Shown: positions 1 to 56,130 of the stretch, in pieces | Numbering within the stretch: position 1 is the first letter of the stretch | Layout of the letters: the number at the start of each line of letters is the position of its first letter | IMG/VR virus record: IMGVR_UViG_3300029985_000050 | Location: 1-56,130 of that record | DNA length: 56,130 nt | Reading direction: 5' to 3' (one strand) | DNA from: a virus | Position numbers and translations under genes: made by a program | The notes under the pieces: model-generated | Told to the model about the DNA's origin: nothing | Seen by the model: the letters and a program-made list of their open reading frames with translations, nothing else | Database searches by the model: none

Positions 1-1
1 C

Positions 2-157
2 GGGGCGGATGCTGACGACTTCGACAAATACTGCTCTCCGAACTTCAATGATTTTCGGAATAAAGCCAGTACGCTACTCCAGCTTTTAGAGCGCCAGCTC
101 GAGGTGGGGCTATTGTCTGGTTTTCTTGGAATTTTCCGCCCAAGGACTCAAAAATAA
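2..157 (+). CDS. 3' end of a cassette gene, unknown function (partial)
   Basis: An open frame enters from the left edge and runs 51 codons to a TAA at 155-157, ending in RPRTQK. The peptide has a mixed hydrophilic and leucine-rich composition (LLQLLERQLEVGLLSG) that looks like real protein, but no family is recognisable. It lies about 265 bases before the first attC site, so it is probably the gene or first gene of the leftmost cassette. The start is outside the window. Confidence 0.5.
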   Translation, partial: GADADDFDKYCSPNFNDFRNKASTLLQLLERQLEVGLLSGFLGIFRPRTQK

Positions 158-421
158 ATACAACTCCAAAAACAGACCACCAAGACCTTGAAGAAACTCT
201 ATCACAGGGTCCTCACTTATTTTTCCGAGGTTAGCTCTTCGATCACGCAGATACGTTCAGACACCCCAGAGCATTCAGAATCCACAGCCACTGCCTATAC
301 GCAAGCCCGTGGATACTCCAAGAGTTGTAGATACCGTTTACAAACAAAAGAAAAAAGCAAGTGAATTGCAGATAGATAGCCCACTTATTCACAAACATGA
401 TTCAACCCCTCCTGCAACCCC
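158..421 (+). other. Cassette segment without a confident gene
   Basis: No ATG-initiated gene is supported. One frame after the 155 stop stays open to 362 without an ATG. Another frame toward the attC reads a proline- and lysine-rich stretch (PVDTPRVVDTVYKQ) resembling the low-complexity linkers of the membrane proteins in the next cassettes, so this may be a decayed member of that family. I see no promoter or hairpin here. Confidence 0.4.
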
Positions 422-486
422 ACCTAACAATCCGCTTCCACCGGCGATTTGGCTTCGCCAAACGCGGTGAAGACGGAGCGTTAGGT
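422..486 (+). repeat. attC-like site 1
   Basis: Outer boxes acctaac (422-428) and gttaggt (480-486) pair. Inside them are an imperfect stem (ccgcttccaccg against cggtgaagacgg) with unpaired bases and a top hairpin TTTGGC-ttc-GCCAAA. This is the architecture of an integron attC: paired R and L boxes, extrahelical bases and a variable terminal structure. Site 4 has the same plan with a different but still complementary top stem. Confidence 0.85.
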
Positions 487-507
487 GGACGCCTACGCGG
501 CGCAGCG

Positions 508-548
508 ATGAAATGGAACAAACCATGAAAATAGCTGCAAATGAATAA
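508..548 (+). promoter_or_regulatory. Chain of two overlapping mini-ORFs leading into the 541 gene
   Basis: Directly after the attC, ATG at 508 opens MKWNKP, whose stop TGA (526-528) overlaps the ATG at 525. That opens MKIAANE, whose stop TAA (546-548) overlaps the ATG of the cassette gene at 541. No good Shine-Dalgarno is visible before 541, so termination-reinitiation along this chain is a likely route of translation. The arrangement recurs, with different mini-peptides, in the next cassettes. Confidence 0.55.
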
Positions 549-1431
549 CCGCAAAATAGCTGCAATTTTGATAGCTGCATTCGCATGGTCAGTACCCAAT
601 GCCTACGCACAAGAAAATAACCCCGAAAACAAACATGCAGATAGCGCCAGCCAATGGAAGGGTACTAGAGTCCATGTGCTTAAAGCAAACACGATTGTAC
701 CTCAAAAGCCTATCGCCAGGGTTGGCATACTCGCCGTTGACTCCCTCGTAATTAAGAATCCAATTTGCGTAGTCTTCAGTCCGACGATCATACCGCCTGT
801 CAAGATGGCCGATGAAGGCCCCAAGGCAGATAAGCAAAATTCCACCGCAAATGAGCCATTCTTTACAAAATGGAAAGATGTCATTGCCGCCCTCGGTATG
901 TTCGGTGCGCTGGGGGTTTCCCTCGGAGCCCTGTGTATCTCCATACGCGCTCTGCACTACACCGGCAACCTGTTCCGAGTCACACGAAACGGAGCTGCGT
1001 CGCAAATTAGGGAGAGCAAAAACCTTATTGGAATCACTTCGGATACTGCCAATAGGCAGCTTCGGGCTTACGTTGGAATCACCGATGTGCGAAGCTACGC
1101 CGACAAGGTGACGTTCGGCATTAGCAACTACGGGCAAACCCCGGCCCAAGATGTTCTGGTTTGGGCGAACTGTGGGGAAACTGCCTTGTCTACCGAAGAT
1201 CTCAAAACTTTTCGCGAGAATGATGTGTCTGCCGGAACTTTGTGGCCTGGAAATCTGACGCGAAGAGGTGTGGATCGGAATGGCCTCGAGAGCCCGTTTA
1301 CCTTTCGCGGTGTGCTCACCTACACCGATATTTTCAAAAAATCCCACACCACCACATTCCAATACTTCGTGATGGACATTCCTGGGATTCACAAATCCGG
1401 CCCCCACGACAAAGGAAACTCCTTCACATAG
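541..1431 (+). CDS. Cassette-borne secreted/membrane protein, paralog A
   Basis: 296 residues. It opens with a typical signal peptide (MNNRKIAAILIAAFA, probable cut after NAYA) followed by a low-complexity linker. A hydrophobic segment near residues 120-145 (GMFGALGVSLGALCISI) is a likely membrane helix. Then comes a domain with RQLRAYVGI, NYGQTPAQDVLVW and YTDIFKKSHTTTFQY. These motifs match a widespread uncharacterised bacterial membrane-protein family that I know only by pattern (RAYV, N-G-TPA, D-FG...TF). Related proteins follow at 1568, 2488 and 3404. The start is chosen for the signal peptide and its identity with the paralogs. Function unknown. Confidence 0.8.
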   Translation: MNNRKIAAILIAAFAWSVPNAYAQENNPENKHADSASQWKGTRVHVLKANTIVPQKPIARVGILAVDSLVIKNPICVVFSPTIIPPVKMADEGPKADKQNSTANEPFFTKWKDVIAALGMFGALGVSLGALCISIRALHYTGNLFRVTRNGAASQIRESKNLIGITSDTANRQLRAYVGITDVRSYADKVTFGISNYGQTPAQDVLVWANCGETALSTEDLKTFRENDVSAGTLWPGNLTRRGVDRNGLESPFTFRGVLTYTDIFKKSHTTTFQYFVMDIPGIHKSGPHDKGNSFT

Positions 1432-1449
1432 CAAAATGAACGAAATTAC

Positions 1450-1513
1450 ACCTAACAATGCCGTTCCTCCGGGATTCCGCTGCGCTCCACCCGGAGAACA
1501 GGCTCCGTTAGGT
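1450..1513 (+). repeat. attC-like site 2
   Basis: acctaac at 1450-1456 pairs with gttaggt at 1507-1513. The inner arms ttcctccgg and ccggagaa pair with a bulge. The whole 64-base site is identical to site 5, and so are about 20 bases after it, which points to recent copying of a cassette boundary. Confidence 0.87.
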
Positions 1514-1554
1514 GGACGCCTACGCGGCGCAGCGATTGATGAGATAGCTGCAAA

Positions 1555-1575
1555 ATGAAAGCAACAAATGAATAA
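1555..1575 (+). promoter_or_regulatory. Overlapping mini-ORF before the 1568 gene
   Basis: ATG at 1555 encodes MKATNE and its TAA (1573-1575) overlaps the ATG of the next gene at 1568 by eight bases. This is the same geometry as at 525-548 with a different peptide, which suggests that the overlap rather than the peptide is conserved. Confidence 0.5.
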
Positions 1576-2344
1576 CCGCAAAATAGCTGCAATTTTGATA
1601 GCTGCATTTTCATTTGCAAACGTCTACGGTCAAAAAAGCGGCAATGCTGATGACAAAGCAAATGGCGCACCCAATTCCAAACAAGTAGAGAAAAAAGGAA
1701 ATGATTCGAGCGATTACCGCCGCCACCATGTAGGTCAAGCCCCACTGTCTATCGAAGCGGTCGATACCCCAGTAGTCAAGATCGTAACCACGACAAATAC
1801 CGAAAACTGCCAGGAGAAAGAAAGCAACTACCCCTACTGCCGAATAAAGCAGTGGTTCGTGGACAACAAAGACCTGCTCTCGGGAATCGCTACGATTATT
1901 GCGGCAATTGGCGTCTGCATCAGCATTTTTGTTGCCCGAAACACGCAGAGTGTGGGACGTAGGCAGCTGCGCGCATATCTTGGAATTTCCGAGTTTGGTC
2001 TCAGCACCTCCTGCGTGATGTTCACCATTAAGAACTACGGATTGACGCCGGCAAAGAAAGTGCGCATTTGGTGTGATTGTCCCGATACAGAAAGATGGCC
2101 TGCGCTGATAAAGTGGCTTCCGAAGCACGGTATTTCCGACGGAGATCTCATGTGGCCCGGGGATACCTTGGACCGGAAAAGTGTTCGAGTCGGATTGACC
2201 GAGGAATTTTTTGCGAACGGTAAAATCAGCTACACCGATGTCTTTGGGAACCGGCAAGTGACGACATTCCAGTACTCGATTCAGAAAGGCCCTAGTGGGA
2301 TTCTTCGATGCGTTGCTCACACCAAAGGCAATTCCGCCACATAG
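1568..2344 (+). CDS. Cassette-borne secreted/membrane protein, paralog B
   Basis: 258 residues. The signal peptide MNNRKIAAILIAAF is encoded by nearly the same DNA as in the 541 gene, but the mature chain has diverged. A membrane helix lies near residues 103-120 (GIATIIAAIGVCISIFV), followed at once by GRRQLRAYLGI, then NYGLTPAKKVRIW and YTDVFGNRQVTTFQY. It ends GNSAT like its paralogs. Alone in its cassette between attC sites 2 and 3. Family function unknown; it probably has a soluble C-terminal domain after one membrane helix. Confidence 0.8.
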   Translation: MNNRKIAAILIAAFSFANVYGQKSGNADDKANGAPNSKQVEKKGNDSSDYRRHHVGQAPLSIEAVDTPVVKIVTTTNTENCQEKESNYPYCRIKQWFVDNKDLLSGIATIIAAIGVCISIFVARNTQSVGRRQLRAYLGISEFGLSTSCVMFTIKNYGLTPAKKVRIWCDCPDTERWPALIKWLPKHGISDGDLMWPGDTLDRKSVRVGLTEEFFANGKISYTDVFGNRQVTTFQYSIQKGPSGILRCVAHTKGNSAT

Positions 2345-2365
2345 CAAAACAAATGAACAAATCAC

Positions 2366-2430
2366 ACCTAACACGCGCCTTCCACCCGGATTCCGGCAAG
2401 CCGGAACCGTGTGAAGAGCGGGCGTTAGGT
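2366..2430 (+). repeat. attC-like site 3
   Basis: acctaac at 2366-2372 pairs with gttaggt at 2424-2430. The top of the structure is a clear hairpin, ttccggc-aa-gccggaa. The stem sequence differs from the other sites while the boxes and length stay constant, as expected of attC sites. Confidence 0.85.
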
Positions 2431-2456
2431 GGACGCCTACGCGGCGCAGCGATGAA

Positions 2457-2495
2457 ATGAACAAAGCAACAATGGAAATAGCTGCAAATGAATAA
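2457..2495 (+). promoter_or_regulatory. Overlapping mini-ORF before the 2488 gene
   Basis: ATG at 2457 encodes MNKATMEIAANE and stops with TAA at 2493-2495, overlapping the ATG of the cassette gene at 2488. A shorter ATG AAA TGA at 2452-2460 overlaps its start, again forming a chain. Confidence 0.5.
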
Positions 2496-3237
2496 CCGCA
2501 AAATAGCTGCAACTTTGATAGCTGCAATAGCGTCATCGGTACATTCCCAAGAGATAAGGGATGTTCACTATACTTCGCACATTACCGCACAGATAGCAGC
2601 AAAAGATACCGCAAACGATACCCAAACCCCCAATCATCCATCGAAGCGCGGAGATACGGCCAAGCGTCGCGAAGGAAATACCGATACAGGGGCCAAAAAT
2701 AATGATCCCAAGAAATCCGATGAACTTTTCCCAGCTGCAAATTTCCTCAAGGTGCTTGCTACAGACTATGGTAATGATATTCTGGCGCTCATCGCATTGG
2801 GGGCTCTCGCCGCTGGTATCTGGACTGCCTGGATTACTCGCACTAACGGAAATCGGCAACTTCGGGGCTACGTTGGTGTCGAGGATCTGATTTTTGCCGA
2901 TCCCCACACCACGCTCACAATTAAGAACTATGGGCAAACGCCCGCTAGTGATGTGAAAGTCTGGCTTGACTGGGGTTCTCCCTCGAAGGACTCTACTACG
3001 CTCAGAGGAGATCCTCAAGGGCAGGTATTTGAACGCGGAGTTATCAACCCTGCCAAAACCACTGCCTGTGCGCACCCGTGCAGAGGCCCAGTAACTGGAT
3101 TCTTTATCTATGGCACGATCAGCTACACCGACATTTTTGGCGAGAATCAAACAACTACTTTCCAATACATTGTCGGATACCCGCCCGGCAGGCACCCTAC
3201 CTGCACCGTCCATTCCGAAGGCAATTCCGCAACATGA
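2488..3237 (+). CDS. Cassette-borne secreted/membrane protein, paralog C
   Basis: 249 residues with signal peptide MNNRKIAATLIAAIASS. A polar linker precedes a membrane helix near residues 95-112 (ILALIALGALAAGIWTAW), then NRQLRGYVGVEDL, NYGQTPASDVKVWLDW and YTDIFGENQTTTFQY. It is the third copy of the same domain plan. The mature part is well diverged from its neighbours although the first 40 coding bases are almost identical, which suggests exchange or conservation of the header. It fills its cassette between attC sites 3 and 4. Confidence 0.8.
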   Translation: MNNRKIAATLIAAIASSVHSQEIRDVHYTSHITAQIAAKDTANDTQTPNHPSKRGDTAKRREGNTDTGAKNNDPKKSDELFPAANFLKVLATDYGNDILALIALGALAAGIWTAWITRTNGNRQLRGYVGVEDLIFADPHTTLTIKNYGQTPASDVKVWLDWGSPSKDSTTLRGDPQGQVFERGVINPAKTTACAHPCRGPVTGFFIYGTISYTDIFGENQTTTFQYIVGYPPGRHPTCTVHSEGNSAT

Positions 3238-3258
3238 CAAAACAAGTGAACAAACCCC

Positions 3259-3323
3259 ACCTAACAATCCGCTTCCACCGACGATCCCACTTCGTGGGAC
3301 GCGGTGAAGACGGAGCGTTAGGT
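3259..3323 (+). repeat. attC-like site 4
   Basis: acctaac at 3259-3265 pairs with gttaggt at 3317-3323. It matches site 1 almost base for base except in the top hairpin, which is TCCCAC-ttc-GTGGGA here and TTTGGC-ttc-GCCAAA in site 1. This compensatory change supports a selected fold. Confidence 0.87.
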
Positions 3324-3350
3324 GGACCCTCCGGGCGGGATTTAGCTGCA

Positions 3351-3407
3351 ATGAACGAAATAGCTGCAATGGGAATAGCTGCAATGAACGAAATGAACAA
3401 ATCGTGA
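3351..3407 (+). promoter_or_regulatory. Overlapping upstream ORF before the 3404 gene
   Basis: MNEIAAMGIAAMNEMNKS is encoded from 3351 and its TGA (3405-3407) overlaps the GTG start at 3404. The DNA repeats the tagctgcaatg unit seen in the headers of the other cassettes, so it is probably a rearranged version of the same header. Confidence 0.5.
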
Positions 3408-4300
3408 AAATAGCGGCAATACTGCTCATCGCAATTTCTATTGCTGGTGCTGATTCAATACCACGCATTAAAGACTCCATCCCGAAAGACTCTGTACGCA
3501 ATCCCAAGATGGAAAGCGCTGTCCACAATCAGCCCGGCACTGATAAACACCCAGCGAAGGTGGATTCTGTGCCGCCCCGTCCCCGGGTAGTTCTCGGCAG
3601 TCCACAGCGCAGCGTAAATTCTACCACAAAACACGATTCCATTGAGGGCCAGAGTAACCAAGTAGCAAATAGCGGCAAAAAGATAGACTCTCCTTGGGCA
3701 CTCATTTGGGTAGCTGTTGCTGCCATCGCGGCTTTGATTCCGGCGCTCTTTGGCCCAGCTCCCATTATCGCTGCGTTCAGATGGCTCAACTCCCGAAATC
3801 GCCGAGGTATTCCCAAGGCTGGCGCTGCCGACCAACAACCGATTAGCACAGCCCCGCCGCAAATTATTACCGCTGCCACGCAGCGACTTCCCAACCCTAC
3901 CGCGCAACAACCGATAATTCAGATTTTGGACATTCTTTACAAAAGAAACAGTACAGTCCTCACGATCACAAACCAAGGTTTGGCCCCAGCTAGATCCGCT
4001 GAAGTCTGGGCATCCTGCGGAGAGGTCGCACAGACTACCGAGGTTCTCCAAAGAATTCCCGGGGAGCCTCGTCACCTCGGTGTAATCGCGCCAGCCAGTG
4101 TCTGCACGCTCAATGCACCCAAAGAAGAGGATCTTCACCTCCCCTACTTCGTGTACGGACGAGCCACCTACGTTGATTCTTTTGGGGTGCCCCATCTCGA
4201 TACTTTTCAATGCGTAATCACCGGCATCGAATCCGGATCTTGGAATTTCCATTCCGAAGGCAATTCCACCACACAGCAAAATGAACGAAATTCTACCTAA
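3404..4300 (+). CDS. Cassette-borne secreted/membrane protein, divergent paralog D
   Basis: 298 residues from GTG. Signal peptide MKIAAILLIAISIAGA, then a proline-rich linker and a strong hydrophobic segment near residues 100-128 (ALIWVAVAAIAALIPALFG). The C-terminal domain keeps NQGLAPARSAEVWASCG and YVDSFGVPHLDTFQC but lacks the RQLRAYVG strip of the other three, so it is a remote member. The TAA stop (4298-4300) lies inside the first box of attC site 5. The start is chosen because it begins the signal peptide and overlaps the upstream ORF stop. Function unknown. Confidence 0.75.
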   Translation: MKIAAILLIAISIAGADSIPRIKDSIPKDSVRNPKMESAVHNQPGTDKHPAKVDSVPPRPRVVLGSPQRSVNSTTKHDSIEGQSNQVANSGKKIDSPWALIWVAVAAIAALIPALFGPAPIIAAFRWLNSRNRRGIPKAGAADQQPISTAPPQIITAATQRLPNPTAQQPIIQILDILYKRNSTVLTITNQGLAPARSAEVWASCGEVAQTTEVLQRIPGEPRHLGVIAPASVCTLNAPKEEDLHLPYFVYGRATYVDSFGVPHLDTFQCVITGIESGSWNFHSEGNSTTQQNERNST

Positions 4301-4358
4301 CAATGCCGTTCCTCCGGGATTCCGCTGCGCTCCACCCGGAGAACAGGCTCCGTTAGGT
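4295..4358 (+). repeat. attC-like site 5
   Basis: acctaac at 4295-4301 pairs with gttaggt at 4352-4358. The site is identical to site 2 over its full 64 bases. It contains the stop codon of the preceding gene, and a second frame stays open straight through it into the next ORF. Confidence 0.87.
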
Positions 4359-4379
4359 GGACGCCTACGCGGCGCAGCG

Positions 4380-4574
4380 ATGAAATGGAACAAAGCAACA
4401 ATGGATTTTGAACTATTCCGGTATGAATCCTCAGCATTATTCCAATTACTCATGAAACTAGACAAGAAGAAGCCTGGGAAAGACGATTTGAATGTTTGGA
4501 GTTCCCCTGATTGGAACGCATTCAACGTCGCCGTATTGGAGTTATTGTGCATTGCTGAACGACAGCTCAGATGA
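4380..4574 (+). CDS. Small cassette protein, unknown
   Basis: 64 residues if read from the ATG at 4380, where the usual header mini-ORF (MKWNKAT) is fused in frame; 57 residues if started at the ATG at 4401 (MDFELFRYESS). The frame remains open upstream through attC site 5. The sequence is hydrophilic with a helical leucine-rich end (FNVAVLELLCIAERQLR). It has no signal peptide, unlike the preceding cassette genes, and matches no family I recognise. Confidence 0.5.
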   Translation: MKWNKATMDFELFRYESSALFQLLMKLDKKKPGKDDLNVWSSPDWNAFNVAVLELLCIAERQLR

Positions 4575-4663
4575 CATCCAGAACCTTCAGCAACCCCCAA
4601 AAACCTATTGCCGAACCTACCCACGGAAAGATTTGGAGCCACAAATCAACGATCCACATTTAA
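4571..4663 (+). CDS. Possible 30-residue ORF overlapping the 4380 gene
   Basis: ATGA at 4571 overlaps the TGA of the preceding gene and encodes a 30-residue basic peptide ending in STIHI. Only the coupled start supports it. Confidence 0.2.
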   Translation: MTSRTFSNPQKPIAEPTHGKIWSHKSTIHI

Positions 4664-4695
4664 AATCTCCCAGTTCGTCGGTGGAATGAACAAAT
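4663..4695 (+). repeat. 33-base direct repeat, copy 1
   Basis: Matches 5318-5350 with one mismatch. Copy 2 sits just before attC site 6 in the position normally taken by a cassette end, whereas copy 1 runs directly into a header-like sequence with no attC between. This marks a probable lost cassette boundary. Confidence 0.7.
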
Positions 4696-4712
4696 CATGG
4701 TAATGGCTGCAA

Positions 4713-4775
4713 ATGAATAACCACAAAATAGCTGCAATGAGCAGCCGAACAGCAAACAACAAAGGAACGAAATGA
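4713..4775 (+). promoter_or_regulatory. Header remnant ORF overlapping the 4772 gene
   Basis: MNNHKIAAMSSRTANN... is encoded from 4713. Its first bases are almost the same as the signal-peptide header of the 541, 1568 and 2488 genes. Here it stops after 20 codons and its TGA overlaps the ATG at 4772, so the header has been turned into an upstream ORF. Confidence 0.5.
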
Positions 4776-5059
4776 GCCACTCCACTTTTCGCGAAGCAAT
4801 CCTTCCGTACCACATCCAAGCAAATTCGGACGGAACCCACACGGTGAGGAATCGCCAAAATGCGCCGATCTTCGAAAATATCCGATTTGAAAAATTGCCG
4901 CCGAAAACTGCCGCCAAAATTTCATTCAATGGGTCTGAAGACATCTCGAGCGTGTATCTGTACTGGGGAGGTGCTCCCCCGAAAACCAAGAAGCTCAAGG
5001 CGGAGTACTTTCTACGCCTTGCTCTGCTGTGCGATCTTTCGGTCACACACGAGGCGTAA
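4772..5059 (+). CDS. Small cassette protein, unknown
   Basis: 95 residues, with a plausible ribosome-binding site (aaagga, 6 bases ahead of ATG). The sequence PYHIQANSDGTHTVRNRQN suggests a beta-rich N-terminus, followed by KISFNGSEDISSVYLYWGG and a helical end. It looks like a small protein family of cassettes and mobile elements, but I cannot name it. Its last 48 bases overlap the convergent gene at 5012. No signal peptide. Confidence 0.55.
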   Translation: MSHSTFREAILPYHIQANSDGTHTVRNRQNAPIFENIRFEKLPPKTAAKISFNGSEDISSVYLYWGGAPPKTKKLKAEYFLRLALLCDLSVTHEA

Positions 5060-5314
5060 TGCTTCCCAGAAGGAAATGGCTCCAGGAATGTCCTTCGCAT
5101 TTTCGCAAGCCAGCGCGATGGAGTCGGCGGGAACGTCGTGATTTTCCCACTCCTCCATCACACGCTTTTTGCCGAAGTGCTCCAGGAGAATGTCGGCATT
5201 CTTTGTTTTTCCGCAACCCTGCGGGCCCCAGATCAAGACGCCACGGACTTTCACATCCTTGGGATTCTTGTGGCCTGGCTTCTTCGGGGAATAGGTCTCA
5301 AAGGGACTTCCCAT
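5012..5314 (-). CDS. Small P-loop protein in reverse orientation
   Basis: 100 residues. VRGVLIWGPQGCGKTKNADILLEHFG contains a clear Walker A loop (GPQGCGKT, residues 30-37). The rest (ADSIALACENAKDIPGAISFWEALRL) has no obvious Walker B, so it is either a minimal or a truncated ATPase. It resembles short ATP-binding proteins encoded in prophages. It is the only gene in the array that opposes the cassette direction, and so would need its own promoter; none is clear. Function unknown. Confidence 0.6.
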   Translation of the reverse strand: MGSPFETYSPKKPGHKNPKDVKVRGVLIWGPQGCGKTKNADILLEHFGKKRVMEEWENHDVPADSIALACENAKDIPGAISFWEALRLVCDRKIAQQSKA

Positions 5315-5317
5315 TTC

Positions 5318-5350
5318 AAATCTCCCAGTTCGTCGGTGAAATGAACAAAT
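5318..5350 (+). repeat. 33-base direct repeat, copy 2
   Basis: Second copy of the repeat at 4663-4695, placed immediately upstream of attC site 6. It overlaps nothing coding. Confidence 0.7.
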
Positions 5351-5363
5351 GCAAGAAAATCAC

Positions 5364-5428
5364 ACCTAACGCCGCCTGTTCACGGTGGCCGGACGCAGTC
5401 CGGCCACCGTGAACAGGCGGCGTTAGGC
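5364..5428 (+). repeat. attC-like site 6, perfect palindrome
   Basis: acctaac at 5364-5370 and gttaggc at 5422-5428. Positions 5365-5394 and 5398-5427 are exact reverse complements (30 bp) around a three-base loop gca, with no unpaired bases. Known attC sites normally carry extrahelical bases that fix recombination polarity; this one does not. On the minus strand it is followed within a few bases by gattttctt, so it may also terminate the packaging operon. It is the last site before the phage genes. Confidence 0.75.
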
Positions 5429-5472
5429 TCAGAATATAGTTTCACAACTCTGAAAATCCAACAACTTTCTGC

Positions 5473-5703
5473 TCACCCCGCTCGAAGGGAGTTCGAGGTG
5501 GTGCTGGTGGCCCTGTCGGACTTCAAAACGGGCTTGGGAGGGCTCGCAACTTCGTCATCGGTCCTGAATCTGGCCCGCTCCACGACCTCGATATCGACTT
5601 TCGAAGGTGCGTCGGAGTTGATGTGCAGCGAAATGGAGCCGTGATGCATGGATTTTGCCCTTTTGACGATGAATTCTAGCGTTTCGTCGCTGATTTCGGC
5701 CAT
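5473..5703 (-). CDS. Small phage protein, DUF2292-like
   Basis: 76 residues. The core LEFIVKRAKSMHHGSISLHINSD...VDIEVVERARF has the pattern of DUF2292 phage proteins, which have a short helix then a Y/HGSI-type strand and a basic end. Its ATG directly abuts the portal stop on the minus strand, so it is the last gene of the packaging operon here. Head genes would normally follow, but the cassette array begins instead. Confidence 0.55.
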   Translation of the reverse strand: MAEISDETLEFIVKRAKSMHHGSISLHINSDAPSKVDIEVVERARFRTDDEVASPPKPVLKSDRATSTTSNSLRAG

Positions 5704-7518
5704 TTACTCCCCGTTTTCCTTCAAGATGGTCTCCAGAACGCCCTTGAGGTCGCCTCCGTCGTGCCGGAACGCGAGCAACGCCACCAAAAGTGCATCCGGA
5801 TCGTCCTGGTGGTCCATCAAGGCCTTCCGGAGGGCGTCGATTCGGTCTCCGGTGATTCGATTCGACCTTCCGGGCTTGTGGACCGCGCTCGCGCCGGGCT
5901 GGGTGACGCCCTTCTTCTGCTTCCCGCCGATGCTCCCTGGTGTGGACCTGGTTTTCGTCGCTTCCTTGAGGTTCACGGAGGGTGCCGCGGCGGTTTTGGA
6001 GGCGGTGGCGTGCGGAGTTGTCTGCCCACCCTCGGTCGTTCCCGAGTTTCCATCTTCTTCGCCCTGCACCGTTCCTGGAAGGGGCTCGCCGTCGTTGTCC
6101 AGGCCGAGCTGGAGGAAGAACGGATTCGGCGGCGGGTTGTTCGCCTCCTCGGCGGTGAGGCTGGTGTTGTTCGAGTACCGCCCGCCGTACCGATTCCGGC
6201 GGATCTCCAGGGCGGACAAAATGCCATTGATGAAATCTAGACTGTCTGCTTGAGACGTTTTATAGCGCACGTCGGCCGCGTCCTTCTCATTCATGCTCCA
6301 GACTGGGCGGAACTTGATCGCGTACTCGTCCGGGTCGACGTCGGGAAGGGCGGAAGCCCCAATCCACATGGTCAGGGCCTCCACCGGGGCGCGCAGGTAG
6401 AGTCCCTGTAGGGCCTCGACGCTGTCGTAATACTGGCGGGCATCTCCCTCGCCCGTCGCATTCATCCCGGCAGCGCCGCGGCCAAACAGGAGCGAGACGG
6501 GGATGTTCACGTCCGCGCTCACCCGCATCATCATCCGATCCACCACGTCGGCCACGCCTGCGAACTCGAGCTTGTCGCGGGTGTAGTCCTCGTCCTCGGC
6601 CAGCATCACGCCGTGGAGGTAGTTCTTGGAGAGCTCGATGTTCGCCATGCGCTGTTCGATCGCGCCGTAGTCCTTGGCGAGAAGGAGCTGCTTCAGGTTC
6701 TTGATCTTGTACTTTCCGATCACCGACTCCTGCATCAGGTTCGAGATCGCGTTCCAGGAAAGCCCCATGTTCGACAAGCTGTCGAACGCAGCCTGGATGA
6801 CTCCAAACCCCCAGTAGCGGCGGTAGATGTCCATACCCGGGTAGACCCGATCGGGCGTTGGGTCACCACGCCACTCCACCACGCGTGTCCAGTGGATCTC
6901 GTAGGGCGGGCCGTAGACGCGCCGGACGGTGAAGTATGCGGGGAGATCGTAGCGCACTGACTCCGGGTCGGTGTCCAGGTCCGTAGGCATGATCCAGATC
7001 TCGGCGGCCGAGTGGGTGCGCAGGCCCAGGAGCTTCTGCGGGTTCTCGGGGTCGAACTTGAACGGCGCCGAGAGGGGCTTGCCGTCGTCCCAGAGTAGGA
7101 TGGTGAGCGCCCCGCCGAAGAGCCGGGTCCACTGCAGGGCCTCGCCGAAGTGCTTGCGTACCTTCAGCCGATCCATCTGCTTCACGATCTTCCCGTCCGG
7201 ATCGCCGTCGATGTCCCACCCGTTGCGGGTGGCGTCGTCGGCCAGCATCTTCACGATCCGCTTCCCCAGCCCGTCGCCGATGTAGAAGGCGGAGAGCTCG
7301 GGGAAGGTGAGCATGTACGGCGGGTTGACCTGGTTTGCCGTCGTGCGGTCCTTGCCGCGCACGCCGGACCCTGTCACGAAGTTCCGGAAGCTGTCGTTGT
7401 GGAGGTACACCTCGCGGAGAATCCCCTCGTTGACGCGCGCGCCCAACGAAGGGCGACGCTGCATCGCCTTTGCCGCCGCGGCTTGCTCCGCCTGGATGAC
7501 TTCGAGTTCGTTGGGCAC
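5704..7518 (-). CDS. Portal protein (DUF1073 type)
   Basis: 604 residues from GTG. It forms the dodecameric ring at the capsid vertex through which DNA is packaged. Family signs are SAFYIGDGLGKRIVKMLADDATRNGW near residue 80, WTRLFGGALTILLWDDG near 130, ESVIGKYKIKNLKQLL near 270, and VNIPVSLLFGRGAAGMNATGEGDARQYYDSV near 345, all typical of DUF1073-family portals. The C-terminus is low complexity. It lies downstream of both terminase genes, as expected. The ribosome-binding sequence gagg lies about 10 bases ahead. Confidence 0.92.
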   Translation of the reverse strand: MPNELEVIQAEQAAAAKAMQRRPSLGARVNEGILREVYLHNDSFRNFVTGSGVRGKDRTTANQVNPPYMLTFPELSAFYIGDGLGKRIVKMLADDATRNGWDIDGDPDGKIVKQMDRLKVRKHFGEALQWTRLFGGALTILLWDDGKPLSAPFKFDPENPQKLLGLRTHSAAEIWIMPTDLDTDPESVRYDLPAYFTVRRVYGPPYEIHWTRVVEWRGDPTPDRVYPGMDIYRRYWGFGVIQAAFDSLSNMGLSWNAISNLMQESVIGKYKIKNLKQLLLAKDYGAIEQRMANIELSKNYLHGVMLAEDEDYTRDKLEFAGVADVVDRMMMRVSADVNIPVSLLFGRGAAGMNATGEGDARQYYDSVEALQGLYLRAPVEALTMWIGASALPDVDPDEYAIKFRPVWSMNEKDAADVRYKTSQADSLDFINGILSALEIRRNRYGGRYSNNTSLTAEEANNPPPNPFFLQLGLDNDGEPLPGTVQGEEDGNSGTTEGGQTTPHATASKTAAAPSVNLKEATKTRSTPGSIGGKQKKGVTQPGASAVHKPGRSNRITGDRIDALRKALMDHQDDPDALLVALLAFRHDGGDLKGVLETILKENGE

Positions 7519-7524
7519 GTGGAG

Positions 7525-7605
7525 TTACCTCTTCGAGGGACGCGTGACGGTCTTCTTGGTGGCGTTGGGCGGCTTCCCGAGGGGTTGGACGATGCCGGTG
7601 CTCAC
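7525..7605 (-). CDS. Possible 26-residue basic ORF
   Basis: GTGA overlaps the stop of the 7602 gene, and the frame runs to a TAA just before the portal start. It is rich in lysine, arginine and proline. Tight coupling on both sides is the only support. Confidence 0.35.
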   Translation of the reverse strand: MSTGIVQPLGKPPNATKKTVTRPSKR

Positions 7606-7943
7606 TGGCCGACCCAAGGGTACACCGTGCCGTTGATGCCGGTGATGACCAGCGCGCGATCGCCTTCCAGCGAGTACTCGTTGGGCCACACTACGGGAGT
7701 CCCGTTGACCGGGATGAGGGCGGTGTCCAAGTTCGCCGCGGCGCCGCTGGGGGTTTGGCTGACGAACTGGAGCGTACCCGTGTGCCCGGCCACCTCCACG
7801 GAAGCACTCAGTGTGATCGGCCTGTTCTTGTCCAGGTTCTGCTGGAGCAGGTACCAGGTGCCGTTGGTGGTGATCCCTTGTCCGAGGTCGGTGTCGACCA
7901 GAGGTCCGGGGTTTCCGTTCGTGAATTGCTGCCATCTGGCCAT
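7602..7943 (-). CDS. Small structural-type protein, unknown
   Basis: 113 residues with a good ribosome-binding site (gaggag before ATG). Rich in beta-forming residues (TLSASVEVAGHTGTLQFVS, RALVITGINGTVYPW). Its place between large terminase and portal suggests a virion or head accessory protein, but no family is recognised. Confidence 0.65.
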   Translation of the reverse strand: MARWQQFTNGNPGPLVDTDLGQGITTNGTWYLLQQNLDKNRPITLSASVEVAGHTGTLQFVSQTPSGAAANLDTALIPVNGTPVVWPNEYSLEGDRALVITGINGTVYPWVGQ

Positions 7944-7965
7944 TGTGTATCTCCTCAGTCGTTGG

Positions 7966-9276
7966 TCAAGAGTACATCACACGGGCGGTCTTCTCCTCCT
8001 CGGGGAAGAACACCTCGCGCAGGAGAGAGGCGGCGGAGTCCGGCACGTCGTCGGGCTCGGCGTCCTCGGTGTAGTCCGCGATCTGCATCATCGCCTCCGG
8101 GTCGGAGTCGTTCGCCCAGACGATCTGGTGCCAGTGGTGGCCCAGATAGTCGTGGATCTTCTCGTGCTTCTTCTGGCTCTCGTGGTAGGACTCGCATACG
8201 AGCCAACGCTCCTCCTCGAACGTCTCGAACACGCGGGCCAGCATGCCCTTGTCGGAATTCGTCTCCAGGTGGAGCTCGTGGCAACCGCGCCGCTCCAGCT
8301 CCACCATGATGGCGGGCTTGGCCTTCTCAGCCGAGCAGGCCCACTTCTTGACGAACAGCTGGAGGCGTCCGTCCTCCCGATTCGACCCGATGGTGAGGGC
8401 CGTGGTGTCTCGTCCCCCGTAGGCGGCGTCCAGCTGGGCGACCTTGCGGAAGTTGTTCTGCTGCCAGGGTCCCATCACGGGGTTCTGGAACTCCATGTCG
8501 TCGGCGTTGACGTGCTCGAGTTCGTAGTTGGCCGCCCACATGGCCTTGGTCATGGTGGCTTTTTTCAACTCGATCTCTTCGGGGGAAAGGATCCCGGTCG
8601 AGAAGACGTCGAACTTCATGGGGTTGATGCCCATCCCCTTCAGCATCTCCCAGGCATCTTCCTTGTGCCACGGGGTCCCGACCACACGGGCGAAGCGCCC
8701 TGGGTCCAAGATGTTCGTCAGGATTTCCTGCAGGTTCGCACGCGTGCTCTCCCGCTTGGCCCTGGAGTACCGGTCCTTCATCGAGATGGCGTCGTCCACG
8801 AGGATCGTGTCGTAGTGGGAGCCGACGGGGACGGTGTCGATACCGTAGGCGTCGAGGCTTCCTTCCTTCGTGATGGATCCCTTGAAGTTGAACGTGAGCC
8901 GCCCGTCGCGGTTCACGATCTTCTCCGGGTAGAACCCGTGGAAGGCGCGGAACAGCTCCTGGATCAACTCGTGCTCCATGTAGAGCCCGATGGTCTTCAG
9001 GGAGTCGTTGGCGACGGACCATGTCTCCCGCACCAGCGCGACGCGGTCGTCGGGGTGGAGGAGGAAGTTCCGGATGGAGCCGATTTCGGTGACGGCGGTC
9101 GTCTTGTACGCGCCACGATGGGCCTGGATCGCCGTGTGCGTCTGGGGGTCCCAGACGGACTTGATCCAGTCCGAGTGCATGGGGGTGAGCTTCTTCTTGC
9201 CGACCAGGTGGCCGATCAGGTGTGGGTATTTCCCAAGGCGGCGGAGCTGGTCAGGCGAGTAGAAGTCGCATCTCAA
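7966..9276 (-). CDS. Terminase large subunit
   Basis: 436 residues. It is the ATP-driven DNA packaging motor and nuclease. A Walker A-type loop lies near residues 52-60 (QAHRGAYKTTA) and Walker B near 157 (YDTILVDDAIS). The coupling stretch is RFARVVGTPWHKED, and the nuclease domain starts near 282 with QLDAAYGGRDTTALTI, which carries the first metal-binding Asp. The start overlaps the small-subunit stop by four bases. Confidence 0.93.
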   Translation of the reverse strand: MRCDFYSPDQLRRLGKYPHLIGHLVGKKKLTPMHSDWIKSVWDPQTHTAIQAHRGAYKTTAVTEIGSIRNFLLHPDDRVALVRETWSVANDSLKTIGLYMEHELIQELFRAFHGFYPEKIVNRDGRLTFNFKGSITKEGSLDAYGIDTVPVGSHYDTILVDDAISMKDRYSRAKRESTRANLQEILTNILDPGRFARVVGTPWHKEDAWEMLKGMGINPMKFDVFSTGILSPEEIELKKATMTKAMWAANYELEHVNADDMEFQNPVMGPWQQNNFRKVAQLDAAYGGRDTTALTIGSNREDGRLQLFVKKWACSAEKAKPAIMVELERRGCHELHLETNSDKGMLARVFETFEEERWLVCESYHESQKKHEKIHDYLGHHWHQIVWANDSDPEAMMQIADYTEDAEPDDVPDSAASLLREVFFPEEEKTARVMYS

Positions 9277-9773
9277 GGGAGGGATCCGGCTTCGGAGAAG
9301 ATCTGGCTTGCTTCACGGCGAGCCTCGTCGGAAACTCCACGGGCACGGCCAGCGTCCTCGCCGCGGTACTTCGCTCGGTTCGCCTTCAGAACTTCCTTGA
9401 GCAGACCACCGTCGTAGCGGGTGACGTAGCCAGCGAGTCCGCCGTCCTTGGTGAACACCGGCTCGTCCCACCCGAGGATCCCGCGCTTGAAGGCGGCGTC
9501 TTCTGCGACGTCGATTCCGATGTCCCATGCCTGGGAGAGCTTGAGGGAGAATTCGGGGTCCGCCTCGGCTTTGGCTCGGACATCCTGCGGGGTGAGGGCA
9601 GTTCCTTTGAGCGCGTCCTCGCGGATCGGCATCTCGGAAAGCTGGCGAAGGTACAAATCGAAGCCGGTGGGCTTGGTTGGGGGCGGTGTCTTTGCGGGCG
9701 CGATGGGGGCGGGGCTCGCGGCAGGCGCCGGAGACGGGGTGGGCTCGGAAGACTTTTTCCTGGGAGGTGCCAC
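9273..9773 (-). CDS. Terminase small subunit-like protein
   Basis: 166 residues from the GTG at 9773. A Pro/Ala/Lys-rich N-terminus precedes a conserved part ending DGGLLKEVLKANRAKYR, close to the LLxxLLKxxRPExYR end of small terminases. It overlaps the large subunit. A longer frame from 9809 starts inside the -35 box of the promoter and is rejected. The -10 box ends eight bases before this GTG, so the message may be leaderless. Confidence 0.7.
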   Translation of the reverse strand: MAPPRKKSSEPTPSPAPAASPAPIAPAKTPPPTKPTGFDLYLRQLSEMPIREDALKGTALTPQDVRAKAEADPEFSLKLSQAWDIGIDVAEDAAFKRGILGWDEPVFTKDGGLAGYVTRYDGGLLKEVLKANRAKYRGEDAGRARGVSDEARREASQIFSEAGSLP

Positions 9774-9780
9774 GAGAAAG

Positions 9781-9809
9781 AGCGTACTTTGGCACGGCAA
9801 ATTTGTCAA
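9781..9809 (-). promoter_or_regulatory. Sigma70-like promoter of the packaging operon
   Basis: On the minus strand TTGACA (9809-9804) is followed after 17 bases by TACGCT (9786-9781). Spacing and boxes are near consensus. The expected start site falls almost on the GTG of the small terminase gene. Confidence 0.7.
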
Positions 9810-9876
9810 GCGAATACTGTGCCGGGTTTGAAGTAGGTTTCTTAGGTCGGTTTTCTGATTTTGTGGGAAATGGGCG

Positions 9877-9894
9877 ATTCACTCGGGAGTGAAT
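9877..9894 (+). promoter_or_regulatory. Perfect 8-2-8 inverted repeat, possible operator
   Basis: ATTCACTC-GG-GAGTGAAT is a perfect dyad about 70 bases upstream of the packaging promoter. It is too short and lacks a T-run for a terminator, so a regulator binding site is the better guess. Confidence 0.45.
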
Positions 9895-9942
9895 TCTGGG
9901 TACAAGGTGAAGATGGTCGGCGGCTCGTTGATCGCTGGAACC

Positions 9943-10010
9943 TGGATCTTTGGTCGCTGGTGCTTGGACGCTGGTGCTTGGATCTTTGGTCGCTGGTGCT
10001 TGGCTCTTTG
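9943..10010 (+). repeat. Imperfect repeat, about 36-base period
   Basis: The stretch tggatctttggtcgctggtg begins at 9943 and again at 9979, with related half-copies (ggacgctggtgcttgg) between. G/T-rich on the plus strand. Confidence 0.65.
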
Positions 10011-10100
10011 GTTAGAAACCTAAGTTCTTTGGCATTAGTTGGTTTGTGGTTTTGGAGGTGGTGAGCAGGACCCTACATTCCAAAGGCCAAACCACCTGAT

Positions 10101-10118
10101 TGTTTCACGCGTGGAACA
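10101..10118 (+). promoter_or_regulatory. 18-base near-palindrome
   Basis: TGTTTCACG-CGTGGAACA has one mismatched pair. It resembles a chromosomal parS element with two extra central bases. It sits immediately before the tandem repeat and may be an operator or partition-like site. Confidence 0.35.
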
Positions 10119-10120
10119 AT

Positions 10121-10209
10121 GATTCCGACCCCTATTCCGACCCCTATTCCGACCCCTATTCCGACCCCTATTCCGACCCCTATTCCGACCCCTATTCCGA
10201 CCCCTATTG
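10121..10209 (+). repeat. 12-base tandem repeat, seven copies
   Basis: The unit ttccgacccctа-type sequence (ttccgacccct plus a) recurs without change at 10123, 10135, 10147, 10159, 10171, 10183 and 10195. It would read SDPY repeats in one frame, but that frame has no credible start and continues into unrelated sequence, so I treat it as a noncoding iteron-like or slippage repeat. Confidence 0.9.
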
Positions 10210-10302
10210 CCTAATGCATTGTGACAGATTCCGTCGGCGCCTCCCTCTCATCGGCACGCCTCTTGCGTCGCGCGTGCTCTACCTGCCCACCATTGCGCCC
10301 TT

Positions 10303-10342
10303 GCCCTCATGCCCTCATGCCCTCATGCCCTCATGCCCTCCT
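10303..10342 (+). repeat. 8-base tandem repeat, four copies
   Basis: gccctcat recurs at 10303, 10311, 10319 and 10327, followed by a partial copy. The unit size is not a multiple of three, which argues against coding. Confidence 0.85.
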
Positions 10343-10346
10343 CAAA

Positions 10347-10403
10347 AGAGATTTCGTCTCAAGTACGGTTTCGTTAGGTTTCCGCGGATCGCGAACCTAT
10401 GTT
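10347..10403 (+). promoter_or_regulatory. Repeated promoter/operator element, copy 1
   Basis: A 19-base block agagatttcgtctcaagta (10347-10365), containing the dyad gaga-tttcg-tctc, lies upstream of TTAGGT (10374-10379), 18 bases, and TATGTT (10398-10403). The same block, -35, spacer motif (ggatcg.gaac) and -10 recur at 11125-11181. The ATG at 10410 is six bases after the -10, so the transcript is probably leaderless. Confidence 0.65.
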
Positions 10404-10409
10404 GCTAAC

Positions 10410-10589
10410 ATGAACAACACGAGCAACAAGACCCGCGCCCGCACGGCAACCTACTACTACCTCTGCAGGACCTCGGAGTCTGGCCTCGTGGAGTATATCT
10501 ACTGCGGCACCTCACGCCTCGCTGCTCTGGAGTCGTTGCGATTCAACGCTGCACATAGTTCCGCGGTCTTCGAAATCGTTATCGCCTAA
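10410..10589 (+). CDS. Small early protein, unknown
   Basis: 59 residues. The sequence TATYYYLCRTSESGLVEYIYCG suggests a small beta hairpin fold. The start is chosen as the ATG just after the promoter; longer upstream frames run through tandem repeats and are rejected. First gene of the rightward early region. Confidence 0.55.
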   Translation: MNNTSNKTRARTATYYYLCRTSESGLVEYIYCGTSRLAALESLRFNAAHSSAVFEIVIA

Positions 10590-10618
10590 CCTCTCACCAA
10601 ACAATCAGGAGCTCCAAA

Positions 10619-11125
10619 ATGTTCGCCTTCCTCCCTCTCGTTGCTCTCCTCGCCACTCTTGGTATCTCGACGCGCTACGCGACCCCTACCGTGCGCATCG
10701 ACTCGACGCGCGGCCTCCCCGATTACGAGGCACAGTGCGCTATCTACCTCGAGGATTCCCTCGCCGACGTCGCGGAGCTCGATCCTCCCGACTCCGTCGC
10801 CTGCAGTACTGCGATCGACACCGTCGGCGACCCAGGTTCAGATGTTTCCCTCCTCTCTTCCTGCCATACCATCGATCCGTCCGACTGGCCCTGGGCCAGC
10901 GTCCAGGCCGTGAACGATTCCGCGGCCGCACATGTCCGCGCCTTGCTTACCGATTCCGCGGAGCTCCCCGCGGAGTCCGTGCGACGCCTCCACGAAATGG
11001 AGTCCACCATCCGCCCCCTTTCCGTCCTCCCGACTCCCACCCTTGTCCAGGTTGCGACCCGCGGAAACGTCGCCGAACCAGCCCGCGCGGCAACATGCTA
11101 CATCGGCCTGGATTGTCCGGAATAA
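10619..11125 (+). CDS. Putative exported protein, unknown
   Basis: 168 residues with a good ribosome-binding site (caggagc). The N-terminus FAFLPLVALLATLGIS is a hydrophobic signal or anchor. The rest is acidic with scattered cysteines (QCAIYLEDS, ACSTAID, SSCHTI, ATCYIGLDCPE), as in periplasmic disulfide-containing proteins. No family recognised. The stop lies at the start of the second promoter element. Confidence 0.6.
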   Translation: MFAFLPLVALLATLGISTRYATPTVRIDSTRGLPDYEAQCAIYLEDSLADVAELDPPDSVACSTAIDTVGDPGSDVSLLSSCHTIDPSDWPWASVQAVNDSAAAHVRALLTDSAELPAESVRRLHEMESTIRPLSVLPTPTLVQVATRGNVAEPARAATCYIGLDCPE

Positions 11126-11181
11126 GAGATTTCGTCTCAAGTAAGAAATTATTAGGTTTCTTGGGATCGGGAACGTAGATT
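11125..11181 (+). promoter_or_regulatory. Repeated promoter/operator element, copy 2
   Basis: Contains the identical 19-base block at 11125-11143, TTAGGT at 11152-11157, an 18-base spacer and TAGATT at 11176-11181. Six bases later acatgaggccag begins, a start-region sequence also found after the 14533 promoter. Confidence 0.65.
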
Positions 11182-11233
11182 AGTTACATGAGGCCAGCTA
11201 AACCAGGTCTCTCAAACAACCGGAGAAAAGACA

Positions 11234-11326
11234 ATGGACCTCTTGACCGCGTACAACACTCTCGCACAGATCGCCGGATCCGGCGTTGTCGCCTCTCTCA
11301 TCCTCGCTTTTTGGGTCGTCAGGTGA
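11234..11326 (+). CDS. 30-residue membrane peptide
   Basis: MDLLTAYNTLAQIAG followed by SGVVASLILAFWVVR, a single hydrophobic helix. The ribosome-binding site ccggag lies 10 bases ahead, and the TGA stop overlaps the next GTG start. Small membrane peptides like this are common in phage early regions; role unknown. Confidence 0.5.
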   Translation: MDLLTAYNTLAQIAGSGVVASLILAFWVVR

Positions 11327-11595
11327 ACGCCCCAACCTTTTCCGCTGGCTTCACCACCGCCCACCTGCACCAGTTCCCGTCCGGAACATGGGGTCTCGTT
11401 GGTCGCGTTCCGTTGTCGATGAAGTACGCCACGACGGATCCGGAAATTCTCGCCGCTATCCACGAGAAAGCGAAATTCGGCGCCACCTTCGGAGATTCCG
11501 AAGCAAAGCGCCGCGGAATCGCCCGCCTTTCCTTCAAAACTGCGGATGAAGTGCTGGCCCGCGCGGCCGCCCTCGGAATCCAGGTGCAGGAATGA
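11323..11595 (+). CDS. Small early protein, unknown
   Basis: 90 residues from a GTG overlapping the previous stop. The centre reads KYATTDPEILAAIHEKAKFGATFGDSEAKRRGIARLSFKTADEVLARA, with alternating helices. A longer frame from the ATG at 11188 would start at the promoter but reads as a shadow of the 11234 peptide. Coupled by ATGA to the next gene. Confidence 0.6.
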   Translation: MNAPTFSAGFTTAHLHQFPSGTWGLVGRVPLSMKYATTDPEILAAIHEKAKFGATFGDSEAKRRGIARLSFKTADEVLARAAALGIQVQE

Positions 11596-11861
11596 GTGCC
11601 GCGGTCAAAACCTACCTCCTAAAAATCCGTGCGCACGAGACACATTGCCCGATGATTCAGGTCGACGTCTACAACGGTCGCCGAAAAATCGCGGCAATGA
11701 CTCATCGTGACGGATGCCCTGATCGCGGGGTCACACTGTACCCAGCTAGAATCGGAAAATGGTTTCCGACCAAATCCGCGGCCCTGGAGTTCATCCGCGC
11801 GAACGAGGAGAACTACCTCTCGTGCATGGGCGGATCCGTTGTCGTGGAGTACGCCAAATGA
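11592..11861 (+). CDS. Small early protein, unknown
   Basis: 89 residues, starting in ATGA overlap with the previous stop. It carries HETHCPMIQVDVYNGRRKIAAM and KSAALEFIRANEENYLSCMGG. Short mixed alpha/beta protein; no family recognised. Confidence 0.6.
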   Translation: MSAAVKTYLLKIRAHETHCPMIQVDVYNGRRKIAAMTHRDGCPDRGVTLYPARIGKWFPTKSAALEFIRANEENYLSCMGGSVVVEYAK

Positions 11862-12091
11862 TCGCGGCGCCGGTCACGATCTCCCCGGAAGGCCTTATCT
11901 TCCGTGCAGTCGAATCCTACTCGGTGCGGACCAGGGATCCGTCCCGAGGATGGATTAACCATGCCCCGCGTCTCAACGGATACGTGCGACACGGTGTACC
12001 GATCGCAAAAATCTACGCGGGCCCGATGGAGGCAAATTTGCGCGCGGCCTTTGCGCGAATCATCCCCTGGGATGATCTGGTTTCCCGATGA
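11858..12091 (+). CDS. Small early protein, unknown
   Basis: 77 residues, ATGA-coupled to its neighbour on both sides. Contains EGLIFRAVESYSVRTRDPSRGW and IYAGPMEANLRAAFARIIPWDD. A conserved-looking compact protein of unknown role. Confidence 0.55.
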   Translation: MIAAPVTISPEGLIFRAVESYSVRTRDPSRGWINHAPRLNGYVRHGVPIAKIYAGPMEANLRAAFARIIPWDDLVSR

Positions 12092-12216
12092 TCCCCGCGG
12101 CACCTTTGCCAGATATGGCGACCTGGATTTTCAAGCCCCGATTGTCCGCACGATTCTACGCGGCCGTTCGGGAAATCAACGCAACGACAAAAAACGACCT
12201 GAAAGAGGAGCACTGA
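12088..12216 (+). CDS. 42-residue early protein
   Basis: ATGA start overlapping the previous stop. MIPAAPLPDMATWIFKPRLS is followed by ARFYAAVREINATTKNDLKEEH. The overlap and the short gap to the next ATG support it. No family recognised. Confidence 0.45.
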   Translation: MIPAAPLPDMATWIFKPRLSARFYAAVREINATTKNDLKEEH

Positions 12217-12218
12217 AA

Positions 12219-12455
12219 ATGAAAACCAACGTAGGTGTGAAAACTCATCCGATCGGGAATATGGGCTACCTCCATTTTTGGTACGCAAACAACAAATCCC
12301 GCGGCACCAAAAATGTGACCGTCGTCTGGTCGCTGGAAAAATCTCGCACGCCGCTGGCCAGGCAACAGGTCGCCCAGGTTGCGACGACGAGGACGTGTGG
12401 GTGGCATGGAAATGTCAACCTGTCCAAAAAAGTGCTCGCCGAATTGGGTTTGTAG
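12219..12455 (+). CDS. Small early protein, unknown
   Basis: 78 residues, with ribosome-binding sequence agaggag 10 bases upstream. A basic protein (GYLHFWYANNKSRGTKNVTVVW) that could bind nucleic acid. Last gene of this small operon; a weak GC dyad with a ttttc tail follows near 12456-12495. Confidence 0.55.
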   Translation: MKTNVGVKTHPIGNMGYLHFWYANNKSRGTKNVTVVWSLEKSRTPLARQQVAQVATTRTCGWHGNVNLSKKVLAELGL

Positions 12456-12599
12456 CCCGATTCCCGTCAATTTGAGGCACCTTCCCGGGCTTTTCAGAGC
12501 CCACCCCGTGTCCACCACGCCTAGCGACCGATTCTAGGGCGCCCCTAGGGCGATTGTGGGGCATTCGCACCAAACCACGAAAAACAGAAAGAACACCCC

Positions 12600-12854
12600 T
12601 TGAAAATCTCGAATCTTTTGCTTGTCGTTGCCCTCCTCTCCACCGTCGCCCTCGCCAAAAAGGACCTCCAAACGGTCGACGTGAACCATGCTCCGGCCGA
12701 CTCTTTGGCGGCGCACCTTCCGGGGGTTGGCCCCGCGATCGCACAACGGATCGTGGAGGGTCGGCCGTACAAAACCTGTCAAGATCTGTCCTCCACGGTT
12801 TCGGGGATCGGCACGAAGAAACTGGACAAGATCTGCCCTCTCCTCACGTTTTGA
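12600..12854 (+). CDS. ComEA-like exported helix-hairpin-helix protein
   Basis: 84 residues from TTG. A signal peptide (MKISNLLLVVALLSTVALA) is followed by a full ComEA-type HhH DNA-binding domain: VDVNHAPADSLAAHLPGVGPAIAQRIVEGRPYKT, then STVSGIGTKKLDKICPLLT. In bacteria such proteins bind incoming DNA in the periplasm during natural transformation. In a phage it may bind host-surface or injected DNA, but that is inference. TTG is chosen because it starts the signal peptide and no ATG lies in frame upstream. A strong terminator follows. Confidence 0.8.
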   Translation: MKISNLLLVVALLSTVALAKKDLQTVDVNHAPADSLAAHLPGVGPAIAQRIVEGRPYKTCQDLSSTVSGIGTKKLDKICPLLTF

Positions 12855-12879
12855 GGGTGGTATAAGTTTCTTTGTTTGA

Positions 12880-12900
12880 GGGCGGATGGGCCGCCCTTTT
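12880..12900 (+). terminator. Rho-independent terminator
   Basis: GGGCGG (12880-12885), loop atggg, CCGCCC (12891-12896), then ttttctttt. It closes the operon that ends with the ComEA-like gene. Confidence 0.85.
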
Positions 12901-12905
12901 CTTTT

Positions 12906-13267
12906 GCCTGGAGTGGCAGGTATGGTGCGGGTTTGGCGGCGCTGGTGGGCGGATATTGGTTATGTGTTTTGTGAGGTGAACGGCCCGGCGGCCCTTTGGT
13001 GGTCTGGGAAATTGGTTGGGGGGTAGTTGGTTATCCCTAAATCTACTCTTTAGAGATCAGAGAGAAAAAGATAAGAGTTAAAAGGTAAAATAGAGAGGAG
13101 GAAAAACGGGGCCGTTTAACCGTCTAGACCACCTTGCACCTACAAACCCTTTGCCCATGCCGATTACCTGCCAAACAAACCTCCATTTTTATTATCTGTT
13201 ATCCCATACCTAAGGGCTTCGCCACTAACACCTATCGCACTCTCCACAAAATCCACCTAGTTTCGTG
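12906..13267 (+). other. Noncoding region, partly AT-rich
   Basis: No gene is supported. From about 13031 the sequence turns AT- and purine-rich (gagagaaaaagataagag, ggtaaaatagagaggagg) and later C/T-rich, unlike the GC-rich surroundings. There is no clear iteron set. It could hold an origin or regulatory sites upstream of the 13350 gene, but nothing diagnostic is visible. Confidence 0.5.
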
Positions 13268-13296
13268 TTGACTCTTAAAGCCTTAAACACTATACT
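13268..13296 (+). promoter_or_regulatory. Sigma70-like promoter
   Basis: TTGACT (13268-13273), 17 bases, TATACT (13291-13296), about 54 bases before the 13350 gene. One of the best promoter matches in the window. Confidence 0.7.
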
Positions 13297-13349
13297 CCAC
13301 CTGCCAAACCTCGCCCCAGCGGGAGACGGCACTTAAACTCAACAGATAG

Positions 13350-14489
13350 GTGGTAGACAAAATGTGTCCACGAAAGAAAAAGGAACTCACAAACTCATTC
13401 CGGCCCGGGTTCAATCCGGAATTCGATAATGTTGATTCCAAACCTGCACAATTCCGGAAGATCCCTGAAACCGCGCGCGCGGTTCTTTTGTCCGTTGCGT
13501 CGACCCGTGGGGGTGCCTTTCGGTTCCTTTGGGGGTCTCGGAATTCCCCGGCGTGCGAGCTCTTTTCAGGGGGCGAAAGGTTCGACCCGGATCCCTTTTT
13601 CGATGCCCTTCCCCCGTTGAGCAACCCGGATGGGGTGGTGGACTATCCTACCCGCTGTCAGATTCTGCATGATCGTTTGGGGGTGCCGATTCGCGCGGAG
13701 CGTCGGACGTACTTAGGGGGCGCCCGCGGCCTGTCCAAGTACTTGGAACCCGTGGCCCTCGTGAACATCCTGGACAGGATCCAAGAGGGTGGTACGGTGG
13801 TCGACCCCCGGGAATTCGGGTTTTCCCTCGTGGGTGCCGGGGGCAAGGGTAGCCGTGGGGCCCTGCCCCTGCATATGGGGTTCATCACCCCCCATCTACG
13901 GAAACGAAACGCGGGAATCCGTGGGTTCACTTGTTCGGAATCCGTGGGGGTAGCTCTGGATCGCCTCCACGGCGCCGTCGTGCGAATGCGTGCGGATTTC
14001 AAGGATACGCGAATGCAAGGGGTGTACTCCTGGGAGGGCGCTTCCAAGGGGGCAAGGGTCCCGGAGGAATATCTCCTTGGTCTGAAACTATCCCCGGAGG
14101 TGTGGATCCGTCGTCGTATCGCCCGCCGATCGTCCGTCCTCTCCCTCTCCATCTTCGGCACCCGGCAATTGCAAAGCGGAAAATGGGAGGCGGTAGACCT
14201 CACGGCCCCCGCCGCGCTCCTGGCCACGGGAACGGACAACGCTGGGCCGGCATGGCGCCGTGCGGTCTACTTGGTGAACCGCGGCGATGGGTACGAGTGG
14301 GTCCTCCTCCACCCCGCCCACGACAACTACCCCACGGAGGTTTCAGGCGTCCCCGGCGTTGAGTACGAGGGGTCGCCCGCCCGGTCGCTGGTCTCCTCCC
14401 TCCGGACGTTGTGGGACGACGGCGACAAGGTGAAAATTCGATGGATCCGGGACGACAAGCCGTTGACGGACGCCGGAGAGGTGCGGTAA
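13350..14489 (+). CDS. 379-residue protein of unknown function
   Basis: Starts at GTG 13350 or ATG 13362. Basic, with an arginine-rich centre (LSPEVWIRRRIARRSSVLSLSIFG) and glycine-rich turns (FSLVGAGGKGSRGALPLHMGF). No catalytic motif is recognisable. It stands alone with its own promoter, after a terminator and a noncoding stretch, so it is a separately controlled early gene. A regulator or replication initiator is possible, but the sequence does not show it. Confidence 0.65.
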   Translation: MVDKMCPRKKKELTNSFRPGFNPEFDNVDSKPAQFRKIPETARAVLLSVASTRGGAFRFLWGSRNSPACELFSGGERFDPDPFFDALPPLSNPDGVVDYPTRCQILHDRLGVPIRAERRTYLGGARGLSKYLEPVALVNILDRIQEGGTVVDPREFGFSLVGAGGKGSRGALPLHMGFITPHLRKRNAGIRGFTCSESVGVALDRLHGAVVRMRADFKDTRMQGVYSWEGASKGARVPEEYLLGLKLSPEVWIRRRIARRSSVLSLSIFGTRQLQSGKWEAVDLTAPAALLATGTDNAGPAWRRAVYLVNRGDGYEWVLLHPAHDNYPTEVSGVPGVEYEGSPARSLVSSLRTLWDDGDKVKIRWIRDDKPLTDAGEVR

Positions 14490-14532
14490 CTCCACCAGCT
14501 GAAAACTTTTTTGCCTTTCTTCACCCCACCTC

Positions 14533-14561
14533 TTGACTTCCTAACATAGATTGCTTAGATT
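14533..14561 (+). promoter_or_regulatory. Sigma70-like promoter
   Basis: TTGACT (14533-14538), 17 bases, TAGATT (14556-14561). Downstream acatgaggccag and then caatcggag repeat the start region and ribosome-binding leader of the 11152 promoter, indicating a shared early promoter-leader module. Confidence 0.7.
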
Positions 14562-14617
14562 ACTAGACATGAGGCCAGGCGATCCCGCCCACGGCCCGAA
14601 ACAATCGGAGCGAAACA

Positions 14618-14968
14618 ATGTCGACCAAACCCACAAAAGCAGAAGTTGAAGAGCAGAAGGAACTGCTAAAAAGCTGGTTCCCGAAGGGCTCCACCGTATA
14701 CACTGTTCTTCGCCACGTTTCGGCGTCCGGCATGCAGCGGGAAATCGGGGTTGTCGCGATCCTTCCCCAGGATCCCGGAAACCCCGGATCGGGCGCCGAC
14801 CTATGCCACCCGAACTACGCTGTTTCTACCGTCCTTGGTTGGGCGCGCTCCAAAGGCGACGGCGTCAAGGTCTGTGGGTGCGGGATGGATATGGGGTTCC
14901 ACCTCGTGCACGAGCTCGCCGGCGTGCTCTACGGTAACGGATATGACCTTAAGCAACGGTGGATCTGA
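14618..14968 (+). CDS. Conserved small phage protein
   Basis: 116 residues with ribosome-binding site cggag. The pattern TVYTVLRHVSASGMQREIGVV near the start and VKVCGCGMDMGFHLVHELAGVLYGNGYDLKQRW at the end is familiar from small hypothetical proteins in many tailed phages. No activity is known to me. First gene of a long rightward operon. Confidence 0.7.
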   Translation: MSTKPTKAEVEEQKELLKSWFPKGSTVYTVLRHVSASGMQREIGVVAILPQDPGNPGSGADLCHPNYAVSTVLGWARSKGDGVKVCGCGMDMGFHLVHELAGVLYGNGYDLKQRWI

Positions 14969-15009
14969 ACATGCGACACTTCATCTTCACCATTTCCAAG
15001 GTTTGAACC

Positions 15010-15231
15010 ATGAAAACCAAAGCGCCCACCCTGGCCACCGTGTACGGCACCTCTCCCGACCTCCCCATGATGAAATCCTTGATCGGGGACCGCTTCCTTT
15101 GTGGAACGAAAATCGAGCTCATCGCCTCCCCGTGCGGGACCTTCCACGAGGTCCACAATTCCAAGGGCCGGCTAAATATCGTGGTGGTTCGCAAGGGCGC
15201 GCGGTTCGCGTTCGGGACGGTGGCCCGATGA
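15010..15231 (+). CDS. Small early protein, unknown
   Basis: 73 residues. GDRFLCGTKIELIASPCGTFHEVHNSKGRLNIVVVRKG looks like a small beta barrel. Its stop overlaps the next ATGA. An 11-codon ORF fills the short gap before it. Confidence 0.55.
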   Translation: MKTKAPTLATVYGTSPDLPMMKSLIGDRFLCGTKIELIASPCGTFHEVHNSKGRLNIVVVRKGARFAFGTVAR

Positions 15232-15680
15232 GCGCCGAAAAGGACATCCTCCACGAGGTCGGCGACTACTTCGCGATCCGGTGCGGGAAGACCGTCGAGG
15301 TTCGGCACTCCCTCCCCGTCGGCGCGCTGGTGGACTCCACCTTTCCTTTCGACAAGGGCGGCATTTCCTTGGCCGTCGCCCGGGTGGACTATCTGGCCGG
15401 AACTCCCCGCGCCCAGGCTCCCCGGCGCGATCCGCACGCCTCCCCCATGAAAAACGAGGAGTGCGAGCGGATCGCCCAGGCGGCGGCGCGGGTGCCGCGG
15501 GCCGATGGAAAGCCCATGGCATCCCAGTACATTTACGGCGCGTTGGAGGCCGCGGGGCTCCTTGTGCAGGTGGTCAAGAAAGGGAACGGCGCGGAGTACT
15601 CCCGCCTGAAGTCGTCAATCAAACGGTGGGAAATCCAGGCGGTGGCCGATCGCGCCCTTTGGCTTTTCGAGCACCCATAG
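15228..15680 (+). CDS. Early protein, unknown
   Basis: 150 residues, ATGA-coupled. A central PRRDPHASPMKNEECERIAQAAARV leads into ASQYIYGALEAAGLLVQVVKKGNGAEYSRLKSSIKRWEI, which has the look of a small winged-helix or helical domain. Not assigned. Confidence 0.55.
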   Translation: MSAEKDILHEVGDYFAIRCGKTVEVRHSLPVGALVDSTFPFDKGGISLAVARVDYLAGTPRAQAPRRDPHASPMKNEECERIAQAAARVPRADGKPMASQYIYGALEAAGLLVQVVKKGNGAEYSRLKSSIKRWEIQAVADRALWLFEHP

Positions 15681-15791
15681 CGCCCCACGGGGACCGGGGC
15701 GGGTTCGATTCCAGCCCGGGCGCTTTCCCGGCCTCTCCACGGTGGAGGTGGTCGGGGTCCTTGAGAAACCAGACAATCGGAGGAGAAGACA

Positions 15792-16223
15792 ATGGAAACA
15801 GAAATCAAAATCGACGCGGCCCGTAGGCTCTACACCTGCCCCGTCGCGGGCGGGTGGTCCTCGTTCGGGTTCGATTACGCCGACCGCGACAACCGCGCGA
15901 TCCGGGAAGAGCTGAACCTACCGGCGCCGGTGGCCGTGGTCGGGACGGTGGAGGCCCTGCAGGAACTCCGCGACGCCCAGGAGGCCGTGCGCCTTTCCGG
16001 TCGCCGCCTGGAATGCGGACTCCATCCGAAGTTGCGCGGGCTCGAGGGTTCGCGCGTGGAGGCCACCCTTTACGGGGAGCGCGTCCGGTTTCAGGTCGGG
16101 AAGTCTACCGGCTGGATTCCTTGCCACCTGCAGATTCACAATTCCAGGTCCACCGGCGGCGGTTCGATTCGTCCGGACGCGGACCTCGGCGACGTGGTGG
16201 TGATTCGTAGGGGGCGGGCATGA
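15792..16223 (+). CDS. Early protein, unknown
   Basis: 143 residues with the recurrent leader caatcggaggag ahead of ATG. Sequence WSSFGFDYADRDNRAIREELNLPAPVAVVG and a helical EALQELRDAQEAVRLSG. No family recognised. It starts a run of eight overlapping genes. Confidence 0.6.
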   Translation: METEIKIDAARRLYTCPVAGGWSSFGFDYADRDNRAIREELNLPAPVAVVGTVEALQELRDAQEAVRLSGRRLECGLHPKLRGLEGSRVEATLYGERVRFQVGKSTGWIPCHLQIHNSRSTGGGSIRPDADLGDVVVIRRGRA

Positions 16224-16405
16224 ACGCCGCGCTCGAGGGAAAAGAGCTCAACCGCGCCGCGTTGATCGCCGCCGCGCCGGACCTTTTGGAGGCGCTGGAA
16301 AAGCTGGTGGTCGCGGTGGAGGATGAACTCCCGGTGGGAGGGTCCGACGAAACCCGCGCCGCGCGTGCCGCCCTCGCAAAGGCCTGCGTGGAGGTGGCCC
16401 GATGA
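16220..16405 (+). CDS. Small phage protein of the LIAAAPDLLEALE type
   Basis: 61 residues. NRAALIAAAPDLLEALEKLVVAVEDE is the signature of a very common short phage protein of unknown role, seen in many early regions. Overlaps both neighbours by four bases. Confidence 0.65.
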   Translation: MNAALEGKELNRAALIAAAPDLLEALEKLVVAVEDELPVGGSDETRAARAALAKACVEVAR

Positions 16406-16686
16406 GCGCCGAATTGAAGGCCTGCCGGGAGTACGGCGAAAGGGTGGCGGCCGCGGCGCTTGCCCACATGCCCGCGGCGATTTTCGGAGCCCTTCGGGAT
16501 CCCGACCGCGCGGACTCGATCCGGCGTATGGTCTACTACATCGAGGTGAATCCAGAGGCGATCCCAGGCGAACGCCACGAGCGGCGGGATTTCCTCTCGT
16601 TCCTGGTTCGAGCATACAACTACATGGGGCGCGAAACGAAGGCCGAACAGGAGGAGTCCGCGGCGCGCGCGGAGGCCAACGGATGA
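16402..16686 (+). CDS. Small early protein, unknown
   Basis: 94 residues, mostly helical (CREYGERVAAAALAHMPAAIFGALRDPD, then IRRMVYYIEVNPEAIPG). ATGA-coupled at both ends. No family recognised. Confidence 0.6.
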   Translation: MSAELKACREYGERVAAAALAHMPAAIFGALRDPDRADSIRRMVYYIEVNPEAIPGERHERRDFLSFLVRAYNYMGRETKAEQEESAARAEANG

Positions 16687-16751
16687 GCGCCGCGCGCTGG
16701 ACTCCGGAGGCGATTTTGGCAAAGCTCGAGTCGGAAGGGGTGAAACTGTGA
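16683..16751 (+). CDS. 22-residue coupled ORF
   Basis: MSAARWTPEAILAKLESEGVKL, overlapping the genes on both sides by four bases. The perfect coupling at each end is its support; it may act mainly as a translational link. Confidence 0.4.
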   Translation: MSAARWTPEAILAKLESEGVKL

Positions 16752-16996
16752 ACCGCGAAACCGTCCTCAAGGAATACGCCGCGAACCTGTTCGAATCCCT
16801 CCCGGAGGATTTCAAGGGTCAAGCCCAGGGGATCCACCGGGAAATCGGTAACGGGGTGCGCCTAGCCGCGTTCTTCCGCGGGGGCGACCAGATCGCCCGC
16901 CGCGCGGCGCTCCGGTCGACCGTCCTGGACGTCCGCGCACTCCGCACGGGCGCCCGCCTGGCCAAAATGTTCGACCTCGTGGAGGTGGCCCGATGA
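16748..16996 (+). CDS. Small early protein, unknown
   Basis: 82 residues from GTG. Basic helical sequence (QIARRAALRSTVLDVRALRTGARLAKMFD). ATGA-coupled to the next gene. Confidence 0.55.
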   Translation: MNRETVLKEYAANLFESLPEDFKGQAQGIHREIGNGVRLAAFFRGGDQIARRAALRSTVLDVRALRTGARLAKMFDLVEVAR

Positions 16997-17217
16997 TCCC
17001 CGACCCGCTGCACATCAACGGGCAATCCTGGCACCACCGCGCCGAAGGGGTGGACGTCGAGGCACTGGACCACTACGCCGCGTGGGAGGCCACGCTCTTG
17101 TCCGGCGGCACCCTGGTGTACCGCCTGGTGGTGGACCAGTTCGCCGGTTTCTGGACCACCAGCGGCCCGACACCGGGCCTCGTGCTCATCGCCGTCATTC
17201 CGGAGGTGGTCCGATGA
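16993..17217 (+). CDS. Small early protein, unknown
   Basis: 74 residues. INGQSWHHRAEGVDVEALDHY, then a hydrophobic strand end (FWTTSGPTPGLVLIAVIPEVVR). No family recognised; coupled at both ends. Confidence 0.55.
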   Translation: MIPDPLHINGQSWHHRAEGVDVEALDHYAAWEATLLSGGTLVYRLVVDQFAGFWTTSGPTPGLVLIAVIPEVVR

Positions 17218-17417
17218 TCCACGCATTTTCCGAAATCAAATTTCCCAACGGTCACACGACCCGCCGCGTATTCCGCTGGCAGGGGGTGTCCGCCGACTTG
17301 ATCGCCCTGATCGGGCACGCGATCGGGAACGGGGGTGCCGTGACGGTGCGCCCGGCCACGCCCGAAGAGGTGGCGGTGAACGATCTTCGCCGCAACGGGT
17401 CGGAGGTGGTCGGATGA
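17214..17417 (+). CDS. Small early protein, unknown
   Basis: 67 residues starting with the ATGA that overlaps the previous stop. EIKFPNGHTTRRVFRWQGVS and AVTVRPATPEEVAVNDLR. A longer upstream frame is a shadow of the preceding gene. Confidence 0.55.
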   Translation: MIHAFSEIKFPNGHTTRRVFRWQGVSADLIALIGHAIGNGGAVTVRPATPEEVAVNDLRRNGSEVVG

Positions 17418-17812
17418 ACCGCCGATACGTCCCCGCCGCGGTGCGCGCTGCCCGGGCCGAAAAGGAGCAGGCACAGAACGCCGCCCAGAAGCTCTACGAC
17501 GACCGGGAGGAGAGGGTCCACGCGCTCCTCGAGGAGGCGAAGACGATCGCCGGCGAAGCCACGCCGATGTTCACTGGGTGGTTGGACGAAAACCCCGTGG
17601 AGAACTACGGCGACCGCACCGAGCTGGAATCGCAGGTCGAAGAGCTGGAGTCCCACAAGTATTCCTTCGAGGAGATTTCGTTCTCCGTCCACGGCTCCTC
17701 TTTCCTGGACCGTTCGGTGGTGGAGATCTGGGATTCCGCTTCGATGATGGAGCGAATCCAGATCGAAGACTTTTTCAAGGGCTTCCTGGCCGCGCGGACG
17801 GTGGCCGTATGA
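17414..17812 (+). CDS. Early protein with coiled-coil start
   Basis: 132 residues. Residues 8-45 (RAARAEKEQAQNAAQKLYDD and onward) are charged and helical, probably coiled coil; the rest is acidic (ELESQVEELESHKYSFEEISF). No known domain. Coupled to the lipoprotein gene by ATGA. Confidence 0.55.
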   Translation: MNRRYVPAAVRAARAEKEQAQNAAQKLYDDREERVHALLEEAKTIAGEATPMFTGWLDENPVENYGDRTELESQVEELESHKYSFEEISFSVHGSSFLDRSVVEIWDSASMMERIQIEDFFKGFLAARTVAV

Positions 17813-18207
17813 CCTGGAAAAATCGGATCGCGGACCTCGACGCGAACTACTCCGGACTGCTCCGGGCGATCTTCGCGGGCGCGGCGGTCGCCGCGGTGGT
17901 GGCGCTCCTGGCCGGGTGCGACCTCGGCACCGGCGACCACGTCCCGGACTTCTCCGGACAGTACAACTACACCGCCTGCACAAACTACACCGTGACCGCG
18001 CAGGATAGGCAGTTTGCGGAGGTGGTGGATTCCACGGCGACCTGCCCGGACAACTCCGCCCCGTTCATGATCGAGGCGCAGTGGCTTTCCACGGACTCCA
18101 GCTGCTCGGTGGTGCCCTACACGAACGTGATCGGAGGTCTCGACGGGATCCGCCGCACGTTCGGGTGCTGGAGGCCGGCGCCGAAGTACACCGGTCCGCC
18201 GCTCTAG
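17809..18207 (+). CDS. Phage lipoprotein
   Basis: 132 residues. A charged start and a hydrophobic segment end in the lipobox VVALLAGC (Cys about residue 37), so the mature protein would be lipid-anchored with a cysteine-containing domain (NYTACTNYTV, STATCPDNS, DSSCSVV, TFGCWRP) outside the inner membrane. Early-expressed phage lipoproteins often act in superinfection exclusion; that role is inference here. Last gene of the operon. Confidence 0.7.
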   Translation: MTWKNRIADLDANYSGLLRAIFAGAAVAAVVALLAGCDLGTGDHVPDFSGQYNYTACTNYTVTAQDRQFAEVVDSTATCPDNSAPFMIEAQWLSTDSSCSVVPYTNVIGGLDGIRRTFGCWRPAPKYTGPPL

Positions 18208-18328
18208 CCCGAAGGACCACCGGGCGAAGGTGGTCCGCACCGGGGAACCTCCCGGCGTCGCGCGCTGTTCGATGCGCGCCCAGCTCCACGGACGGAGACC
18301 ATTTCAACCAAGAGAATCGCAGGTAACC

Positions 18329-18862
18329 ATGAGCGAAGAAACGACGATCGACAACGGCCCGGAGCAGGACAGCGGCGAAAAGCTGGTGGGGGTGGAGTGC
18401 TACCTGTGGAACGACGAGGGTACCAACCTCGAACCGAAGATCGCCAGCCCCCTGCGCGCGGTGGTAAAGAGCATCTACGCCCCGGTGGGCGGGACGGAGG
18501 TGCCCTACGACACCGATGGTCAGGACTCCCACCAGCACGCCCGCCCCGTGGCCCTGGGACTCCCGGAGGCCACCGAGCAGGCCACCGAGCAGGCCACCGA
18601 GGTGGAGGGGGATGCCCTGAACACCTTCCCCGAGGACGGCGATCCGGACGCGCGGAAGGTCCACGATCTCCTGCAGGAGGTGGGAAAGATTCTCCAGCGG
18701 CGCAACTGGCCGGGAGCGGCGTTTACGCTGACGGAGATGTCCGAGGGGAAGATCGGCGTGTTCGGGTTCAATATGTTTTCCTTGCGCAAGCACATGCCGG
18801 TCCTCCTGGCGGCGGGCGCTGGAGGCATGCGGATGTCCGCGGCAGCCAAGGCCATCGGCTGA
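18329..18862 (+). CDS. Acidic early protein, unknown
   Basis: 177 residues from the ATG after agagaatcgcagg. An acidic N-terminal part contains the short repeat EATEQATEQATEVEGD. The C-terminus (GAAFTLTEMSEGKIGVFGFNMFSLRKHMP) looks folded. A longer frame from 18230 adds leader sequence and is rejected. No family recognised. Confidence 0.55.
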   Translation: MSEETTIDNGPEQDSGEKLVGVECYLWNDEGTNLEPKIASPLRAVVKSIYAPVGGTEVPYDTDGQDSHQHARPVALGLPEATEQATEQATEVEGDALNTFPEDGDPDARKVHDLLQEVGKILQRRNWPGAAFTLTEMSEGKIGVFGFNMFSLRKHMPVLLAAGAGGMRMSAAAKAIG

Positions 18863-18864
18863 AC

Positions 18865-18891
18865 CCAGCCGTCTCGACGCGACGGGGAGGG
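18865..18891 (+). repeat. 27-base dyad repeat, copy 1
   Basis: A 27-base block built around ccgtc-tcgacgc-gacgg is repeated exactly at 19314-19340. The two copies bracket the 18974 gene. Confidence 0.8.
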
Positions 18892-18973
18892 CATTTTCAC
18901 CTCGCCTGACGCGGGGGTGACCGCTCTGCCGGGGGCCTCTTTTGCGCCACCACCAAACACAGAAAGACGAAAA

Positions 18974-19297
18974 ATGGACTGGAACAAATTGACCGACGAG
19001 CAGTTCGCCGTGGCCGCGAAGGCGCGTCCGTGGTCCGCGCTGAAGTACTGCGCCGCACGGCTGACCGACAATCAGTTCGCCGTGGCCGCGAAGGCGCGTC
19101 CGGGGGCCGCGCTGATGTACTCCGCCGCACGGCTGACCGACGAGCAGTTCGCCGTGGCCGCGAAGGCGCGTCCGTGGTCCGCGCTGGCGTTCGCCTCCAC
19201 ACGGCTGACCGACGAACAGTTCGCCGTGGCCGCGAAGGCGGATCCGGGGGCCGCGCTGATGTACTCCGCCGCACGGTACGCCGCTCTTTCCGCGTAG
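18974..19297 (+). CDS. Four-repeat protein, DUF4116-like
   Basis: 107 residues made of four 24-residue repeats with consensus LTDxQFAVAAKARPxxALxY. The DNA repeat is 72 bases and highly conserved, so the expansion is recent or homogenised. The repeat style resembles DUF4116 units, which are of unknown function. Flanked on each side by a 27-base dyad repeat, suggesting a mobile or exchangeable unit. Confidence 0.6.
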   Translation: MDWNKLTDEQFAVAAKARPWSALKYCAARLTDNQFAVAAKARPGAALMYSAARLTDEQFAVAAKARPWSALAFASTRLTDEQFAVAAKADPGAALMYSAARYAALSA

Positions 19298-19313
19298 CTC
19301 CTCCGCCCACCCT

Positions 19314-19340
19314 CCAGCCGTCTCGACGCGACGGGGAGGG
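19314..19340 (+). repeat. 27-base dyad repeat, copy 2
   Basis: Identical to 18865-18891, placed right after the four-repeat gene. The extended arms cctcc and ggagg can pair, so it may also act as a weak terminator. Confidence 0.8.
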
Positions 19341-19372
19341 GTTTCACACAGAGCTAGGTTTTCAAAGGAACC

Positions 19373-20197
19373 ATGAAACTTCGGCCAAGGAAAACGGGAT
19401 ACCCGGCGAAGGCCACGCGCGATGAGCTTTGCCAGAGGGTAAAGTTGGCCGTCCCCACCTCCGTGCGCCTCCGTCTCGAAGCTCTCGAGGTGGCTCGCCG
19501 GGAGGGTGGTGGTGCCCAGAAGGCGGATCCGCCCAGCGCGAACCAACTGGAGAAGGATGAGCGGGAGTACCTGGGCGAGATTCGAAGGCGGTGTTTTCAG
19601 GGTTCGCGCCCCGAGCCCGGATCTATCGGAGCGGCACCGTATTACCTGCAGCTGGCCGATGCGACTTCGTATCTCGAGCAGCGCCTGGCGATGCACCGCG
19701 AGGAGCGCGCACGGATAGCCCAGCTGGAGGCCACCGGCGACCACGTCCAACCGCCCGCTGCGGTGGTGGCCGACTGCATCCGAGAGGGGCTCACTCTGCC
19801 CGGTGCCCAGGGGATGGCCGACGACTACATCCAGGCATCCGTCCCGCTGTCCCTCCTGCGTGCCGCCGGCCTGCGAGAGGGTGGTCGGGACGTCGCGGGG
19901 CTGGTGCAGGCCCTCCCGGCGCTGGTGTTGTCCTACGGCCTCACCGACGAGGAGGTGGGGGCGCTGGTGGCCACGGTGGCCGCGCTCGACGCGCTCCCTC
20001 CGCCGCCGCGCGCGGTGGTCGAAACACTTTCCCGTGCGGTGGTGGCGGGTCTCGTGGTGGTGGAGAGGTTGGATCGGGATCGGGCGGCGAGGGGTGGCCT
20101 GGCGTCGCGTCTTCCTGGCCCGGAGGTTTGGAGAAATTCGACTTGGGAACGCTTGCGCGCGATGGGGCGAGAAGTTCCACCACTTCCGTGGCGGTGA
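19373..20197 (+). CDS. 274-residue protein, unknown
   Basis: A basic N-terminus (KLRPRKTGYPAKATRDELCQRVKLAVPTSV) leads into a largely helical protein. The stretch KLAVPTSVRLRLEALEVA resembles the start of ribbon-helix-helix-like DNA-binding segments, but this is weak. The C-terminal half is Ala/Leu/Val-rich. No family is assigned. The following promoter suggests it ends its unit. Confidence 0.55.
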   Translation: MKLRPRKTGYPAKATRDELCQRVKLAVPTSVRLRLEALEVARREGGGAQKADPPSANQLEKDEREYLGEIRRRCFQGSRPEPGSIGAAPYYLQLADATSYLEQRLAMHREERARIAQLEATGDHVQPPAAVVADCIREGLTLPGAQGMADDYIQASVPLSLLRAAGLREGGRDVAGLVQALPALVLSYGLTDEEVGALVATVAALDALPPPPRAVVETLSRAVVAGLVVVERLDRDRAARGGLASRLPGPEVWRNSTWERLRAMGREVPPLPWR

Positions 20198-20205
20198 AAA
20201 TTCTC

Positions 20206-20234
20206 TTGCTTTCTTGAAAAGCATAGGTTAGTTT
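20206..20234 (+). promoter_or_regulatory. Probable promoter
   Basis: TTGCTT (20206-20211), 17 bases, TAGTTT (20229-20234), followed by the recurring leader cttcaaccaggagc and the ATG at 20267. Confidence 0.55.
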
Positions 20235-20266
20235 GTTTACAGTTCACTTCAACCAGGAGCTTTGAG

Positions 20267-20362
20267 ATGCGAAGAGTTTTCATCGGGGCGCTGGACGGCC
20301 TCGCAACGCACGACTGGCTTCCGGGCCTGGACCTCTGCATCGACGGATGGTGGGGGTTCTGA
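20267..20362 (+). CDS. 31-residue early peptide
   Basis: MRRVFIGALDGLATHDWLPG followed by LDLCIDGWWGF. The ribosome-binding site caggagc is at the right distance. The stop overlaps the next ATG by one base. Confidence 0.45.
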   Translation: MRRVFIGALDGLATHDWLPGLDLCIDGWWGF

Positions 20363-20586
20363 TGAACGCCCCGGAGACCATCGCCCTGAAGGCTCGGAAC
20401 TTCGACCGGCTTATCAACCGCATCCGCGACCAGATCGAGCCCGCCATCGTGTGGCGCGACAACGACGGCACGCTGGAGTCCGACAGCAAGCGCACCCCGG
20501 AATGGGCGATCCGCATGTGGGAACTCCTCTCCGACGACGATCAGAATGAGATCGCGGATCGGGCGGCGGAAGGGCGGGCGGGATGA
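20362..20586 (+). CDS. Small early protein, unknown
   Basis: 74 residues, helical and charged (LKARNFDRLINRIRDQIEPAIVWRDND, then WAIRMWELLSDDDQNEIADRAAEG). Coupled at both ends. No family recognised. Confidence 0.55.
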   Translation: MNAPETIALKARNFDRLINRIRDQIEPAIVWRDNDGTLESDSKRTPEWAIRMWELLSDDDQNEIADRAAEGRAG

Positions 20587-20798
20587 AGCTACTCCTCCTC
20601 GCCGCACTCCCGGAGGGGAAGGTCCTGGTGGAGCGTGAACTGATCCAGTCTGCAATTGGAGCGCTGCGCACATCCGTCCCGATGGAGTTCCTGAATGCTG
20701 AGATGAAGCGCAGGCATGTCGATACCGAAAAGGATCTGAGCAACGCCCTCAGCCCCTCCCAGCACCCCGGACAGGGTGGGAAGGGTGGTGAGGGGTGA
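20583..20798 (+). CDS. Small early protein, unknown
   Basis: 71 residues. EGKVLVERELIQSAIGALRTSVP suggests a helical core; the end is Gly-rich. Coupled to the nuclease-like gene by GTGA. Confidence 0.5.
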   Translation: MKLLLLAALPEGKVLVERELIQSAIGALRTSVPMEFLNAEMKRRHVDTEKDLSNALSPSQHPGQGGKGGEG

Positions 20799-21265
20799 GC
20801 GGATCCCCTCTCCACACCCAGATCCAAGCGGCGGCGGCGCGATGGATCAAACGCCAACACGCAGGCCCGCACCGCTACTCCGGATGCGCCTTCGTTGCCG
20901 TGGACCCCGTGACGTGCGCCTACGAGCAACCTGACGTGATCGGCTGGAACTCGTGCGAATCCGTGCTGGTCGAGGTCAAGGTTTCGCGGGCAGATTTTGC
21001 CAAGGACAAGACGAAGGCGCACCGAGTCTGGACGGAAGGTCTCGGGAACGCCCGCTGGTTCGCGGTGCCAGTTGGGATGCTCCGACCTGCCGAGATCCCT
21101 GACGGCTGGGGCCTCCTGGAATGGGATGGACGAGCCCTGTCCGTCGCCAAGGATTGCACCAAGCGCATCCTCACGCAGCAAGGGCTTTTAGAGGAGCGAC
21201 GGATACTGGTTTCGCTGCTCCGACGGATCGACCGCCCACCGAAAGGAATGATATGCCCTACCTGA
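20795..21265 (+). CDS. PD-(D/E)XK nuclease-like protein (MmcB-like)
   Basis: 156 residues from GTG. EQPDVIGWNSCESVLVEVKVSRADFAKDKTKAHR has the D...E-x-K arrangement of a PD-(D/E)XK core (Asp near residue 46, Glu and Lys near 58-60). The SRADF-KDK-K-HR tail is typical of the MmcB-like group of phage and DNA-repair nucleases. It probably acts on phage or host DNA. Catalysis is inferred from the motif. Confidence 0.7.
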   Translation: MSGSPLHTQIQAAAARWIKRQHAGPHRYSGCAFVAVDPVTCAYEQPDVIGWNSCESVLVEVKVSRADFAKDKTKAHRVWTEGLGNARWFAVPVGMLRPAEIPDGWGLLEWDGRALSVAKDCTKRILTQQGLLEERRILVSLLRRIDRPPKGMICPT

Positions 21266-21336
21266 TCCCCCTCGCCGCCCTGGTCCTGCGCCCCTGGCCC
21301 AAACGGTGGTGCGGTCGCGGGAGGTGGCGGGGATGA
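21253..21336 (+). CDS. 27-residue ORF
   Basis: MPYLIPLAALVLRPWPKRWC plus a short basic tail: a short hydrophobic stretch then basic residues. It overlaps the previous gene's end and is ATGA-coupled to the next. Weak support. Confidence 0.3.
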   Translation: MPYLIPLAALVLRPWPKRWCGRGRWRG

Positions 21337-21734
21337 GGATCACCACCAAGTCCGGCGTCGTGGTCCACTCCGAGCGCAGGCCCACCGTGGACCGCGCCTG
21401 GGTGGTCTGCGCGACGCACGGGGAGATGCTGATCGACCTGGAGGTCGTGGAGGGCGGCGAAAAGTTCGTCGGCCCGGTGTTCGAGAACATGGTTTCAAAG
21501 TACGGAGGACGAGATGGCAAAGACGAAACTGGAGTTGCTGAAGACGGCAGCCGAAATACTGCAGGAAGTAGCTCGGGGAGAGGTGGCCGGGAGCCACGCC
21601 ATGGGAGGGTACCTGAACACGAGGATTCTCCCGGAAAAGCTGATCCAGTGCGCCCAACAGTGGCTCCAGGAAGAAGTCTCCGAGGAGGATGGGGACTTGC
21701 CACCGTCCCTCGCCGAGGAGCCGCCGACCGATGA
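21333..21734 (+). CDS. Early ORF with long out-of-frame overlap
   Basis: Starts ATGA after the 27-residue ORF. The first 60 residues (SGVVVHSERRPTVDRAWVVCATHGEMLIDLEVVEGGEKFV) look like real protein; the remaining 73 lie over the 21514 gene in another frame and look like shadow translation (Gly/Arg/Pro-rich). Either a lost stop codon or a frameshift extended it. Confidence 0.5.
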   Translation: MRITTKSGVVVHSERRPTVDRAWVVCATHGEMLIDLEVVEGGEKFVGPVFENMVSKYGGRDGKDETGVAEDGSRNTAGSSSGRGGREPRHGRVPEHEDSPGKADPVRPTVAPGRSLRGGWGLATVPRRGAADR

Positions 21735-21921
21735 CCGTTGGTTCGCAGCGTATCTGCGGGGGATCGACGCGTGGGGAAGGATCGGCGGGCAAAGACCTTT
21801 CGACGGCAGCCTGCCCTCCGATCTGTGCCGGAACTTCGCCAAGGCCGTCGCCGACGATGCCCTCGCCGCCGCGAGAAACCAGGCAAAAGAATCTCTTGAC
21901 AAACCCACAGTAACTAAGTAA
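21514..21921 (+). CDS. Early protein, unknown
   Basis: 135 residues with a strong ribosome-binding site (cggagg, 7 bases before ATG). An acidic helical protein containing KTAAEILQEVARGEV, EKLIQCAQQWLQEEVSEEDG and DDRWFAAYLRGIDAW. No family recognised. Its last codons contain the promoter of the next unit. Confidence 0.6.
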   Translation: MAKTKLELLKTAAEILQEVARGEVAGSHAMGGYLNTRILPEKLIQCAQQWLQEEVSEEDGDLPPSLAEEPPTDDRWFAAYLRGIDAWGRIGGQRPFDGSLPSDLCRNFAKAVADDALAAARNQAKESLDKPTVTK

Positions 21922-21924
21922 CTT
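21896..21924 (+). promoter_or_regulatory. Sigma70-like promoter
   Basis: TTGACA (21896-21901), 17 bases, TAACTT (21919-21924), 55 bases before the 21979 gene with a cttcaaccacaagg leader between. Confidence 0.75.
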
Positions 21925-21978
21925 AGGTTCTGTCGGGAAGAGTTCTCGACGGACCACTTCAACCACAAGGAACATCAA

Positions 21979-22416
21979 ATGGCCAAGACCACCGAAAAGA
22001 AACCCACCGAGTTCGTCCTCCCCGGCCCCAAGGCCACCCCCGGCGAGATCGCCGACGCCCGGTTCGACCTGGAGATGCGCCTGAAGGACGCCAACGCGGT
22101 CGTGAAGAAGTTCGAGGGCCTGCGTGTGGATCTCGACGAGATCATCCGCCAGGCCGCGCTCAAGAACAAGGGCACGACGTTCGGCGGCAAGTTCGGCGTC
22201 GTCACCGTGGTCCACGAGGACAAGCTCACCGTGGACACCGAGAACGGCGGCTGGGATAAGCTGTACGCCTGGATCGCGAAGACCAAGAACTTCGACTGCC
22301 TCCAGAAGCGCCTGGGCGAGAAGGCCATCGGTGACCGGATCGCGGCGGGCGTGGTCGTGCCTGGCGTGACGACGTTCCCCGTGGAGAAGGTAAAGATCGC
22401 GGCGGTGAAGGGATGA
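21979..22416 (+). CDS. Conserved phage protein near the replication genes
   Basis: 145 residues. KKFEGLRVDLDEIIRQAALKNK begins the conserved part and GGWDKLYAWIAKTKNFDCLQKRLGEKAI plus VPGVTTFPVEKVKI ends it. This end pattern is familiar from small proteins beside family A polymerases in phages; the function is not known to me. First gene of the replication unit. Confidence 0.6.
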   Translation: MAKTTEKKPTEFVLPGPKATPGEIADARFDLEMRLKDANAVVKKFEGLRVDLDEIIRQAALKNKGTTFGGKFGVVTVVHEDKLTVDTENGGWDKLYAWIAKTKNFDCLQKRLGEKAIGDRIAAGVVVPGVTTFPVEKVKIAAVKG

Positions 22417-22643
22417 TCGAAAACCCTCTGGACCTCCTGGCCGACGACTGCCCGGAGCTGACCGCCTCCAGGAAAAGCGGCCACGTCAACCCACCATGTT
22501 CGGACTGCGTCGACCACCACTACAACAGGGAAGCATTGGCGGATTTGCGGAAAATTGCTTTGATGGAGGATGGGACCTGTTGTGGGAACGAACAGCGTAA
22601 CATGGGCGGAGGCTGCACGAACTGCGGCGACCCGAGCTTCTGA
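22413..22643 (+). CDS. Cysteine-rich small protein
   Basis: 76 residues with His/Cys groups PPCSDCVDHH and GTCCGNEQRNMGGGCTNCG, probably binding zinc or an iron-sulfur cluster. ATGA-coupled to its neighbour. Role unknown. Confidence 0.55.
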   Translation: MIENPLDLLADDCPELTASRKSGHVNPPCSDCVDHHYNREALADLRKIALMEDGTCCGNEQRNMGGGCTNCGDPSF

Positions 22644-22987
22644 TGCCCCGCCCCAAGAAGCCGGAGATGGTTCGCCCGGAGCCTCGGTTCGTCGTGGAGG
22701 GCGCAGGCCCAGCACCGAAGCGCAAGAACCCGACCCCGGCGAAGATCGTGCCGGACGGGGAGAACTGGGCGCTTCCCGGCACCGACATTCCCGCAGGGAC
22801 AGACCCCTTCCAGTACGCGGCCGGGATCCTCGCCGGAATCCGATCCCTCGTCGCCGAGCGCGATGCGCTGCGGAAGCTGGTGAGGGAGGCGTATCTGCAG
22901 GGCGCGCTGGACCAGTCGCACCGCTGTGGCCTTGCGGGAAGTAAGCAAGGCCTGGAGAGGTTCCTGGAGAAGCACGGTGAACACTGA
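22643..22987 (+). CDS. Small early protein, unknown
   Basis: 114 residues. Proline- and lysine-rich start, then a helical ILAGIRSLVAERDALRKLVREAYLQGALDQSHRCGLAGSKQGLERFL. TGATG coupling with the preceding gene. Confidence 0.55.
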   Translation: MPRPKKPEMVRPEPRFVVEGAGPAPKRKNPTPAKIVPDGENWALPGTDIPAGTDPFQYAAGILAGIRSLVAERDALRKLVREAYLQGALDQSHRCGLAGSKQGLERFLEKHGEH

Positions 22988-23144
22988 CGCCGGTCCTGCG
23001 GAGAAAGCCCTACGGGAACTCCCTAAGGACGCTCCAGCGGAAGTATATTTCCCAAAACTACGTTCCGCCTTGGCGGAGTGGGTAGGGGTTCCGGAAGACA
23101 TGCTTTTCGGGAAACAGACCTTGCCAAACCCCGAACCTGAGTAA
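22977..23144 (+). CDS. 55-residue ORF
   Basis: GTG start overlaps the previous gene by 11 bases. EKALRELPKDAPAEVYFPKLRSALAEWVGVPEDML looks folded and amphipathic. No family recognised. Confidence 0.45.
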   Translation: MNTDAGPAEKALRELPKDAPAEVYFPKLRSALAEWVGVPEDMLFGKQTLPNPEPE

Positions 23145-23219
23145 CTACCTTTCCGAACTACGGAATACCGCTGCTCCGACGGTCCTCTCGGGCAACTCAA
23201 AGCAACAAAGAAACAAAGG

Positions 23220-24074
23220 ATGCTGACCATGGCCCATCACACACCCAAGAACGCGCCGAGCACGACCACCGCGCTCATCAACATCGACCAGAAGCTCGCC
23301 GAGGCCGCCGGGAGCACCGCCGTCGAGAAGCCCTCCGGAGGCACCAAGATCTCCACCAAGGGCGGCAAGCTCACCTACGGCGGCACGCAGTTCCCCAACA
23401 ACGAAGTGGACGTGATCGTCCTGGAGTTCGCGGCGAAGAACACCTACTACGCCGGAGCCTACGACCCGGACAACGTCGCCCCGCCCGACTGCTTCGCGAT
23501 CGAGCTGGCCGTGGGCAAGGACTTCGAGGACAACCTCAAGCCCCACACGAACGTCGAGGAGCCGGTGAACCCCACCTGCCACGGCTGCAAGTGGAACGAG
23601 TTCAAGTCGGCCGACAACGGCAAGGGCAAGGCCTGCAAGAACCGGCGCGACCTGGCCGTGATCCCCGCCACCGTGCTGGACGAGGCCGACGTGGCGAAGG
23701 CCATCGCCGACGCCGAGATCGCGGTGTTCTCCGTGTCCCCCTCGAACATCTCCGTGTGGAAGGGATTCGTCGCCGGGATCGCCCGCCAGTCGCTCCCCAT
23801 CTGGGGCGTGACCACGCGGATCGGGCTCCCATCCGTGTTCGACCAGTCGTTCCAGGTCGTCGACGGCGGCGACCTCAAGCCCAAGCTCACCCAGGCCGTG
23901 TGGGACGCGCTGGAGAAGAAGCGTGCGGAAGCCCGCGACCTTCTCGTGGTGCCCTACGAGCCCCTGAGCGAGGAGCAGAAGGCCCAGGCCGCGGCGCCCA
24001 AGGGCCGTCAGGCGGCTCCGTCCGGGCGTTCGGCGCGCTTCACCGCTCCGGTGGCGGCGGGCAAGAAGAAGTAG
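23220..24074 (+). CDS. Putative phage ssDNA-binding / replication protein
   Basis: 284 residues. A central PPDCFAIELAVGKDF and PTCHGCKWNEFKSADNGKGKACKNRRDLAV carry conserved cysteines and basic residues. This pattern occurs in phage proteins encoded beside DNA polymerase I and often labelled ssDNA-binding. The tail is Lys/Ala/Pro-rich. Position just before RtcB and polymerase fits a replication role, but binding is inferred. The track start (ATG 23220) or ATG 23229 are both possible. Confidence 0.5.
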   Translation: MLTMAHHTPKNAPSTTTALINIDQKLAEAAGSTAVEKPSGGTKISTKGGKLTYGGTQFPNNEVDVIVLEFAAKNTYYAGAYDPDNVAPPDCFAIELAVGKDFEDNLKPHTNVEEPVNPTCHGCKWNEFKSADNGKGKACKNRRDLAVIPATVLDEADVAKAIADAEIAVFSVSPSNISVWKGFVAGIARQSLPIWGVTTRIGLPSVFDQSFQVVDGGDLKPKLTQAVWDALEKKRAEARDLLVVPYEPLSEEQKAQAAAPKGRQAAPSGRSARFTAPVAAGKKK

Positions 24075-24120
24075 TTCTCACGAGCAGGCCAGTGGAGGAC
24101 CCGTTTCTCTCTGGCACAGG

Positions 24121-24162
24121 CCCCGGCAGACCTCCTCTTCGGAGTAAGCTGTTCTGCCGGGG
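24121..24162 (+). terminator. Hairpin after the 23220 gene, probable terminator
   Basis: CCCCGGCAGA (24121-24130) pairs with TCTGCCGGGG (24153-24162), with an inner ctc-ttcg-gag stem, followed by ttcctttgttc. The T-run is interrupted, so it may also be a 5' structure of the RtcB message. Confidence 0.6.
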
Positions 24163-24196
24163 TTCCTTTGTTCACTTCAACCACAACGAGAAACCC

Positions 24197-25324
24197 ATGT
24201 TGAGAATCAACACCGAAAAGCCGTACAAGATCTTCGCGGAAGTCCTGGAGCAGGGCGCGCTCGACCAGTTCGAGAGCGCCCTGCTCCAGGACTTCGCCGT
24301 GCAGGGTGCCCTTATGCCCGACGCCCACTTCGGCTACTCCCTGCCCATCGGCGCGGTGGTGGCCACCAAGGACTTCGTGGTGCCTGCCTGGGTGGGCTAC
24401 GACATCGGCTGCGGCATGTGCGCCTTGCCGACGAGCTTCGATCGCGGCGCCGTGGAGTGGTGCGCCAAGGGGATCTTCGACGAGATCTACCAAGCCGTTC
24501 CCGTCGGGTTCTCCCACAACCACGCACCGACCACCTGGGAGCACGCGGGGCTCTTGCCGTGGTCCGCCCGTATGGAGGAGATCTTCTCCAGGGACGGACT
24601 CAGGCAGATCGGATCCCTTGGCGGCGGCAACCACTTCATCGAGATCGGCGCTGACGAGACGGGGAAGGTGTGGATCATCGTCCACTCCGGTTCCCGCGGA
24701 ATCGGCCACGCGACCGCATCCCACTACATGCGGCTGGCCAGCGGATCCGGCAAGGCGAAGGAGGGGCACTTCGGACTCCACGTCGACTCGGACGACGGCT
24801 CCGACTACATCAAGGACCTCGCTTTCTGCCTGGCCTTTGCCTTGGAGAACCGCAGGCAGATCGCCGTTCGTGTGGAGGCGGTGCTTGCCGGGTTCGCGCG
24901 CGAGGGTGGCTCCGCTTCCGGCGAGTGGGAGATCCTCATCAACCGGAACCACAACCACGCGGAACTGCGCGAAGGCCTTTGGATCCACCGCAAGGGCGCC
25001 ACCCACGCCGAAGCAGGCATGGTGGGCGTGATCCCCGGCAACATGCGCGACGGCTCGTTCATCGTGCGCGGCAAAGGGAACCCAGACGCGCTCTGGTCCT
25101 CTTCCCACGGGGCAGGTCGGTGCCTGGGCCGCAAGGAAGCCCAGCGAACGCTCACACTGGAGCAGTTCACTGAAAGCATGGTGGCCGTCGTAGCCAAGGT
25201 GGACAAGGATACCCTGGACGAATCGCCGTTCGCTTACAAGGACATTTTCAAGGTGATGGAGCAACAGAAGGACCTCGTCGAGGTCGTGGCGCACATCAAG
25301 CCCATCATCAACATCAAGGGGTGA
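24197..25324 (+). CDS. rtcB: RtcB-type RNA ligase
   Basis: 375 residues. It joins 3'-phosphate or 2',3'-cyclic phosphate RNA ends to 5'-OH ends using GTP and Mn. All family motifs are present: PDAHFGYSLPIGAVVAT near residue 40, the metal-binding cysteine in GYDIGCGMCAL near 70, SLGGGNHFIEI near 145, HSGSRGIGH, NRNHNHAE, and the guanylylated histidine in SSHGAGR near 310. The start follows the leader cttcaaccacaacgag. Phage copies can repair tRNAs cut by host anticodon nucleases. A tRNA-like gene with an oversized loop lies at 32672. Confidence 0.93.
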   Translation: MLRINTEKPYKIFAEVLEQGALDQFESALLQDFAVQGALMPDAHFGYSLPIGAVVATKDFVVPAWVGYDIGCGMCALPTSFDRGAVEWCAKGIFDEIYQAVPVGFSHNHAPTTWEHAGLLPWSARMEEIFSRDGLRQIGSLGGGNHFIEIGADETGKVWIIVHSGSRGIGHATASHYMRLASGSGKAKEGHFGLHVDSDDGSDYIKDLAFCLAFALENRRQIAVRVEAVLAGFAREGGSASGEWEILINRNHNHAELREGLWIHRKGATHAEAGMVGVIPGNMRDGSFIVRGKGNPDALWSSSHGAGRCLGRKEAQRTLTLEQFTESMVAVVAKVDKDTLDESPFAYKDIFKVMEQQKDLVEVVAHIKPIINIKG

Positions 25325-25328
25325 GGGC

Positions 25329-25643
25329 GTGAACTGGAAAGAGCGGTCGAGCGTGGGACTTCTCGACGTCAAGCTGCTGTTCGCCTCGACACCGAAGGGA
25401 TACTTGGTTCGGAGGTACGCCGACCGAATCGCGGTGCAGTCGAAGGACGAGACCGCGATCTCCTGGGAGGTCCTGCAGAACATCAAGTGGGAAGTGCTCG
25501 GCGACGTGGTGGCGATCGAGGTATTCCCCATGGACGCCGACGTGGTGAACTTGCGGAACACCCGGCACCTCTGGTTTGGCGACGCGGTGAACGAAGTCGT
25601 GAAGGCCTGCACACACCCAGAGTTCACGGAGGCGAAGAAGTGA
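25329..25643 (+). CDS. DUF7694-like phage protein
   Basis: 104 residues from GTG. ISWEVLQNIKWEVLGDVVAIEVFPMDADVVNLRNTRHLW is the hallmark of the DUF7694 group: a W-E-xQxIKxEVxG start, a V-V/I-EV-P centre and an RHLW end. Unknown function; common near phage replication genes. Its stop overlaps the polymerase GTG. Confidence 0.65.
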   Translation: MNWKERSSVGLLDVKLLFASTPKGYLVRRYADRIAVQSKDETAISWEVLQNIKWEVLGDVVAIEVFPMDADVVNLRNTRHLWFGDAVNEVVKACTHPEFTEAKK

Positions 25644-27613
25644 AAAAGCCCAGAGTTTGGACTTACGATTTTGAGACGATCGGGATACAGCGGCGTCCGG
25701 AGTATCCGCCGCGACCGGTGGGCGTCTCGATCCTGAAGCCTGGAAAGCGGACCTCGCACTACTACGCCTTCGGGCACCCCGAAGGGAATAACTGTGGACT
25801 CGCCGAGGCCAAAGCCGCCCTCAAGGAGATGTGGGATTCCGGCGACCAGATTTTGGCGCATAGCCAAAAGTTCGATTACGACGTCGCCACCACCCACATG
25901 GGGATGCCTGAGATCCCTTGGCATCGGCTGGAAGACACCCTCTTCCTCCTCTTCCTCAACAACCCCTACTCCCTCGACCTGAAGCTGAAGCCCGCCTCCG
26001 AGCGGCTCCTGGGCATGAAGCCCGAAGAGCGCGACGTGGTGAAGGAGTGGGTCCTCGCCAACGTGCCCGAGATGCAACGAGGATACCCATGGCCGAAGAC
26101 GAACCACTGGGGCCGCAAGTTCAAGAAGCCCGAGTGGGGGGCCTACATCTGCCGCGCGCCCGGTGGGCTCGTGGGGAAGTACGCCGACGGCGACGTGGTG
26201 CGCACCAAGGCGTTGTTCACCAAGCTCTGGCCCTCGGTCCAGGCGCGGGGCATGGGCCCGGCGTACGATACCGAGCGCGAACTCATGCCGATCCTCCTGG
26301 AGAACGAGCGGGCCGGTGTCCGCCTGGATCTCCCCGCTGCGAAGAAGGCCCACGCCGACCTGAAGCGCGGGATCGAGGTCTGCGACGCTTGGCTGCGCAA
26401 GGCGCTCAAGGCCCCGGAGCTGGAGGTCGACAACGACCAGCAACTCGTGGCCGCGCTGGAGAAGGCCGACGCCGTCACCCACTGGACGATGACCAAGCCG
26501 ACGAAGACGCACCCCGATGGGCAGAAGTCGGTCTCCAAGGACAACCTCCCACCCACATGCTTCCGCGACCAGAAGATTGCCCGCACGCTGGGGTACCGGA
26601 ACCGGGCGCAGACGCTCATGGCCGTGTTCCTGGAGCACTGGATCGACATGGCCGAGGCCACCGGTGGCCGGATCCACACCAGCTGGAACCAGGTCAAGGG
26701 CGCAGGCGCGTTCGGTGATGCTGGCGCTGGCACCGGGCGAATGTCTTCGGCCCCGAACTTCCAGAACATCCCGCAGAAGTGGGAGAAGCCAAAGTCGAAG
26801 AGCCCGGACAAGTTCGTCCACCCTACGCACCTCCGTTCGCTCATCCACCTGCCTCTGGCGCGGGCCTTCCTGCTCCCCGACGAGGGAATGGTTTGGCTGA
26901 AGCGCGACTATTCCCAACAGGAGTACCGTGCCCTGGGGCACTTCGAGGACGGTTTGCTCGCCAACGAGTACCGCACCAACGAGAAGACGGACATCCACGT
27001 GTTCGTCCACGATCAGATTCAAAACATCACCGGCCAAGACCTTCCTCGTGAAACTGTCAAGACGACGGACTTCGGGATGCTGTATGGGATGGGGATCACG
27101 AAGCTCGCCCAGAAGCTAGGCATCCCGGTGGAGGAGGCCAAGCGGATCAAGAACGCCTGGAAGAAGGCCCTGCCCGACGTCGTGTCGCTGGACGAGGAGA
27201 TCAAACACCTGATGAAGATCGGAGGGATCCTGCGCACCTGGGGCGGTCGGGAATACCCGGTCAAGCCGCCGGTGGAGAAGAAGGACGAGGGCCGCTGGCA
27301 GACGTTCGAGTACAAGTCGCTCAACGACCTGATCCAGGGTTCGTCGGCCGACTGCACGAAGCGCGCGATGATCGAGTGGGCCAAGAAGAAGGGATCTGCC
27401 CGGTTCCTGATCCAGGTCCACGACGAGCTCAACATCTGCGCACCGGCGAAGGACGCCGCGCGCGAGATGAACATCCTGCGGGAAGCGATGGACTCCGTGG
27501 GGATCAAGTTCGGGGAGGAGCCTTCCGACGATGGGCGGTTCCGGGTCCCGATGTCTTCCGAAGGCGCCAAGAGCGAAACCAACTGGGCGGAAATCGAAAA
27601 ATGGGAACCATGA
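25640..27613 (+). CDS. Family A DNA polymerase (Pol I-like)
   Basis: 657 residues from a GTG overlapping the previous stop. The N-terminal 3'-5' exonuclease has YDFET (residues 9-13) and AHSQKFDYDV. The polymerase has TGRMSSAPNFQNIP near 365, motif A RDYSQQEYRALGHF near 420, motif B RETVKTTDFGMLYG near 470 and motif C QVHDEL near 592. A phenylalanine occupies the position of the dideoxy-discriminating residue. It has no 5' nuclease domain, as usual for phage enzymes. It is the main replicative polymerase. Confidence 0.95.
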   Translation: MKKPRVWTYDFETIGIQRRPEYPPRPVGVSILKPGKRTSHYYAFGHPEGNNCGLAEAKAALKEMWDSGDQILAHSQKFDYDVATTHMGMPEIPWHRLEDTLFLLFLNNPYSLDLKLKPASERLLGMKPEERDVVKEWVLANVPEMQRGYPWPKTNHWGRKFKKPEWGAYICRAPGGLVGKYADGDVVRTKALFTKLWPSVQARGMGPAYDTERELMPILLENERAGVRLDLPAAKKAHADLKRGIEVCDAWLRKALKAPELEVDNDQQLVAALEKADAVTHWTMTKPTKTHPDGQKSVSKDNLPPTCFRDQKIARTLGYRNRAQTLMAVFLEHWIDMAEATGGRIHTSWNQVKGAGAFGDAGAGTGRMSSAPNFQNIPQKWEKPKSKSPDKFVHPTHLRSLIHLPLARAFLLPDEGMVWLKRDYSQQEYRALGHFEDGLLANEYRTNEKTDIHVFVHDQIQNITGQDLPRETVKTTDFGMLYGMGITKLAQKLGIPVEEAKRIKNAWKKALPDVVSLDEEIKHLMKIGGILRTWGGREYPVKPPVEKKDEGRWQTFEYKSLNDLIQGSSADCTKRAMIEWAKKKGSARFLIQVHDELNICAPAKDAAREMNILREAMDSVGIKFGEEPSDDGRFRVPMSSEGAKSETNWAEIEKWEP

Positions 27614-28524
27614 AAGAGCCGAAATTCAACCCCTCCGCGCTCCTTAAGGCCGAGGCCAAGAAGTTCGCCACCCTTGACAAGCCCCCGGCCCTGAAGGTCG
27701 TGCCGAAGCGGGAGCCGGTGCGCGCGGTGAAGCGGGGAGCGCCCACGCCCCAAAGCTCTCTGGCCGATGTGGTCGTGGAGATGAACTTCTCCCGGCTGAA
27801 GTCCTGGAGCCTCTCCGCCTACAAGGACTACAAGAAGTGCCCCCGGGCGCTGGCGCTCAAGCGCATCGCCAAGATCAAGGAACCCGACTCCCCGGCGATG
27901 GCCCGCGGCACGTTCGCCCACTCCGTCTGCGAGAAGTTCGTGAAGAAGGAGATCTCCTGGGAGACCGCCGTCGCCGAGGCCAAGAAGGCCGGGGACAAGA
28001 CCCTCTACGGCAAGAAGGCCAATCCCATCGACCTCGAACCCTTGAAGGAGTACCTCCACGCCGCCCAAAAGAAGCAGGTCGTGGTGGAGGGCGACTGGGC
28101 GTTCGTGGAGAACTGGGACGACGGCGACTGGTTCAAGAACGCATGGCTGCGGATGAAGCTGGACGTGGGCCTGCGGGTGAAGGCGGGCGTCTACGAGGTC
28201 ACCGACTGGAAGACCGGTCGGATCTACGACGACCACAAGGAAGAGGAGGACCTCTACGTCCTGGCCATGTTCCTCAAGTTCCCGGACGCCCGCGAGGTCC
28301 GCGCCGTGTTCGGGTACCTGGACCAGGGAAAGATCGAGACCTCGGGCAGGGTGTACCGCCGCGAGGAGATGGGCGCGCTGGCCGATCGGTGGGAGAAGAA
28401 GGTGAAGCCCATGATGAGTGACACCACGTTCCCATGCAAGCCGAATCCGTTCTGCCAGTGGTGTTTTTTCCGTGCGGCGAACGCCGCGAATTTGCCAGGG
28501 GGGAAGAAGCTATGCCGTTTCTAA
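27610..28524 (+). CDS. Cas4/RecB-like PD-(D/E)XK exonuclease
   Basis: 304 residues; ATGA overlap with the polymerase. SLSAYKDYKKCPRALALKRI provides the first cysteine, GTFAHSVCEKFV the conserved His, LDVGLR and VTDWKTGR the D and DxK of the nuclease core, and EEDLYVLAMF the Q/Y helix equivalent. The C-terminal FPCKPNPFCQWCFF completes a four-cysteine set like the Fe-S cluster of Cas4 and AddB. It likely resects DNA during phage recombination. Confidence 0.82.
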   Translation: MKEPKFNPSALLKAEAKKFATLDKPPALKVVPKREPVRAVKRGAPTPQSSLADVVVEMNFSRLKSWSLSAYKDYKKCPRALALKRIAKIKEPDSPAMARGTFAHSVCEKFVKKEISWETAVAEAKKAGDKTLYGKKANPIDLEPLKEYLHAAQKKQVVVEGDWAFVENWDDGDWFKNAWLRMKLDVGLRVKAGVYEVTDWKTGRIYDDHKEEEDLYVLAMFLKFPDAREVRAVFGYLDQGKIETSGRVYRREEMGALADRWEKKVKPMMSDTTFPCKPNPFCQWCFFRAANAANLPGGKKLCRF

Positions 28525-28643
28525 GATTCATCGGATGTATGGGGCTTCTCGGCCTCGCGGTAGGGGTTATCATCACCGTTTTCGGGACCGGCCTTCTACT
28601 GGTCCCCATGCTGCTCTGCTGGGTGTTCGGGGTTCGGCTATGA
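28512..28643 (+). CDS. 43-residue membrane protein
   Basis: MPFLRFIGCMGLLGLAVGVI, then ITVFGTGLLLVPMLLCWVFG: one or two membrane helices. It overlaps the end of the nuclease gene, with a gggaagaag ribosome-binding stretch. Role unknown. Confidence 0.5.
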   Translation: MPFLRFIGCMGLLGLAVGVIITVFGTGLLLVPMLLCWVFGVRL

Positions 28644-29023
28644 GCGGCGCGTGGAAGTCCATCTCAGTGGATCAGCTTGAGAAGCACTTCGTCGACGGGA
28701 TGTCCTTCGCCATCATGCGGGGCCAGGTCGAGTGCGGCGAAATACGCTTGGAGGACACCCCGAAGGAGTTCCAGAAGACCCTCCGCGAAGACGAGCGGCA
28801 GGCCCACAGCAAGTGGGAGCGCGAGAAGCTGGTGCGCGAAACTCCGATGGCTCCGTGCCCGTTCTGCGGAGGCCCTGCCGAGGCGTGGGCGGAGTCCGGG
28901 CCGATGGAGATGGGCGGAAGCTCCACCAAGCACCACGTTGGGTGTCGGTCCTGCGGGGCGGGCGTGCGCACGGAGGATCCTCTGCGGTCGCGGCAGGGTT
29001 GGAACCGGAGGGTCGAACGATGA
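28640..29023 (+). CDS. Lar-like zinc-ribbon protein
   Basis: 127 residues. The C-terminal part PCPFCGGPAEAW...HHVGCRSCGAGV...WNRR fits the restriction-alleviation (Lar) zinc ribbon found in many phages and prophages. Lar of Rac prophage modulates type I restriction; whether this one does is unknown. The N-terminal 75 residues are an extra helical part (LEKHFVDGMSFAIMRGQVECGEI). Confidence 0.65.
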   Translation: MSGAWKSISVDQLEKHFVDGMSFAIMRGQVECGEIRLEDTPKEFQKTLREDERQAHSKWEREKLVRETPMAPCPFCGGPAEAWAESGPMEMGGSSTKHHVGCRSCGAGVRTEDPLRSRQGWNRRVER

Positions 29024-29367
29024 GCGCCGGCGAAGATCTGAAGAACTCCTGGCTGATCGCGGCGCACGCCCTCCACGAGGCGGAACTCGTGGTGGGCCTG
29101 CGGAAAAAGGACGCCGAAAAAGCCTTCGCAGCGTACCGAGAAACCCTGGGCGTGGTCTACGTCTGCGCCACGGCCCTGCTTGCCACCGGCGAAAAGCTCT
29201 CCTTCACGATGCATACCTTGTACGAAAGCCCCCGCACCCTGGAGAATCTGCGAAGCCTGACCGTCAGCGCAGTGCGTGCCAAAGGGGTGTGTCTGTGGAT
29301 CCAGGTGGAGCACTCCATCGCGGCTACTGAGTGGGACGCCGTCCGAAAGCTCGGGGTTGGCGAATGA
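29020..29367 (+). CDS. Small early protein, unknown
   Basis: 115 residues, ATGA-coupled on both sides. Helical (SWLIAAHALHEAELVVGLRKKDAEKAFAAYRE) then a strand-rich end. No family recognised. Confidence 0.55.
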   Translation: MSAGEDLKNSWLIAAHALHEAELVVGLRKKDAEKAFAAYRETLGVVYVCATALLATGEKLSFTMHTLYESPRTLENLRSLTVSAVRAKGVCLWIQVEHSIAATEWDAVRKLGVGE

Positions 29368-29993
29368 GACACCTCCTCGAATCCGCACACCAGCGGAAGG
29401 TCGTCAACTTCGCCCGTGGGCTCGGGATCCAGGTCACCAAGCTGAACCCCATGGGGCAGAACGGCTGGCCGGATCTTCTGGTCGCCATCCCCGGTGGGAA
29501 GGCGTTGTTCATCGAGATGAAACAGCCGGGCAAGGAGCCCACGAAACTTCAACTGCACATCCACGCGATGCTGCGAGATCAGGGGTACGACTGTGCCACA
29601 GCCCAAAGCCACGAAGAAGGCAAAGCCCTCGTTTCTGACCGCCTTCGAGAACTCGTCCGCACCGGTCGAGGCGGGATCCTCACGGAAGCGGCGCGGCAGC
29701 ACGCCGGAAGTTGCGGTGAAGGCGCAGAGTTGGAAGTGCCACGACTACCAAAGGAAGGCTGCCCAGTTCCTCGTGGATCGCGCGGCGGCAGGTCTGTTCC
29801 TGGACCCGGGCCTGGGGAAGACGTCCTCCACCCTGGCCGCCCTGGTGAAGCTCAAGGAGAAGGGCTTGTTCCGCCACGCGCTGATCCTCGCCCCGCTGCG
29901 CGTCGCACGAAACGTGTGGCCGGCGGAGGTCAAGAAGTGGAAGGAGTTCTCCCACCTGCGGGTCGTGGTGCTCCACGGCCCGAAGAAGGATGA
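29364..29993 (+). CDS. VRR-NUC domain nuclease, 3' extended over the next gene
   Basis: 209 residues as open. The first 90 are a clear VRR-NUC: ESAHQRKVVNFARGLG, NGWPDLLVAIPGGKALFIEMKQPGKEPTKLQ, then HAMLRDQGYDCATAQSHEEG. D and E-x-K catalytic residues are present. Such nucleases commonly stand beside SNF2 helicases in phages. Beyond residue 100 the frame runs under the helicase gene and is Gly/Pro/Arg-rich, so the functional protein probably is shorter or the tail is incidental. Confidence 0.78.
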   Translation: MRHLLESAHQRKVVNFARGLGIQVTKLNPMGQNGWPDLLVAIPGGKALFIEMKQPGKEPTKLQLHIHAMLRDQGYDCATAQSHEEGKALVSDRLRELVRTGRGGILTEAARQHAGSCGEGAELEVPRLPKEGCPVPRGSRGGRSVPGPGPGEDVLHPGRPGEAQGEGLVPPRADPRPAARRTKRVAGGGQEVEGVLPPAGRGAPRPEEG

Positions 29994-31152
29994 TCTTCTC
30001 AAGGAAGAGGCCGACATCTATGTGATGAACTACGAGGGCCTGGATTGGCTCTTGGGTGCGACGCAGAAGCGCGATTGGACCGGGAAGACGAAAACTGTCT
30101 ACACCCACGAGAACTTCAACAAGATCTCGCCGGAGATCCTTATTTGCGACGAAGTCTCGAAGTGCAAGTCCACCGCGACAAGTCGCTTCAAGGCCTTGCG
30201 CACCGTTCTTCCGAAATTTTCTCGCCGGTGGATCCTCACCGGCTCGCCTGCGCCCAACGGGATGCTCGACCTCTTCGGACAGGTTTTCGTCCTGGACCTG
30301 GGCAAGGCCCTGGGCCAGTTCATCACCCGCTACAAGCTCGACTACTTCATTCCACTGGATCGCAACGGCTGGAAGTGGCAGATCAAGAAGGGTGCGGAGG
30401 AGACCATCTACGAGAAGCTCCGGCCCTACGTCCTGCGGCTGGCCGCCGAGGACTACTTGGAACTTCCGGAACTGATCGAGAACAACATCGTGGTGGACCT
30501 CCCCCCGAAGGCCCGGAGGGTCTACGAGGAGTTGGAGGACGAGTTCCTCTCCGAGCTGGACGACGGGATGAAGTTGCTCGCGCCGTCGGCCGCCGCCGTG
30601 CGGATTCGTATTTCGCAAATCGCGAACGGGGCATGCTACGACGACCGCGGCGAGAAGACCTGGACCCACTTCCACGACGAGAAGACGGACGCCCTGGTGG
30701 ACCTCGTGGACGAGTTGCAAGGTTCGCCACTTCTGGTGGCCTATGCCTTCCGGCACGACCAGGAGAGGATCCTGAAGGCATTGGGGAAAGACACCCCGTT
30801 CCTCGGCCAGGGTGTGTCGCCCGCACGGGAGGCGGAGATCATCCGCGACTGGAACCTGGGGAAGATCCCGGTGCTCCTGGGCCATCCCGCCTCGATGGGG
30901 CACGGGCTCAACCTCCAGGGCGCGGGGAATCACGTCTGTTGGTACGGCCTCACCTACGACTTCGAGCTGTACGACCAGTTCAACCGGCGTGTCCTCCGAC
31001 AGGGGAACACACACAAGCACGTCACGGTCCACCACATCGTTGCCAGGGACACGGTGGACGAGGTGATCCTCCGCGCACTACGGCGGAAAGAGAAAAGCCA
31101 AGGGGCGCTCCTGGATGCGCTCAAGAACTACAAGAAGGAGAAGCAAAAGTGA
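29593..31152 (+). CDS. SNF2-family helicase/ATPase
   Basis: 519 residues from GTG 29593, or 478 from GTG 29716, which has a better Shine-Dalgarno (ccggaag). HDYQRKAAQFL, then Walker A DPGLGKT near 71, LAPLRVARNVWPAE, ICDEVSK near 184 (motif II with DEVS), LTGSPAPN near 214 and motif VI DQFNRRVLRQGNT near 460 define it. It translocates on dsDNA, probably with the VRR-NUC partner. The long start overlaps VRR-NUC by 401 bases. Confidence 0.9.
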   Translation: MPQPKATKKAKPSFLTAFENSSAPVEAGSSRKRRGSTPEVAVKAQSWKCHDYQRKAAQFLVDRAAAGLFLDPGLGKTSSTLAALVKLKEKGLFRHALILAPLRVARNVWPAEVKKWKEFSHLRVVVLHGPKKDDLLKEEADIYVMNYEGLDWLLGATQKRDWTGKTKTVYTHENFNKISPEILICDEVSKCKSTATSRFKALRTVLPKFSRRWILTGSPAPNGMLDLFGQVFVLDLGKALGQFITRYKLDYFIPLDRNGWKWQIKKGAEETIYEKLRPYVLRLAAEDYLELPELIENNIVVDLPPKARRVYEELEDEFLSELDDGMKLLAPSAAAVRIRISQIANGACYDDRGEKTWTHFHDEKTDALVDLVDELQGSPLLVAYAFRHDQERILKALGKDTPFLGQGVSPAREAEIIRDWNLGKIPVLLGHPASMGHGLNLQGAGNHVCWYGLTYDFELYDQFNRRVLRQGNTHKHVTVHHIVARDTVDEVILRALRRKEKSQGALLDALKNYKKEKQK

Positions 31153-31760
31153 CCAACCGCATCATGCTCGATCTGGAGACCCTGGGCACCAAGCCCGGCT
31201 CCGTCATCCTCGCCATCGGGGCCGTCCGTTTCGACGAGACGGGGATCCTGGGCGAGGGCTTCTACACGAACGTCAACCCGGAGTCCGCCGTCGAGGCGGG
31301 GCTCACGATCGACGTCTCCACGATCATGTGGTGGCTCCAGCAATCCGACGAGGCCCGCAAGGGTCTGGTCGCCGGCGAGGCGATGCTCCTGCCCCAGGCG
31401 CTCCATGCGTTCGGGCGTTGGGCGCTGGCCCCGGGCGGCGTGGTGAACTCCCACGAGGACATCGTGCAGGTGGAAGAGTTGTGGGGGAACGGGTCGGACT
31501 TCGACAACGTCCTTCTGGCCCACGCATTCACCGCCGCAGGCCTTCCCCAGCCGTGGAGCCACCGTGCGAACCGGGACTACCGGACCCTGTGGGCGCTGGC
31601 CCCGGACGTTCCGTACGTGAAGCCGGTGATCGCCCACAACGCGCTGGAGGACGCCAAGGCGCAGGCGATTCACGCGATCGAGATCCTGAAGGTGCTCAAG
31701 GGCGGCGCGACGGAGTTGCCTGTGGAAGGTGCAGCCCCTTCGGCAGGAGAGATCTCATGA
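31149..31760 (+). CDS. DEDD 3'-5' exonuclease
   Basis: 203 residues from GTG. RIMLDLETLGTKPGSVILAIGAVRFD carries the DxE of exo motif I near residue 8, DFDNVLLAHAF motif II near 118, and the end HNALEDAKAQAIHAIEIL carries the HxxxD of motif III. The pattern is that of phage exonucleases of the Rv2179c/exonuclease VIII-like group. It could degrade DNA or RNA. Confidence 0.85.
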   Translation: MTNRIMLDLETLGTKPGSVILAIGAVRFDETGILGEGFYTNVNPESAVEAGLTIDVSTIMWWLQQSDEARKGLVAGEAMLLPQALHAFGRWALAPGGVVNSHEDIVQVEELWGNGSDFDNVLLAHAFTAAGLPQPWSHRANRDYRTLWALAPDVPYVKPVIAHNALEDAKAQAIHAIEILKVLKGGATELPVEGAAPSAGEIS

Positions 31761-31915
31761 AGTGGCTTAAGCCCGCCAGACAGTTCAGCATCAAAATAGA
31801 AGCGGAAGACGTGTGCTTCCACATAGAGGGCGCGAACGCCGAAGAGACCTACACCCTGTGGCAGAGGGTCCGTCGGGCTATCGCTCACAACGACTACGGG
31901 AAGCCGCAGGGCTGA
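31757..31915 (+). CDS. 52-residue protein, unknown
   Basis: MKWLKPARQFSIKIEAEDVC then FHIEGANAEETYTLWQRVRR. ATGA-coupled. Small mixed fold of unknown function, last in its operon. Confidence 0.5.
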   Translation: MKWLKPARQFSIKIEAEDVCFHIEGANAEETYTLWQRVRRAIAHNDYGKPQG

Positions 31916-31944
31916 CCTCCACAGAAGAAACCCGCAAAACCCAC

Positions 31945-31974
31945 TTGACAGTTATCAAGCAGGCAAGATATATT
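31945..31974 (+). promoter_or_regulatory. Sigma70-like promoter
   Basis: TTGACA (31945-31950), then TATATT (31969-31974) after 18 bases. It starts a transcript with a long structured leader before the 32047 gene. Confidence 0.75.
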
Positions 31975-31993
31975 CAGTACTCAACAAGGTGAA

Positions 31994-32021
31994 GTCGGCG
32001 AGGTGCCGTAGCTTCGCCGAC
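31994..32021 (+). promoter_or_regulatory. Leader hairpin before the 32047 gene
   Basis: GTCGGCGA (31994-32001) pairs with TCGCCGAC (32014-32021) across a 12-base loop, about 25 bases upstream of the ATG and just before the cagggag ribosome-binding site. Possibly a message-stability or control element. Confidence 0.5.
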
Positions 32022-32046
32022 GAAACCAAGATCAGGGAGATCTCAA

Positions 32047-32412
32047 ATGTCCGAAACCGCCACCATCGTCAAAGCCAAGGGCGGACGCCCTTCCGAGTAC
32101 GCCGGCAAGTCCATCGCCGTCGTCGCCACGAAGGAAGTCATCAAGGGCTACAAGTCCAAGTCGCCCGGCGTGACCGCCGCGATCAAGGCGATCCTCGCCA
32201 CCAAGAACTCCACCAAGGTCGCCGCTGCGATCAAGGGCGGAACCTCCGTCACGGAGGCTCTCGTGGCCGACGTGAAGAAGGCCCCCAAAGTCGAGGTGCT
32301 CCTGGGCGTCGACGTGTACTTCATCGAGAAGGACGGCACGCAGGACTTGGTGAAGATCGGGACCGCCCACATCCGCCGGGCCATCGCCGAGAACTTGATC
32401 GTCGTGGCGTGA
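32047..32412 (+). CDS. Small basic protein, unknown, probably abundant
   Basis: 121 residues. Lys- and Ala-rich N-terminal half (ETATIVKAKGGRPSEYAGKS, KEVIKGYKSKSPGVTAAIKAIL) and a short C-terminal domain (VLLGVDVYFIEKDGTQDLVKIG). It has its own strong promoter and terminator, which suggests a highly expressed single gene. Nucleic-acid binding is a guess. Confidence 0.6.
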   Translation: MSETATIVKAKGGRPSEYAGKSIAVVATKEVIKGYKSKSPGVTAAIKAILATKNSTKVAAAIKGGTSVTEALVADVKKAPKVEVLLGVDVYFIEKDGTQDLVKIGTAHIRRAIAENLIVVA

Positions 32413-32420
32413 GTCCGGCA

Positions 32421-32450
32421 CCCCTCCGGTCGGGAGAACGGAGGGGTTTT
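32421..32450 (+). terminator. Rho-independent terminator
   Basis: CCCCTCCG (32421-32428), loop gtcgggagaa, CGGAGGGG (32439-32446), then tttt. Confidence 0.85.
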
Positions 32451-32671
32451 GAATGGTGAGATACAAGTGCCGTAACCGCGTCACGAGTAGGCCGAACCCC
32501 GGAAGGGTCTAGGCCAAAAACTGACCGCTAACCGGCTGGAAACGTTCGCCAGATTGCTCCGCCTCGGCTCAGGCGGTATGGACCGTAGAAGTCGCCGGAT
32601 TTAAGGCACCCTGGAAAGACGGGGCGATTCTCCAAAGGGGTACACCGGAAACGGACCTGCTGGAGGCGGTT
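32451..32671 (+). ncRNA. Unassigned structured noncoding stretch before the tRNA-like gene
   Basis: No gene fits. Several local stems are visible: ggcc...accc/gggt...ggcc at about 32490-32515, ctgg...ccag near 32537-32553, CCGCCT-cggctc-AGGCGG near 32559-32576, and tcgcc...ggcga near 32592-32628. The motif gtcgccgga occurs here and again inside the loop of the tRNA-like gene. It may be part of a tRNA or other RNA cluster, but no standard tRNA is found. Confidence 0.35.
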
Positions 32672-32767
32672 TGGGCAGTAGCTCCAGCGGTAGAGCACCT
32701 GAAGTACGGTCGCCGGAAGCGGTTGCAAGAATTCAGGAGGTGCATGGTTCGAATCCTTGATGCCCAT
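32672..32767 (+). tRNA. tRNA-like gene with a 30-base anticodon loop
   Basis: Acceptor arms TGGGCAG/ATGCCCA (one mismatch), a canonical D arm GCTC-cagcggta-GAGC after TA, an anticodon stem CCTGA/TCAGG, a five-base variable loop and a T arm CATGG-ttcgaat-CCTTG (one mismatch) all fall at standard spacings. The anticodon loop is 30 bases (32703-32732) instead of 7, so no anticodon can be assigned. It may be an intron-containing tRNA, a decoy, or a decayed tRNA. No CCA is encoded. Confidence 0.6.
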
Positions 32768-32800
32768 TTGCAAGAACCCTTCAACCAAAGGAACCCAACC

Positions 32801-33043
32801 ATGAAGAAAACCATCCTCACCCTGGCGCTCGTCGCCTCCGCGGTGCTCGCAGGGGCCGACTCCTCTGGCGTCGCCAAGGCCCTCACCCGCTTCCGTGCGG
32901 ATACGGCGCTGGCGAACAACCTCTGGCGGCAGGCGGCCCACCAGGACAGCGCGGCGTTCCAGGGCCGTGTCCAGGCGCAGACCATCTACCAACTCGCGGT
33001 CCAGCACCTTTCCGAGGACACCACGAAGGCGGTGAAGAAGTGA
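32801..33043 (+). CDS. Exported small protein, paralog of the 44990 gene
   Basis: 80 residues from the ATG after leader cttcaaccaaaggaaccc. Signal peptide MKKTILTLALVASAVLAGA, then ALTRFRADTALANNLWRQAAHQDSAA and VQAQTIYQLAVQHLSEDTTKAVKK. The RFRADTxLA...VQAQTxYxLAVxHLSxDT pattern is shared with the minus-strand protein at 44990. A periplasmic helical protein; function unknown. Confidence 0.7.
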   Translation: MKKTILTLALVASAVLAGADSSGVAKALTRFRADTALANNLWRQAAHQDSAAFQGRVQAQTIYQLAVQHLSEDTTKAVKK

Positions 33044-33432
33044 GCAACATCGAAACCACCCTGGCCGAGCGCGGCGCGCGCTACGGAGAGTTCCTCGGTC
33101 ACGCGGCCATCACCCAGGCCCTGAAGTCCGTCATGCGGGGGACCCTCCTGGAGGACCTGGGCGACGAGAAGTTCGTGGCCGACCTGGAGGCCGCGCTCGC
33201 GCCGGTGAAGGCCAAGTGGCCCACCCTGCGCTGCGACGTGCGGGAAGGCTGGGAGATGGTCGCCCACAAGCTGGGGCGGTCGTTGAACGGGGATGCGGAG
33301 TGGGCAGAAAATGCCCATGATGGCGCGGGCTACTTAACCTTGGTTGTTAAGCGTCAGGTGGAGGGCCAGGCTCCGAAGAAGCCCGCGATCCTGACCACGG
33401 CGACACGGACCACCGGCGGGAAGCGGCAGTGA
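33040..33432 (+). CDS. DUF6378-like phage protein
   Basis: 130 residues from GTG. ETTLAERGARYGEFLGHAAITQALK near the start and HKLGRSLNGDAEWAENAHDGAGYLTLV later match the phage family DUF6378 (ERGxxYGxFxxhA...NGDPxxxDxWxDxAGYxxLV), related to MazG-type folds. The usual C-terminus is extended by a basic tail. Role unknown. Confidence 0.6.
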   Translation: MSNIETTLAERGARYGEFLGHAAITQALKSVMRGTLLEDLGDEKFVADLEAALAPVKAKWPTLRCDVREGWEMVAHKLGRSLNGDAEWAENAHDGAGYLTLVVKRQVEGQAPKKPAILTTATRTTGGKRQ

Positions 33433-33584
33433 CCAAGAGCGAGAACAAAGCTCCCCGGCGTGACCGCACGCTGGAGGAGCTTCGCCGCATCGCCAAGATG
33501 CAGGCGCAGCAACTCGTCAGCCCGCCGCCGAAGCTACGTTTTCGCGACGCGATCCAGCAGCTCGCGGCGGGGGATGAAGCATGA
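33429..33584 (+). CDS. 51-residue basic protein
   Basis: GTGA-coupled start. RRDRTLEELRRIAKMQAQQL is a charged helix followed by PPPKLRFRDAIQQLAAGDEA. No family recognised. Confidence 0.5.
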   Translation: MTKSENKAPRRDRTLEELRRIAKMQAQQLVSPPPKLRFRDAIQQLAAGDEA

Positions 33585-34300
33585 GCGGAGCGTTGACGAT
33601 CGTCTCGGGGAGGCTGGATGCTGAAGACTTCGGAGCCATCGTGACCGCAGGCTTCCAGCCGGTGTTCCTCCCCCTGGAGGAGTACGGCCCATACGAGGCG
33701 TTCATCCGGAGATCCGAGGCCCTGCGCGAGCACGCCCGCGGCACGCACGACACCGTCCTGGTGGACCGTGGGTTCCTGCTCTCCGGCACGCAGTCCCGGA
33801 TGCTGGAGCGCATCGCCCGCGGCCTCTCCGCCACGATCCTCGGGGCACCGTGGCACGGGATCAACCCACAGATCTTCCCGGCGAACCCAGGGCCGGGGAT
33901 CGGGAACTGGGAGGCCAAGATCCTTCTGGTTGGCTCCGGCCCGGCGCAGGGTGGCCAGCCCCCGTTCTGGCCGTACATCTCGTCGCGCCCCGACGGCCCG
34001 GCCACGTGGCTCACGGAGCAACTGGAGCTTGGTGGCGTGCGGGAGCAGGACGTCTACTGGGTGAACGCCCAGACCGTCGCGGACGGCATGCTGGTGGACG
34101 AGTTCTCCGACGTGCTCCGCTCCCGCCCGTGGGACGCTGTGTTCGCCCTGGGCGAGGACGCCTACGGCTGGGCGATGCGCGAAGGGTTCGCGAGCGTCTC
34201 GCTGGAACACTACCCGACTTGGTGGTGGAACTACCGTCCGGGGAAGGACTACCCGGCGGTGCGGGGGATCTGGCAAGCGATAGCTGGGCCAGGGCACTAA
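33581..34300 (+). CDS. Uracil-DNA-glycosylase-superfamily-like protein, tentative
   Basis: 239 residues. After an N-terminal part of unknown fold (residues 1-110), AKILLVGSGPAQGGQPPFWPYIS, DVYWVNAQTVADG and AVFALGEDAYGWAMREGFASVSLEHYPTWWWN recall the G-x-x-P, VNxx and H-P-xxW blocks of UDG-fold proteins in phages. The key catalytic residues are not clear, so an enzyme activity is not claimed. Confidence 0.4.
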   Translation: MSGALTIVSGRLDAEDFGAIVTAGFQPVFLPLEEYGPYEAFIRRSEALREHARGTHDTVLVDRGFLLSGTQSRMLERIARGLSATILGAPWHGINPQIFPANPGPGIGNWEAKILLVGSGPAQGGQPPFWPYISSRPDGPATWLTEQLELGGVREQDVYWVNAQTVADGMLVDEFSDVLRSRPWDAVFALGEDAYGWAMREGFASVSLEHYPTWWWNYRPGKDYPAVRGIWQAIAGPGH

Positions 34301-34368
34301 GTTTCTGAGTTTTCGCTTGGCACGATCTTTTCCCAAGCAACACCACGCCCGGCGTATTTGGTCGGAAC

Positions 34369-34374
34369 TATATT
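34369..34374 (+). promoter_or_regulatory. Possible -10 box
   Basis: gaacTATATTgctgac resembles the -10 context at 10398 (gaaccTATGTTgctaac), 28 bases before the 34402 gene. No clear -35 is seen. Confidence 0.35.
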
Positions 34375-34401
34375 GCTGACTTCACTGGAGGATTTTCAAC
34401 C

Positions 34402-34782
34402 ATGAGCACCCACGAACAGAACGTCTTCGTCAACATCGGGGACCACCGGCAGGCCATCGACGCTTGGATCGCGTCGCAAGGGCTTTGCCAGTCGGACGTC
34501 CCGGCCCTGCGCGCCGCCGCCAAGAAGTTCGTGAAGCTCACGGAGGCCGAGGCCGCGTTGCCGCCCGAGCGCCGTGAGCGTCTCCAGGAGAGCCGCCGCA
34601 CGGAATCCGCCCGGGTGCTCGCCGCGATCAACGGGATCTACCCCCACCTCAAGCCCAGGCGTACGCTGACCTCCGCAGTCTCGGAGGCTTTGCGAAAGCA
34701 CCTGGAGGGCGTCCGAAACGAGCCGGACGTGCGCACCACGTTCCAGGAACTGCAGCCGAGCACATCCGCCCTGGCCCGGTGA
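34402..34782 (+). CDS. 126-residue protein, unknown
   Basis: Hydrophilic and helical (ALRAAAKKFVKLTEAEAALPPERRERLQ, then RRTLTSAVSEALRKHLEGVRNEPDVR). An arginine-rich helix set suggests DNA binding. It sits directly before the primase-helicase (one base apart), so it may be a replication accessory protein. Confidence 0.5.
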   Translation: MSTHEQNVFVNIGDHRQAIDAWIASQGLCQSDVPALRAAAKKFVKLTEAEAALPPERRERLQESRRTESARVLAAINGIYPHLKPRRTLTSAVSEALRKHLEGVRNEPDVRTTFQELQPSTSALAR

Positions 34783-34783
34783 G

Positions 34784-36901
34784 ATGCCCAAAAAGTCCGT
34801 CAAGGCAAAGGTGCCCACGGCACCCCCGCCGAAGGCCCCACCGGCTGAGACGAAGTTGAGCGAGAAGCTCCTGGAGAAGTTCCACGAGAAGCTCCAGGAG
34901 TCCATGCTCGACGATCCCGAGATCATCGACGACCACCACTTCGCGCCCACGGATGCCGCCGGGGCGAAGTCTCTTGGGCTGTACGTCGCCAAGGCTGGTT
35001 TCAAGATTCCCTACTTCACGCCGTCTGGCGAAGAAACTGGGTTTTTTCGTTTTCGCTATCTAGAGGATACAAGGTCGGGCTTCGAAAAGCAAACGGGAAC
35101 CAAGCCGCAACGCTACGGACAGCTCGGCGGGACGCTGAACGAGGCCTACTTCTCGCCAAGCCTCCACTGGGAAGAAGCCCTCCAAGACTCTGCGATCGAC
35201 ATCTGGATCACCGAGGGCGAGCTCAAGGCCGCGTGCGCCACCACCCAGGGGATCCCGTGCATCGGGCTGGGTGGGGTCTGGTGCTTCAAGAGCACCAAGC
35301 GGGTGATGCACCTGATCCCCTCGCTCGAGCAGATCAACTGGGTCGGACGCAGGGTCTACATCTGCTACGACTCCGACGCCTCCTCGAACCCCGACGTGAT
35401 GGCCGCCGAGGTCTGCCTCGCCAAGGAACTCACCCGCCTCTCCGCCTTCCCCACCATCGTGCGCCTGCCGGCCAAGATCGACGGACACAAGAACGGCCTG
35501 GACGACTACCTCGTGGAGCGCGGGGTCGCGGGCCTGGAGCAGTGCCGCAAGGAAGCCGTCCCGTTCGCGGACGCCCAGGTGCTCCACCGGCTGAACGAGG
35601 AGGTCGTCTACGTTCGCGACCCTGGCTTCGTGGTCCGTCGCTCCGACTTCCAAAAGCTCGCCCCCACCGCGTTCGTCTCCCACGCCTACTCCGATCGCCA
35701 CATCACGGCCCTGACGGAGAAGGGCACCCTGACACGGAAGTCCGCCGCGGACGCCTGGCTCAAGTGGCTCGGCCGTGCGGCGACGCAGTGCTTCACCTAC
35801 GCCCCTGGCCAGCCCGAGGCCGCGGTCACCTCCGACGGGAAGCCTGCCCTCAACGCCTGGCGTGGGTGGGGGTGTGCCTCGGTGGAGGGCGACGTGACCC
35901 CGTGGCTGAACCTCATGGACTTCATGTTCGAAGGGTTCCCAGAGTCGCGCACATGGTTCGAGCGGTGGCTCGCCTACCCCATCCAGTTCCCCGGCGCCAA
36001 GCTCGCCACCGCGGTGATTCTGTGGGGCCGCACCGGCGGCACGGGAAAGTCGTTCATCGGCGAGACCATGCAACGGATCTACGGCTCGAACTACGACAAG
36101 ATCGGGAACACCCAGCTCGCGGGGGCGTTCAACGGCTGGGCCGAGAACAAGCAGTTCATCATGGGGGAGGAGATCTCCGGGATGGACAAGCGGGGTATGA
36201 TGGACCGGCTGAAGGAAATGATTACCGAGGAGCGGGTCCAGCTCAACATCAAATACCTCCCCGGCTACTCGATCCCGTCCCACGTCAACTACTACCTCGT
36301 CTCGAACCATCCTGACGCGCTCCAGCTGGACGAGACCGATCGCCGATGCTTCGTCCACGAGACCCCGGCCACGCCGCTGTCCGACGAGTTCTACCTCTCC
36401 TACCGCCACTGGCTCAAAGAGTCAGACGGCAAGGGCCCGGCCGCATTGCGCTACTACTTCGAGCACCTGGACCTCGGCGACTTCAACCCCCAGGCCCGCG
36501 CGCTGAAGACCGCCGCGAAGACGGAGATGGTTTCCGACGCCATGAGCGAGCTGGAGCGTTGGCTCCACGACCTGCGCCGTGACCCGGACACCGTCCTGCG
36601 GGTGGGATCCACCGTGGTGAAGCATCGGTTCTGGACGGCCAACGCGCTGCTCGAGATGTTCGACCCCGATGGCCGGAAGAAGACATCCTCCGGCGGGATC
36701 ATCCGGGCGCTCAAGCGTTCGGGAAGCGTGCCCGTCGGGATCTTCACCACGAAAGACGGAGTCAACCCGCTGTGGGACATGCGCCCAGGCGCGACGGTGG
36801 CGGACCCCGCGAAGGCCTACGACGCGGAGCGTGGGTTCCTACGGCCTTCCGAGCCAGTTGTGCGTGCTGTGAAATCTTCAACCAAAGGAAAAGCGAAGTG
36901 A
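34784..36901 (+). CDS. Primase-helicase (DUF3854/TOPRIM-like plus SF3-type ATPase)
   Basis: 705 residues. The N-terminal part has ITEGELKAACATTQGIPCIGLGGVW near 142 and YICYDSDASSNPDV near 190, the E-G-E-KA and D-SD pattern of DUF3854/TOPRIM-like primase modules. The C-terminal part has Walker A WGRTGGTGKSFIG near 415, then FIMGEEISGMDKRGMMDRLKEMIT and NYYLVSNHPDALQLDETDRR, as in phage SF3/DUF5906 helicases. The last residues KSSTKGKAK are encoded by the ribosome-binding leader of the next gene. Confidence 0.85.
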   Translation: MPKKSVKAKVPTAPPPKAPPAETKLSEKLLEKFHEKLQESMLDDPEIIDDHHFAPTDAAGAKSLGLYVAKAGFKIPYFTPSGEETGFFRFRYLEDTRSGFEKQTGTKPQRYGQLGGTLNEAYFSPSLHWEEALQDSAIDIWITEGELKAACATTQGIPCIGLGGVWCFKSTKRVMHLIPSLEQINWVGRRVYICYDSDASSNPDVMAAEVCLAKELTRLSAFPTIVRLPAKIDGHKNGLDDYLVERGVAGLEQCRKEAVPFADAQVLHRLNEEVVYVRDPGFVVRRSDFQKLAPTAFVSHAYSDRHITALTEKGTLTRKSAADAWLKWLGRAATQCFTYAPGQPEAAVTSDGKPALNAWRGWGCASVEGDVTPWLNLMDFMFEGFPESRTWFERWLAYPIQFPGAKLATAVILWGRTGGTGKSFIGETMQRIYGSNYDKIGNTQLAGAFNGWAENKQFIMGEEISGMDKRGMMDRLKEMITEERVQLNIKYLPGYSIPSHVNYYLVSNHPDALQLDETDRRCFVHETPATPLSDEFYLSYRHWLKESDGKGPAALRYYFEHLDLGDFNPQARALKTAAKTEMVSDAMSELERWLHDLRRDPDTVLRVGSTVVKHRFWTANALLEMFDPDGRKKTSSGGIIRALKRSGSVPVGIFTTKDGVNPLWDMRPGATVADPAKAYDAERGFLRPSEPVVRAVKSSTKGKAK
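36871..36901 (+). repeat. 31-base direct repeat / RBS leader, copy 1
   Basis: Identical to 38556-38586. It encodes the KSSTKGKAK tail of the primase-helicase and, in the same bases, supplies ttcaaccaaagga as ribosome-binding leader for the GTG at 36898. Confidence 0.85.
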
Positions 36902-38586
36902 GATACCTGTCGTTGTTCAGCGGGATCGAGGCGGCAAGCGTCGCCTGGGGTCCGCTGGGCTGGAAGTGCGCCGCCGTGGCGGAGATCGAGCCGTTCCCGT
37001 GCGCGGTGCTTCGGGAGCACTACCCTTCGGTGCCGAACCTGGGCGACGTGACGAAAATCACTCGCGAAGTGGTGCGGGGCCTTGGGAAGCTGGATGTCGT
37101 GATCTTCGGATCGCCATGCCAAGATTTGTCTGTCGCAGGAAAACGTGAGGGAATCGGAGGTGCTCGCAGTGGTCTCTTTTTTCAAGCCATCGAAATCGTC
37201 AAGTGGGCCCACGAAGAGTGCGGTGCCCGTTTCGCCCTCTGGGAGAACGTCCCAGGTGCCTTCTCCAGCCAGTCCGGAAGAGACTTTGCAGAAGTGGTTG
37301 GGGCGCTATCTGGCGCCGGAGTCGAAGTCCCCGAGCACGGCTGGGGCTCGGAAGGCGCGGCGGTGGGGCCGAACGGCCTCGTCGAGTGGAGCGTGCTGGA
37401 CGCGCAATGGTTCGGAGTGGCGCAGCGGCGCCGTCGCGTGTTCGCTCTCCTCGACTTTGGAGATTGGGCCGGCAGACCCCCGATTCTCCTTGAGCCCGAA
37501 AGCCTGCGCCGGGATTCTCCGCCGAGCCGAGAAGCGGGGCAAAGCCCTGCCGGAACTCTTGCGTCGCGCACTTCTGGCGGTGGCCTCCCAGGAACTGACG
37601 AGGCCTGCGAAGGATACGTCACGCCCTGCCTCACCGCCAGCCGCCTCCAAAGGATCGGCGAAAGCACCGGCCAGGATCCGGTAGCTGCGACGTTCCGGCA
37701 GTCCTCCATGAAGGGCCGTGGGACGATTGGCTGGGACGACTCCGGTGTCGCGAAGCCTGTGAAAACTCAGGTGGACGGCCAGATGGTCTGCTTCGGCGGG
37801 AACAACACCGCTGGCCCGATCGACGTGGCGACGGCACGGAACGCCAGCGCCAGCGCCAGCGGGCGGCTGGACTTCGAGAGCGAGACGTTCGTGGTTGCTC
37901 CGGAGGTTGCGGCCACGCTGCGGAGCGCGAGCGACTCTCCCAAAGCCCATGGAAAGGTCAACGGCACGGATCGGGCAACCATCGTCGCTTTCCACCACAA
38001 TGCCCAGGCCGCGCAGCTTCCGACGACGACGGATACGCCCAAGACGGCGGCGCTGACCTGCCCACAGGGGGCGGCGGTCGCTCAGTGTGCGACCGGCGAC
38101 GTCTTCCACACGCTCCATGCGGAAGGGTTTGACGCTTCGGAGGACGGTACCGGGCGTGGTGGTGGTGCGGTTGCCGTGGCCCTGCGGGGGCGGGAAGGCG
38201 GCGCAGCCTGCGAACTCGGCGATGAGGTGGGCTTCACGCTGCGGGCGTCGTCCGGAGGCGGTGACAAGCCCCATGTCCTCTGCCCCACGGTCGCCCAACC
38301 GGTGCGCACCAACCCCCGGAACAACAGCGACGGCGGGATGGAGGCGCGCCAGCACATCTACGGGGACGCCCAAGTCCGTCGCCTCACGCCCACGGAATGT
38401 GAGAAACTTCAAAACTTCCCCACAGGGTACACGAAGATCCCGTGGCGTGGGAAGCCCGCAGAACTCTGCCCGGACGGCCCACGGTACAAGGCCTTGGGTA
38501 ACTCCATGTGTACCGCCGTCATTTTTTGGATCGGCCAAGCGATCGAGCATGCTGCGAAATCTTCAACCAAAGGAAAAGCGAAGTGA
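36898..38586 (+). CDS. C5 cytosine-specific DNA methyltransferase
   Basis: 562 residues from GTG. Motif I SLFSGIEAASVAW (residues 4-16), IV GSPCQDLSVAGKR near 71 with the catalytic Cys, VI ENVPG near 115, VIII QRRRR near 175, IX VRRLTPTECEKLQNFP near 494 and X ALGNSM near 531. The target-recognition region between VIII and IX is about 300 residues, long and rich in low-complexity stretches. It probably protects phage DNA from host restriction. Flanked by the 31-base repeat. Confidence 0.95.
   Translation: MRYLSLFSGIEAASVAWGPLGWKCAAVAEIEPFPCAVLREHYPSVPNLGDVTKITREVVRGLGKLDVVIFGSPCQDLSVAGKREGIGGARSGLFFQAIEIVKWAHEECGARFALWENVPGAFSSQSGRDFAEVVGALSGAGVEVPEHGWGSEGAAVGPNGLVEWSVLDAQWFGVAQRRRRVFALLDFGDWAGRPPILLEPESLRRDSPPSREAGQSPAGTLASRTSGGGLPGTDEACEGYVTPCLTASRLQRIGESTGQDPVAATFRQSSMKGRGTIGWDDSGVAKPVKTQVDGQMVCFGGNNTAGPIDVATARNASASASGRLDFESETFVVAPEVAATLRSASDSPKAHGKVNGTDRATIVAFHHNAQAAQLPTTTDTPKTAALTCPQGAAVAQCATGDVFHTLHAEGFDASEDGTGRGGGAVAVALRGREGGAACELGDEVGFTLRASSGGGDKPHVLCPTVAQPVRTNPRNNSDGGMEARQHIYGDAQVRRLTPTECEKLQNFPTGYTKIPWRGKPAELCPDGPRYKALGNSMCTAVIFWIGQAIEHAAKSSTKGKAK
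38556..38586 (+). repeat. 31-base direct repeat / RBS leader, copy 2
   Basis: Second copy of 36871-36901, encoding the C-terminal tail of the methyltransferase and serving as leader for the GTG at 38583. Confidence 0.85.
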
Positions 38587-38921
38587 ACGACCCCTACGAA
38601 ACCCTCGGAGTCCACCCGAACGCCGCCCCGCAGGTCCTGCGCGCGGCGTACATGGGCCTGTGCCAGGCGAACCACCCGGACAAGGGCGGAGACGCCGGGA
38701 GGATGGCGGACCTCGCCGAGGCCTGGGCTGGCCTGCGTGACGTGAAGGTCCGGCGGAAGACGGACGACGGTCTGAAGCTCTACAAGAAGCTGGACCGTGC
38801 GGCGTGCCCCAAGTGCCGGGGGAAGGGCCTGGTGGTCGTCTCCAAGGGGTTCGTGGCCGGGCCCGAGATCGTGTGCGGGGTGTGCAAGGGCACGGGATTG
38901 CCGGTCGGAAAGCCTGCCTGA
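38583..38921 (+). CDS. J-domain protein with CxxCxGxG zinc fingers
   Basis: 112 residues from GTG. DPYETLGVHPNAAPQVLRAAYMGLCQANHPDKGGD is a J domain with the HPD motif near residues 33-35. The C-terminal CPKCRGKG and CGVCKGTG are two DnaJ-type zinc-binding repeats. It probably recruits host Hsp70 (DnaK), perhaps for replication complex remodelling as DnaJ does in other phages; that role is inferred. Confidence 0.85.
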   Translation: MNDPYETLGVHPNAAPQVLRAAYMGLCQANHPDKGGDAGRMADLAEAWAGLRDVKVRRKTDDGLKLYKKLDRAACPKCRGKGLVVVSKGFVAGPEIVCGVCKGTGLPVGKPA

Positions 38922-38922
38922 G

Positions 38923-39306
38923 ATGTGCCTACCAAGGATTTCTCCAGCGCAACGTGAGAAGGTCCGGCAGATGTTCGACGGCCACTGCGCCTACTGCGGG
39001 AACCCGCTGGGCAAGCTCTGGCACGTCGACCACCGGGTGCCGGTGCGCCGGACGTGGAAGGACGACATGGTCAAGCTCCTGGGGCACACCAGGGGCGGGA
39101 ACGACGAGGACAACTGGTTCCCGGCCTGTACCCGGTGCAACCAGCGCAAGGGCGCGCTCTCCGTGGAGGAGTTCCGTGGCCTGATCCGGGCGGAGGTGAT
39201 GCTCGCCCTGGAAGACTGCCACATCCGCATGGCCGTGGACTTCAAGTTGCTGCGCGTGGCGAAGGTGCCGCGCGTGAAATTTCACTTCGAGGAGGTGCTC
39301 TCGTGA
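38923..39306 (+). CDS. HNH endonuclease
   Basis: 127 residues. CAYCGNPLGKLWHVDHRVPVRRTW, then NWFPACTRCNQRKGALSVEEFR, gives the H-x-D-H-I/V-x-P core and two CxxC zinc pairs of an HNH nuclease. It could be homing, packaging-related or anti-competitor; context does not decide. Confidence 0.88.
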   Translation: MCLPRISPAQREKVRQMFDGHCAYCGNPLGKLWHVDHRVPVRRTWKDDMVKLLGHTRGGNDEDNWFPACTRCNQRKGALSVEEFRGLIRAEVMLALEDCHIRMAVDFKLLRVAKVPRVKFHFEEVLS

Positions 39307-40127
39307 TCGAACCAAAAACAGCCGTTGTCGAGTTGCAAAGCCGCCTGGGCAGGGTGGGAAGCATCGTCGCCTACGATCCCTGGGACTCCAGGAAGTCCGT
39401 GCTGCACGCCAAATGTTGGGTGTCCAAGATCGCCCGCCTGTCCCACGGCCTCGGGGAAGCGGAGGACTACATGGCCCACTTCGACCGGGTGGTGAATCAG
39501 ATGAAGCACGAGAGCGTGCTGGAGTTCGTGCCGTGGTCAGACTGCTCCGAGTTGGCCTTGCCCTACGCTTCCCTCCGCCACCGGTTCCCGATCAACGATC
39601 CGAATTCCCCCAACTTCTGGCGGCACTACTTTGCCGAAGCGGTGTCGGAGCGGGGAACGCGCCTGAGGGCGGCTTCCGCCTTCCTCGTGGAGGCTCCCAT
39701 CTTCGTGGCCCGCCAGTGGATGCGCCATCGCTCCTTCGCCTACCTGGAGATGAGCCGCCGGTATACCAAGGGGAGCCGGGTGGCTTGGGAGTTCTACGGG
39801 CAGGCCCCGGACTTCATCTCTGATCCCGACACCGACCCCACCAACATCCCGATGGGGTTCACGCCTGCCGGGGAGACGGAAGAGAACCACTTCTGGAAGG
39901 CCTGTGAAACTGAGTACCTGCGCCGCCTGAACGCCGGATGGCCCAACGAGATCGCCCGCGGATGCATGCCCGTGGAGACCATGACCAAATTCTGGACATG
40001 CGGGTTCGACCGGGATTGGGAGGCCTTCCTGAAGCTCCGTGACGACGCCCATGCCCAGTCGGAAATTCAGGTGTTCGCTTCGTGGATCTCCGGGTACCTC
40101 AAAGCCAAGAAGGAGATCGCCGGATGA
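39303..40127 (+). CDS. thyX: Flavin-dependent thymidylate synthase
   Basis: 274 residues from GTG. RHRSFAYLEMSRRYTKG near residue 141 is the ThyX signature (RHRx7S with following E-S-RRY). The C-terminal EIARGCMPVETMTKFWTCGF corresponds to the LP...T-fW--n block of the family. It makes dTMP from dUMP using FAD and methylene-THF, supplying phage DNA synthesis. The N-terminus carries about 30 extra residues. Confidence 0.92.
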   Translation: MIEPKTAVVELQSRLGRVGSIVAYDPWDSRKSVLHAKCWVSKIARLSHGLGEAEDYMAHFDRVVNQMKHESVLEFVPWSDCSELALPYASLRHRFPINDPNSPNFWRHYFAEAVSERGTRLRAASAFLVEAPIFVARQWMRHRSFAYLEMSRRYTKGSRVAWEFYGQAPDFISDPDTDPTNIPMGFTPAGETEENHFWKACETEYLRRLNAGWPNEIARGCMPVETMTKFWTCGFDRDWEAFLKLRDDAHAQSEIQVFASWISGYLKAKKEIAG

Positions 40128-40285
40128 TCGTCTGGAAGGAAGAGACCACCGAGCAGAAGGTGAAAATCTTGGAACAGAGGGTGAAGGACCTGGAGGAGCA
40201 GGCCGAGACCAGGGCGGGCGCTCTGGAGGGCGCCCAGAACATCATCCGACAACTGCGGGACGCGAATTCGGGGGTGGCGGCATGA
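40124..40285 (+). CDS. 53-residue coiled-coil protein
   Basis: TTEQKVKILEQRVKDLEEQA forms heptads across the whole chain. ATGA-coupled to neighbours. Probably a small structural or adaptor peptide. Confidence 0.5.
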   Translation: MIVWKEETTEQKVKILEQRVKDLEEQAETRAGALEGAQNIIRQLRDANSGVAA

Positions 40286-40746
40286 AGCGTCCATGGTTCA
40301 CGACGAAGAAGCCCGTCCCGGAGGAGCGCAGAGATCTTCAGCATCTGGAAGATTTCGTCTGGCCAAATGGAGAGCCTGACGAGCGAGGGTATTCTCCGCA
40401 GCTGTATAGGGTTGTTGCTCGCAAGAAAGCTGCCGGGATCTTCTTGGACGCGAGGGAGCAGCGTTGCTTTGATTTCGTTTTAGGTAAAGCCAACCGGATC
40501 CCGACAAAGAAGTTCGTCGAGATCTGGTGCTACTGGCGGATCGCCCGCGACGGCACGCCCACCGTCTCGATCTGCGACGACCCCATGGGCCATCCGCACG
40601 CCCACCTCGTCCGGGTACCCATTCCCGAGGACGTGCAGAAGTGCATCGACGCCACGAAGAACCCGCCGCTGTGTCTCGTGGTTGACAAGGCGGGCTACGC
40701 CACGGGCGAGTGCCCGCAACCTTCCAACGAACCGGAGAACCCATGA
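40282..40746 (+). CDS. 154-residue protein, unknown
   Basis: Basic start (KRPWFTTKKPVPEERRDLQHLEDFVWPNGEPDERG), a central helix and FVEIWCYWRIARDGTPTVSICDDPMGHPHAHLVRVP. No family recognised. Coupled at both ends. Confidence 0.5.
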   Translation: MKRPWFTTKKPVPEERRDLQHLEDFVWPNGEPDERGYSPQLYRVVARKKAAGIFLDAREQRCFDFVLGKANRIPTKKFVEIWCYWRIARDGTPTVSICDDPMGHPHAHLVRVPIPEDVQKCIDATKNPPLCLVVDKAGYATGECPQPSNEPENP

Positions 40747-41063
40747 AAATCAAAGATGCCCACATCGCCTACATCCCCAGCCGCGACGTCGTCGGTGCGT
40801 TCGACGTGGACGCCGTCACGAAGAAGCCCGGCCTGTTCGTGGACCGCTCCGACGAGACGCTCCTGGCGGCCTCCGCCTGGGTGCTCCAGGCACAGGTGGG
40901 GAAGTCACTCGCCAAGGACCTCCCGCCGGTGTTGCGGTGGTTGAAGAAGCTCACGCGCTCCAAGAAGACCGCTGGCGCCAAGCGCGTGGTCGAGTTCCAC
41001 GACGGGGTGCGCCTGGAGTTCACGGTGCGGGTGCTGGAGGGCGTACCACATGGAAATCGTTAA
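40743..41063 (+). CDS. 106-residue protein, unknown
   Basis: KIKDAHIAYIPSRDVVGAFDVDAVTKKPG, then a helical part and KRVVEFHDGVRLEFTVRVLEG. ATGA-coupled start at 40743; a frame from 40710 is longer but lacks a ribosome-binding site. Function unknown. Confidence 0.5.
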   Translation: MKIKDAHIAYIPSRDVVGAFDVDAVTKKPGLFVDRSDETLLAASAWVLQAQVGKSLAKDLPPVLRWLKKLTRSKKTAGAKRVVEFHDGVRLEFTVRVLEGVPHGNR

Positions 41064-41418
41064 CATTCCCTTGGTCGCCCCTGTTACGAAGGAGACCTTG
41101 AACCACTTCAAGCCGGAGAACTACTTCCACTTCCTGTTCGGCACAGCCTCCCTGCGCGGGCGCACCGAGATCGCGGCCCTGGCTGCGAAGATGTCGGTGG
41201 AGATGCGGATCTGCGTCATCCTGGTGCCCGGGAAGGTTCCCAGGAGGATCCGAAAGATCCGCAGTTCTCGCATCGCTGTCCTTCGGGTGGGCCGCTGCCG
41301 CAAGCCCACCGAGGAGATGGAGCGCGTGCGGCAAGACTTCCTGGCACAACAGACCCTCCACCCTCCGGTGGACCTCGCTTGGAGGCCGCTTCGCCTTTCC
41401 CTGGGACCCAACCCATGA
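41050..41418 (+). CDS. 122-residue protein, unknown
   Basis: It overlaps the previous gene by 14 bases. YFHFLFGTASLRGRTEIAALAAKMSVEMRICVILVPGKVPRRIRKI is a helix followed by a strand and a basic patch. Coupled to the ligase gene. No family recognised. Confidence 0.5.
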   Translation: MEIVNIPLVAPVTKETLNHFKPENYFHFLFGTASLRGRTEIAALAAKMSVEMRICVILVPGKVPRRIRKIRSSRIAVLRVGRCRKPTEEMERVRQDFLAQQTLHPPVDLAWRPLRLSLGPNP

Positions 41419-42326
41419 CCATCCCCGCCGGCTTCAAACCCATGCTCGCCGAGGCCCTGCCCGCCGGCCAGCTTCCCGTGTTCCCCAGCTACGTCAGCCC
41501 CAAGCTCGACGGCGTGCGGGCGGTGGTCTTCGGAGGTGTGGTCTACAGCCGAAACCTCAAGCCCATCCGCAACGCCCACGTTCAGAAGGTCCTGGGGCAC
41601 GCCCTCCTGGAGGGGTACGACGGAGAACTCATCGTGGGGCCGCCCACCAGCCCCACGGCGTTCCGGGACACGACCAGCGGCGTGATGGCGGTGCTGGGCG
41701 AGCCGAACGTGCTGTTCCACGTGTTCGACGTCTACAGCCCTGCCCGTGGGTTCAACGATCGCTACCACGGGGACCTGGGCAGTGCATCCCACCGGGCGGC
41801 CAGGTCGCGCCTCCACATCCCCATGCAGCTGGTGGCCCAGAAGCTCGTCCACAACGCCGAGGAGCTTCTCGCGGCCGAGCAGGACTACCTGGACCAGGGC
41901 TACGAGGGCGCGATGGTGCGGTCGGTGGATGGGCCGTACAAGTGCGGTCGCGCCACGGTGCGCGAGGGCTACCTCCTGAAGGTGAAGCGGTTCTCCGACG
42001 CCGAGGCCCTGGTGGTCGGCTACGAGGAGCTAATGCACAACGAGAACGAAAAGACCACCGACGCCCTGGGGCACGCCAAGCGGTCCACGGCGAAGGCGGG
42101 GAAAGTCGGCGGTGGGGCGCTGGGCACGCTGCTCTGCAAGGACCCCGAGACCGGCGTGGAGTTCGGGATCGGCGGCGGGTTCACCGCGGAGGAGCGTCTG
42201 GCCCTGTGGCGGGATCGCGACACCCTGGCGGGCCGAATCGCCAAGTACAAGTTCTTCCCCACCGGGTCGAAGGAAGCACCCAGATTTCCCGTGATGCTAG
42301 GGTTTCGGGATCCTTCCGACGCTTGA
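41415..42326 (+). CDS. ATP-dependent DNA ligase (T7-like)
   Basis: 303 residues. Motif I SPKLDGVRA with the AMP-accepting lysine near residue 26, YSRNLKP (Ia), YDGELIVG (III), VLFHVFD (IIIa), YEGAMVRS (IV) and LLKVKRF (V), followed by an OB-fold end. It seals nicks during replication and recombination. Last gene of the rightward operon. Confidence 0.92.
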   Translation: MTIPAGFKPMLAEALPAGQLPVFPSYVSPKLDGVRAVVFGGVVYSRNLKPIRNAHVQKVLGHALLEGYDGELIVGPPTSPTAFRDTTSGVMAVLGEPNVLFHVFDVYSPARGFNDRYHGDLGSASHRAARSRLHIPMQLVAQKLVHNAEELLAAEQDYLDQGYEGAMVRSVDGPYKCGRATVREGYLLKVKRFSDAEALVVGYEELMHNENEKTTDALGHAKRSTAKAGKVGGGALGTLLCKDPETGVEFGIGGGFTAEERLALWRDRDTLAGRIAKYKFFPTGSKEAPRFPVMLGFRDPSDA

Positions 42327-42333
42327 AAAGGAA

Positions 42334-42365
42334 GAGGCCTCTCGGGATAAATCCCAAGAGGCCTC
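42334..42365. terminator. Bidirectional terminator between convergent operons
   Basis: Two 15-base arms (42334-42348 and 42351-42365) pair with one mismatch around aa, giving a very stable stem. On the minus strand it is followed by ttccttttc; on the plus strand by a weaker C/T tract. It separates the rightward replication and leftward tail/lysis transcripts. Confidence 0.75.
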
Positions 42366-42419
42366 CGGTCCCTTTCCACACATTCGCGCAGAGCAGAAGA
42401 TAGTTCTGCCCTGGTGCGG

Positions 42420-42770
42420 TCAGCCGCCCAAATTCGCGACGTCGCTCTCGACCTTCGCCACGTCGGCGGTGAGCACCACCGAGACGGCCTGGGTGACTGC
42501 GGTGCCGATGGCGGGGCCAAAGGTGCCTCCGACAGCACCGGCCACGGCGTTGCCCACGGTCTCGGCGGCGATGGGCTCGCCGGTGGCGATGACCGGCGCG
42601 GCCACAGAGAGCAGCGCCGAGGTGCCGATCTTGAGGACTTCCTGGACCTGGGTGGGGGGAACGGTGGAGTGGACGGCCTCGATCAGGGCGTGCGAGCCCG
42701 CTTCGATCAGGTGGAGACCCTTGTGGGCGGCGGTGGCCAGCCCGGCTTCGATTTCGGAAAGGATGCTCAT
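42420..42770 (-). CDS. Small hydrophobic late protein
   Basis: 116 residues from the ATG at 42770. An amphipathic first half, then a Gly/Ala-rich hydrophobic half (LLSVAAPVIATGEPIAAETV, VAGAVGGTFGPAIGTAVTQAVSVVL). It could be a membrane-active lysis or virion protein. Last gene of the late operon; function not shown. Confidence 0.55.
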   Translation of the reverse strand: MSILSEIEAGLATAAHKGLHLIEAGSHALIEAVHSTVPPTQVQEVLKIGTSALLSVAAPVIATGEPIAAETVGNAVAGAVGGTFGPAIGTAVTQAVSVVLTADVAKVESDVANLGG

Positions 42771-43057
42771 GGTGTTTTCTCCGTTGATGGTTCGCGCACG
42801 GTCGGCGCTTCCGACGTGGCTTTCGAGAACATCGAATCTACTCTCTTGACGCACGGAAGGTTGGCCAGAAGTTGATTCGAAACGGTGATGCTCACGGCGA
42901 CGACCCCCAGCCGGTGCAGGTCGTCCAGCGTGATCCCGAAGAACCGCTGGGCCGCCCAGATGCCGCCGCAGGCAGCGATGATCCCGATCCAGGACTCCAG
43001 ATTCGACTTGAACCCTTCCTTGCCGACCACCAGCCGGATGAGTGCGGCGAAGTTCAC
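42767..43057 (-). CDS. Holin-like membrane protein
   Basis: 96 residues from a GTG overlapping the patatin gene's stop. Two hydrophobic helices (ESWIGIIAACGGIWAAQRFFG and LGVVAVSITVSNQLLANL) around a short polar link, with a charged tail. Size, topology and place in the lysis cluster fit a holin, but there is no family signature I can confirm. Confidence 0.5.
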   Translation of the reverse strand: MNFAALIRLVVGKEGFKSNLESWIGIIAACGGIWAAQRFFGITLDDLHRLGVVAVSITVSNQLLANLPCVKRVDSMFSKATSEAPTVREPSTEKTP

Positions 43058-43962
43058 TGGGGGTCCGCCAGGTACGCCAGCAACTCGTCCTTGTCCTGCT
43101 TGAAGCACTCTGCCCAGATGGCCTCCACGTCGGCAGCGTGTTGGGTCTCGTCCAATTGGTAATCCGTACAGGGTGGATTCACGCGGAAGTTCAAGAGCCG
43201 GTCCGCCCCACCACCCATCTTCTTGACGAATGCGTTGATGGCTCCGCGGATGAATTCCACGTCTGCCGAGTTGCCTGTTGTGATGGCCTTGAGCACGATC
43301 TGCTTGAGATATGTCAGGATGAACCAGTCGTTGCCGACCGGCGGGCCCTCGGGGTTGAGCCCGCTGGTCACCATGTTCAGCATCTTGATCCCGTGGCTCA
43401 CGTCCACCGAGTCATCCATGACCACGCCAGCGAAGCCCACCAGGAGCGGATCGTTGGCGGCGAAGCCTCCATCCCCGTGTCTGCCGTCCGGCGTGGAGAA
43501 GAACGTCGTGGCAGCCATGGAGCACCGGATGGCGAACCATACGGGCACGTCCTTGTCCTTCGGGCCGAAGACCTTCAGCTGCTTGCGGCGCATGTCCCAG
43601 GCAGTCAGGTACAAGGGCTTGACGGTTTCGGCCATCGTCCTGTCGCCGCACTTCTCCTTGAGCAGGGCGTCGATCACTTTGCTGTCGTACTGGGGGCCGC
43701 ACTTGGTCAGCCGGTACCGCAGATTCCGCTTGCCGAAGATTGCGGCCCCGTGCTCGTGGTGCATGTCCAGGGTGTCCTGGCCGTGGAATCCGCAGGCGTA
43801 CATTCCGGCGTCGATGGCCTCCACGCTGGTACCGGCGAAGAAGTCGAACAGGTCCTGGATCCACTTGCCGGTTGCCTTCTCCAGGTCAGACACGTAGCGG
43901 CATGGTCCGATTCCCATGAAGCCGCCACCGGCCCCCGAATACCCTTTGACTGGTTGGTTCAT
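43054..43962 (-). CDS. Patatin-like phospholipase
   Basis: 302 residues. GYSGAGGGFMGIG near residue 10 is the glycine-rich oxyanion loop, FFAGTSVEAIDAG near 43 holds the nucleophile serine (GxSxE where most have GxSxG), and DGGFAANDP near 165 is the DGG/A dyad motif. It would cleave phospholipids. It lies between endolysin and holin-like genes, so a role in breaking host membranes at lysis is the natural inference; a virion entry role is also possible. The start at MNQ follows gggg. Confidence 0.78.
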   Translation of the reverse strand: MNQPVKGYSGAGGGFMGIGPCRYVSDLEKATGKWIQDLFDFFAGTSVEAIDAGMYACGFHGQDTLDMHHEHGAAIFGKRNLRYRLTKCGPQYDSKVIDALLKEKCGDRTMAETVKPLYLTAWDMRRKQLKVFGPKDKDVPVWFAIRCSMAATTFFSTPDGRHGDGGFAANDPLLVGFAGVVMDDSVDVSHGIKMLNMVTSGLNPEGPPVGNDWFILTYLKQIVLKAITTGNSADVEFIRGAINAFVKKMGGGADRLLNFRVNPPCTDYQLDETQHAADVEAIWAECFKQDKDELLAYLADPQ

Positions 43963-44120
43963 TTTTGGCCCCTGTTGAAAATCGAATCCGTCTCCCCGTC
44001 GCACCCATCGTCCGGGTCCAGGTCCTCGCGGCCCCAGCGCGGGTAGATTGCCGCGAGCCCCAGCGCCCCGGCGCAGACCAGGAGGCCGAAAACGAGGGCC
44101 AGTGCGATGAGGTGCCACAT
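43959..44120 (-). CDS. 53-residue membrane protein
   Basis: WHLIALALVFGLLVCAGALG is one membrane helix, followed by an acidic tail (GREDLDPDDGCDGETDS). TGATG-coupled to the endolysin. Could be a holin partner or spanin-like protein. Confidence 0.5.
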   Translation of the reverse strand: MWHLIALALVFGLLVCAGALGLAAIYPRWGREDLDPDDGCDGETDSIFNRGQK

Positions 44121-44635
44121 CAGGCGAGGTCCAGCTTGGTGCGCTCTTCCGCGATCCGGTTCAGCCAGCCCCGAAGGAATTCCAGGGACTGTGGCCGTGC
44201 GCGCGCGACGGCGTTGTAGAAGATGTCCCGCAGGTCCAGGTACCGGCTCGCGACGGCCCTCGGGTCGCACGCGAGCGCGGCGGCTTGCGTCTCCGGCCCC
44301 CACGCGCCGTCGTCGGTCAGTTGGAGCGCCTGCTGGAGGGTCCGGATCGCCCGGCCTTCCCCGGAGTTGACCGCGCAGTCGAACACCACGGCATCGAGCG
44401 GGGGCGTCAGGACGTTGCAGTGGGCCGGGAGCCAGTACTCGGTCTGGTAGATCGCAGCGACCTCGTTGGGCAGGATGCGCCGGACGGACTGGGCCGGGAC
44501 GCCGTGCTCGGTGCGCCAGCGGTCGTACACGGCCTGCGTGACGCCCTGGTTTGTCGCTCCACCCGGGTCGTCGGGGTTGTCCACGAATCCGCCCTCGAAC
44601 TGGAGGACCATGGAAAGAGAGTCGGGAAAACTCAT
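44120..44635 (-). CDS. Endolysin, GH108 lysozyme
   Basis: 171 residues. LQFEGGFVDNPDDPGGATNQGVTQAVYDRW carries the catalytic Glu near residue 14 in the EGG context of GH108 (ZliS-type) muramidases. VVFDCAVNSGEGRAIRTLQQAL and DDGAWGPETQAA are the GH108 and peptidoglycan-binding-3 parts. No signal peptide, so it depends on a holin. Confidence 0.9.
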   Translation of the reverse strand: MSFPDSLSMVLQFEGGFVDNPDDPGGATNQGVTQAVYDRWRTEHGVPAQSVRRILPNEVAAIYQTEYWLPAHCNVLTPPLDAVVFDCAVNSGEGRAIRTLQQALQLTDDGAWGPETQAAALACDPRAVASRYLDLRDIFYNAVARARPQSLEFLRGWLNRIAEERTKLDLA

Positions 44636-44961
44636 CGATGGGCTCCTGGGTACATGGATGCCGTGCGAGACGGCGTGTCGTTGGGCTGGTGATCGAGGCG
44701 GAATTCGCAGAGGGAGAGGCGGACAGAGTGGTCGGCAAACTGGGCCTGGATTTTCGCGAGGTCCTTCGCGTAGATCTGCTGCGTGACCAGCCCGATCCCG
44801 AGGACCTGGAAGCCGAGGTAGAGGCCGGAGACGACGCCCCCGACGACCTTCGCGAGGAACCATGTCTCGGAGGCGAGGATTTCGGAGGGACGGCGTTTCG
44901 GCTCCCGCGCTTCGAGGCGCTCGGCTGGGTCCGGAAGCATGGCCGCACTGGCTGGATTCAC
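44632..44961 (-). CDS. Membrane protein of the lysis cluster
   Basis: 109 residues from a GTG with an aggaggg ribosome-binding site. One long hydrophobic segment (VVGGVVSGLYLGFQVLGIGLV) lies between charged ends, with a helical C-terminus (YAKDLAKIQAQFADHSVRL). Holin- or inner-spanin-like. Coupled to the endolysin. Confidence 0.55.
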   Translation of the reverse strand: MNPASAAMLPDPAERLEAREPKRRPSEILASETWFLAKVVGGVVSGLYLGFQVLGIGLVTQQIYAKDLAKIQAQFADHSVRLSLCEFRLDHQPNDTPSRTASMYPGAHR

Positions 44962-44989
44962 CGCTCGCCCTCCTGGTGTAAAAGTACTC

Positions 44990-45301
44990 TCACCGCGCCT
45001 TCCGCGCCGTGTCTTGCGAAAGGTGGTAGACGGCGAGGTCGTAGGTCGTCTGAGCCTGCACGGTGCGGTCCCGAGCCTTCGCGTGCTGGTCCGCAGCGGA
45101 GGAGTCCAGGGAGTGGGCCTCGCGCAAGAATCCGGCGGCGAGGGTGCTGTCGGCCCGGAAGCGGGCGAGGGCCAAGGAGTCCGAGATCCGGAACTGGATG
45201 AGCCCTGCGCCTCGGTTGTCTGCGATGTCCCCAACTGCGGACAGCTTATCTGTGGCCCCGGCGAGGGCGGCGAGGGTCAGGAGGAGGGCGAGGTGTTTCA
45301 T
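44990..45301 (-). CDS. Exported small protein, paralog of the 32801 gene
   Basis: 103 residues. Signal peptide MKHLALLLTLAALAGA, then SLALARFRADSTLAAGFLREAHSLDSSAA and VQAQTTYDLAVYHLSQDTARKAR. It shares the RFRADxxLA...VQAQTxYxLAVxHLSxDT core with the plus-strand protein at 32801. Possibly an outer-membrane or periplasmic lysis factor. Confidence 0.65.
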   Translation of the reverse strand: MKHLALLLTLAALAGATDKLSAVGDIADNRGAGLIQFRISDSLALARFRADSTLAAGFLREAHSLDSSAADQHAKARDRTVQAQTTYDLAVYHLSQDTARKAR

Positions 45302-45312
45302 GTGATTCCTTT

Positions 45313-47823
45313 TCAGAGCCATTTGGAGTTCGCAGCATTCCATGTCAGATTCCGACTGCTTCCTGCGGTCAGGGAAAAAGTAGCGACAAGGTTTGAGGAC
45401 GACACCACGCAGGTTGCCGGGGCATTCTGGATCAACGTCAACTGCTGCCCGTCCACCGTTCCGTTTGGGATCGATGTAAGCGTGGTTGGATTCGATGAGC
45501 CCGGCTCCAGCGAGATTACCGAATAGAGCGCTGATACCGTGACATTTCCGAGTGTCGCAGAGGTATTGCGATTGTAGGATTGCCTAGCAACAATCCCATT
45601 AAATGTTACAGGTTCGGTGAAATTGAAACTTGCGGTATTCCAATTTGCTTCTTGGATTCCTGCTGCTAAAATATAACCACTACTGGATGCAGATGAATTT
45701 AAGTTTGGAGAGCCTGTCGCATCAAACAATATTCCAAAATCCGTCGCGTTTGAAGCACCATTCTTTCCAGAAAGTCCAACCCAGCCATATGTTGAGTTAT
45801 AGTTAGCTGTCCCAATTGCAGCAGTACCACCTATTACTTCGCCTCCAGTGCTCGCAGCCCCTTGCGCAGAGATGTTCCCATTCGGCGCGGAGATCGCGGT
45901 GCCTGTAGCATTGGACGTGATTGCTCCACCAGATCCAACCGCGAACACCGTAGACGATCCAGCCAAATCGACTTGCAGAGGGTTGCCAGTGTATCCGCTC
46001 GGCATCGCAACAATCAATCCACCACGGGACGACGATTGCATGTTAGAGTACGCACCGACCAACGCGCCGTAGGTTCCGGCGCTCGCGCCCAAAGCCCCGG
46101 CTGAATTGAGATTTGCTCCAAGTGTATTGAATAAATTGCCAGTAATCGTGACTCCTGTCGTATTGAATAAGCCAACAGTAGATCGATTGACATTGATTTG
46201 GACGCCTTGTGAGATAGATCCCTCGATAGCAGTCAATCCACCATTGAACAGGATTCCCGCACTGTACGTCCCCGAACCACTATTGTATGTATTCGATTGC
46301 CCAATCCATCCAATCCCCGAGGACCCGGCCCAATCCGCAATCCTAACATCTGATAGACCTCCAACAATGACGGGAGCCGTGAGGGTGCCTGTAGCGGTCG
46401 GATTGGCGACGGGGAGATAATCCGTATTTGCCACAGCATTGCCCAGCGTGGACGAGCCGGTCCACTTGGTCAGCGCCCCCGTGGTGCCTCCAGAGAGTGC
46501 GGGTTGGAACGTGGATTGCGGAATCGTGGAGCCATTCCCGAGGACGAGATTCGTCCCAGAGAGCGTCGAGACAACACCAGAGGTCAGGACCGCCGTGCCG
46601 GTGCCGGAGCCGATGGTCGTGGTTCCGTTCAGCGTCACCCCAGAGGTTGACGCCGATAGTGCGATGAACGAATAAACGCTCCCGATTGCCAGCGAGAACG
46701 TAGTCGCCGCCTGCGCCTGGATGGAGCCTGGCGACGTGATATCCATGTAGGTCGGCGCAGCCATCACGCCGTTTTCTGTGCCTGCTGTAATCGAGTTCCC
46801 GCCAGTCGGCCCGAACCAAGCCCCGGATCCGCTTGCGACAGCCGTGCCCATCCCTGCGTTGCCGCCGACCACGACCCCGTTCGCGAGCGCCGATGCATCT
46901 GTTGAGGTGAGCGTCCCTGCCACCGATGGGGAGGCGGACCAAGTCGGAACGGCGCCCACGCCTGCTCCAACCAGCATGGTTCCGGTTGCTCCGGAAGTGA
47001 CTCCCATGGACCCGGAGGTGCTGGTGAAAAGGCCGGTATTAGCGCCGGAGAGCGTGAAGGCCGGTGTCGTCACGGTCCCGGTGAATGTCGGAGAAGCAAC
47101 TGAGGCCGCCCCGATTGCCGCTGGAGTGATCGTGGCTGTGGAGACCGCGGTCACGAGCCCCTTGGCGTTGACCGTCACCACCGGCACCGTGGAGGCCGCA
47201 CCGTAGCTCCCCACGTTGCTGTTGACCGTAGCGAGGGTGAGCGCAGTGGAAGCATTCCCCGAACCATCTACCGACATGGATCCGGTGGCGTCACTGGTCC
47301 ACGCTAGTGTGCGAGGCGTGGTCCACTTGGCCGCGCTGCCCGTGGTGTTGTTCGCTAGGGTCGCGGCTGAGGCGTCCACGATCTGGGCGGAGGCGTTGGT
47401 CCCCACGATGGTCTTGGAGGCCGGTACTGCCGCGCCGTTGACGGCAACCACGGTCGTCGGAATCGAGATGTTTGCGGAACCATTGAAGCTGGTCGCTGTA
47501 CCCACAGCGTCCCCACTGGTCGCGATGGTCCGTGGAGTTGTGAGGGTGGCCGCCGACCCGGTGGTGGATTGGTTCCACGTCGGCACCGTCCCCGTCAGGC
47601 TGGAGTAATTGATGAGCTGGTACGTCGGGGCAATCCCGATGCCGTTGGAGCCGAGGAACGTACCCGATGCCCCCGCTGGGAGGTTCGTCGGTGCGCCGTT
47701 GGTCGTGCCGGCCCAGATGTCCCCCGTGGTCAGGAGCGGATTCGGATTCCCGCCCACGGCTGAGGTGATCGACGTGGCTCCGGCGATGGAGCCCAGAGCG
47801 AGAAGGAGTTTCAGGATGCGCAT
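45313..47823 (-). CDS. Tail fibre protein with N-terminal signal-like peptide
   Basis: 836 residues. Typical phage fibre repeats: TGSAATLTTPRTIATSGDAVGTATSFNGSANISIP, VNGAAVPASKTIVGTN, SPTFTGTVTTPAFTLSGAN. The C-terminal 250 residues are encoded by visibly AT-richer DNA (about 45540-46330) and probably form the receptor-binding part. It starts MRILKLLLALGSIAGATS, which looks like a Sec signal peptide, unusual for a fibre. It shares VNGAAVPxSK..VGTNxSxQI blocks with the 47836 gene. Confidence 0.8.
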   Translation of the reverse strand: MRILKLLLALGSIAGATSITSAVGGNPNPLLTTGDIWAGTTNGAPTNLPAGASGTFLGSNGIGIAPTYQLINYSSLTGTVPTWNQSTTGSAATLTTPRTIATSGDAVGTATSFNGSANISIPTTVVAVNGAAVPASKTIVGTNASAQIVDASAATLANNTTGSAAKWTTPRTLAWTSDATGSMSVDGSGNASTALTLATVNSNVGSYGAASTVPVVTVNAKGLVTAVSTATITPAAIGAASVASPTFTGTVTTPAFTLSGANTGLFTSTSGSMGVTSGATGTMLVGAGVGAVPTWSASPSVAGTLTSTDASALANGVVVGGNAGMGTAVASGSGAWFGPTGGNSITAGTENGVMAAPTYMDITSPGSIQAQAATTFSLAIGSVYSFIALSASTSGVTLNGTTTIGSGTGTAVLTSGVVSTLSGTNLVLGNGSTIPQSTFQPALSGGTTGALTKWTGSSTLGNAVANTDYLPVANPTATGTLTAPVIVGGLSDVRIADWAGSSGIGWIGQSNTYNSGSGTYSAGILFNGGLTAIEGSISQGVQINVNRSTVGLFNTTGVTITGNLFNTLGANLNSAGALGASAGTYGALVGAYSNMQSSSRGGLIVAMPSGYTGNPLQVDLAGSSTVFAVGSGGAITSNATGTAISAPNGNISAQGAASTGGEVIGGTAAIGTANYNSTYGWVGLSGKNGASNATDFGILFDATGSPNLNSSASSSGYILAAGIQEANWNTASFNFTEPVTFNGIVARQSYNRNTSATLGNVTVSALYSVISLEPGSSNPTTLTSIPNGTVDGQQLTLIQNAPATCVVSSSNLVATFSLTAGSSRNLTWNAANSKWL

Positions 47824-47835
47824 GGTGGGATCCGA

Positions 47836-50800
47836 TCAGGATTTGAGGAGGGCGACAGATGCTGTCGTGGCGGAAAGCCAAGTGATCGCGGCTGTGTAGT
47901 ACTGCGAAAGCGTCATGTCCGCAGCTAGAAGGACGGCGGATCCAGAGGCCACGCCAGCGGTCTTTCCGTTTTGGTAGAACGTGTACCCGGAGATGGTGAA
48001 TGTCACGGCAAAACTTGTCGTGCCTTGCTTGAAAATAACCCGCGAGGTTGACCCGATCAGAGGATTGGAGAACGTGATCGTGGTCGCAGCAGTTAGGGCG
48101 CCGGGCACCCCGGATGCTCCAATGAGTACCGTCCCCCCATTCGCGAGGTTTGCGGAGATCGCTGTCCCGACCGCGATGGTTTGGACGGCTTGGGATAACT
48201 GATCGGAGGTCAATCCGCCATTTGCATCGCGCACGGCTACCGAGGATGCCGTGCCTGTCGCGGAGGCCGGGACCGCGACTGGCGTCGCTGCAGACCCTGT
48301 AAGGTTTCCCTCCACGCTGTTGGCCGCAAGGTTCGCTTGTTTCGCCAGAGTGACCGTCCCCGCTGGGATCGTCATGGCGAGCGACCCCGCCGTATTGGTC
48401 GCGTCGCCCGTGTGTGCTGGCTCCATCGCGGCGGTGATGACTGTGCTGGTGGCGTCGATGATCTGCCCCGAGGTGTTGGTCCCGACGAAAGCCTTGGAGA
48501 CTGGTACTGCCGCGCCGTTGACCTGCGAGGCATTGATCGTGCCCGTCACCTGCCCGATGGGGAGGGAGAGCACGGAGAGCGTCGTCAGTGTCGAGTTCGA
48601 CGTGGCCGTGATGTTCGCGGCTGTGCCAGTGGTGCTCTGGTTCAGGGTCGGCACATCCGCGGCGACCATCGCACGAAAGGATGGGTTTCCCGCGGATCCG
48701 TTCGGCGCCGCGTAGAAGTAGTTCGCCGTCTGACTCCCGAACGTTGTGTTCAGGTCAGAGCCTACCGCGATGGACGGCGTACCCAGGGCCGTGAGGTTCT
48801 TCAGGAGCCCTGTGGCAAGCCCGGCCAGACTGACGCCGTTGATTCGGTTGACCGCAGTCGCGTTGATCGTCCCCGTGACGTCGCCAAAAAAGGAGGGAAT
48901 GTCGCTGTTCACGATGGCCCGGAGGCTCGGGACCCCGCTGGCCCCGTTGGGCGTGGCCCAGAAGAGGTTCTCGGCGGCGCTGGTGAAGGCTGGAACATAG
49001 GCGGCGTACGAAAATGTCCCGGATCCATTGTTCGTCAGGGCACCAGCCGTGTTCGCCAGGGAGCCGAACGAGGTCACGTTGGCCGGAATGCCGGTCAGCG
49101 ATCCCCACGCCCAGGTGGTCGGGAAGGGCTGCCATGACTTGTCGCCGCGCCAGTACTGCGCCGTGGTGCCAGCGGTGATCGCTGGTTCTGCCCCCACCTG
49201 CGCCGCCGTGTAGTCGCCGGTCGTGGCCGCGACCGCACCAGTACGCCCGAAGACGGAGGTCACCGCACCGGTCGGGGTTGTCCAGACCCACGCGGAACCG
49301 TTCCAGTTGGGGTACCCGACCGTCAAAGATCCAAGCGAGTGCCCCAACAATCCTGAGACGATGGGGCCTGGATAGCTCCCCGAGAGATCCCCAGAAGCCG
49401 TCCCCGATGGCGGGAAGGATGCCGTGGTCTGTGTGGTGACCAACCACTCCGCGATCTGGTCCATGGTCAGCGTGTTGCCCCCGGCCGCGCTCCACTGGAC
49501 GGACTCCTGAAGGATGTTCGCCGCCGTGGTATTGACCGTCGCGACCTCGTCCACGTTGAGGCGCTGGTAGATCGGGTGCCCCTGGTAGTAGCCGCCGTCA
49601 ACCTCCAGGAAGCCCTTGACCTTGACTGTAGCCGTTGCGCCGATGGCGGTCTGTGCGAAGACGCGGAGGTCCGTCCGGAATTTCACCGCACCGCCCGCTT
49701 GCAGGTAGGGAACCGTGGTCCCGGCAAGCGTCCAGGAGACCAGTGTCGTGCCGCCCATGGAAACGGTCTGGTTCAGCGTGTTGGCGAGCGTGGCCCAGGA
49801 TCCAGTACCATCCCATTCAAGCGCGTAGACGAAGCCGGGCCCCTGGTTCGCGCTCGGGATCGTCGGAATGGAGGGCGTGAGGCTGGTCAGCGTGGTTGTG
49901 GCGACCGTGATCGGCGTCGAGCTGGAGTAGATCGCACCGCCCGATCCGCCGCCTCCCCCGCCACCAGATACGCGAGCCGAGTCCGCATAGAGCGCCCACC
50001 CCGAGCGTTTCGCCGTGTCCGCGATGTGGGAGGCGCGGGCGGAATCGACATCGAAGGCGGACGGCGAAACGAGAGATCCGGTTCCCGACACGAGCTGAGA
50101 GGACGTACCGCCAGTGGTCGCGTAAGCCTGTGCGGAAATCATCCCTGTCGGGGTAATCGAAATCGGCGTCCGTTGGGTCCCACCAACCAAGCTCGTCAGG
50201 GAAAGATTGCTGCCGGTGGCCATGAGCTGGAATGTCCAGGCTGATCCAGTCGGAGCAGGGTCTTGAATGTTCACGTCGGGGCCCGCGCCAATGGCATCAG
50301 ACGCCGTGCGATTGGCGGTCAGCACGATACCGGTAACCGAATTGGAGAACGTCGCTGAAGTCCCTCCAAGCGGGCCAGTTAGTGTTCCGCCCGACAAAGG
50401 CAGGTAGCGCCCGATAAGCGTCCGCAGGGCCGAGGAGGTGTCCGCCAGCAGGATGCGCGCGAGGGCCATGGAATCGGCCTGGAGGGTCCGGAGCGTGGTT
50501 GCGGTGTCGGAGATCAGCATATCGACCTGCCCCGCCGTCTGCCAGCCCTGGGAGTTCGCGGCGAGGCTGTCTCCGATGAGGGGGGATGCCTGGGCGGAGT
50601 CCAGGTAGTACCCCGCGTAGTCGCTCCGCTGAGGCACTACAGGCCCAGTGCGCCCGGCGAACGAGGAGACGCCTCCGCCCCCGCCACCGCCCGTGATCGG
50701 CACGCTGGTGGCGCTGGTAATGCGCCCGAAGGAGTCCACTGTGCCCTGGAAGACATGGGTCGCGTCCCCGTACGCCCCCGGCGTGACGCCGGAGTAGTTG

Positions 50801-50991
50801 AGGAAGATGGTGTCACCGGAGCGGCGCAGACCCGTGCCGACATTCCACACGGAGTCGAGGTACATGAGATCCACCGGAGCGCCCGAGGTGGGGCGGTGGA
50901 GCACGAAGGTTCCTGGGCCGGTGGGAGACTGGGCCAGGGCCGCCGCGATGGTGAGTAGGAGTGCCCTGAGAGGTCCCTTAAGCACCGACAT
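47836..50991 (-). CDS. Large tail fibre/spike protein with signal-like N-terminus
   Basis: 1051 residues from the ATG overlapping the previous gene by 14 bases. It starts MSVLKGPLRALLLTIAAALAQ, again signal-like. The body has glycine-rich linkers (GGGGGGGV, GGGGGGSG) and repeats VFGRTGAVAATTGDYTAAQVGA, VNGAAVPVSKAFVGTN and HTGDATNTAGSLAMTIPAGTVTLAKQANL, typical of fibre shafts. The last 60 residues (ITFSNPLIGSTSRVIFKQGTTSFAVTFTI) may be the tip. Confidence 0.82.
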   Translation of the reverse strand: MSVLKGPLRALLLTIAAALAQSPTGPGTFVLHRPTSGAPVDLMYLDSVWNVGTGLRRSGDTIFLNYSGVTPGAYGDATHVFQGTVDSFGRITSATSVPITGGGGGGGVSSFAGRTGPVVPQRSDYAGYYLDSAQASPLIGDSLAANSQGWQTAGQVDMLISDTATTLRTLQADSMALARILLADTSSALRTLIGRYLPLSGGTLTGPLGGTSATFSNSVTGIVLTANRTASDAIGAGPDVNIQDPAPTGSAWTFQLMATGSNLSLTSLVGGTQRTPISITPTGMISAQAYATTGGTSSQLVSGTGSLVSPSAFDVDSARASHIADTAKRSGWALYADSARVSGGGGGGGSGGAIYSSSTPITVATTTLTSLTPSIPTIPSANQGPGFVYALEWDGTGSWATLANTLNQTVSMGGTTLVSWTLAGTTVPYLQAGGAVKFRTDLRVFAQTAIGATATVKVKGFLEVDGGYYQGHPIYQRLNVDEVATVNTTAANILQESVQWSAAGGNTLTMDQIAEWLVTTQTTASFPPSGTASGDLSGSYPGPIVSGLLGHSLGSLTVGYPNWNGSAWVWTTPTGAVTSVFGRTGAVAATTGDYTAAQVGAEPAITAGTTAQYWRGDKSWQPFPTTWAWGSLTGIPANVTSFGSLANTAGALTNNGSGTFSYAAYVPAFTSAAENLFWATPNGASGVPSLRAIVNSDIPSFFGDVTGTINATAVNRINGVSLAGLATGLLKNLTALGTPSIAVGSDLNTTFGSQTANYFYAAPNGSAGNPSFRAMVAADVPTLNQSTTGTAANITATSNSTLTTLSVLSLPIGQVTGTINASQVNGAAVPVSKAFVGTNTSGQIIDATSTVITAAMEPAHTGDATNTAGSLAMTIPAGTVTLAKQANLAANSVEGNLTGSAATPVAVPASATGTASSVAVRDANGGLTSDQLSQAVQTIAVGTAISANLANGGTVLIGASGVPGALTAATTITFSNPLIGSTSRVIFKQGTTSFAVTFTISGYTFYQNGKTAGVASGSAVLLAADMTLSQYYTAAITWLSATTASVALLKS

Positions 50992-51754
50992 ACAGCACCC
51001 CGAAGATGTGTGCGCCAACATTCGCGGGCCACATGAGCGTCAAATTGCTTCCCCCAGACCCGTCTCCGTATGCAGGCGAGAGCGTGATGTCATACCCACC
51101 GAGAAGGTGCGTCGTGACCGGAAACATGGTTGGTGTTGCCGCCTGGGAGAACATGCCCATGATAACCCCCTTGGGTACGGAAGATGCGACGGCCTGCCAG
51201 GCCAACCACTGAGCTTCAACAATTCCAGCCATATTTATGCCGTAGTGTACGGGGTGGGATCCAGCTCCGGTACCAGTCGCCATCGCGGGAATGTCGACAT
51301 CCAGGTAGAATACGTTCACGGACAGTTGGTTGAGGCGGACCTTGGCATTGCCGACGGCCAAATCTGCTCCAGAGTTCCCTGCCGCAACCGCTGTGCAGGG
51401 CACCGTGTAGATGCCTACACCTCTGGACAACACGACTTCTGCGGCTTCTGCTCGGGTCGTCTCTGCGGTCACCAATGCCGTAGCGGATACCAGTGCCGCC
51501 GCTGCCGCGCCCGCCGCGTCGAACGCCGAAGATGCTTGCGTCGCGGCGGACCCGAGCCCCAGGTTCGCCTGCGCTGCCGTCGCGCTCACGATGTCGGACA
51601 GGTTGTTCGCCGGCTGAAGAGTGCTCGCCAGGAGTTGCGCAAGTGTCACCTTGCGGCTGGTGGGGGCGGACTGCGACAGCTGCTGAAACTCCAAGAGGTC
51701 CGTCGCCGGCGTGAGCACCGTCGCGGCAGTCAAATCCTGAATTCTGTAGCCCAT
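50978..51754 (-). CDS. Tail appendage protein
   Basis: 258 residues. GYRIQDLTAATVLTPATDLLEFQQ at the start and an Ala/Ser-rich coiled middle precede a beta-rich C-terminal domain (VRLNQLSVNVFYLDVDIPAMATG, TLMWPANVGAHIFGVLYVGA). Position between DUF2612-type baseplate protein and large fibre suggests a fibre connector or short fibre. Confidence 0.65.
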   Translation of the reverse strand: MGYRIQDLTAATVLTPATDLLEFQQLSQSAPTSRKVTLAQLLASTLQPANNLSDIVSATAAQANLGLGSAATQASSAFDAAGAAAAALVSATALVTAETTRAEAAEVVLSRGVGIYTVPCTAVAAGNSGADLAVGNAKVRLNQLSVNVFYLDVDIPAMATGTGAGSHPVHYGINMAGIVEAQWLAWQAVASSVPKGVIMGMFSQAATPTMFPVTTHLLGGYDITLSPAYGDGSGGSNLTLMWPANVGAHIFGVLYVGA

Positions 51755-51756
51755 GG

Positions 51757-52314
51757 TTAGCCCCCCACCAGTCTTGTTTGAAGGTCATCTGTAACTCGCA
51801 CCGTGCCGTCGTCGGTGATGCGGAAGTCCGTGAAGATCAACTGCACACCCGCCGGCACTGCCGATGGCCGAATCTGCGCCACGGTGATCCCCGGGATCGC
51901 CCCCGTACCATAGAAAGCATACACCTTGGCGGGCTGCACTTCTTGTAGGATGATGGGGGCGACGCCGCCCGCCACTCCGCGGATCGCCGCGATCAGCTGC
52001 TCGGGTGTGCCGGAGGTTGCCTTCAGCGCCGCTGTCTGGACGGTGATCCGATACGCGGAGTCCGTCGCGCCGTTGCGCAAGGGTGCCCCGAAGATCGCCC
52101 CAAGCATGTCCAGCTGCACTCCGATGGCCGTGGCCATGTCGAACGCCGTCAGCAACTCCTGGATCGCGTCCTCGACCAAGTTCATCTCCGAGGCCAGCAT
52201 CGAGATCATGTTCGTGATCCGCGAGGGCGTCGTGTCGGTGCGCCACTTGTACTGCTCCAGGAGAAGCTCCTGGAGGTCGTTGTGGTCGACTGGCTGGATG
52301 GGTTCGTCGCTCAT
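51757..52314 (-). CDS. DUF2612-type tail/baseplate protein
   Basis: 185 residues from the ATG coupled to the J-like gene. MLASEMNLVEDAIQELLTAFDMATAIGVQLDMLGAIFGAPLRNGATDSAYRITVQ is the family core (LDxxGxixGxxR.g..D..YR..l). This gene type normally follows baseplate J and links baseplate to fibres, functionally like P2 gpI. Confidence 0.8.
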   Translation of the reverse strand: MSDEPIQPVDHNDLQELLLEQYKWRTDTTPSRITNMISMLASEMNLVEDAIQELLTAFDMATAIGVQLDMLGAIFGAPLRNGATDSAYRITVQTAALKATSGTPEQLIAAIRGVAGGVAPIILQEVQPAKVYAFYGTGAIPGITVAQIRPSAVPAGVQLIFTDFRITDDGTVRVTDDLQTRLVGG

Positions 52315-53846
52315 AGCGTACCGTAGGCGATGTAGGTGCCGTTCGGGATCTCCGCCACGTTTCCGGGGCCGAGCACGATGGGCCCTGCGACGTAGGTGCT
52401 GCCGTCTGTGGAGACCGTCACCTGCGCGTTTCCGATCCCCGGCACCGTGTAGATGGGGGCCAGGAACCTCGGCGCGATCACGTCCTTGCCTGCGGTGAAC
52501 TCCGCCGCCGCCCACGCGAGAATTGCGGTCGTGATCGCCGCGTTGCCTGGGAAGGACTCCTCGGTGTAGAGGTCGTAGAGCACCTTCACCCAGATGAGCG
52601 TCGCCGTCGGAATGTTGAAGGAGACGTTGTGCAGGGTCCCTTGGGAGTCCGGCACCGAGCGCGTCGTGTTGCCCCCCGTGGCGATGCCTGCGGGTTTGCT
52701 GGCCCACACCGCGTTGGCGATGGCCTGGGGATCTCCGCCGACCACGGTCGCCGTCACGGAATGCGCTGGGGTGTAGGCGTCGATCGCCGTGTCGCCGTCG
52801 TTGGAGGACACCGCCACGGTGGAGACACCGGCCACGTTGTCGTAGATGTAGGCGGTCATGGCGGCGGGAGTGGAGAGCCCAAGGCCGATCTGTTGTGCGC
52901 GGCGCAGGCGCAGGGCGTCGTCGGTCTCCACGTCGCGACCAGGAACGCCGGGCACGAGGTTCGTCACGAAGGCCCAGCCGGTCTGCGGGGAGACGATCGC
53001 CGTCAGCTCGTTGATCGCCACGGTCTGGGCGCCGGTCACGTTGCAGATGAACGAACCCTGGGAGCCGATGAGATCCGTCGTCCACTGCGAGTTCGAAGGG
53101 TTAGCCGACGAGTAGGAGTACGGGGTCATCGGGTGCTGAAGCCGAAGGACCACGCCCGTCGGGAACTGCTCACCGCCAACCGCGTCCGTCGTCGGGTACT
53201 GGATCACGCCGCTGGACCAGACCTGGGCCACGCCAGGAAGCGTCGGCGGTGTGGGGGTGCCCCAGGTGCCTGCGTTGATCGCGATGGCGAGCAGATTCAT
53301 CGTGTTGATGGCCCGCGTCGTGGCGTCCGCGTCCGAGGTCGCGGTCACGGAGAAGCTGCCGAACGATGTGACCAGCGTCACCGTGGCACCGATCGCTGGC
53401 ACGGTGCCGAACGACAGGTAGAGGTCCTGGCAGGAGCCCGACGAAATGACGGCGTTGGTGGATAGGGAGAATACCACCGCCCCCCTCACCCGTCGGGCCG
53501 TGCTGCCAGAAGGAATCGTTACCCCGTCGTTGGCGGGGAGAGCGTAGAGATTCGCGTACACCGTGGACTCCGCCGCGGCGATACGCACGACGCCCGTGTA
53601 GGTGCAGATGCGGTCCAGGGCCGCACCGGAAGCCTGTGCCGGATCCATGGATGCATAGACCTCCTGAGTCGCGTCCCACATGTCGCCCAGACCTGCGGCC
53701 TCCAGGCCCAGGAGCTGTCCCGTGGGGCCTTCGGCGGAGGTGTCGATCGTCGGGCCGAAGAACGAGACCATCGCGGCGTTGAGGCTGGAGAGGATCTGCT
53801 GGAGCGTGCGGGCGACGAAGCCCGTGGCTGTGACGTAGGTTCCCAT
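52311..53846 (-). CDS. Baseplate J-like protein
   Basis: 511 residues. Begins MGTYVTATGFVARTLQQILSSLN; contains GPTGQLLGLEAAGLGDMWDATQEVYASMDPAQASGAALDRI and GVPGRDVETDDALRLRRAQQIGL, hallmarks of Mu gp47/P2 gpJ-type wedges (T-P-G-x-E-TD--LR-R). It forms the baseplate wedge of contractile tails. Overlapped on both sides by TGATG or ATGA. Confidence 0.9.
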   Translation of the reverse strand: MGTYVTATGFVARTLQQILSSLNAAMVSFFGPTIDTSAEGPTGQLLGLEAAGLGDMWDATQEVYASMDPAQASGAALDRICTYTGVVRIAAAESTVYANLYALPANDGVTIPSGSTARRVRGAVVFSLSTNAVISSGSCQDLYLSFGTVPAIGATVTLVTSFGSFSVTATSDADATTRAINTMNLLAIAINAGTWGTPTPPTLPGVAQVWSSGVIQYPTTDAVGGEQFPTGVVLRLQHPMTPYSYSSANPSNSQWTTDLIGSQGSFICNVTGAQTVAINELTAIVSPQTGWAFVTNLVPGVPGRDVETDDALRLRRAQQIGLGLSTPAAMTAYIYDNVAGVSTVAVSSNDGDTAIDAYTPAHSVTATVVGGDPQAIANAVWASKPAGIATGGNTTRSVPDSQGTLHNVSFNIPTATLIWVKVLYDLYTEESFPGNAAITTAILAWAAAEFTAGKDVIAPRFLAPIYTVPGIGNAQVTVSTDGSTYVAGPIVLGPGNVAEIPNGTYIAYGTL

Positions 53847-54235
53847 CAAATGCTCCCTTGGACGGCTGTGCCGTCGGTGGCGATGGCGGAGAATTTCACG
53901 TAGAGCGTCCGCGTCGCGGAATTCAGCGTGCAGACGACGGAGACCACCGAGGCCACGCCGGGCACGAGCGCGATCTGCGCTGCGAAATACCTCTGGAGGG
54001 TGGCGAGATTCGGTCCCTTGATGAGTACCTGCCCGACGTAGTCGATCCCGATGGAAGGGTCTTGGTACCACTCGCCCAGCATGGTGCGTAGCCGGGTGAT
54101 GACCGCCTGGGCCACGACGGCGTTGGTGACTTGGTGGAACTTCAGTTGCCCGGTGGGATCCAGGTAGAGGTCGTACATCGGCGTGGCGATCGTGGGGTCC
54201 ACGGCGTCGATCCCGAGGGCGATGGTCGTGCTCAT
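53846..54235 (-). CDS. gp25-like baseplate wedge protein
   Basis: 129 residues. GQLKFHQVTNAVVAQAVITRLRTMLGEWYQDPSIGIDYVGQVLIKGPN shows the R-L-xT--GE-x-xxP--G-D pattern of T4 gp25/P2 gpW-like proteins, followed by a VxVxV strand end. It lies between spike and J-like genes as usual. Confidence 0.82.
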   Translation of the reverse strand: MSTTIALGIDAVDPTIATPMYDLYLDPTGQLKFHQVTNAVVAQAVITRLRTMLGEWYQDPSIGIDYVGQVLIKGPNLATLQRYFAAQIALVPGVASVVSVVCTLNSATRTLYVKFSAIATDGTAVQGSI

Positions 54236-54948
54236 TTCAGAAGCTCCTGCAGGGAGGCCTTGTCGAGAGCGACCTGTGCTCTCGCGACAGTGTGCAGCGT
54301 GGCGGCGGCTGTGGCCGCAGCGACGGCAGCGGTGAGGAAGGACGCACCGGCGGAGATCCCGGCCCCGACGTTCGTGAAGTTCAGCGTCAAATCCTGTCGA
54401 AGCTGGTCCAGCTCGGCGTAGATCGTCTCCAGCTCCGCCCGGAGGTCGGTCTGGGCGTTTCGAATCCCGACCGTCGCGCCCAGCTCCACGATCGAGCCGT
54501 TCCCGCTCACCAGCACCACGGCATCCATCGTCGCGCTGGCGGGGAACTCCGGTGCGGAGCTCCAAGTCCAGAGGCCGGGGATGGCGATGGCGTCGGTCAG
54601 GGCGTGACGGTCCAGCGAGCCCGGGTCGGCTAGGTCGCTCCCGTCGCTCTGCAGGTATCTCCCGATCCCCACCTCGGAGAACACCAGCGTCACGCCGTCG
54701 CCCGGGTTGATCGGGAAGAACAGGGTGCCCAGGGCGGAGGAGGGGAACACCACCGGCACGCCGCCGATGGGCGGGATGTCCATGAGCACACCGTTGGAGG
54801 ACGGGAGCCGAACGGAGGGCTGGACCGTGGCGCGGCGGGTCTTGTGGCCGTCGTAGGACGTCACGATCCCGGGGATGCTGGTGTGGACGCCTTCGATGTT
54901 GGCGTCGATCAGGAACTGGACGGCCTCGGGAAGGGTGATCTTCGACAT
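54232..54948 (-). CDS. Baseplate spike protein (Gp138-like)
   Basis: 238 residues. GVHTSIPGIVTSYDGHKTRRATVQPSVRL and IPPIGGVPVVFPSS...FPINPGDGVTLVFSE form the OB-fold N-terminal domain of Gp138/Mu gp45-like spikes, followed by a short stalk with helical end (ELETIYAELDQLRQDL). It tips the tail tube and pierces the outer membrane. Confidence 0.85.
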   Translation of the reverse strand: MSKITLPEAVQFLIDANIEGVHTSIPGIVTSYDGHKTRRATVQPSVRLPSSNGVLMDIPPIGGVPVVFPSSALGTLFFPINPGDGVTLVFSEVGIGRYLQSDGSDLADPGSLDRHALTDAIAIPGLWTWSSAPEFPASATMDAVVLVSGNGSIVELGATVGIRNAQTDLRAELETIYAELDQLRQDLTLNFTNVGAGISAGASFLTAAVAAATAAATLHTVARAQVALDKASLQELLK

Positions 54949-56012
54949 CAGACGTTCCCCGACGCATCGCGCGATGCGTGGATCGCCATGTCGAAGTCCT
55001 CGCCAAAGTTCGTCAGGCGATAGGTGATGTCGTCCGCCACGAGAAGCATGTATCCGTCGGTGGAGAGCGCCGGGTGACTTACCTTGACGGGGCAGTTGGG
55101 GCGGGCAATGTGGTTGACGAGCCCGTGGAGCTCGACACGCTCCCGCTTGGCTTCGGCGTCAGCGTACTTCTTATACCACACGGTCTGCGCGGCGCGTGTC
55201 TGCCCGTCAGGAGACTTTCGCTTGTTGTAGGCCGCTTGGGCCTTCTGGAGCGCCCGCGCAGCCTTGACCTCTTTGCGCCAGGCCGTGACCTCGTGGACCA
55301 CCCACTTGGCGCTGGTGAGTCCGCTGGTGAGGTCCCACATCAGCGTTTCGATTTGGAAGTCGGGCTGGCCCGCCTTGAAGACGCGAAGTTCTGCGAGGTC
55401 GTAGTAGAGCCCCAAGTTGACCCCGGGTGCGGCAAGGATCTTCTCGACCCTCCGGAACATCTTCCGCATCGGCCCCACATCCACGAAGCCGCCCTGGGGA
55501 ACGATGTTCGATACGTTCACCCCGAAGACCGGCACCCCGAGGATCAGGCCCAGGCCGTTGAGGATCGTCTGGAGGTCGGTGCCGGGGTCGTAGGAGACTG
55601 CGGTCAGAAGAGTTTCGAATTCCATCGACCGCGCGCGGAAGCCGTAGGCGTTGATGGTCGTCACCCAGTCGCTCTCGATCAGCGTCGATGTGGCGTAGTC
55701 GATCTGGCCCAAGAAGATCGTGCCGAAACCCTCGTCGGTGTAGCCCGCGTCCACCCGCAGGATCTTGCCCGGATCTTCCAACCACTTCCTCGTGTCGGAG
55801 TTCAAGTTCATGATCTTGACTTCGGCGACGTTGCGATCCATCGTGTTCGAACGGTGGACCTCCGCGGAGGCGTGCAGGGAATCCTCGCCGGTGACGTGGT
55901 TGATCCCGGCGAGCTGGTAAAGTTCGCCCTGCAGCATGAGCGTCGCTGTGCCCACCTGCGTCCCCGCAGGATTGTCCCCCGCGTAGATGTCCAAAACCCT
56001 ACCGAACGCCAT
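54948..56012 (-). CDS. Baseplate hub protein
   Basis: 354 residues. An N-terminal AEVHRSNTMDRNVAEVKIMNLNSDTRKWLEDPGKILRVDAGY and GTIFLGQIDYATSTL are typical of hub proteins of the Mu gp44/T4 gp27 class; later DLQTILNGLGLILGVPVFG and CPVKVSHPALSTDGYMLLVADDITY fit the second barrel. It carries an inserted Lys-rich helical stretch (residues about 250-290). It lies upstream of the spike as expected. Confidence 0.8.
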   Translation of the reverse strand: MAFGRVLDIYAGDNPAGTQVGTATLMLQGELYQLAGINHVTGEDSLHASAEVHRSNTMDRNVAEVKIMNLNSDTRKWLEDPGKILRVDAGYTDEGFGTIFLGQIDYATSTLIESDWVTTINAYGFRARSMEFETLLTAVSYDPGTDLQTILNGLGLILGVPVFGVNVSNIVPQGGFVDVGPMRKMFRRVEKILAAPGVNLGLYYDLAELRVFKAGQPDFQIETLMWDLTSGLTSAKWVVHEVTAWRKEVKAARALQKAQAAYNKRKSPDGQTRAAQTVWYKKYADAEAKRERVELHGLVNHIARPNCPVKVSHPALSTDGYMLLVADDITYRLTNFGEDFDMAIHASRDASGNV

Positions 56013-56130
56013 TTTGCACCTCCCAGGCGGCGATCTCGGTGGCGTTGAGGTAGCAGAGGAACCACTGGGATCCCAGGTCCGGGAACGCGATGGGCTGTCC
56101 CACGACGCCGCTGGAGGCTGGGAAGACGAT
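55999..56130 (-). CDS. 3' end of a baseplate gene (partial)
   Basis: Minus-strand frame entering from the right edge, 43 codons to a TAG at 56001-55999; its end overlaps the hub ATG by 14 bases. It reads FPDLGSQWFLCYLNATEIAAWEV. Position suggests the small protein that precedes the hub in Mu-like or related baseplates. Confidence 0.6.
   Translation of the reverse strand: MVFPASSGVVGQPIAFPDLGSQWFLCYLNATEIAAWEVQNGVR

Follow-up and report, generated by a model that had tools for sequence, protein, structure and literature searches.

The stretch of DNA analyzed here, below called the window, was an entire IMG/VR record, a linear fragment of 56,130 bp with one end falling inside an array of attC-form sites. 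To the right of this array, genes of a phage packaging operon were found on the minus strand, in the transcription order terS (terminase small subunit, 9273–9809; phrog_4044, 2e-11), terL (terminase large subunit, 7966–9276; phrog_38, 9e-42), an unknown gene, a portal protein gene of the DUF1073 type (5704–7518; phrog_146, 5e-88; PF06381, 8e-65) and a small phage gene encoding 76 aa (5473–5703), located between portal and array. Plus-strand replication genes came next, with minus-strand baseplate genes (51757–56012) at the right end of the window. The GC content was 0.49–0.52 in bases 1–5000 and mostly 0.55–0.69 further right, and a tRNA scan and an Rfam search of the window gave no tRNA and no Rfam match.

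The array contained six sites within 422–5428, each 64–65 nt long with RYYYAAC and GTTRRRY ends, in full agreement with what had been reported in a reading made from the sequence only. They were located at 422–486 (site 1), 1450–1513 (site 2), 2366–2430 (site 3), 3259–3323 (site 4), 4295–4358 (site 5, identical in sequence to site 2) and 5364–5428 (site 6), all in plus cassette orientation, with a complementarity between the R'' and R' boxes of 7/7 in sites 1–5 and 6/7 in site 6. For scoring, we used a covariance model (R1) trained on nine known attCs only, these being from class 1 cassettes and from the published phage CALIN of MW202573. Over 95 kb, comprising the window and its relatives, the top-ranked matches were sites 4, 1, 2 and 5 (E of 5e-4 to 0.035; site 4, the closest match to known attCs, 5.3e-4, site 1, 0.014, and sites 2 and 5, 0.035 each), and this check, using the kind of model that the earlier reading had named for a refutation, thus placed four of the six sites ahead of all else. 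All these matches were on the minus strand, corresponding to the folded bottom strand if the cassettes are read from left to right. The four sites scored 17.8–24.8 bits, as compared to 15–16 bits for accepted attCs not used for training (blaOXA and a TJE1 candidate), with the attested blaOXA attCs outside the training set at 15.6–15.9 bits and thereby lower than each of the four. Sites 3 and 6 fell below the threshold of the model, with site 3 still folding canonically (z = −5.2; site 1, z = −5.8).

The folds of sites 1–5 had an R stem, an unpaired central spacer and an L stem, with a G following R'. An extrahelical T and G could be read off the folds on the R''–L'' arm, as T-N6-G in sites 2, 3 and 5 and as T-N7-G in sites 1 and 4; the T-N6/7-G form of such bases has been named previously (PMC2727003, PMC3053210), with both located on the R''–L'' arm (PMC2727003). 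The pattern CCTAACGN5TSTTC-N16-44-GAAN7-GTTAGG gave five matches in the window versus none in 100 shuffles. A second covariance model, made from the phage sites, picked up attC-like sites in certain Acidobacteriota genomes, one of which had another such site nearby, and also matched a site immediately ahead of blaGES-19 in the class 1 array of a plasmid integron. Judged by sequence and predicted fold, the six sites are attC sites, which for site 6 holds by way of its forms in the related contigs L004 and L005, the folds of which likewise displayed an unpaired spacer with extrahelical T and G.

In the window itself, and in contig L001, site 6 was a perfect palindrome with 30-bp arms, having no bulges, no extrahelical bases and no spacer; this form did not fold as an attC and alone would not qualify as one, while in L004 and L005 this site had the bulges of a normal attC. 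The palindrome may have arisen by one arm being copied over the other, as in template switching within a hairpin, whereby the extrahelical bases would have been removed. In published work, attC mutants that lack extrahelical bases and have their spacer paired show very poor recombination (PMC2727003), from which the window form of site 6 is predicted to be nearly dead, and a site in that state would be predicted to freeze the border with the phage.

The attC sites delimited cassette A (1–480, cut off by the record end and closed by site 1), cassette B (481–1507, with an ORF at 541–1431 of 296 aa), cassette C (1508–2424; ORF 1568–2344, 258 aa), cassette D (2425–3317; ORF 2488–3237, 249 aa) and cassette E (3318–4352; ORF 3404–4300, 298 aa), all on the plus strand. 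Cassettes B–E encoded four homologous proteins, with 26–40% identity to the first, having a signal-like N-terminus, a membrane segment and a conserved C-terminal part, and being coded opposite to the late-gene strand. The cassette proteins had no match that counts among Pfam, NCBIfam, PADLOC, PHROG and PDB sequences, tblastn against phages and plasmids found none, and a profile of the family found no relatives in IMG/VR. A weak AlphaFold model of the cassette D protein suggested a membrane helix followed by a beta domain; a Foldseek list for a cassette protein was set aside on account of its AlphaFold pLDDT of 49.

Cassette F (4353–5422) was composite, with plus-strand ORFs up to 4574 and at 4772–5059, together with a P-loop ORF at 5012–5314 on the minus strand, in the direction of the late genes, that matched phrog_14685 at 8e-12. 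The ORF at 4772–5059 differed from its counterpart in L005 by 2, 2 and 14 bases at codon positions 1, 2 and 3, respectively, which indicates that it is coding and under purifying selection. The leader of the P-loop ORF recurred ahead of late-direction ORFs in L005 and in L044, a contig of a different phage, and on the basis of this shared leader some cassette genes may be expressed alongside the late genes. A 39-bp leader with AACTGGGAGATTTnAA-ATG was seen to precede late-direction ORFs in cassettes of different phages (window 4657–4695 and 5312–5350; L044:636–670; L005:5824–5863). We infer that the cassettes are of benefit to phage or host.

With regard to the position of the array, its last attC ended 44 bases short of the stop codon (5473) of the minus-strand small gene following portal, which confirmed that the array ends just before the packaging operon and that the packaging genes stop after portal and one small gene, with no head genes at that place in the window. 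The sequence-only reading had left two options, being either insertion of the array into a phage late region or a prophage abutting a chromosomal integron. For the genes beyond the array, which that reading had proposed to look for, we drew on related contigs, of which nine shared the portal (at least 95% identity) and fourteen the baseplate gene. One of these, the 44-kb contig G005, was 100% identical to the window across the last 11,180 bases and 99.97% identical across another 19 kb, and continued from the baseplate genes with an additional 11.7 kb encoding tail, sheath, major capsid protein, a structural protein and the head maturation protease, ending at an additional attC just before the head protease. 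The strain variant G014 (L028) ran 157 bases further, and in it the start of cassette E was fused to this head-side attC (96.5% identity to window 3306–3477). At the head side, a plain attC closed the array and was separated by 130 nt from the protease gene. The overlap with G005 and the junction of L028 to a window cassette together place the array between portal, with its small following gene, and the head protease.

As read from these contigs, the array sits inside a myovirus-type late region with phage late genes on both flanks, having terS–terL–portal upstream and protease–capsid–sheath–tape measure downstream on the same strand. In POR1 and MSO-5, which are distant relatives, the portal gene overlaps with the protease gene, and the array thus breaks a normally tight gene pair. 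The option of an inserted array was thereby borne out. The other option, with the window spanning a border between prophage and chromosomal integron, could draw upon the window alone ending in the array without adjoining head genes and upon the shift in GC from 0.63 to 0.50 at the border; such a border would however cut the head operon in two, neither an integrase nor an attachment site was found, and the capsid and protease genes beyond the array, with the head-side junctions in L025, L028 and L034, refute it, so that we rejected this option as extremely improbable.

The assemblies were contigs from short-read metagenomes, each of which broke off within the array or at its border, and the whole array was spanned by no single contig, with both flanks known from separate overlapping contigs. 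Reads of a bacterial integron could in principle have been joined to phage contigs during assembly. The portal-side junction was however found in the window, L001, L004 and L005, which are independent contigs having strain-level differences, and the head-side junction was found, again with strain-level differences, in L025, L026, L027, L028 and L034. This recurrence of the junctions in related phages, which the earlier reading had asked for, makes an assembly artefact hardly credible. Four of the head-side contigs (L025, L026, L027 and L034), from different samples, all started at the identical base, namely the C that follows CCTAA in the head-side attC, at the cut point of the integrase (AA^C). 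Should this shared start reflect a branch in the graph, a variant without CCTAA at this position has to exist. At about 150–197 of L025, directly before the head protease gene and between the array and the capsid genes, a terminator-like hairpin (GGCCCAGAG...CTCTGGGCCTTTTTT) was spotted by eye, which was absent from the list of a consensus scan.

No integron integrase (TIGR02249) was found in the window, no tyrosine recombinase (PF00589) in the window and 15 related records, and neither an attachment site nor a lysogeny integrase in the window and related records of this phage. With six attC sites and no match to TIGR02249 or PF00589 in the part of the array covered, the array corresponds to a CALIN (at least two attC sites with no intI nearby), and no complete integron, with intI and attI, was found in the part covered by the contigs. 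As the window lacks the left part of the array, intI and attI of a complete phage integron might lie among cassettes outside the contig coverage. The head-side end, with its plain attC, 130 nt and protease gene, did however not have attI or intI at the usual start of an array, which together with the lack of any IntI or PF00589 match in 15 related contigs makes a complete integron a very unlikely alternative, although slightly less so than either a prophage border or an assembly artefact.

Searches for the host gave no match to the exact cassette-leader sequence in GTDB genomes, and the only match to the attC-form pattern was in a MAG of the Thermoanaerobaculales (L045, JARFRM010000030.1), which carried an attC-like array of another type, with IntI-like gene fragments elsewhere in the genome. 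Among 396 Acidobacteriota genomes we found a few attC-like sites but no relative of the portal, and hence claim no host; none of the host searches identified an IntI-bearing host.

The related contigs also revealed variant junctions. In L003 the phage flank entered site 4 instead of site 6, with the sequence matching site 6 for the 69 bases before the R box and for 8 bases into it, and then matching site 4 for all of the 34 remaining bases. Sites 4 and 6 have in common only the 8-base R-box block CCTAACGC, and the L003 sequence is the product expected of an attC × attC deletion of cassettes E and F. In L028, cassette E began at the head-side attC instead of at site 4; here the two attCs are alike also beyond the R box, so that homologous recombination may also have produced the junction. 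The contig L005, from a diverged strain, had site 6 and part of cassette F in common with the window and then a different ORF. L044 represented a different phage, with 53% and 57% amino acid identity in portal and TerL, respectively, and with a divergent form of the 76-aa gene at the same place. In this phage an attC directly followed the homologous small gene, with 65 bases identical to site 3; the match to site 3 of the window plus its flanking sequence extended over 88 bases with 95.5% identity, as compared to about 70% identity in the late genes.

These junctions bear upon whether the array could be an inert relic, rearranged solely via homologous recombination between similar cassette ends and with no involvement of an integron integrase. 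That explanation would agree with the lack of an integrase in the phage, the common leaders and attCs among the cassettes, including the identity of sites 2 and 5, the likeness of the L028 partners beyond the R box, and the present palindromic state of site 6. It is at odds with the junction partners of L003 having merely 8 bases in common, all in the R box, with different phages having an almost identical attC at one and the same position, and with the extrahelical bases and spacers being retained in all sites other than site 6. We thus consider an inert relic unlikely, albeit the least unlikely of the alternatives, and regard it as probable, with good confidence, that the array is a CALIN within the late region, between portal with its small gene and the head protease, that is shuffled by host integron integrases in trans.

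We infer action of a host IntI in trans as the simplest mechanism. When the phage is in an integron-carrying host, the host IntI would most likely bind the phage attC sites on their folded bottom strands and could recombine them among themselves, with cassettes in free form or with host attC or attI sites, and recombination at 5'-RYYYAA^C would then add, remove or reorder cassettes. In the assay of Qi et al. 2023 (PMC9892861), IntI1 recombined five of the six phage attCs tested. The proposal of the sequence-only reading that a phage carrying such an array would be a vehicle for cassettes was strengthened by L003, L028 and L044, transfer to a bacterium being a hypothetical step in it. In a wider sense, and with slightly less than an even chance in our judgment, this environmental phage lineage might permanently have, in its late operon between portal and head protease, an integrase-less attC entry point at which host integrases keep inserting, removing and rearranging cassettes and which is shared among phage genera, with the phages being a moving reservoir in the cassette metagenome.

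CALINs have been published in virulent phages (PMC9892861), namely Tetrasphaera phage TJE1, Pseudoalteromonas phage PH101/H101, Polaribacter phage P12002L and Myoviridae sp. MW202573, with which the present array shares attC sites and cassettes without an integrase in a phage genome. Those CALINs were each from a single genome, whereas here variants with recombinant junctions were found, together with an attC at the same place in a second, diverged phage; moreover, the array interrupts the portal–protease junction, while the matching sites of MW202573 lie in an early region. Sedentary chromosomal and class 1 integrons are alike in attC architecture, cassette orientation and short cassettes with mostly unknown ORFs, but differ from the present array in that here no intI or attI was found, the carrier is a phage and the array opens with an attC that is fused to phage DNA. 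Parts of integrons in a phage genome are also known as fragments from temperate phages (V. anguillarum p16 and an E. coli P1 isolate; PMC9892861), but these have intI and lie in prophages, whereas no lysogeny integrase was found here. With regard to PMC9892861 and the open-access literature, the array inside a virion-assembly operon, the natural recombinant junctions and the attC shared by different phages at the same locus appear to be new. Phage-borne attC arrays were previously known from single genomes and their natural movement was an open question, to which the present variants contribute products expected of attC × attC recombination within a phage population. Phage carriage of cassettes between bacteria thereby becomes directly testable, and the locus would, if host IntI is responsible, be a case of host recombination machinery reshaping a virion-assembly operon.

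In some strains the small gene between portal and array was split by an HNH endonuclease gene (PF13392, 1e-8; L003:5650–6483, and the same in L002). Elsewhere in the window, near-identical 40-bp repeats (95%) were seen at 36862–36901 and 38547–38586 in the replication region, near the ends of two plus-strand ORFs, and a 72-nt repeat (83%; 47371–47442 and 48451–48522) was common to two large adjoining minus-strand genes near the tail region.
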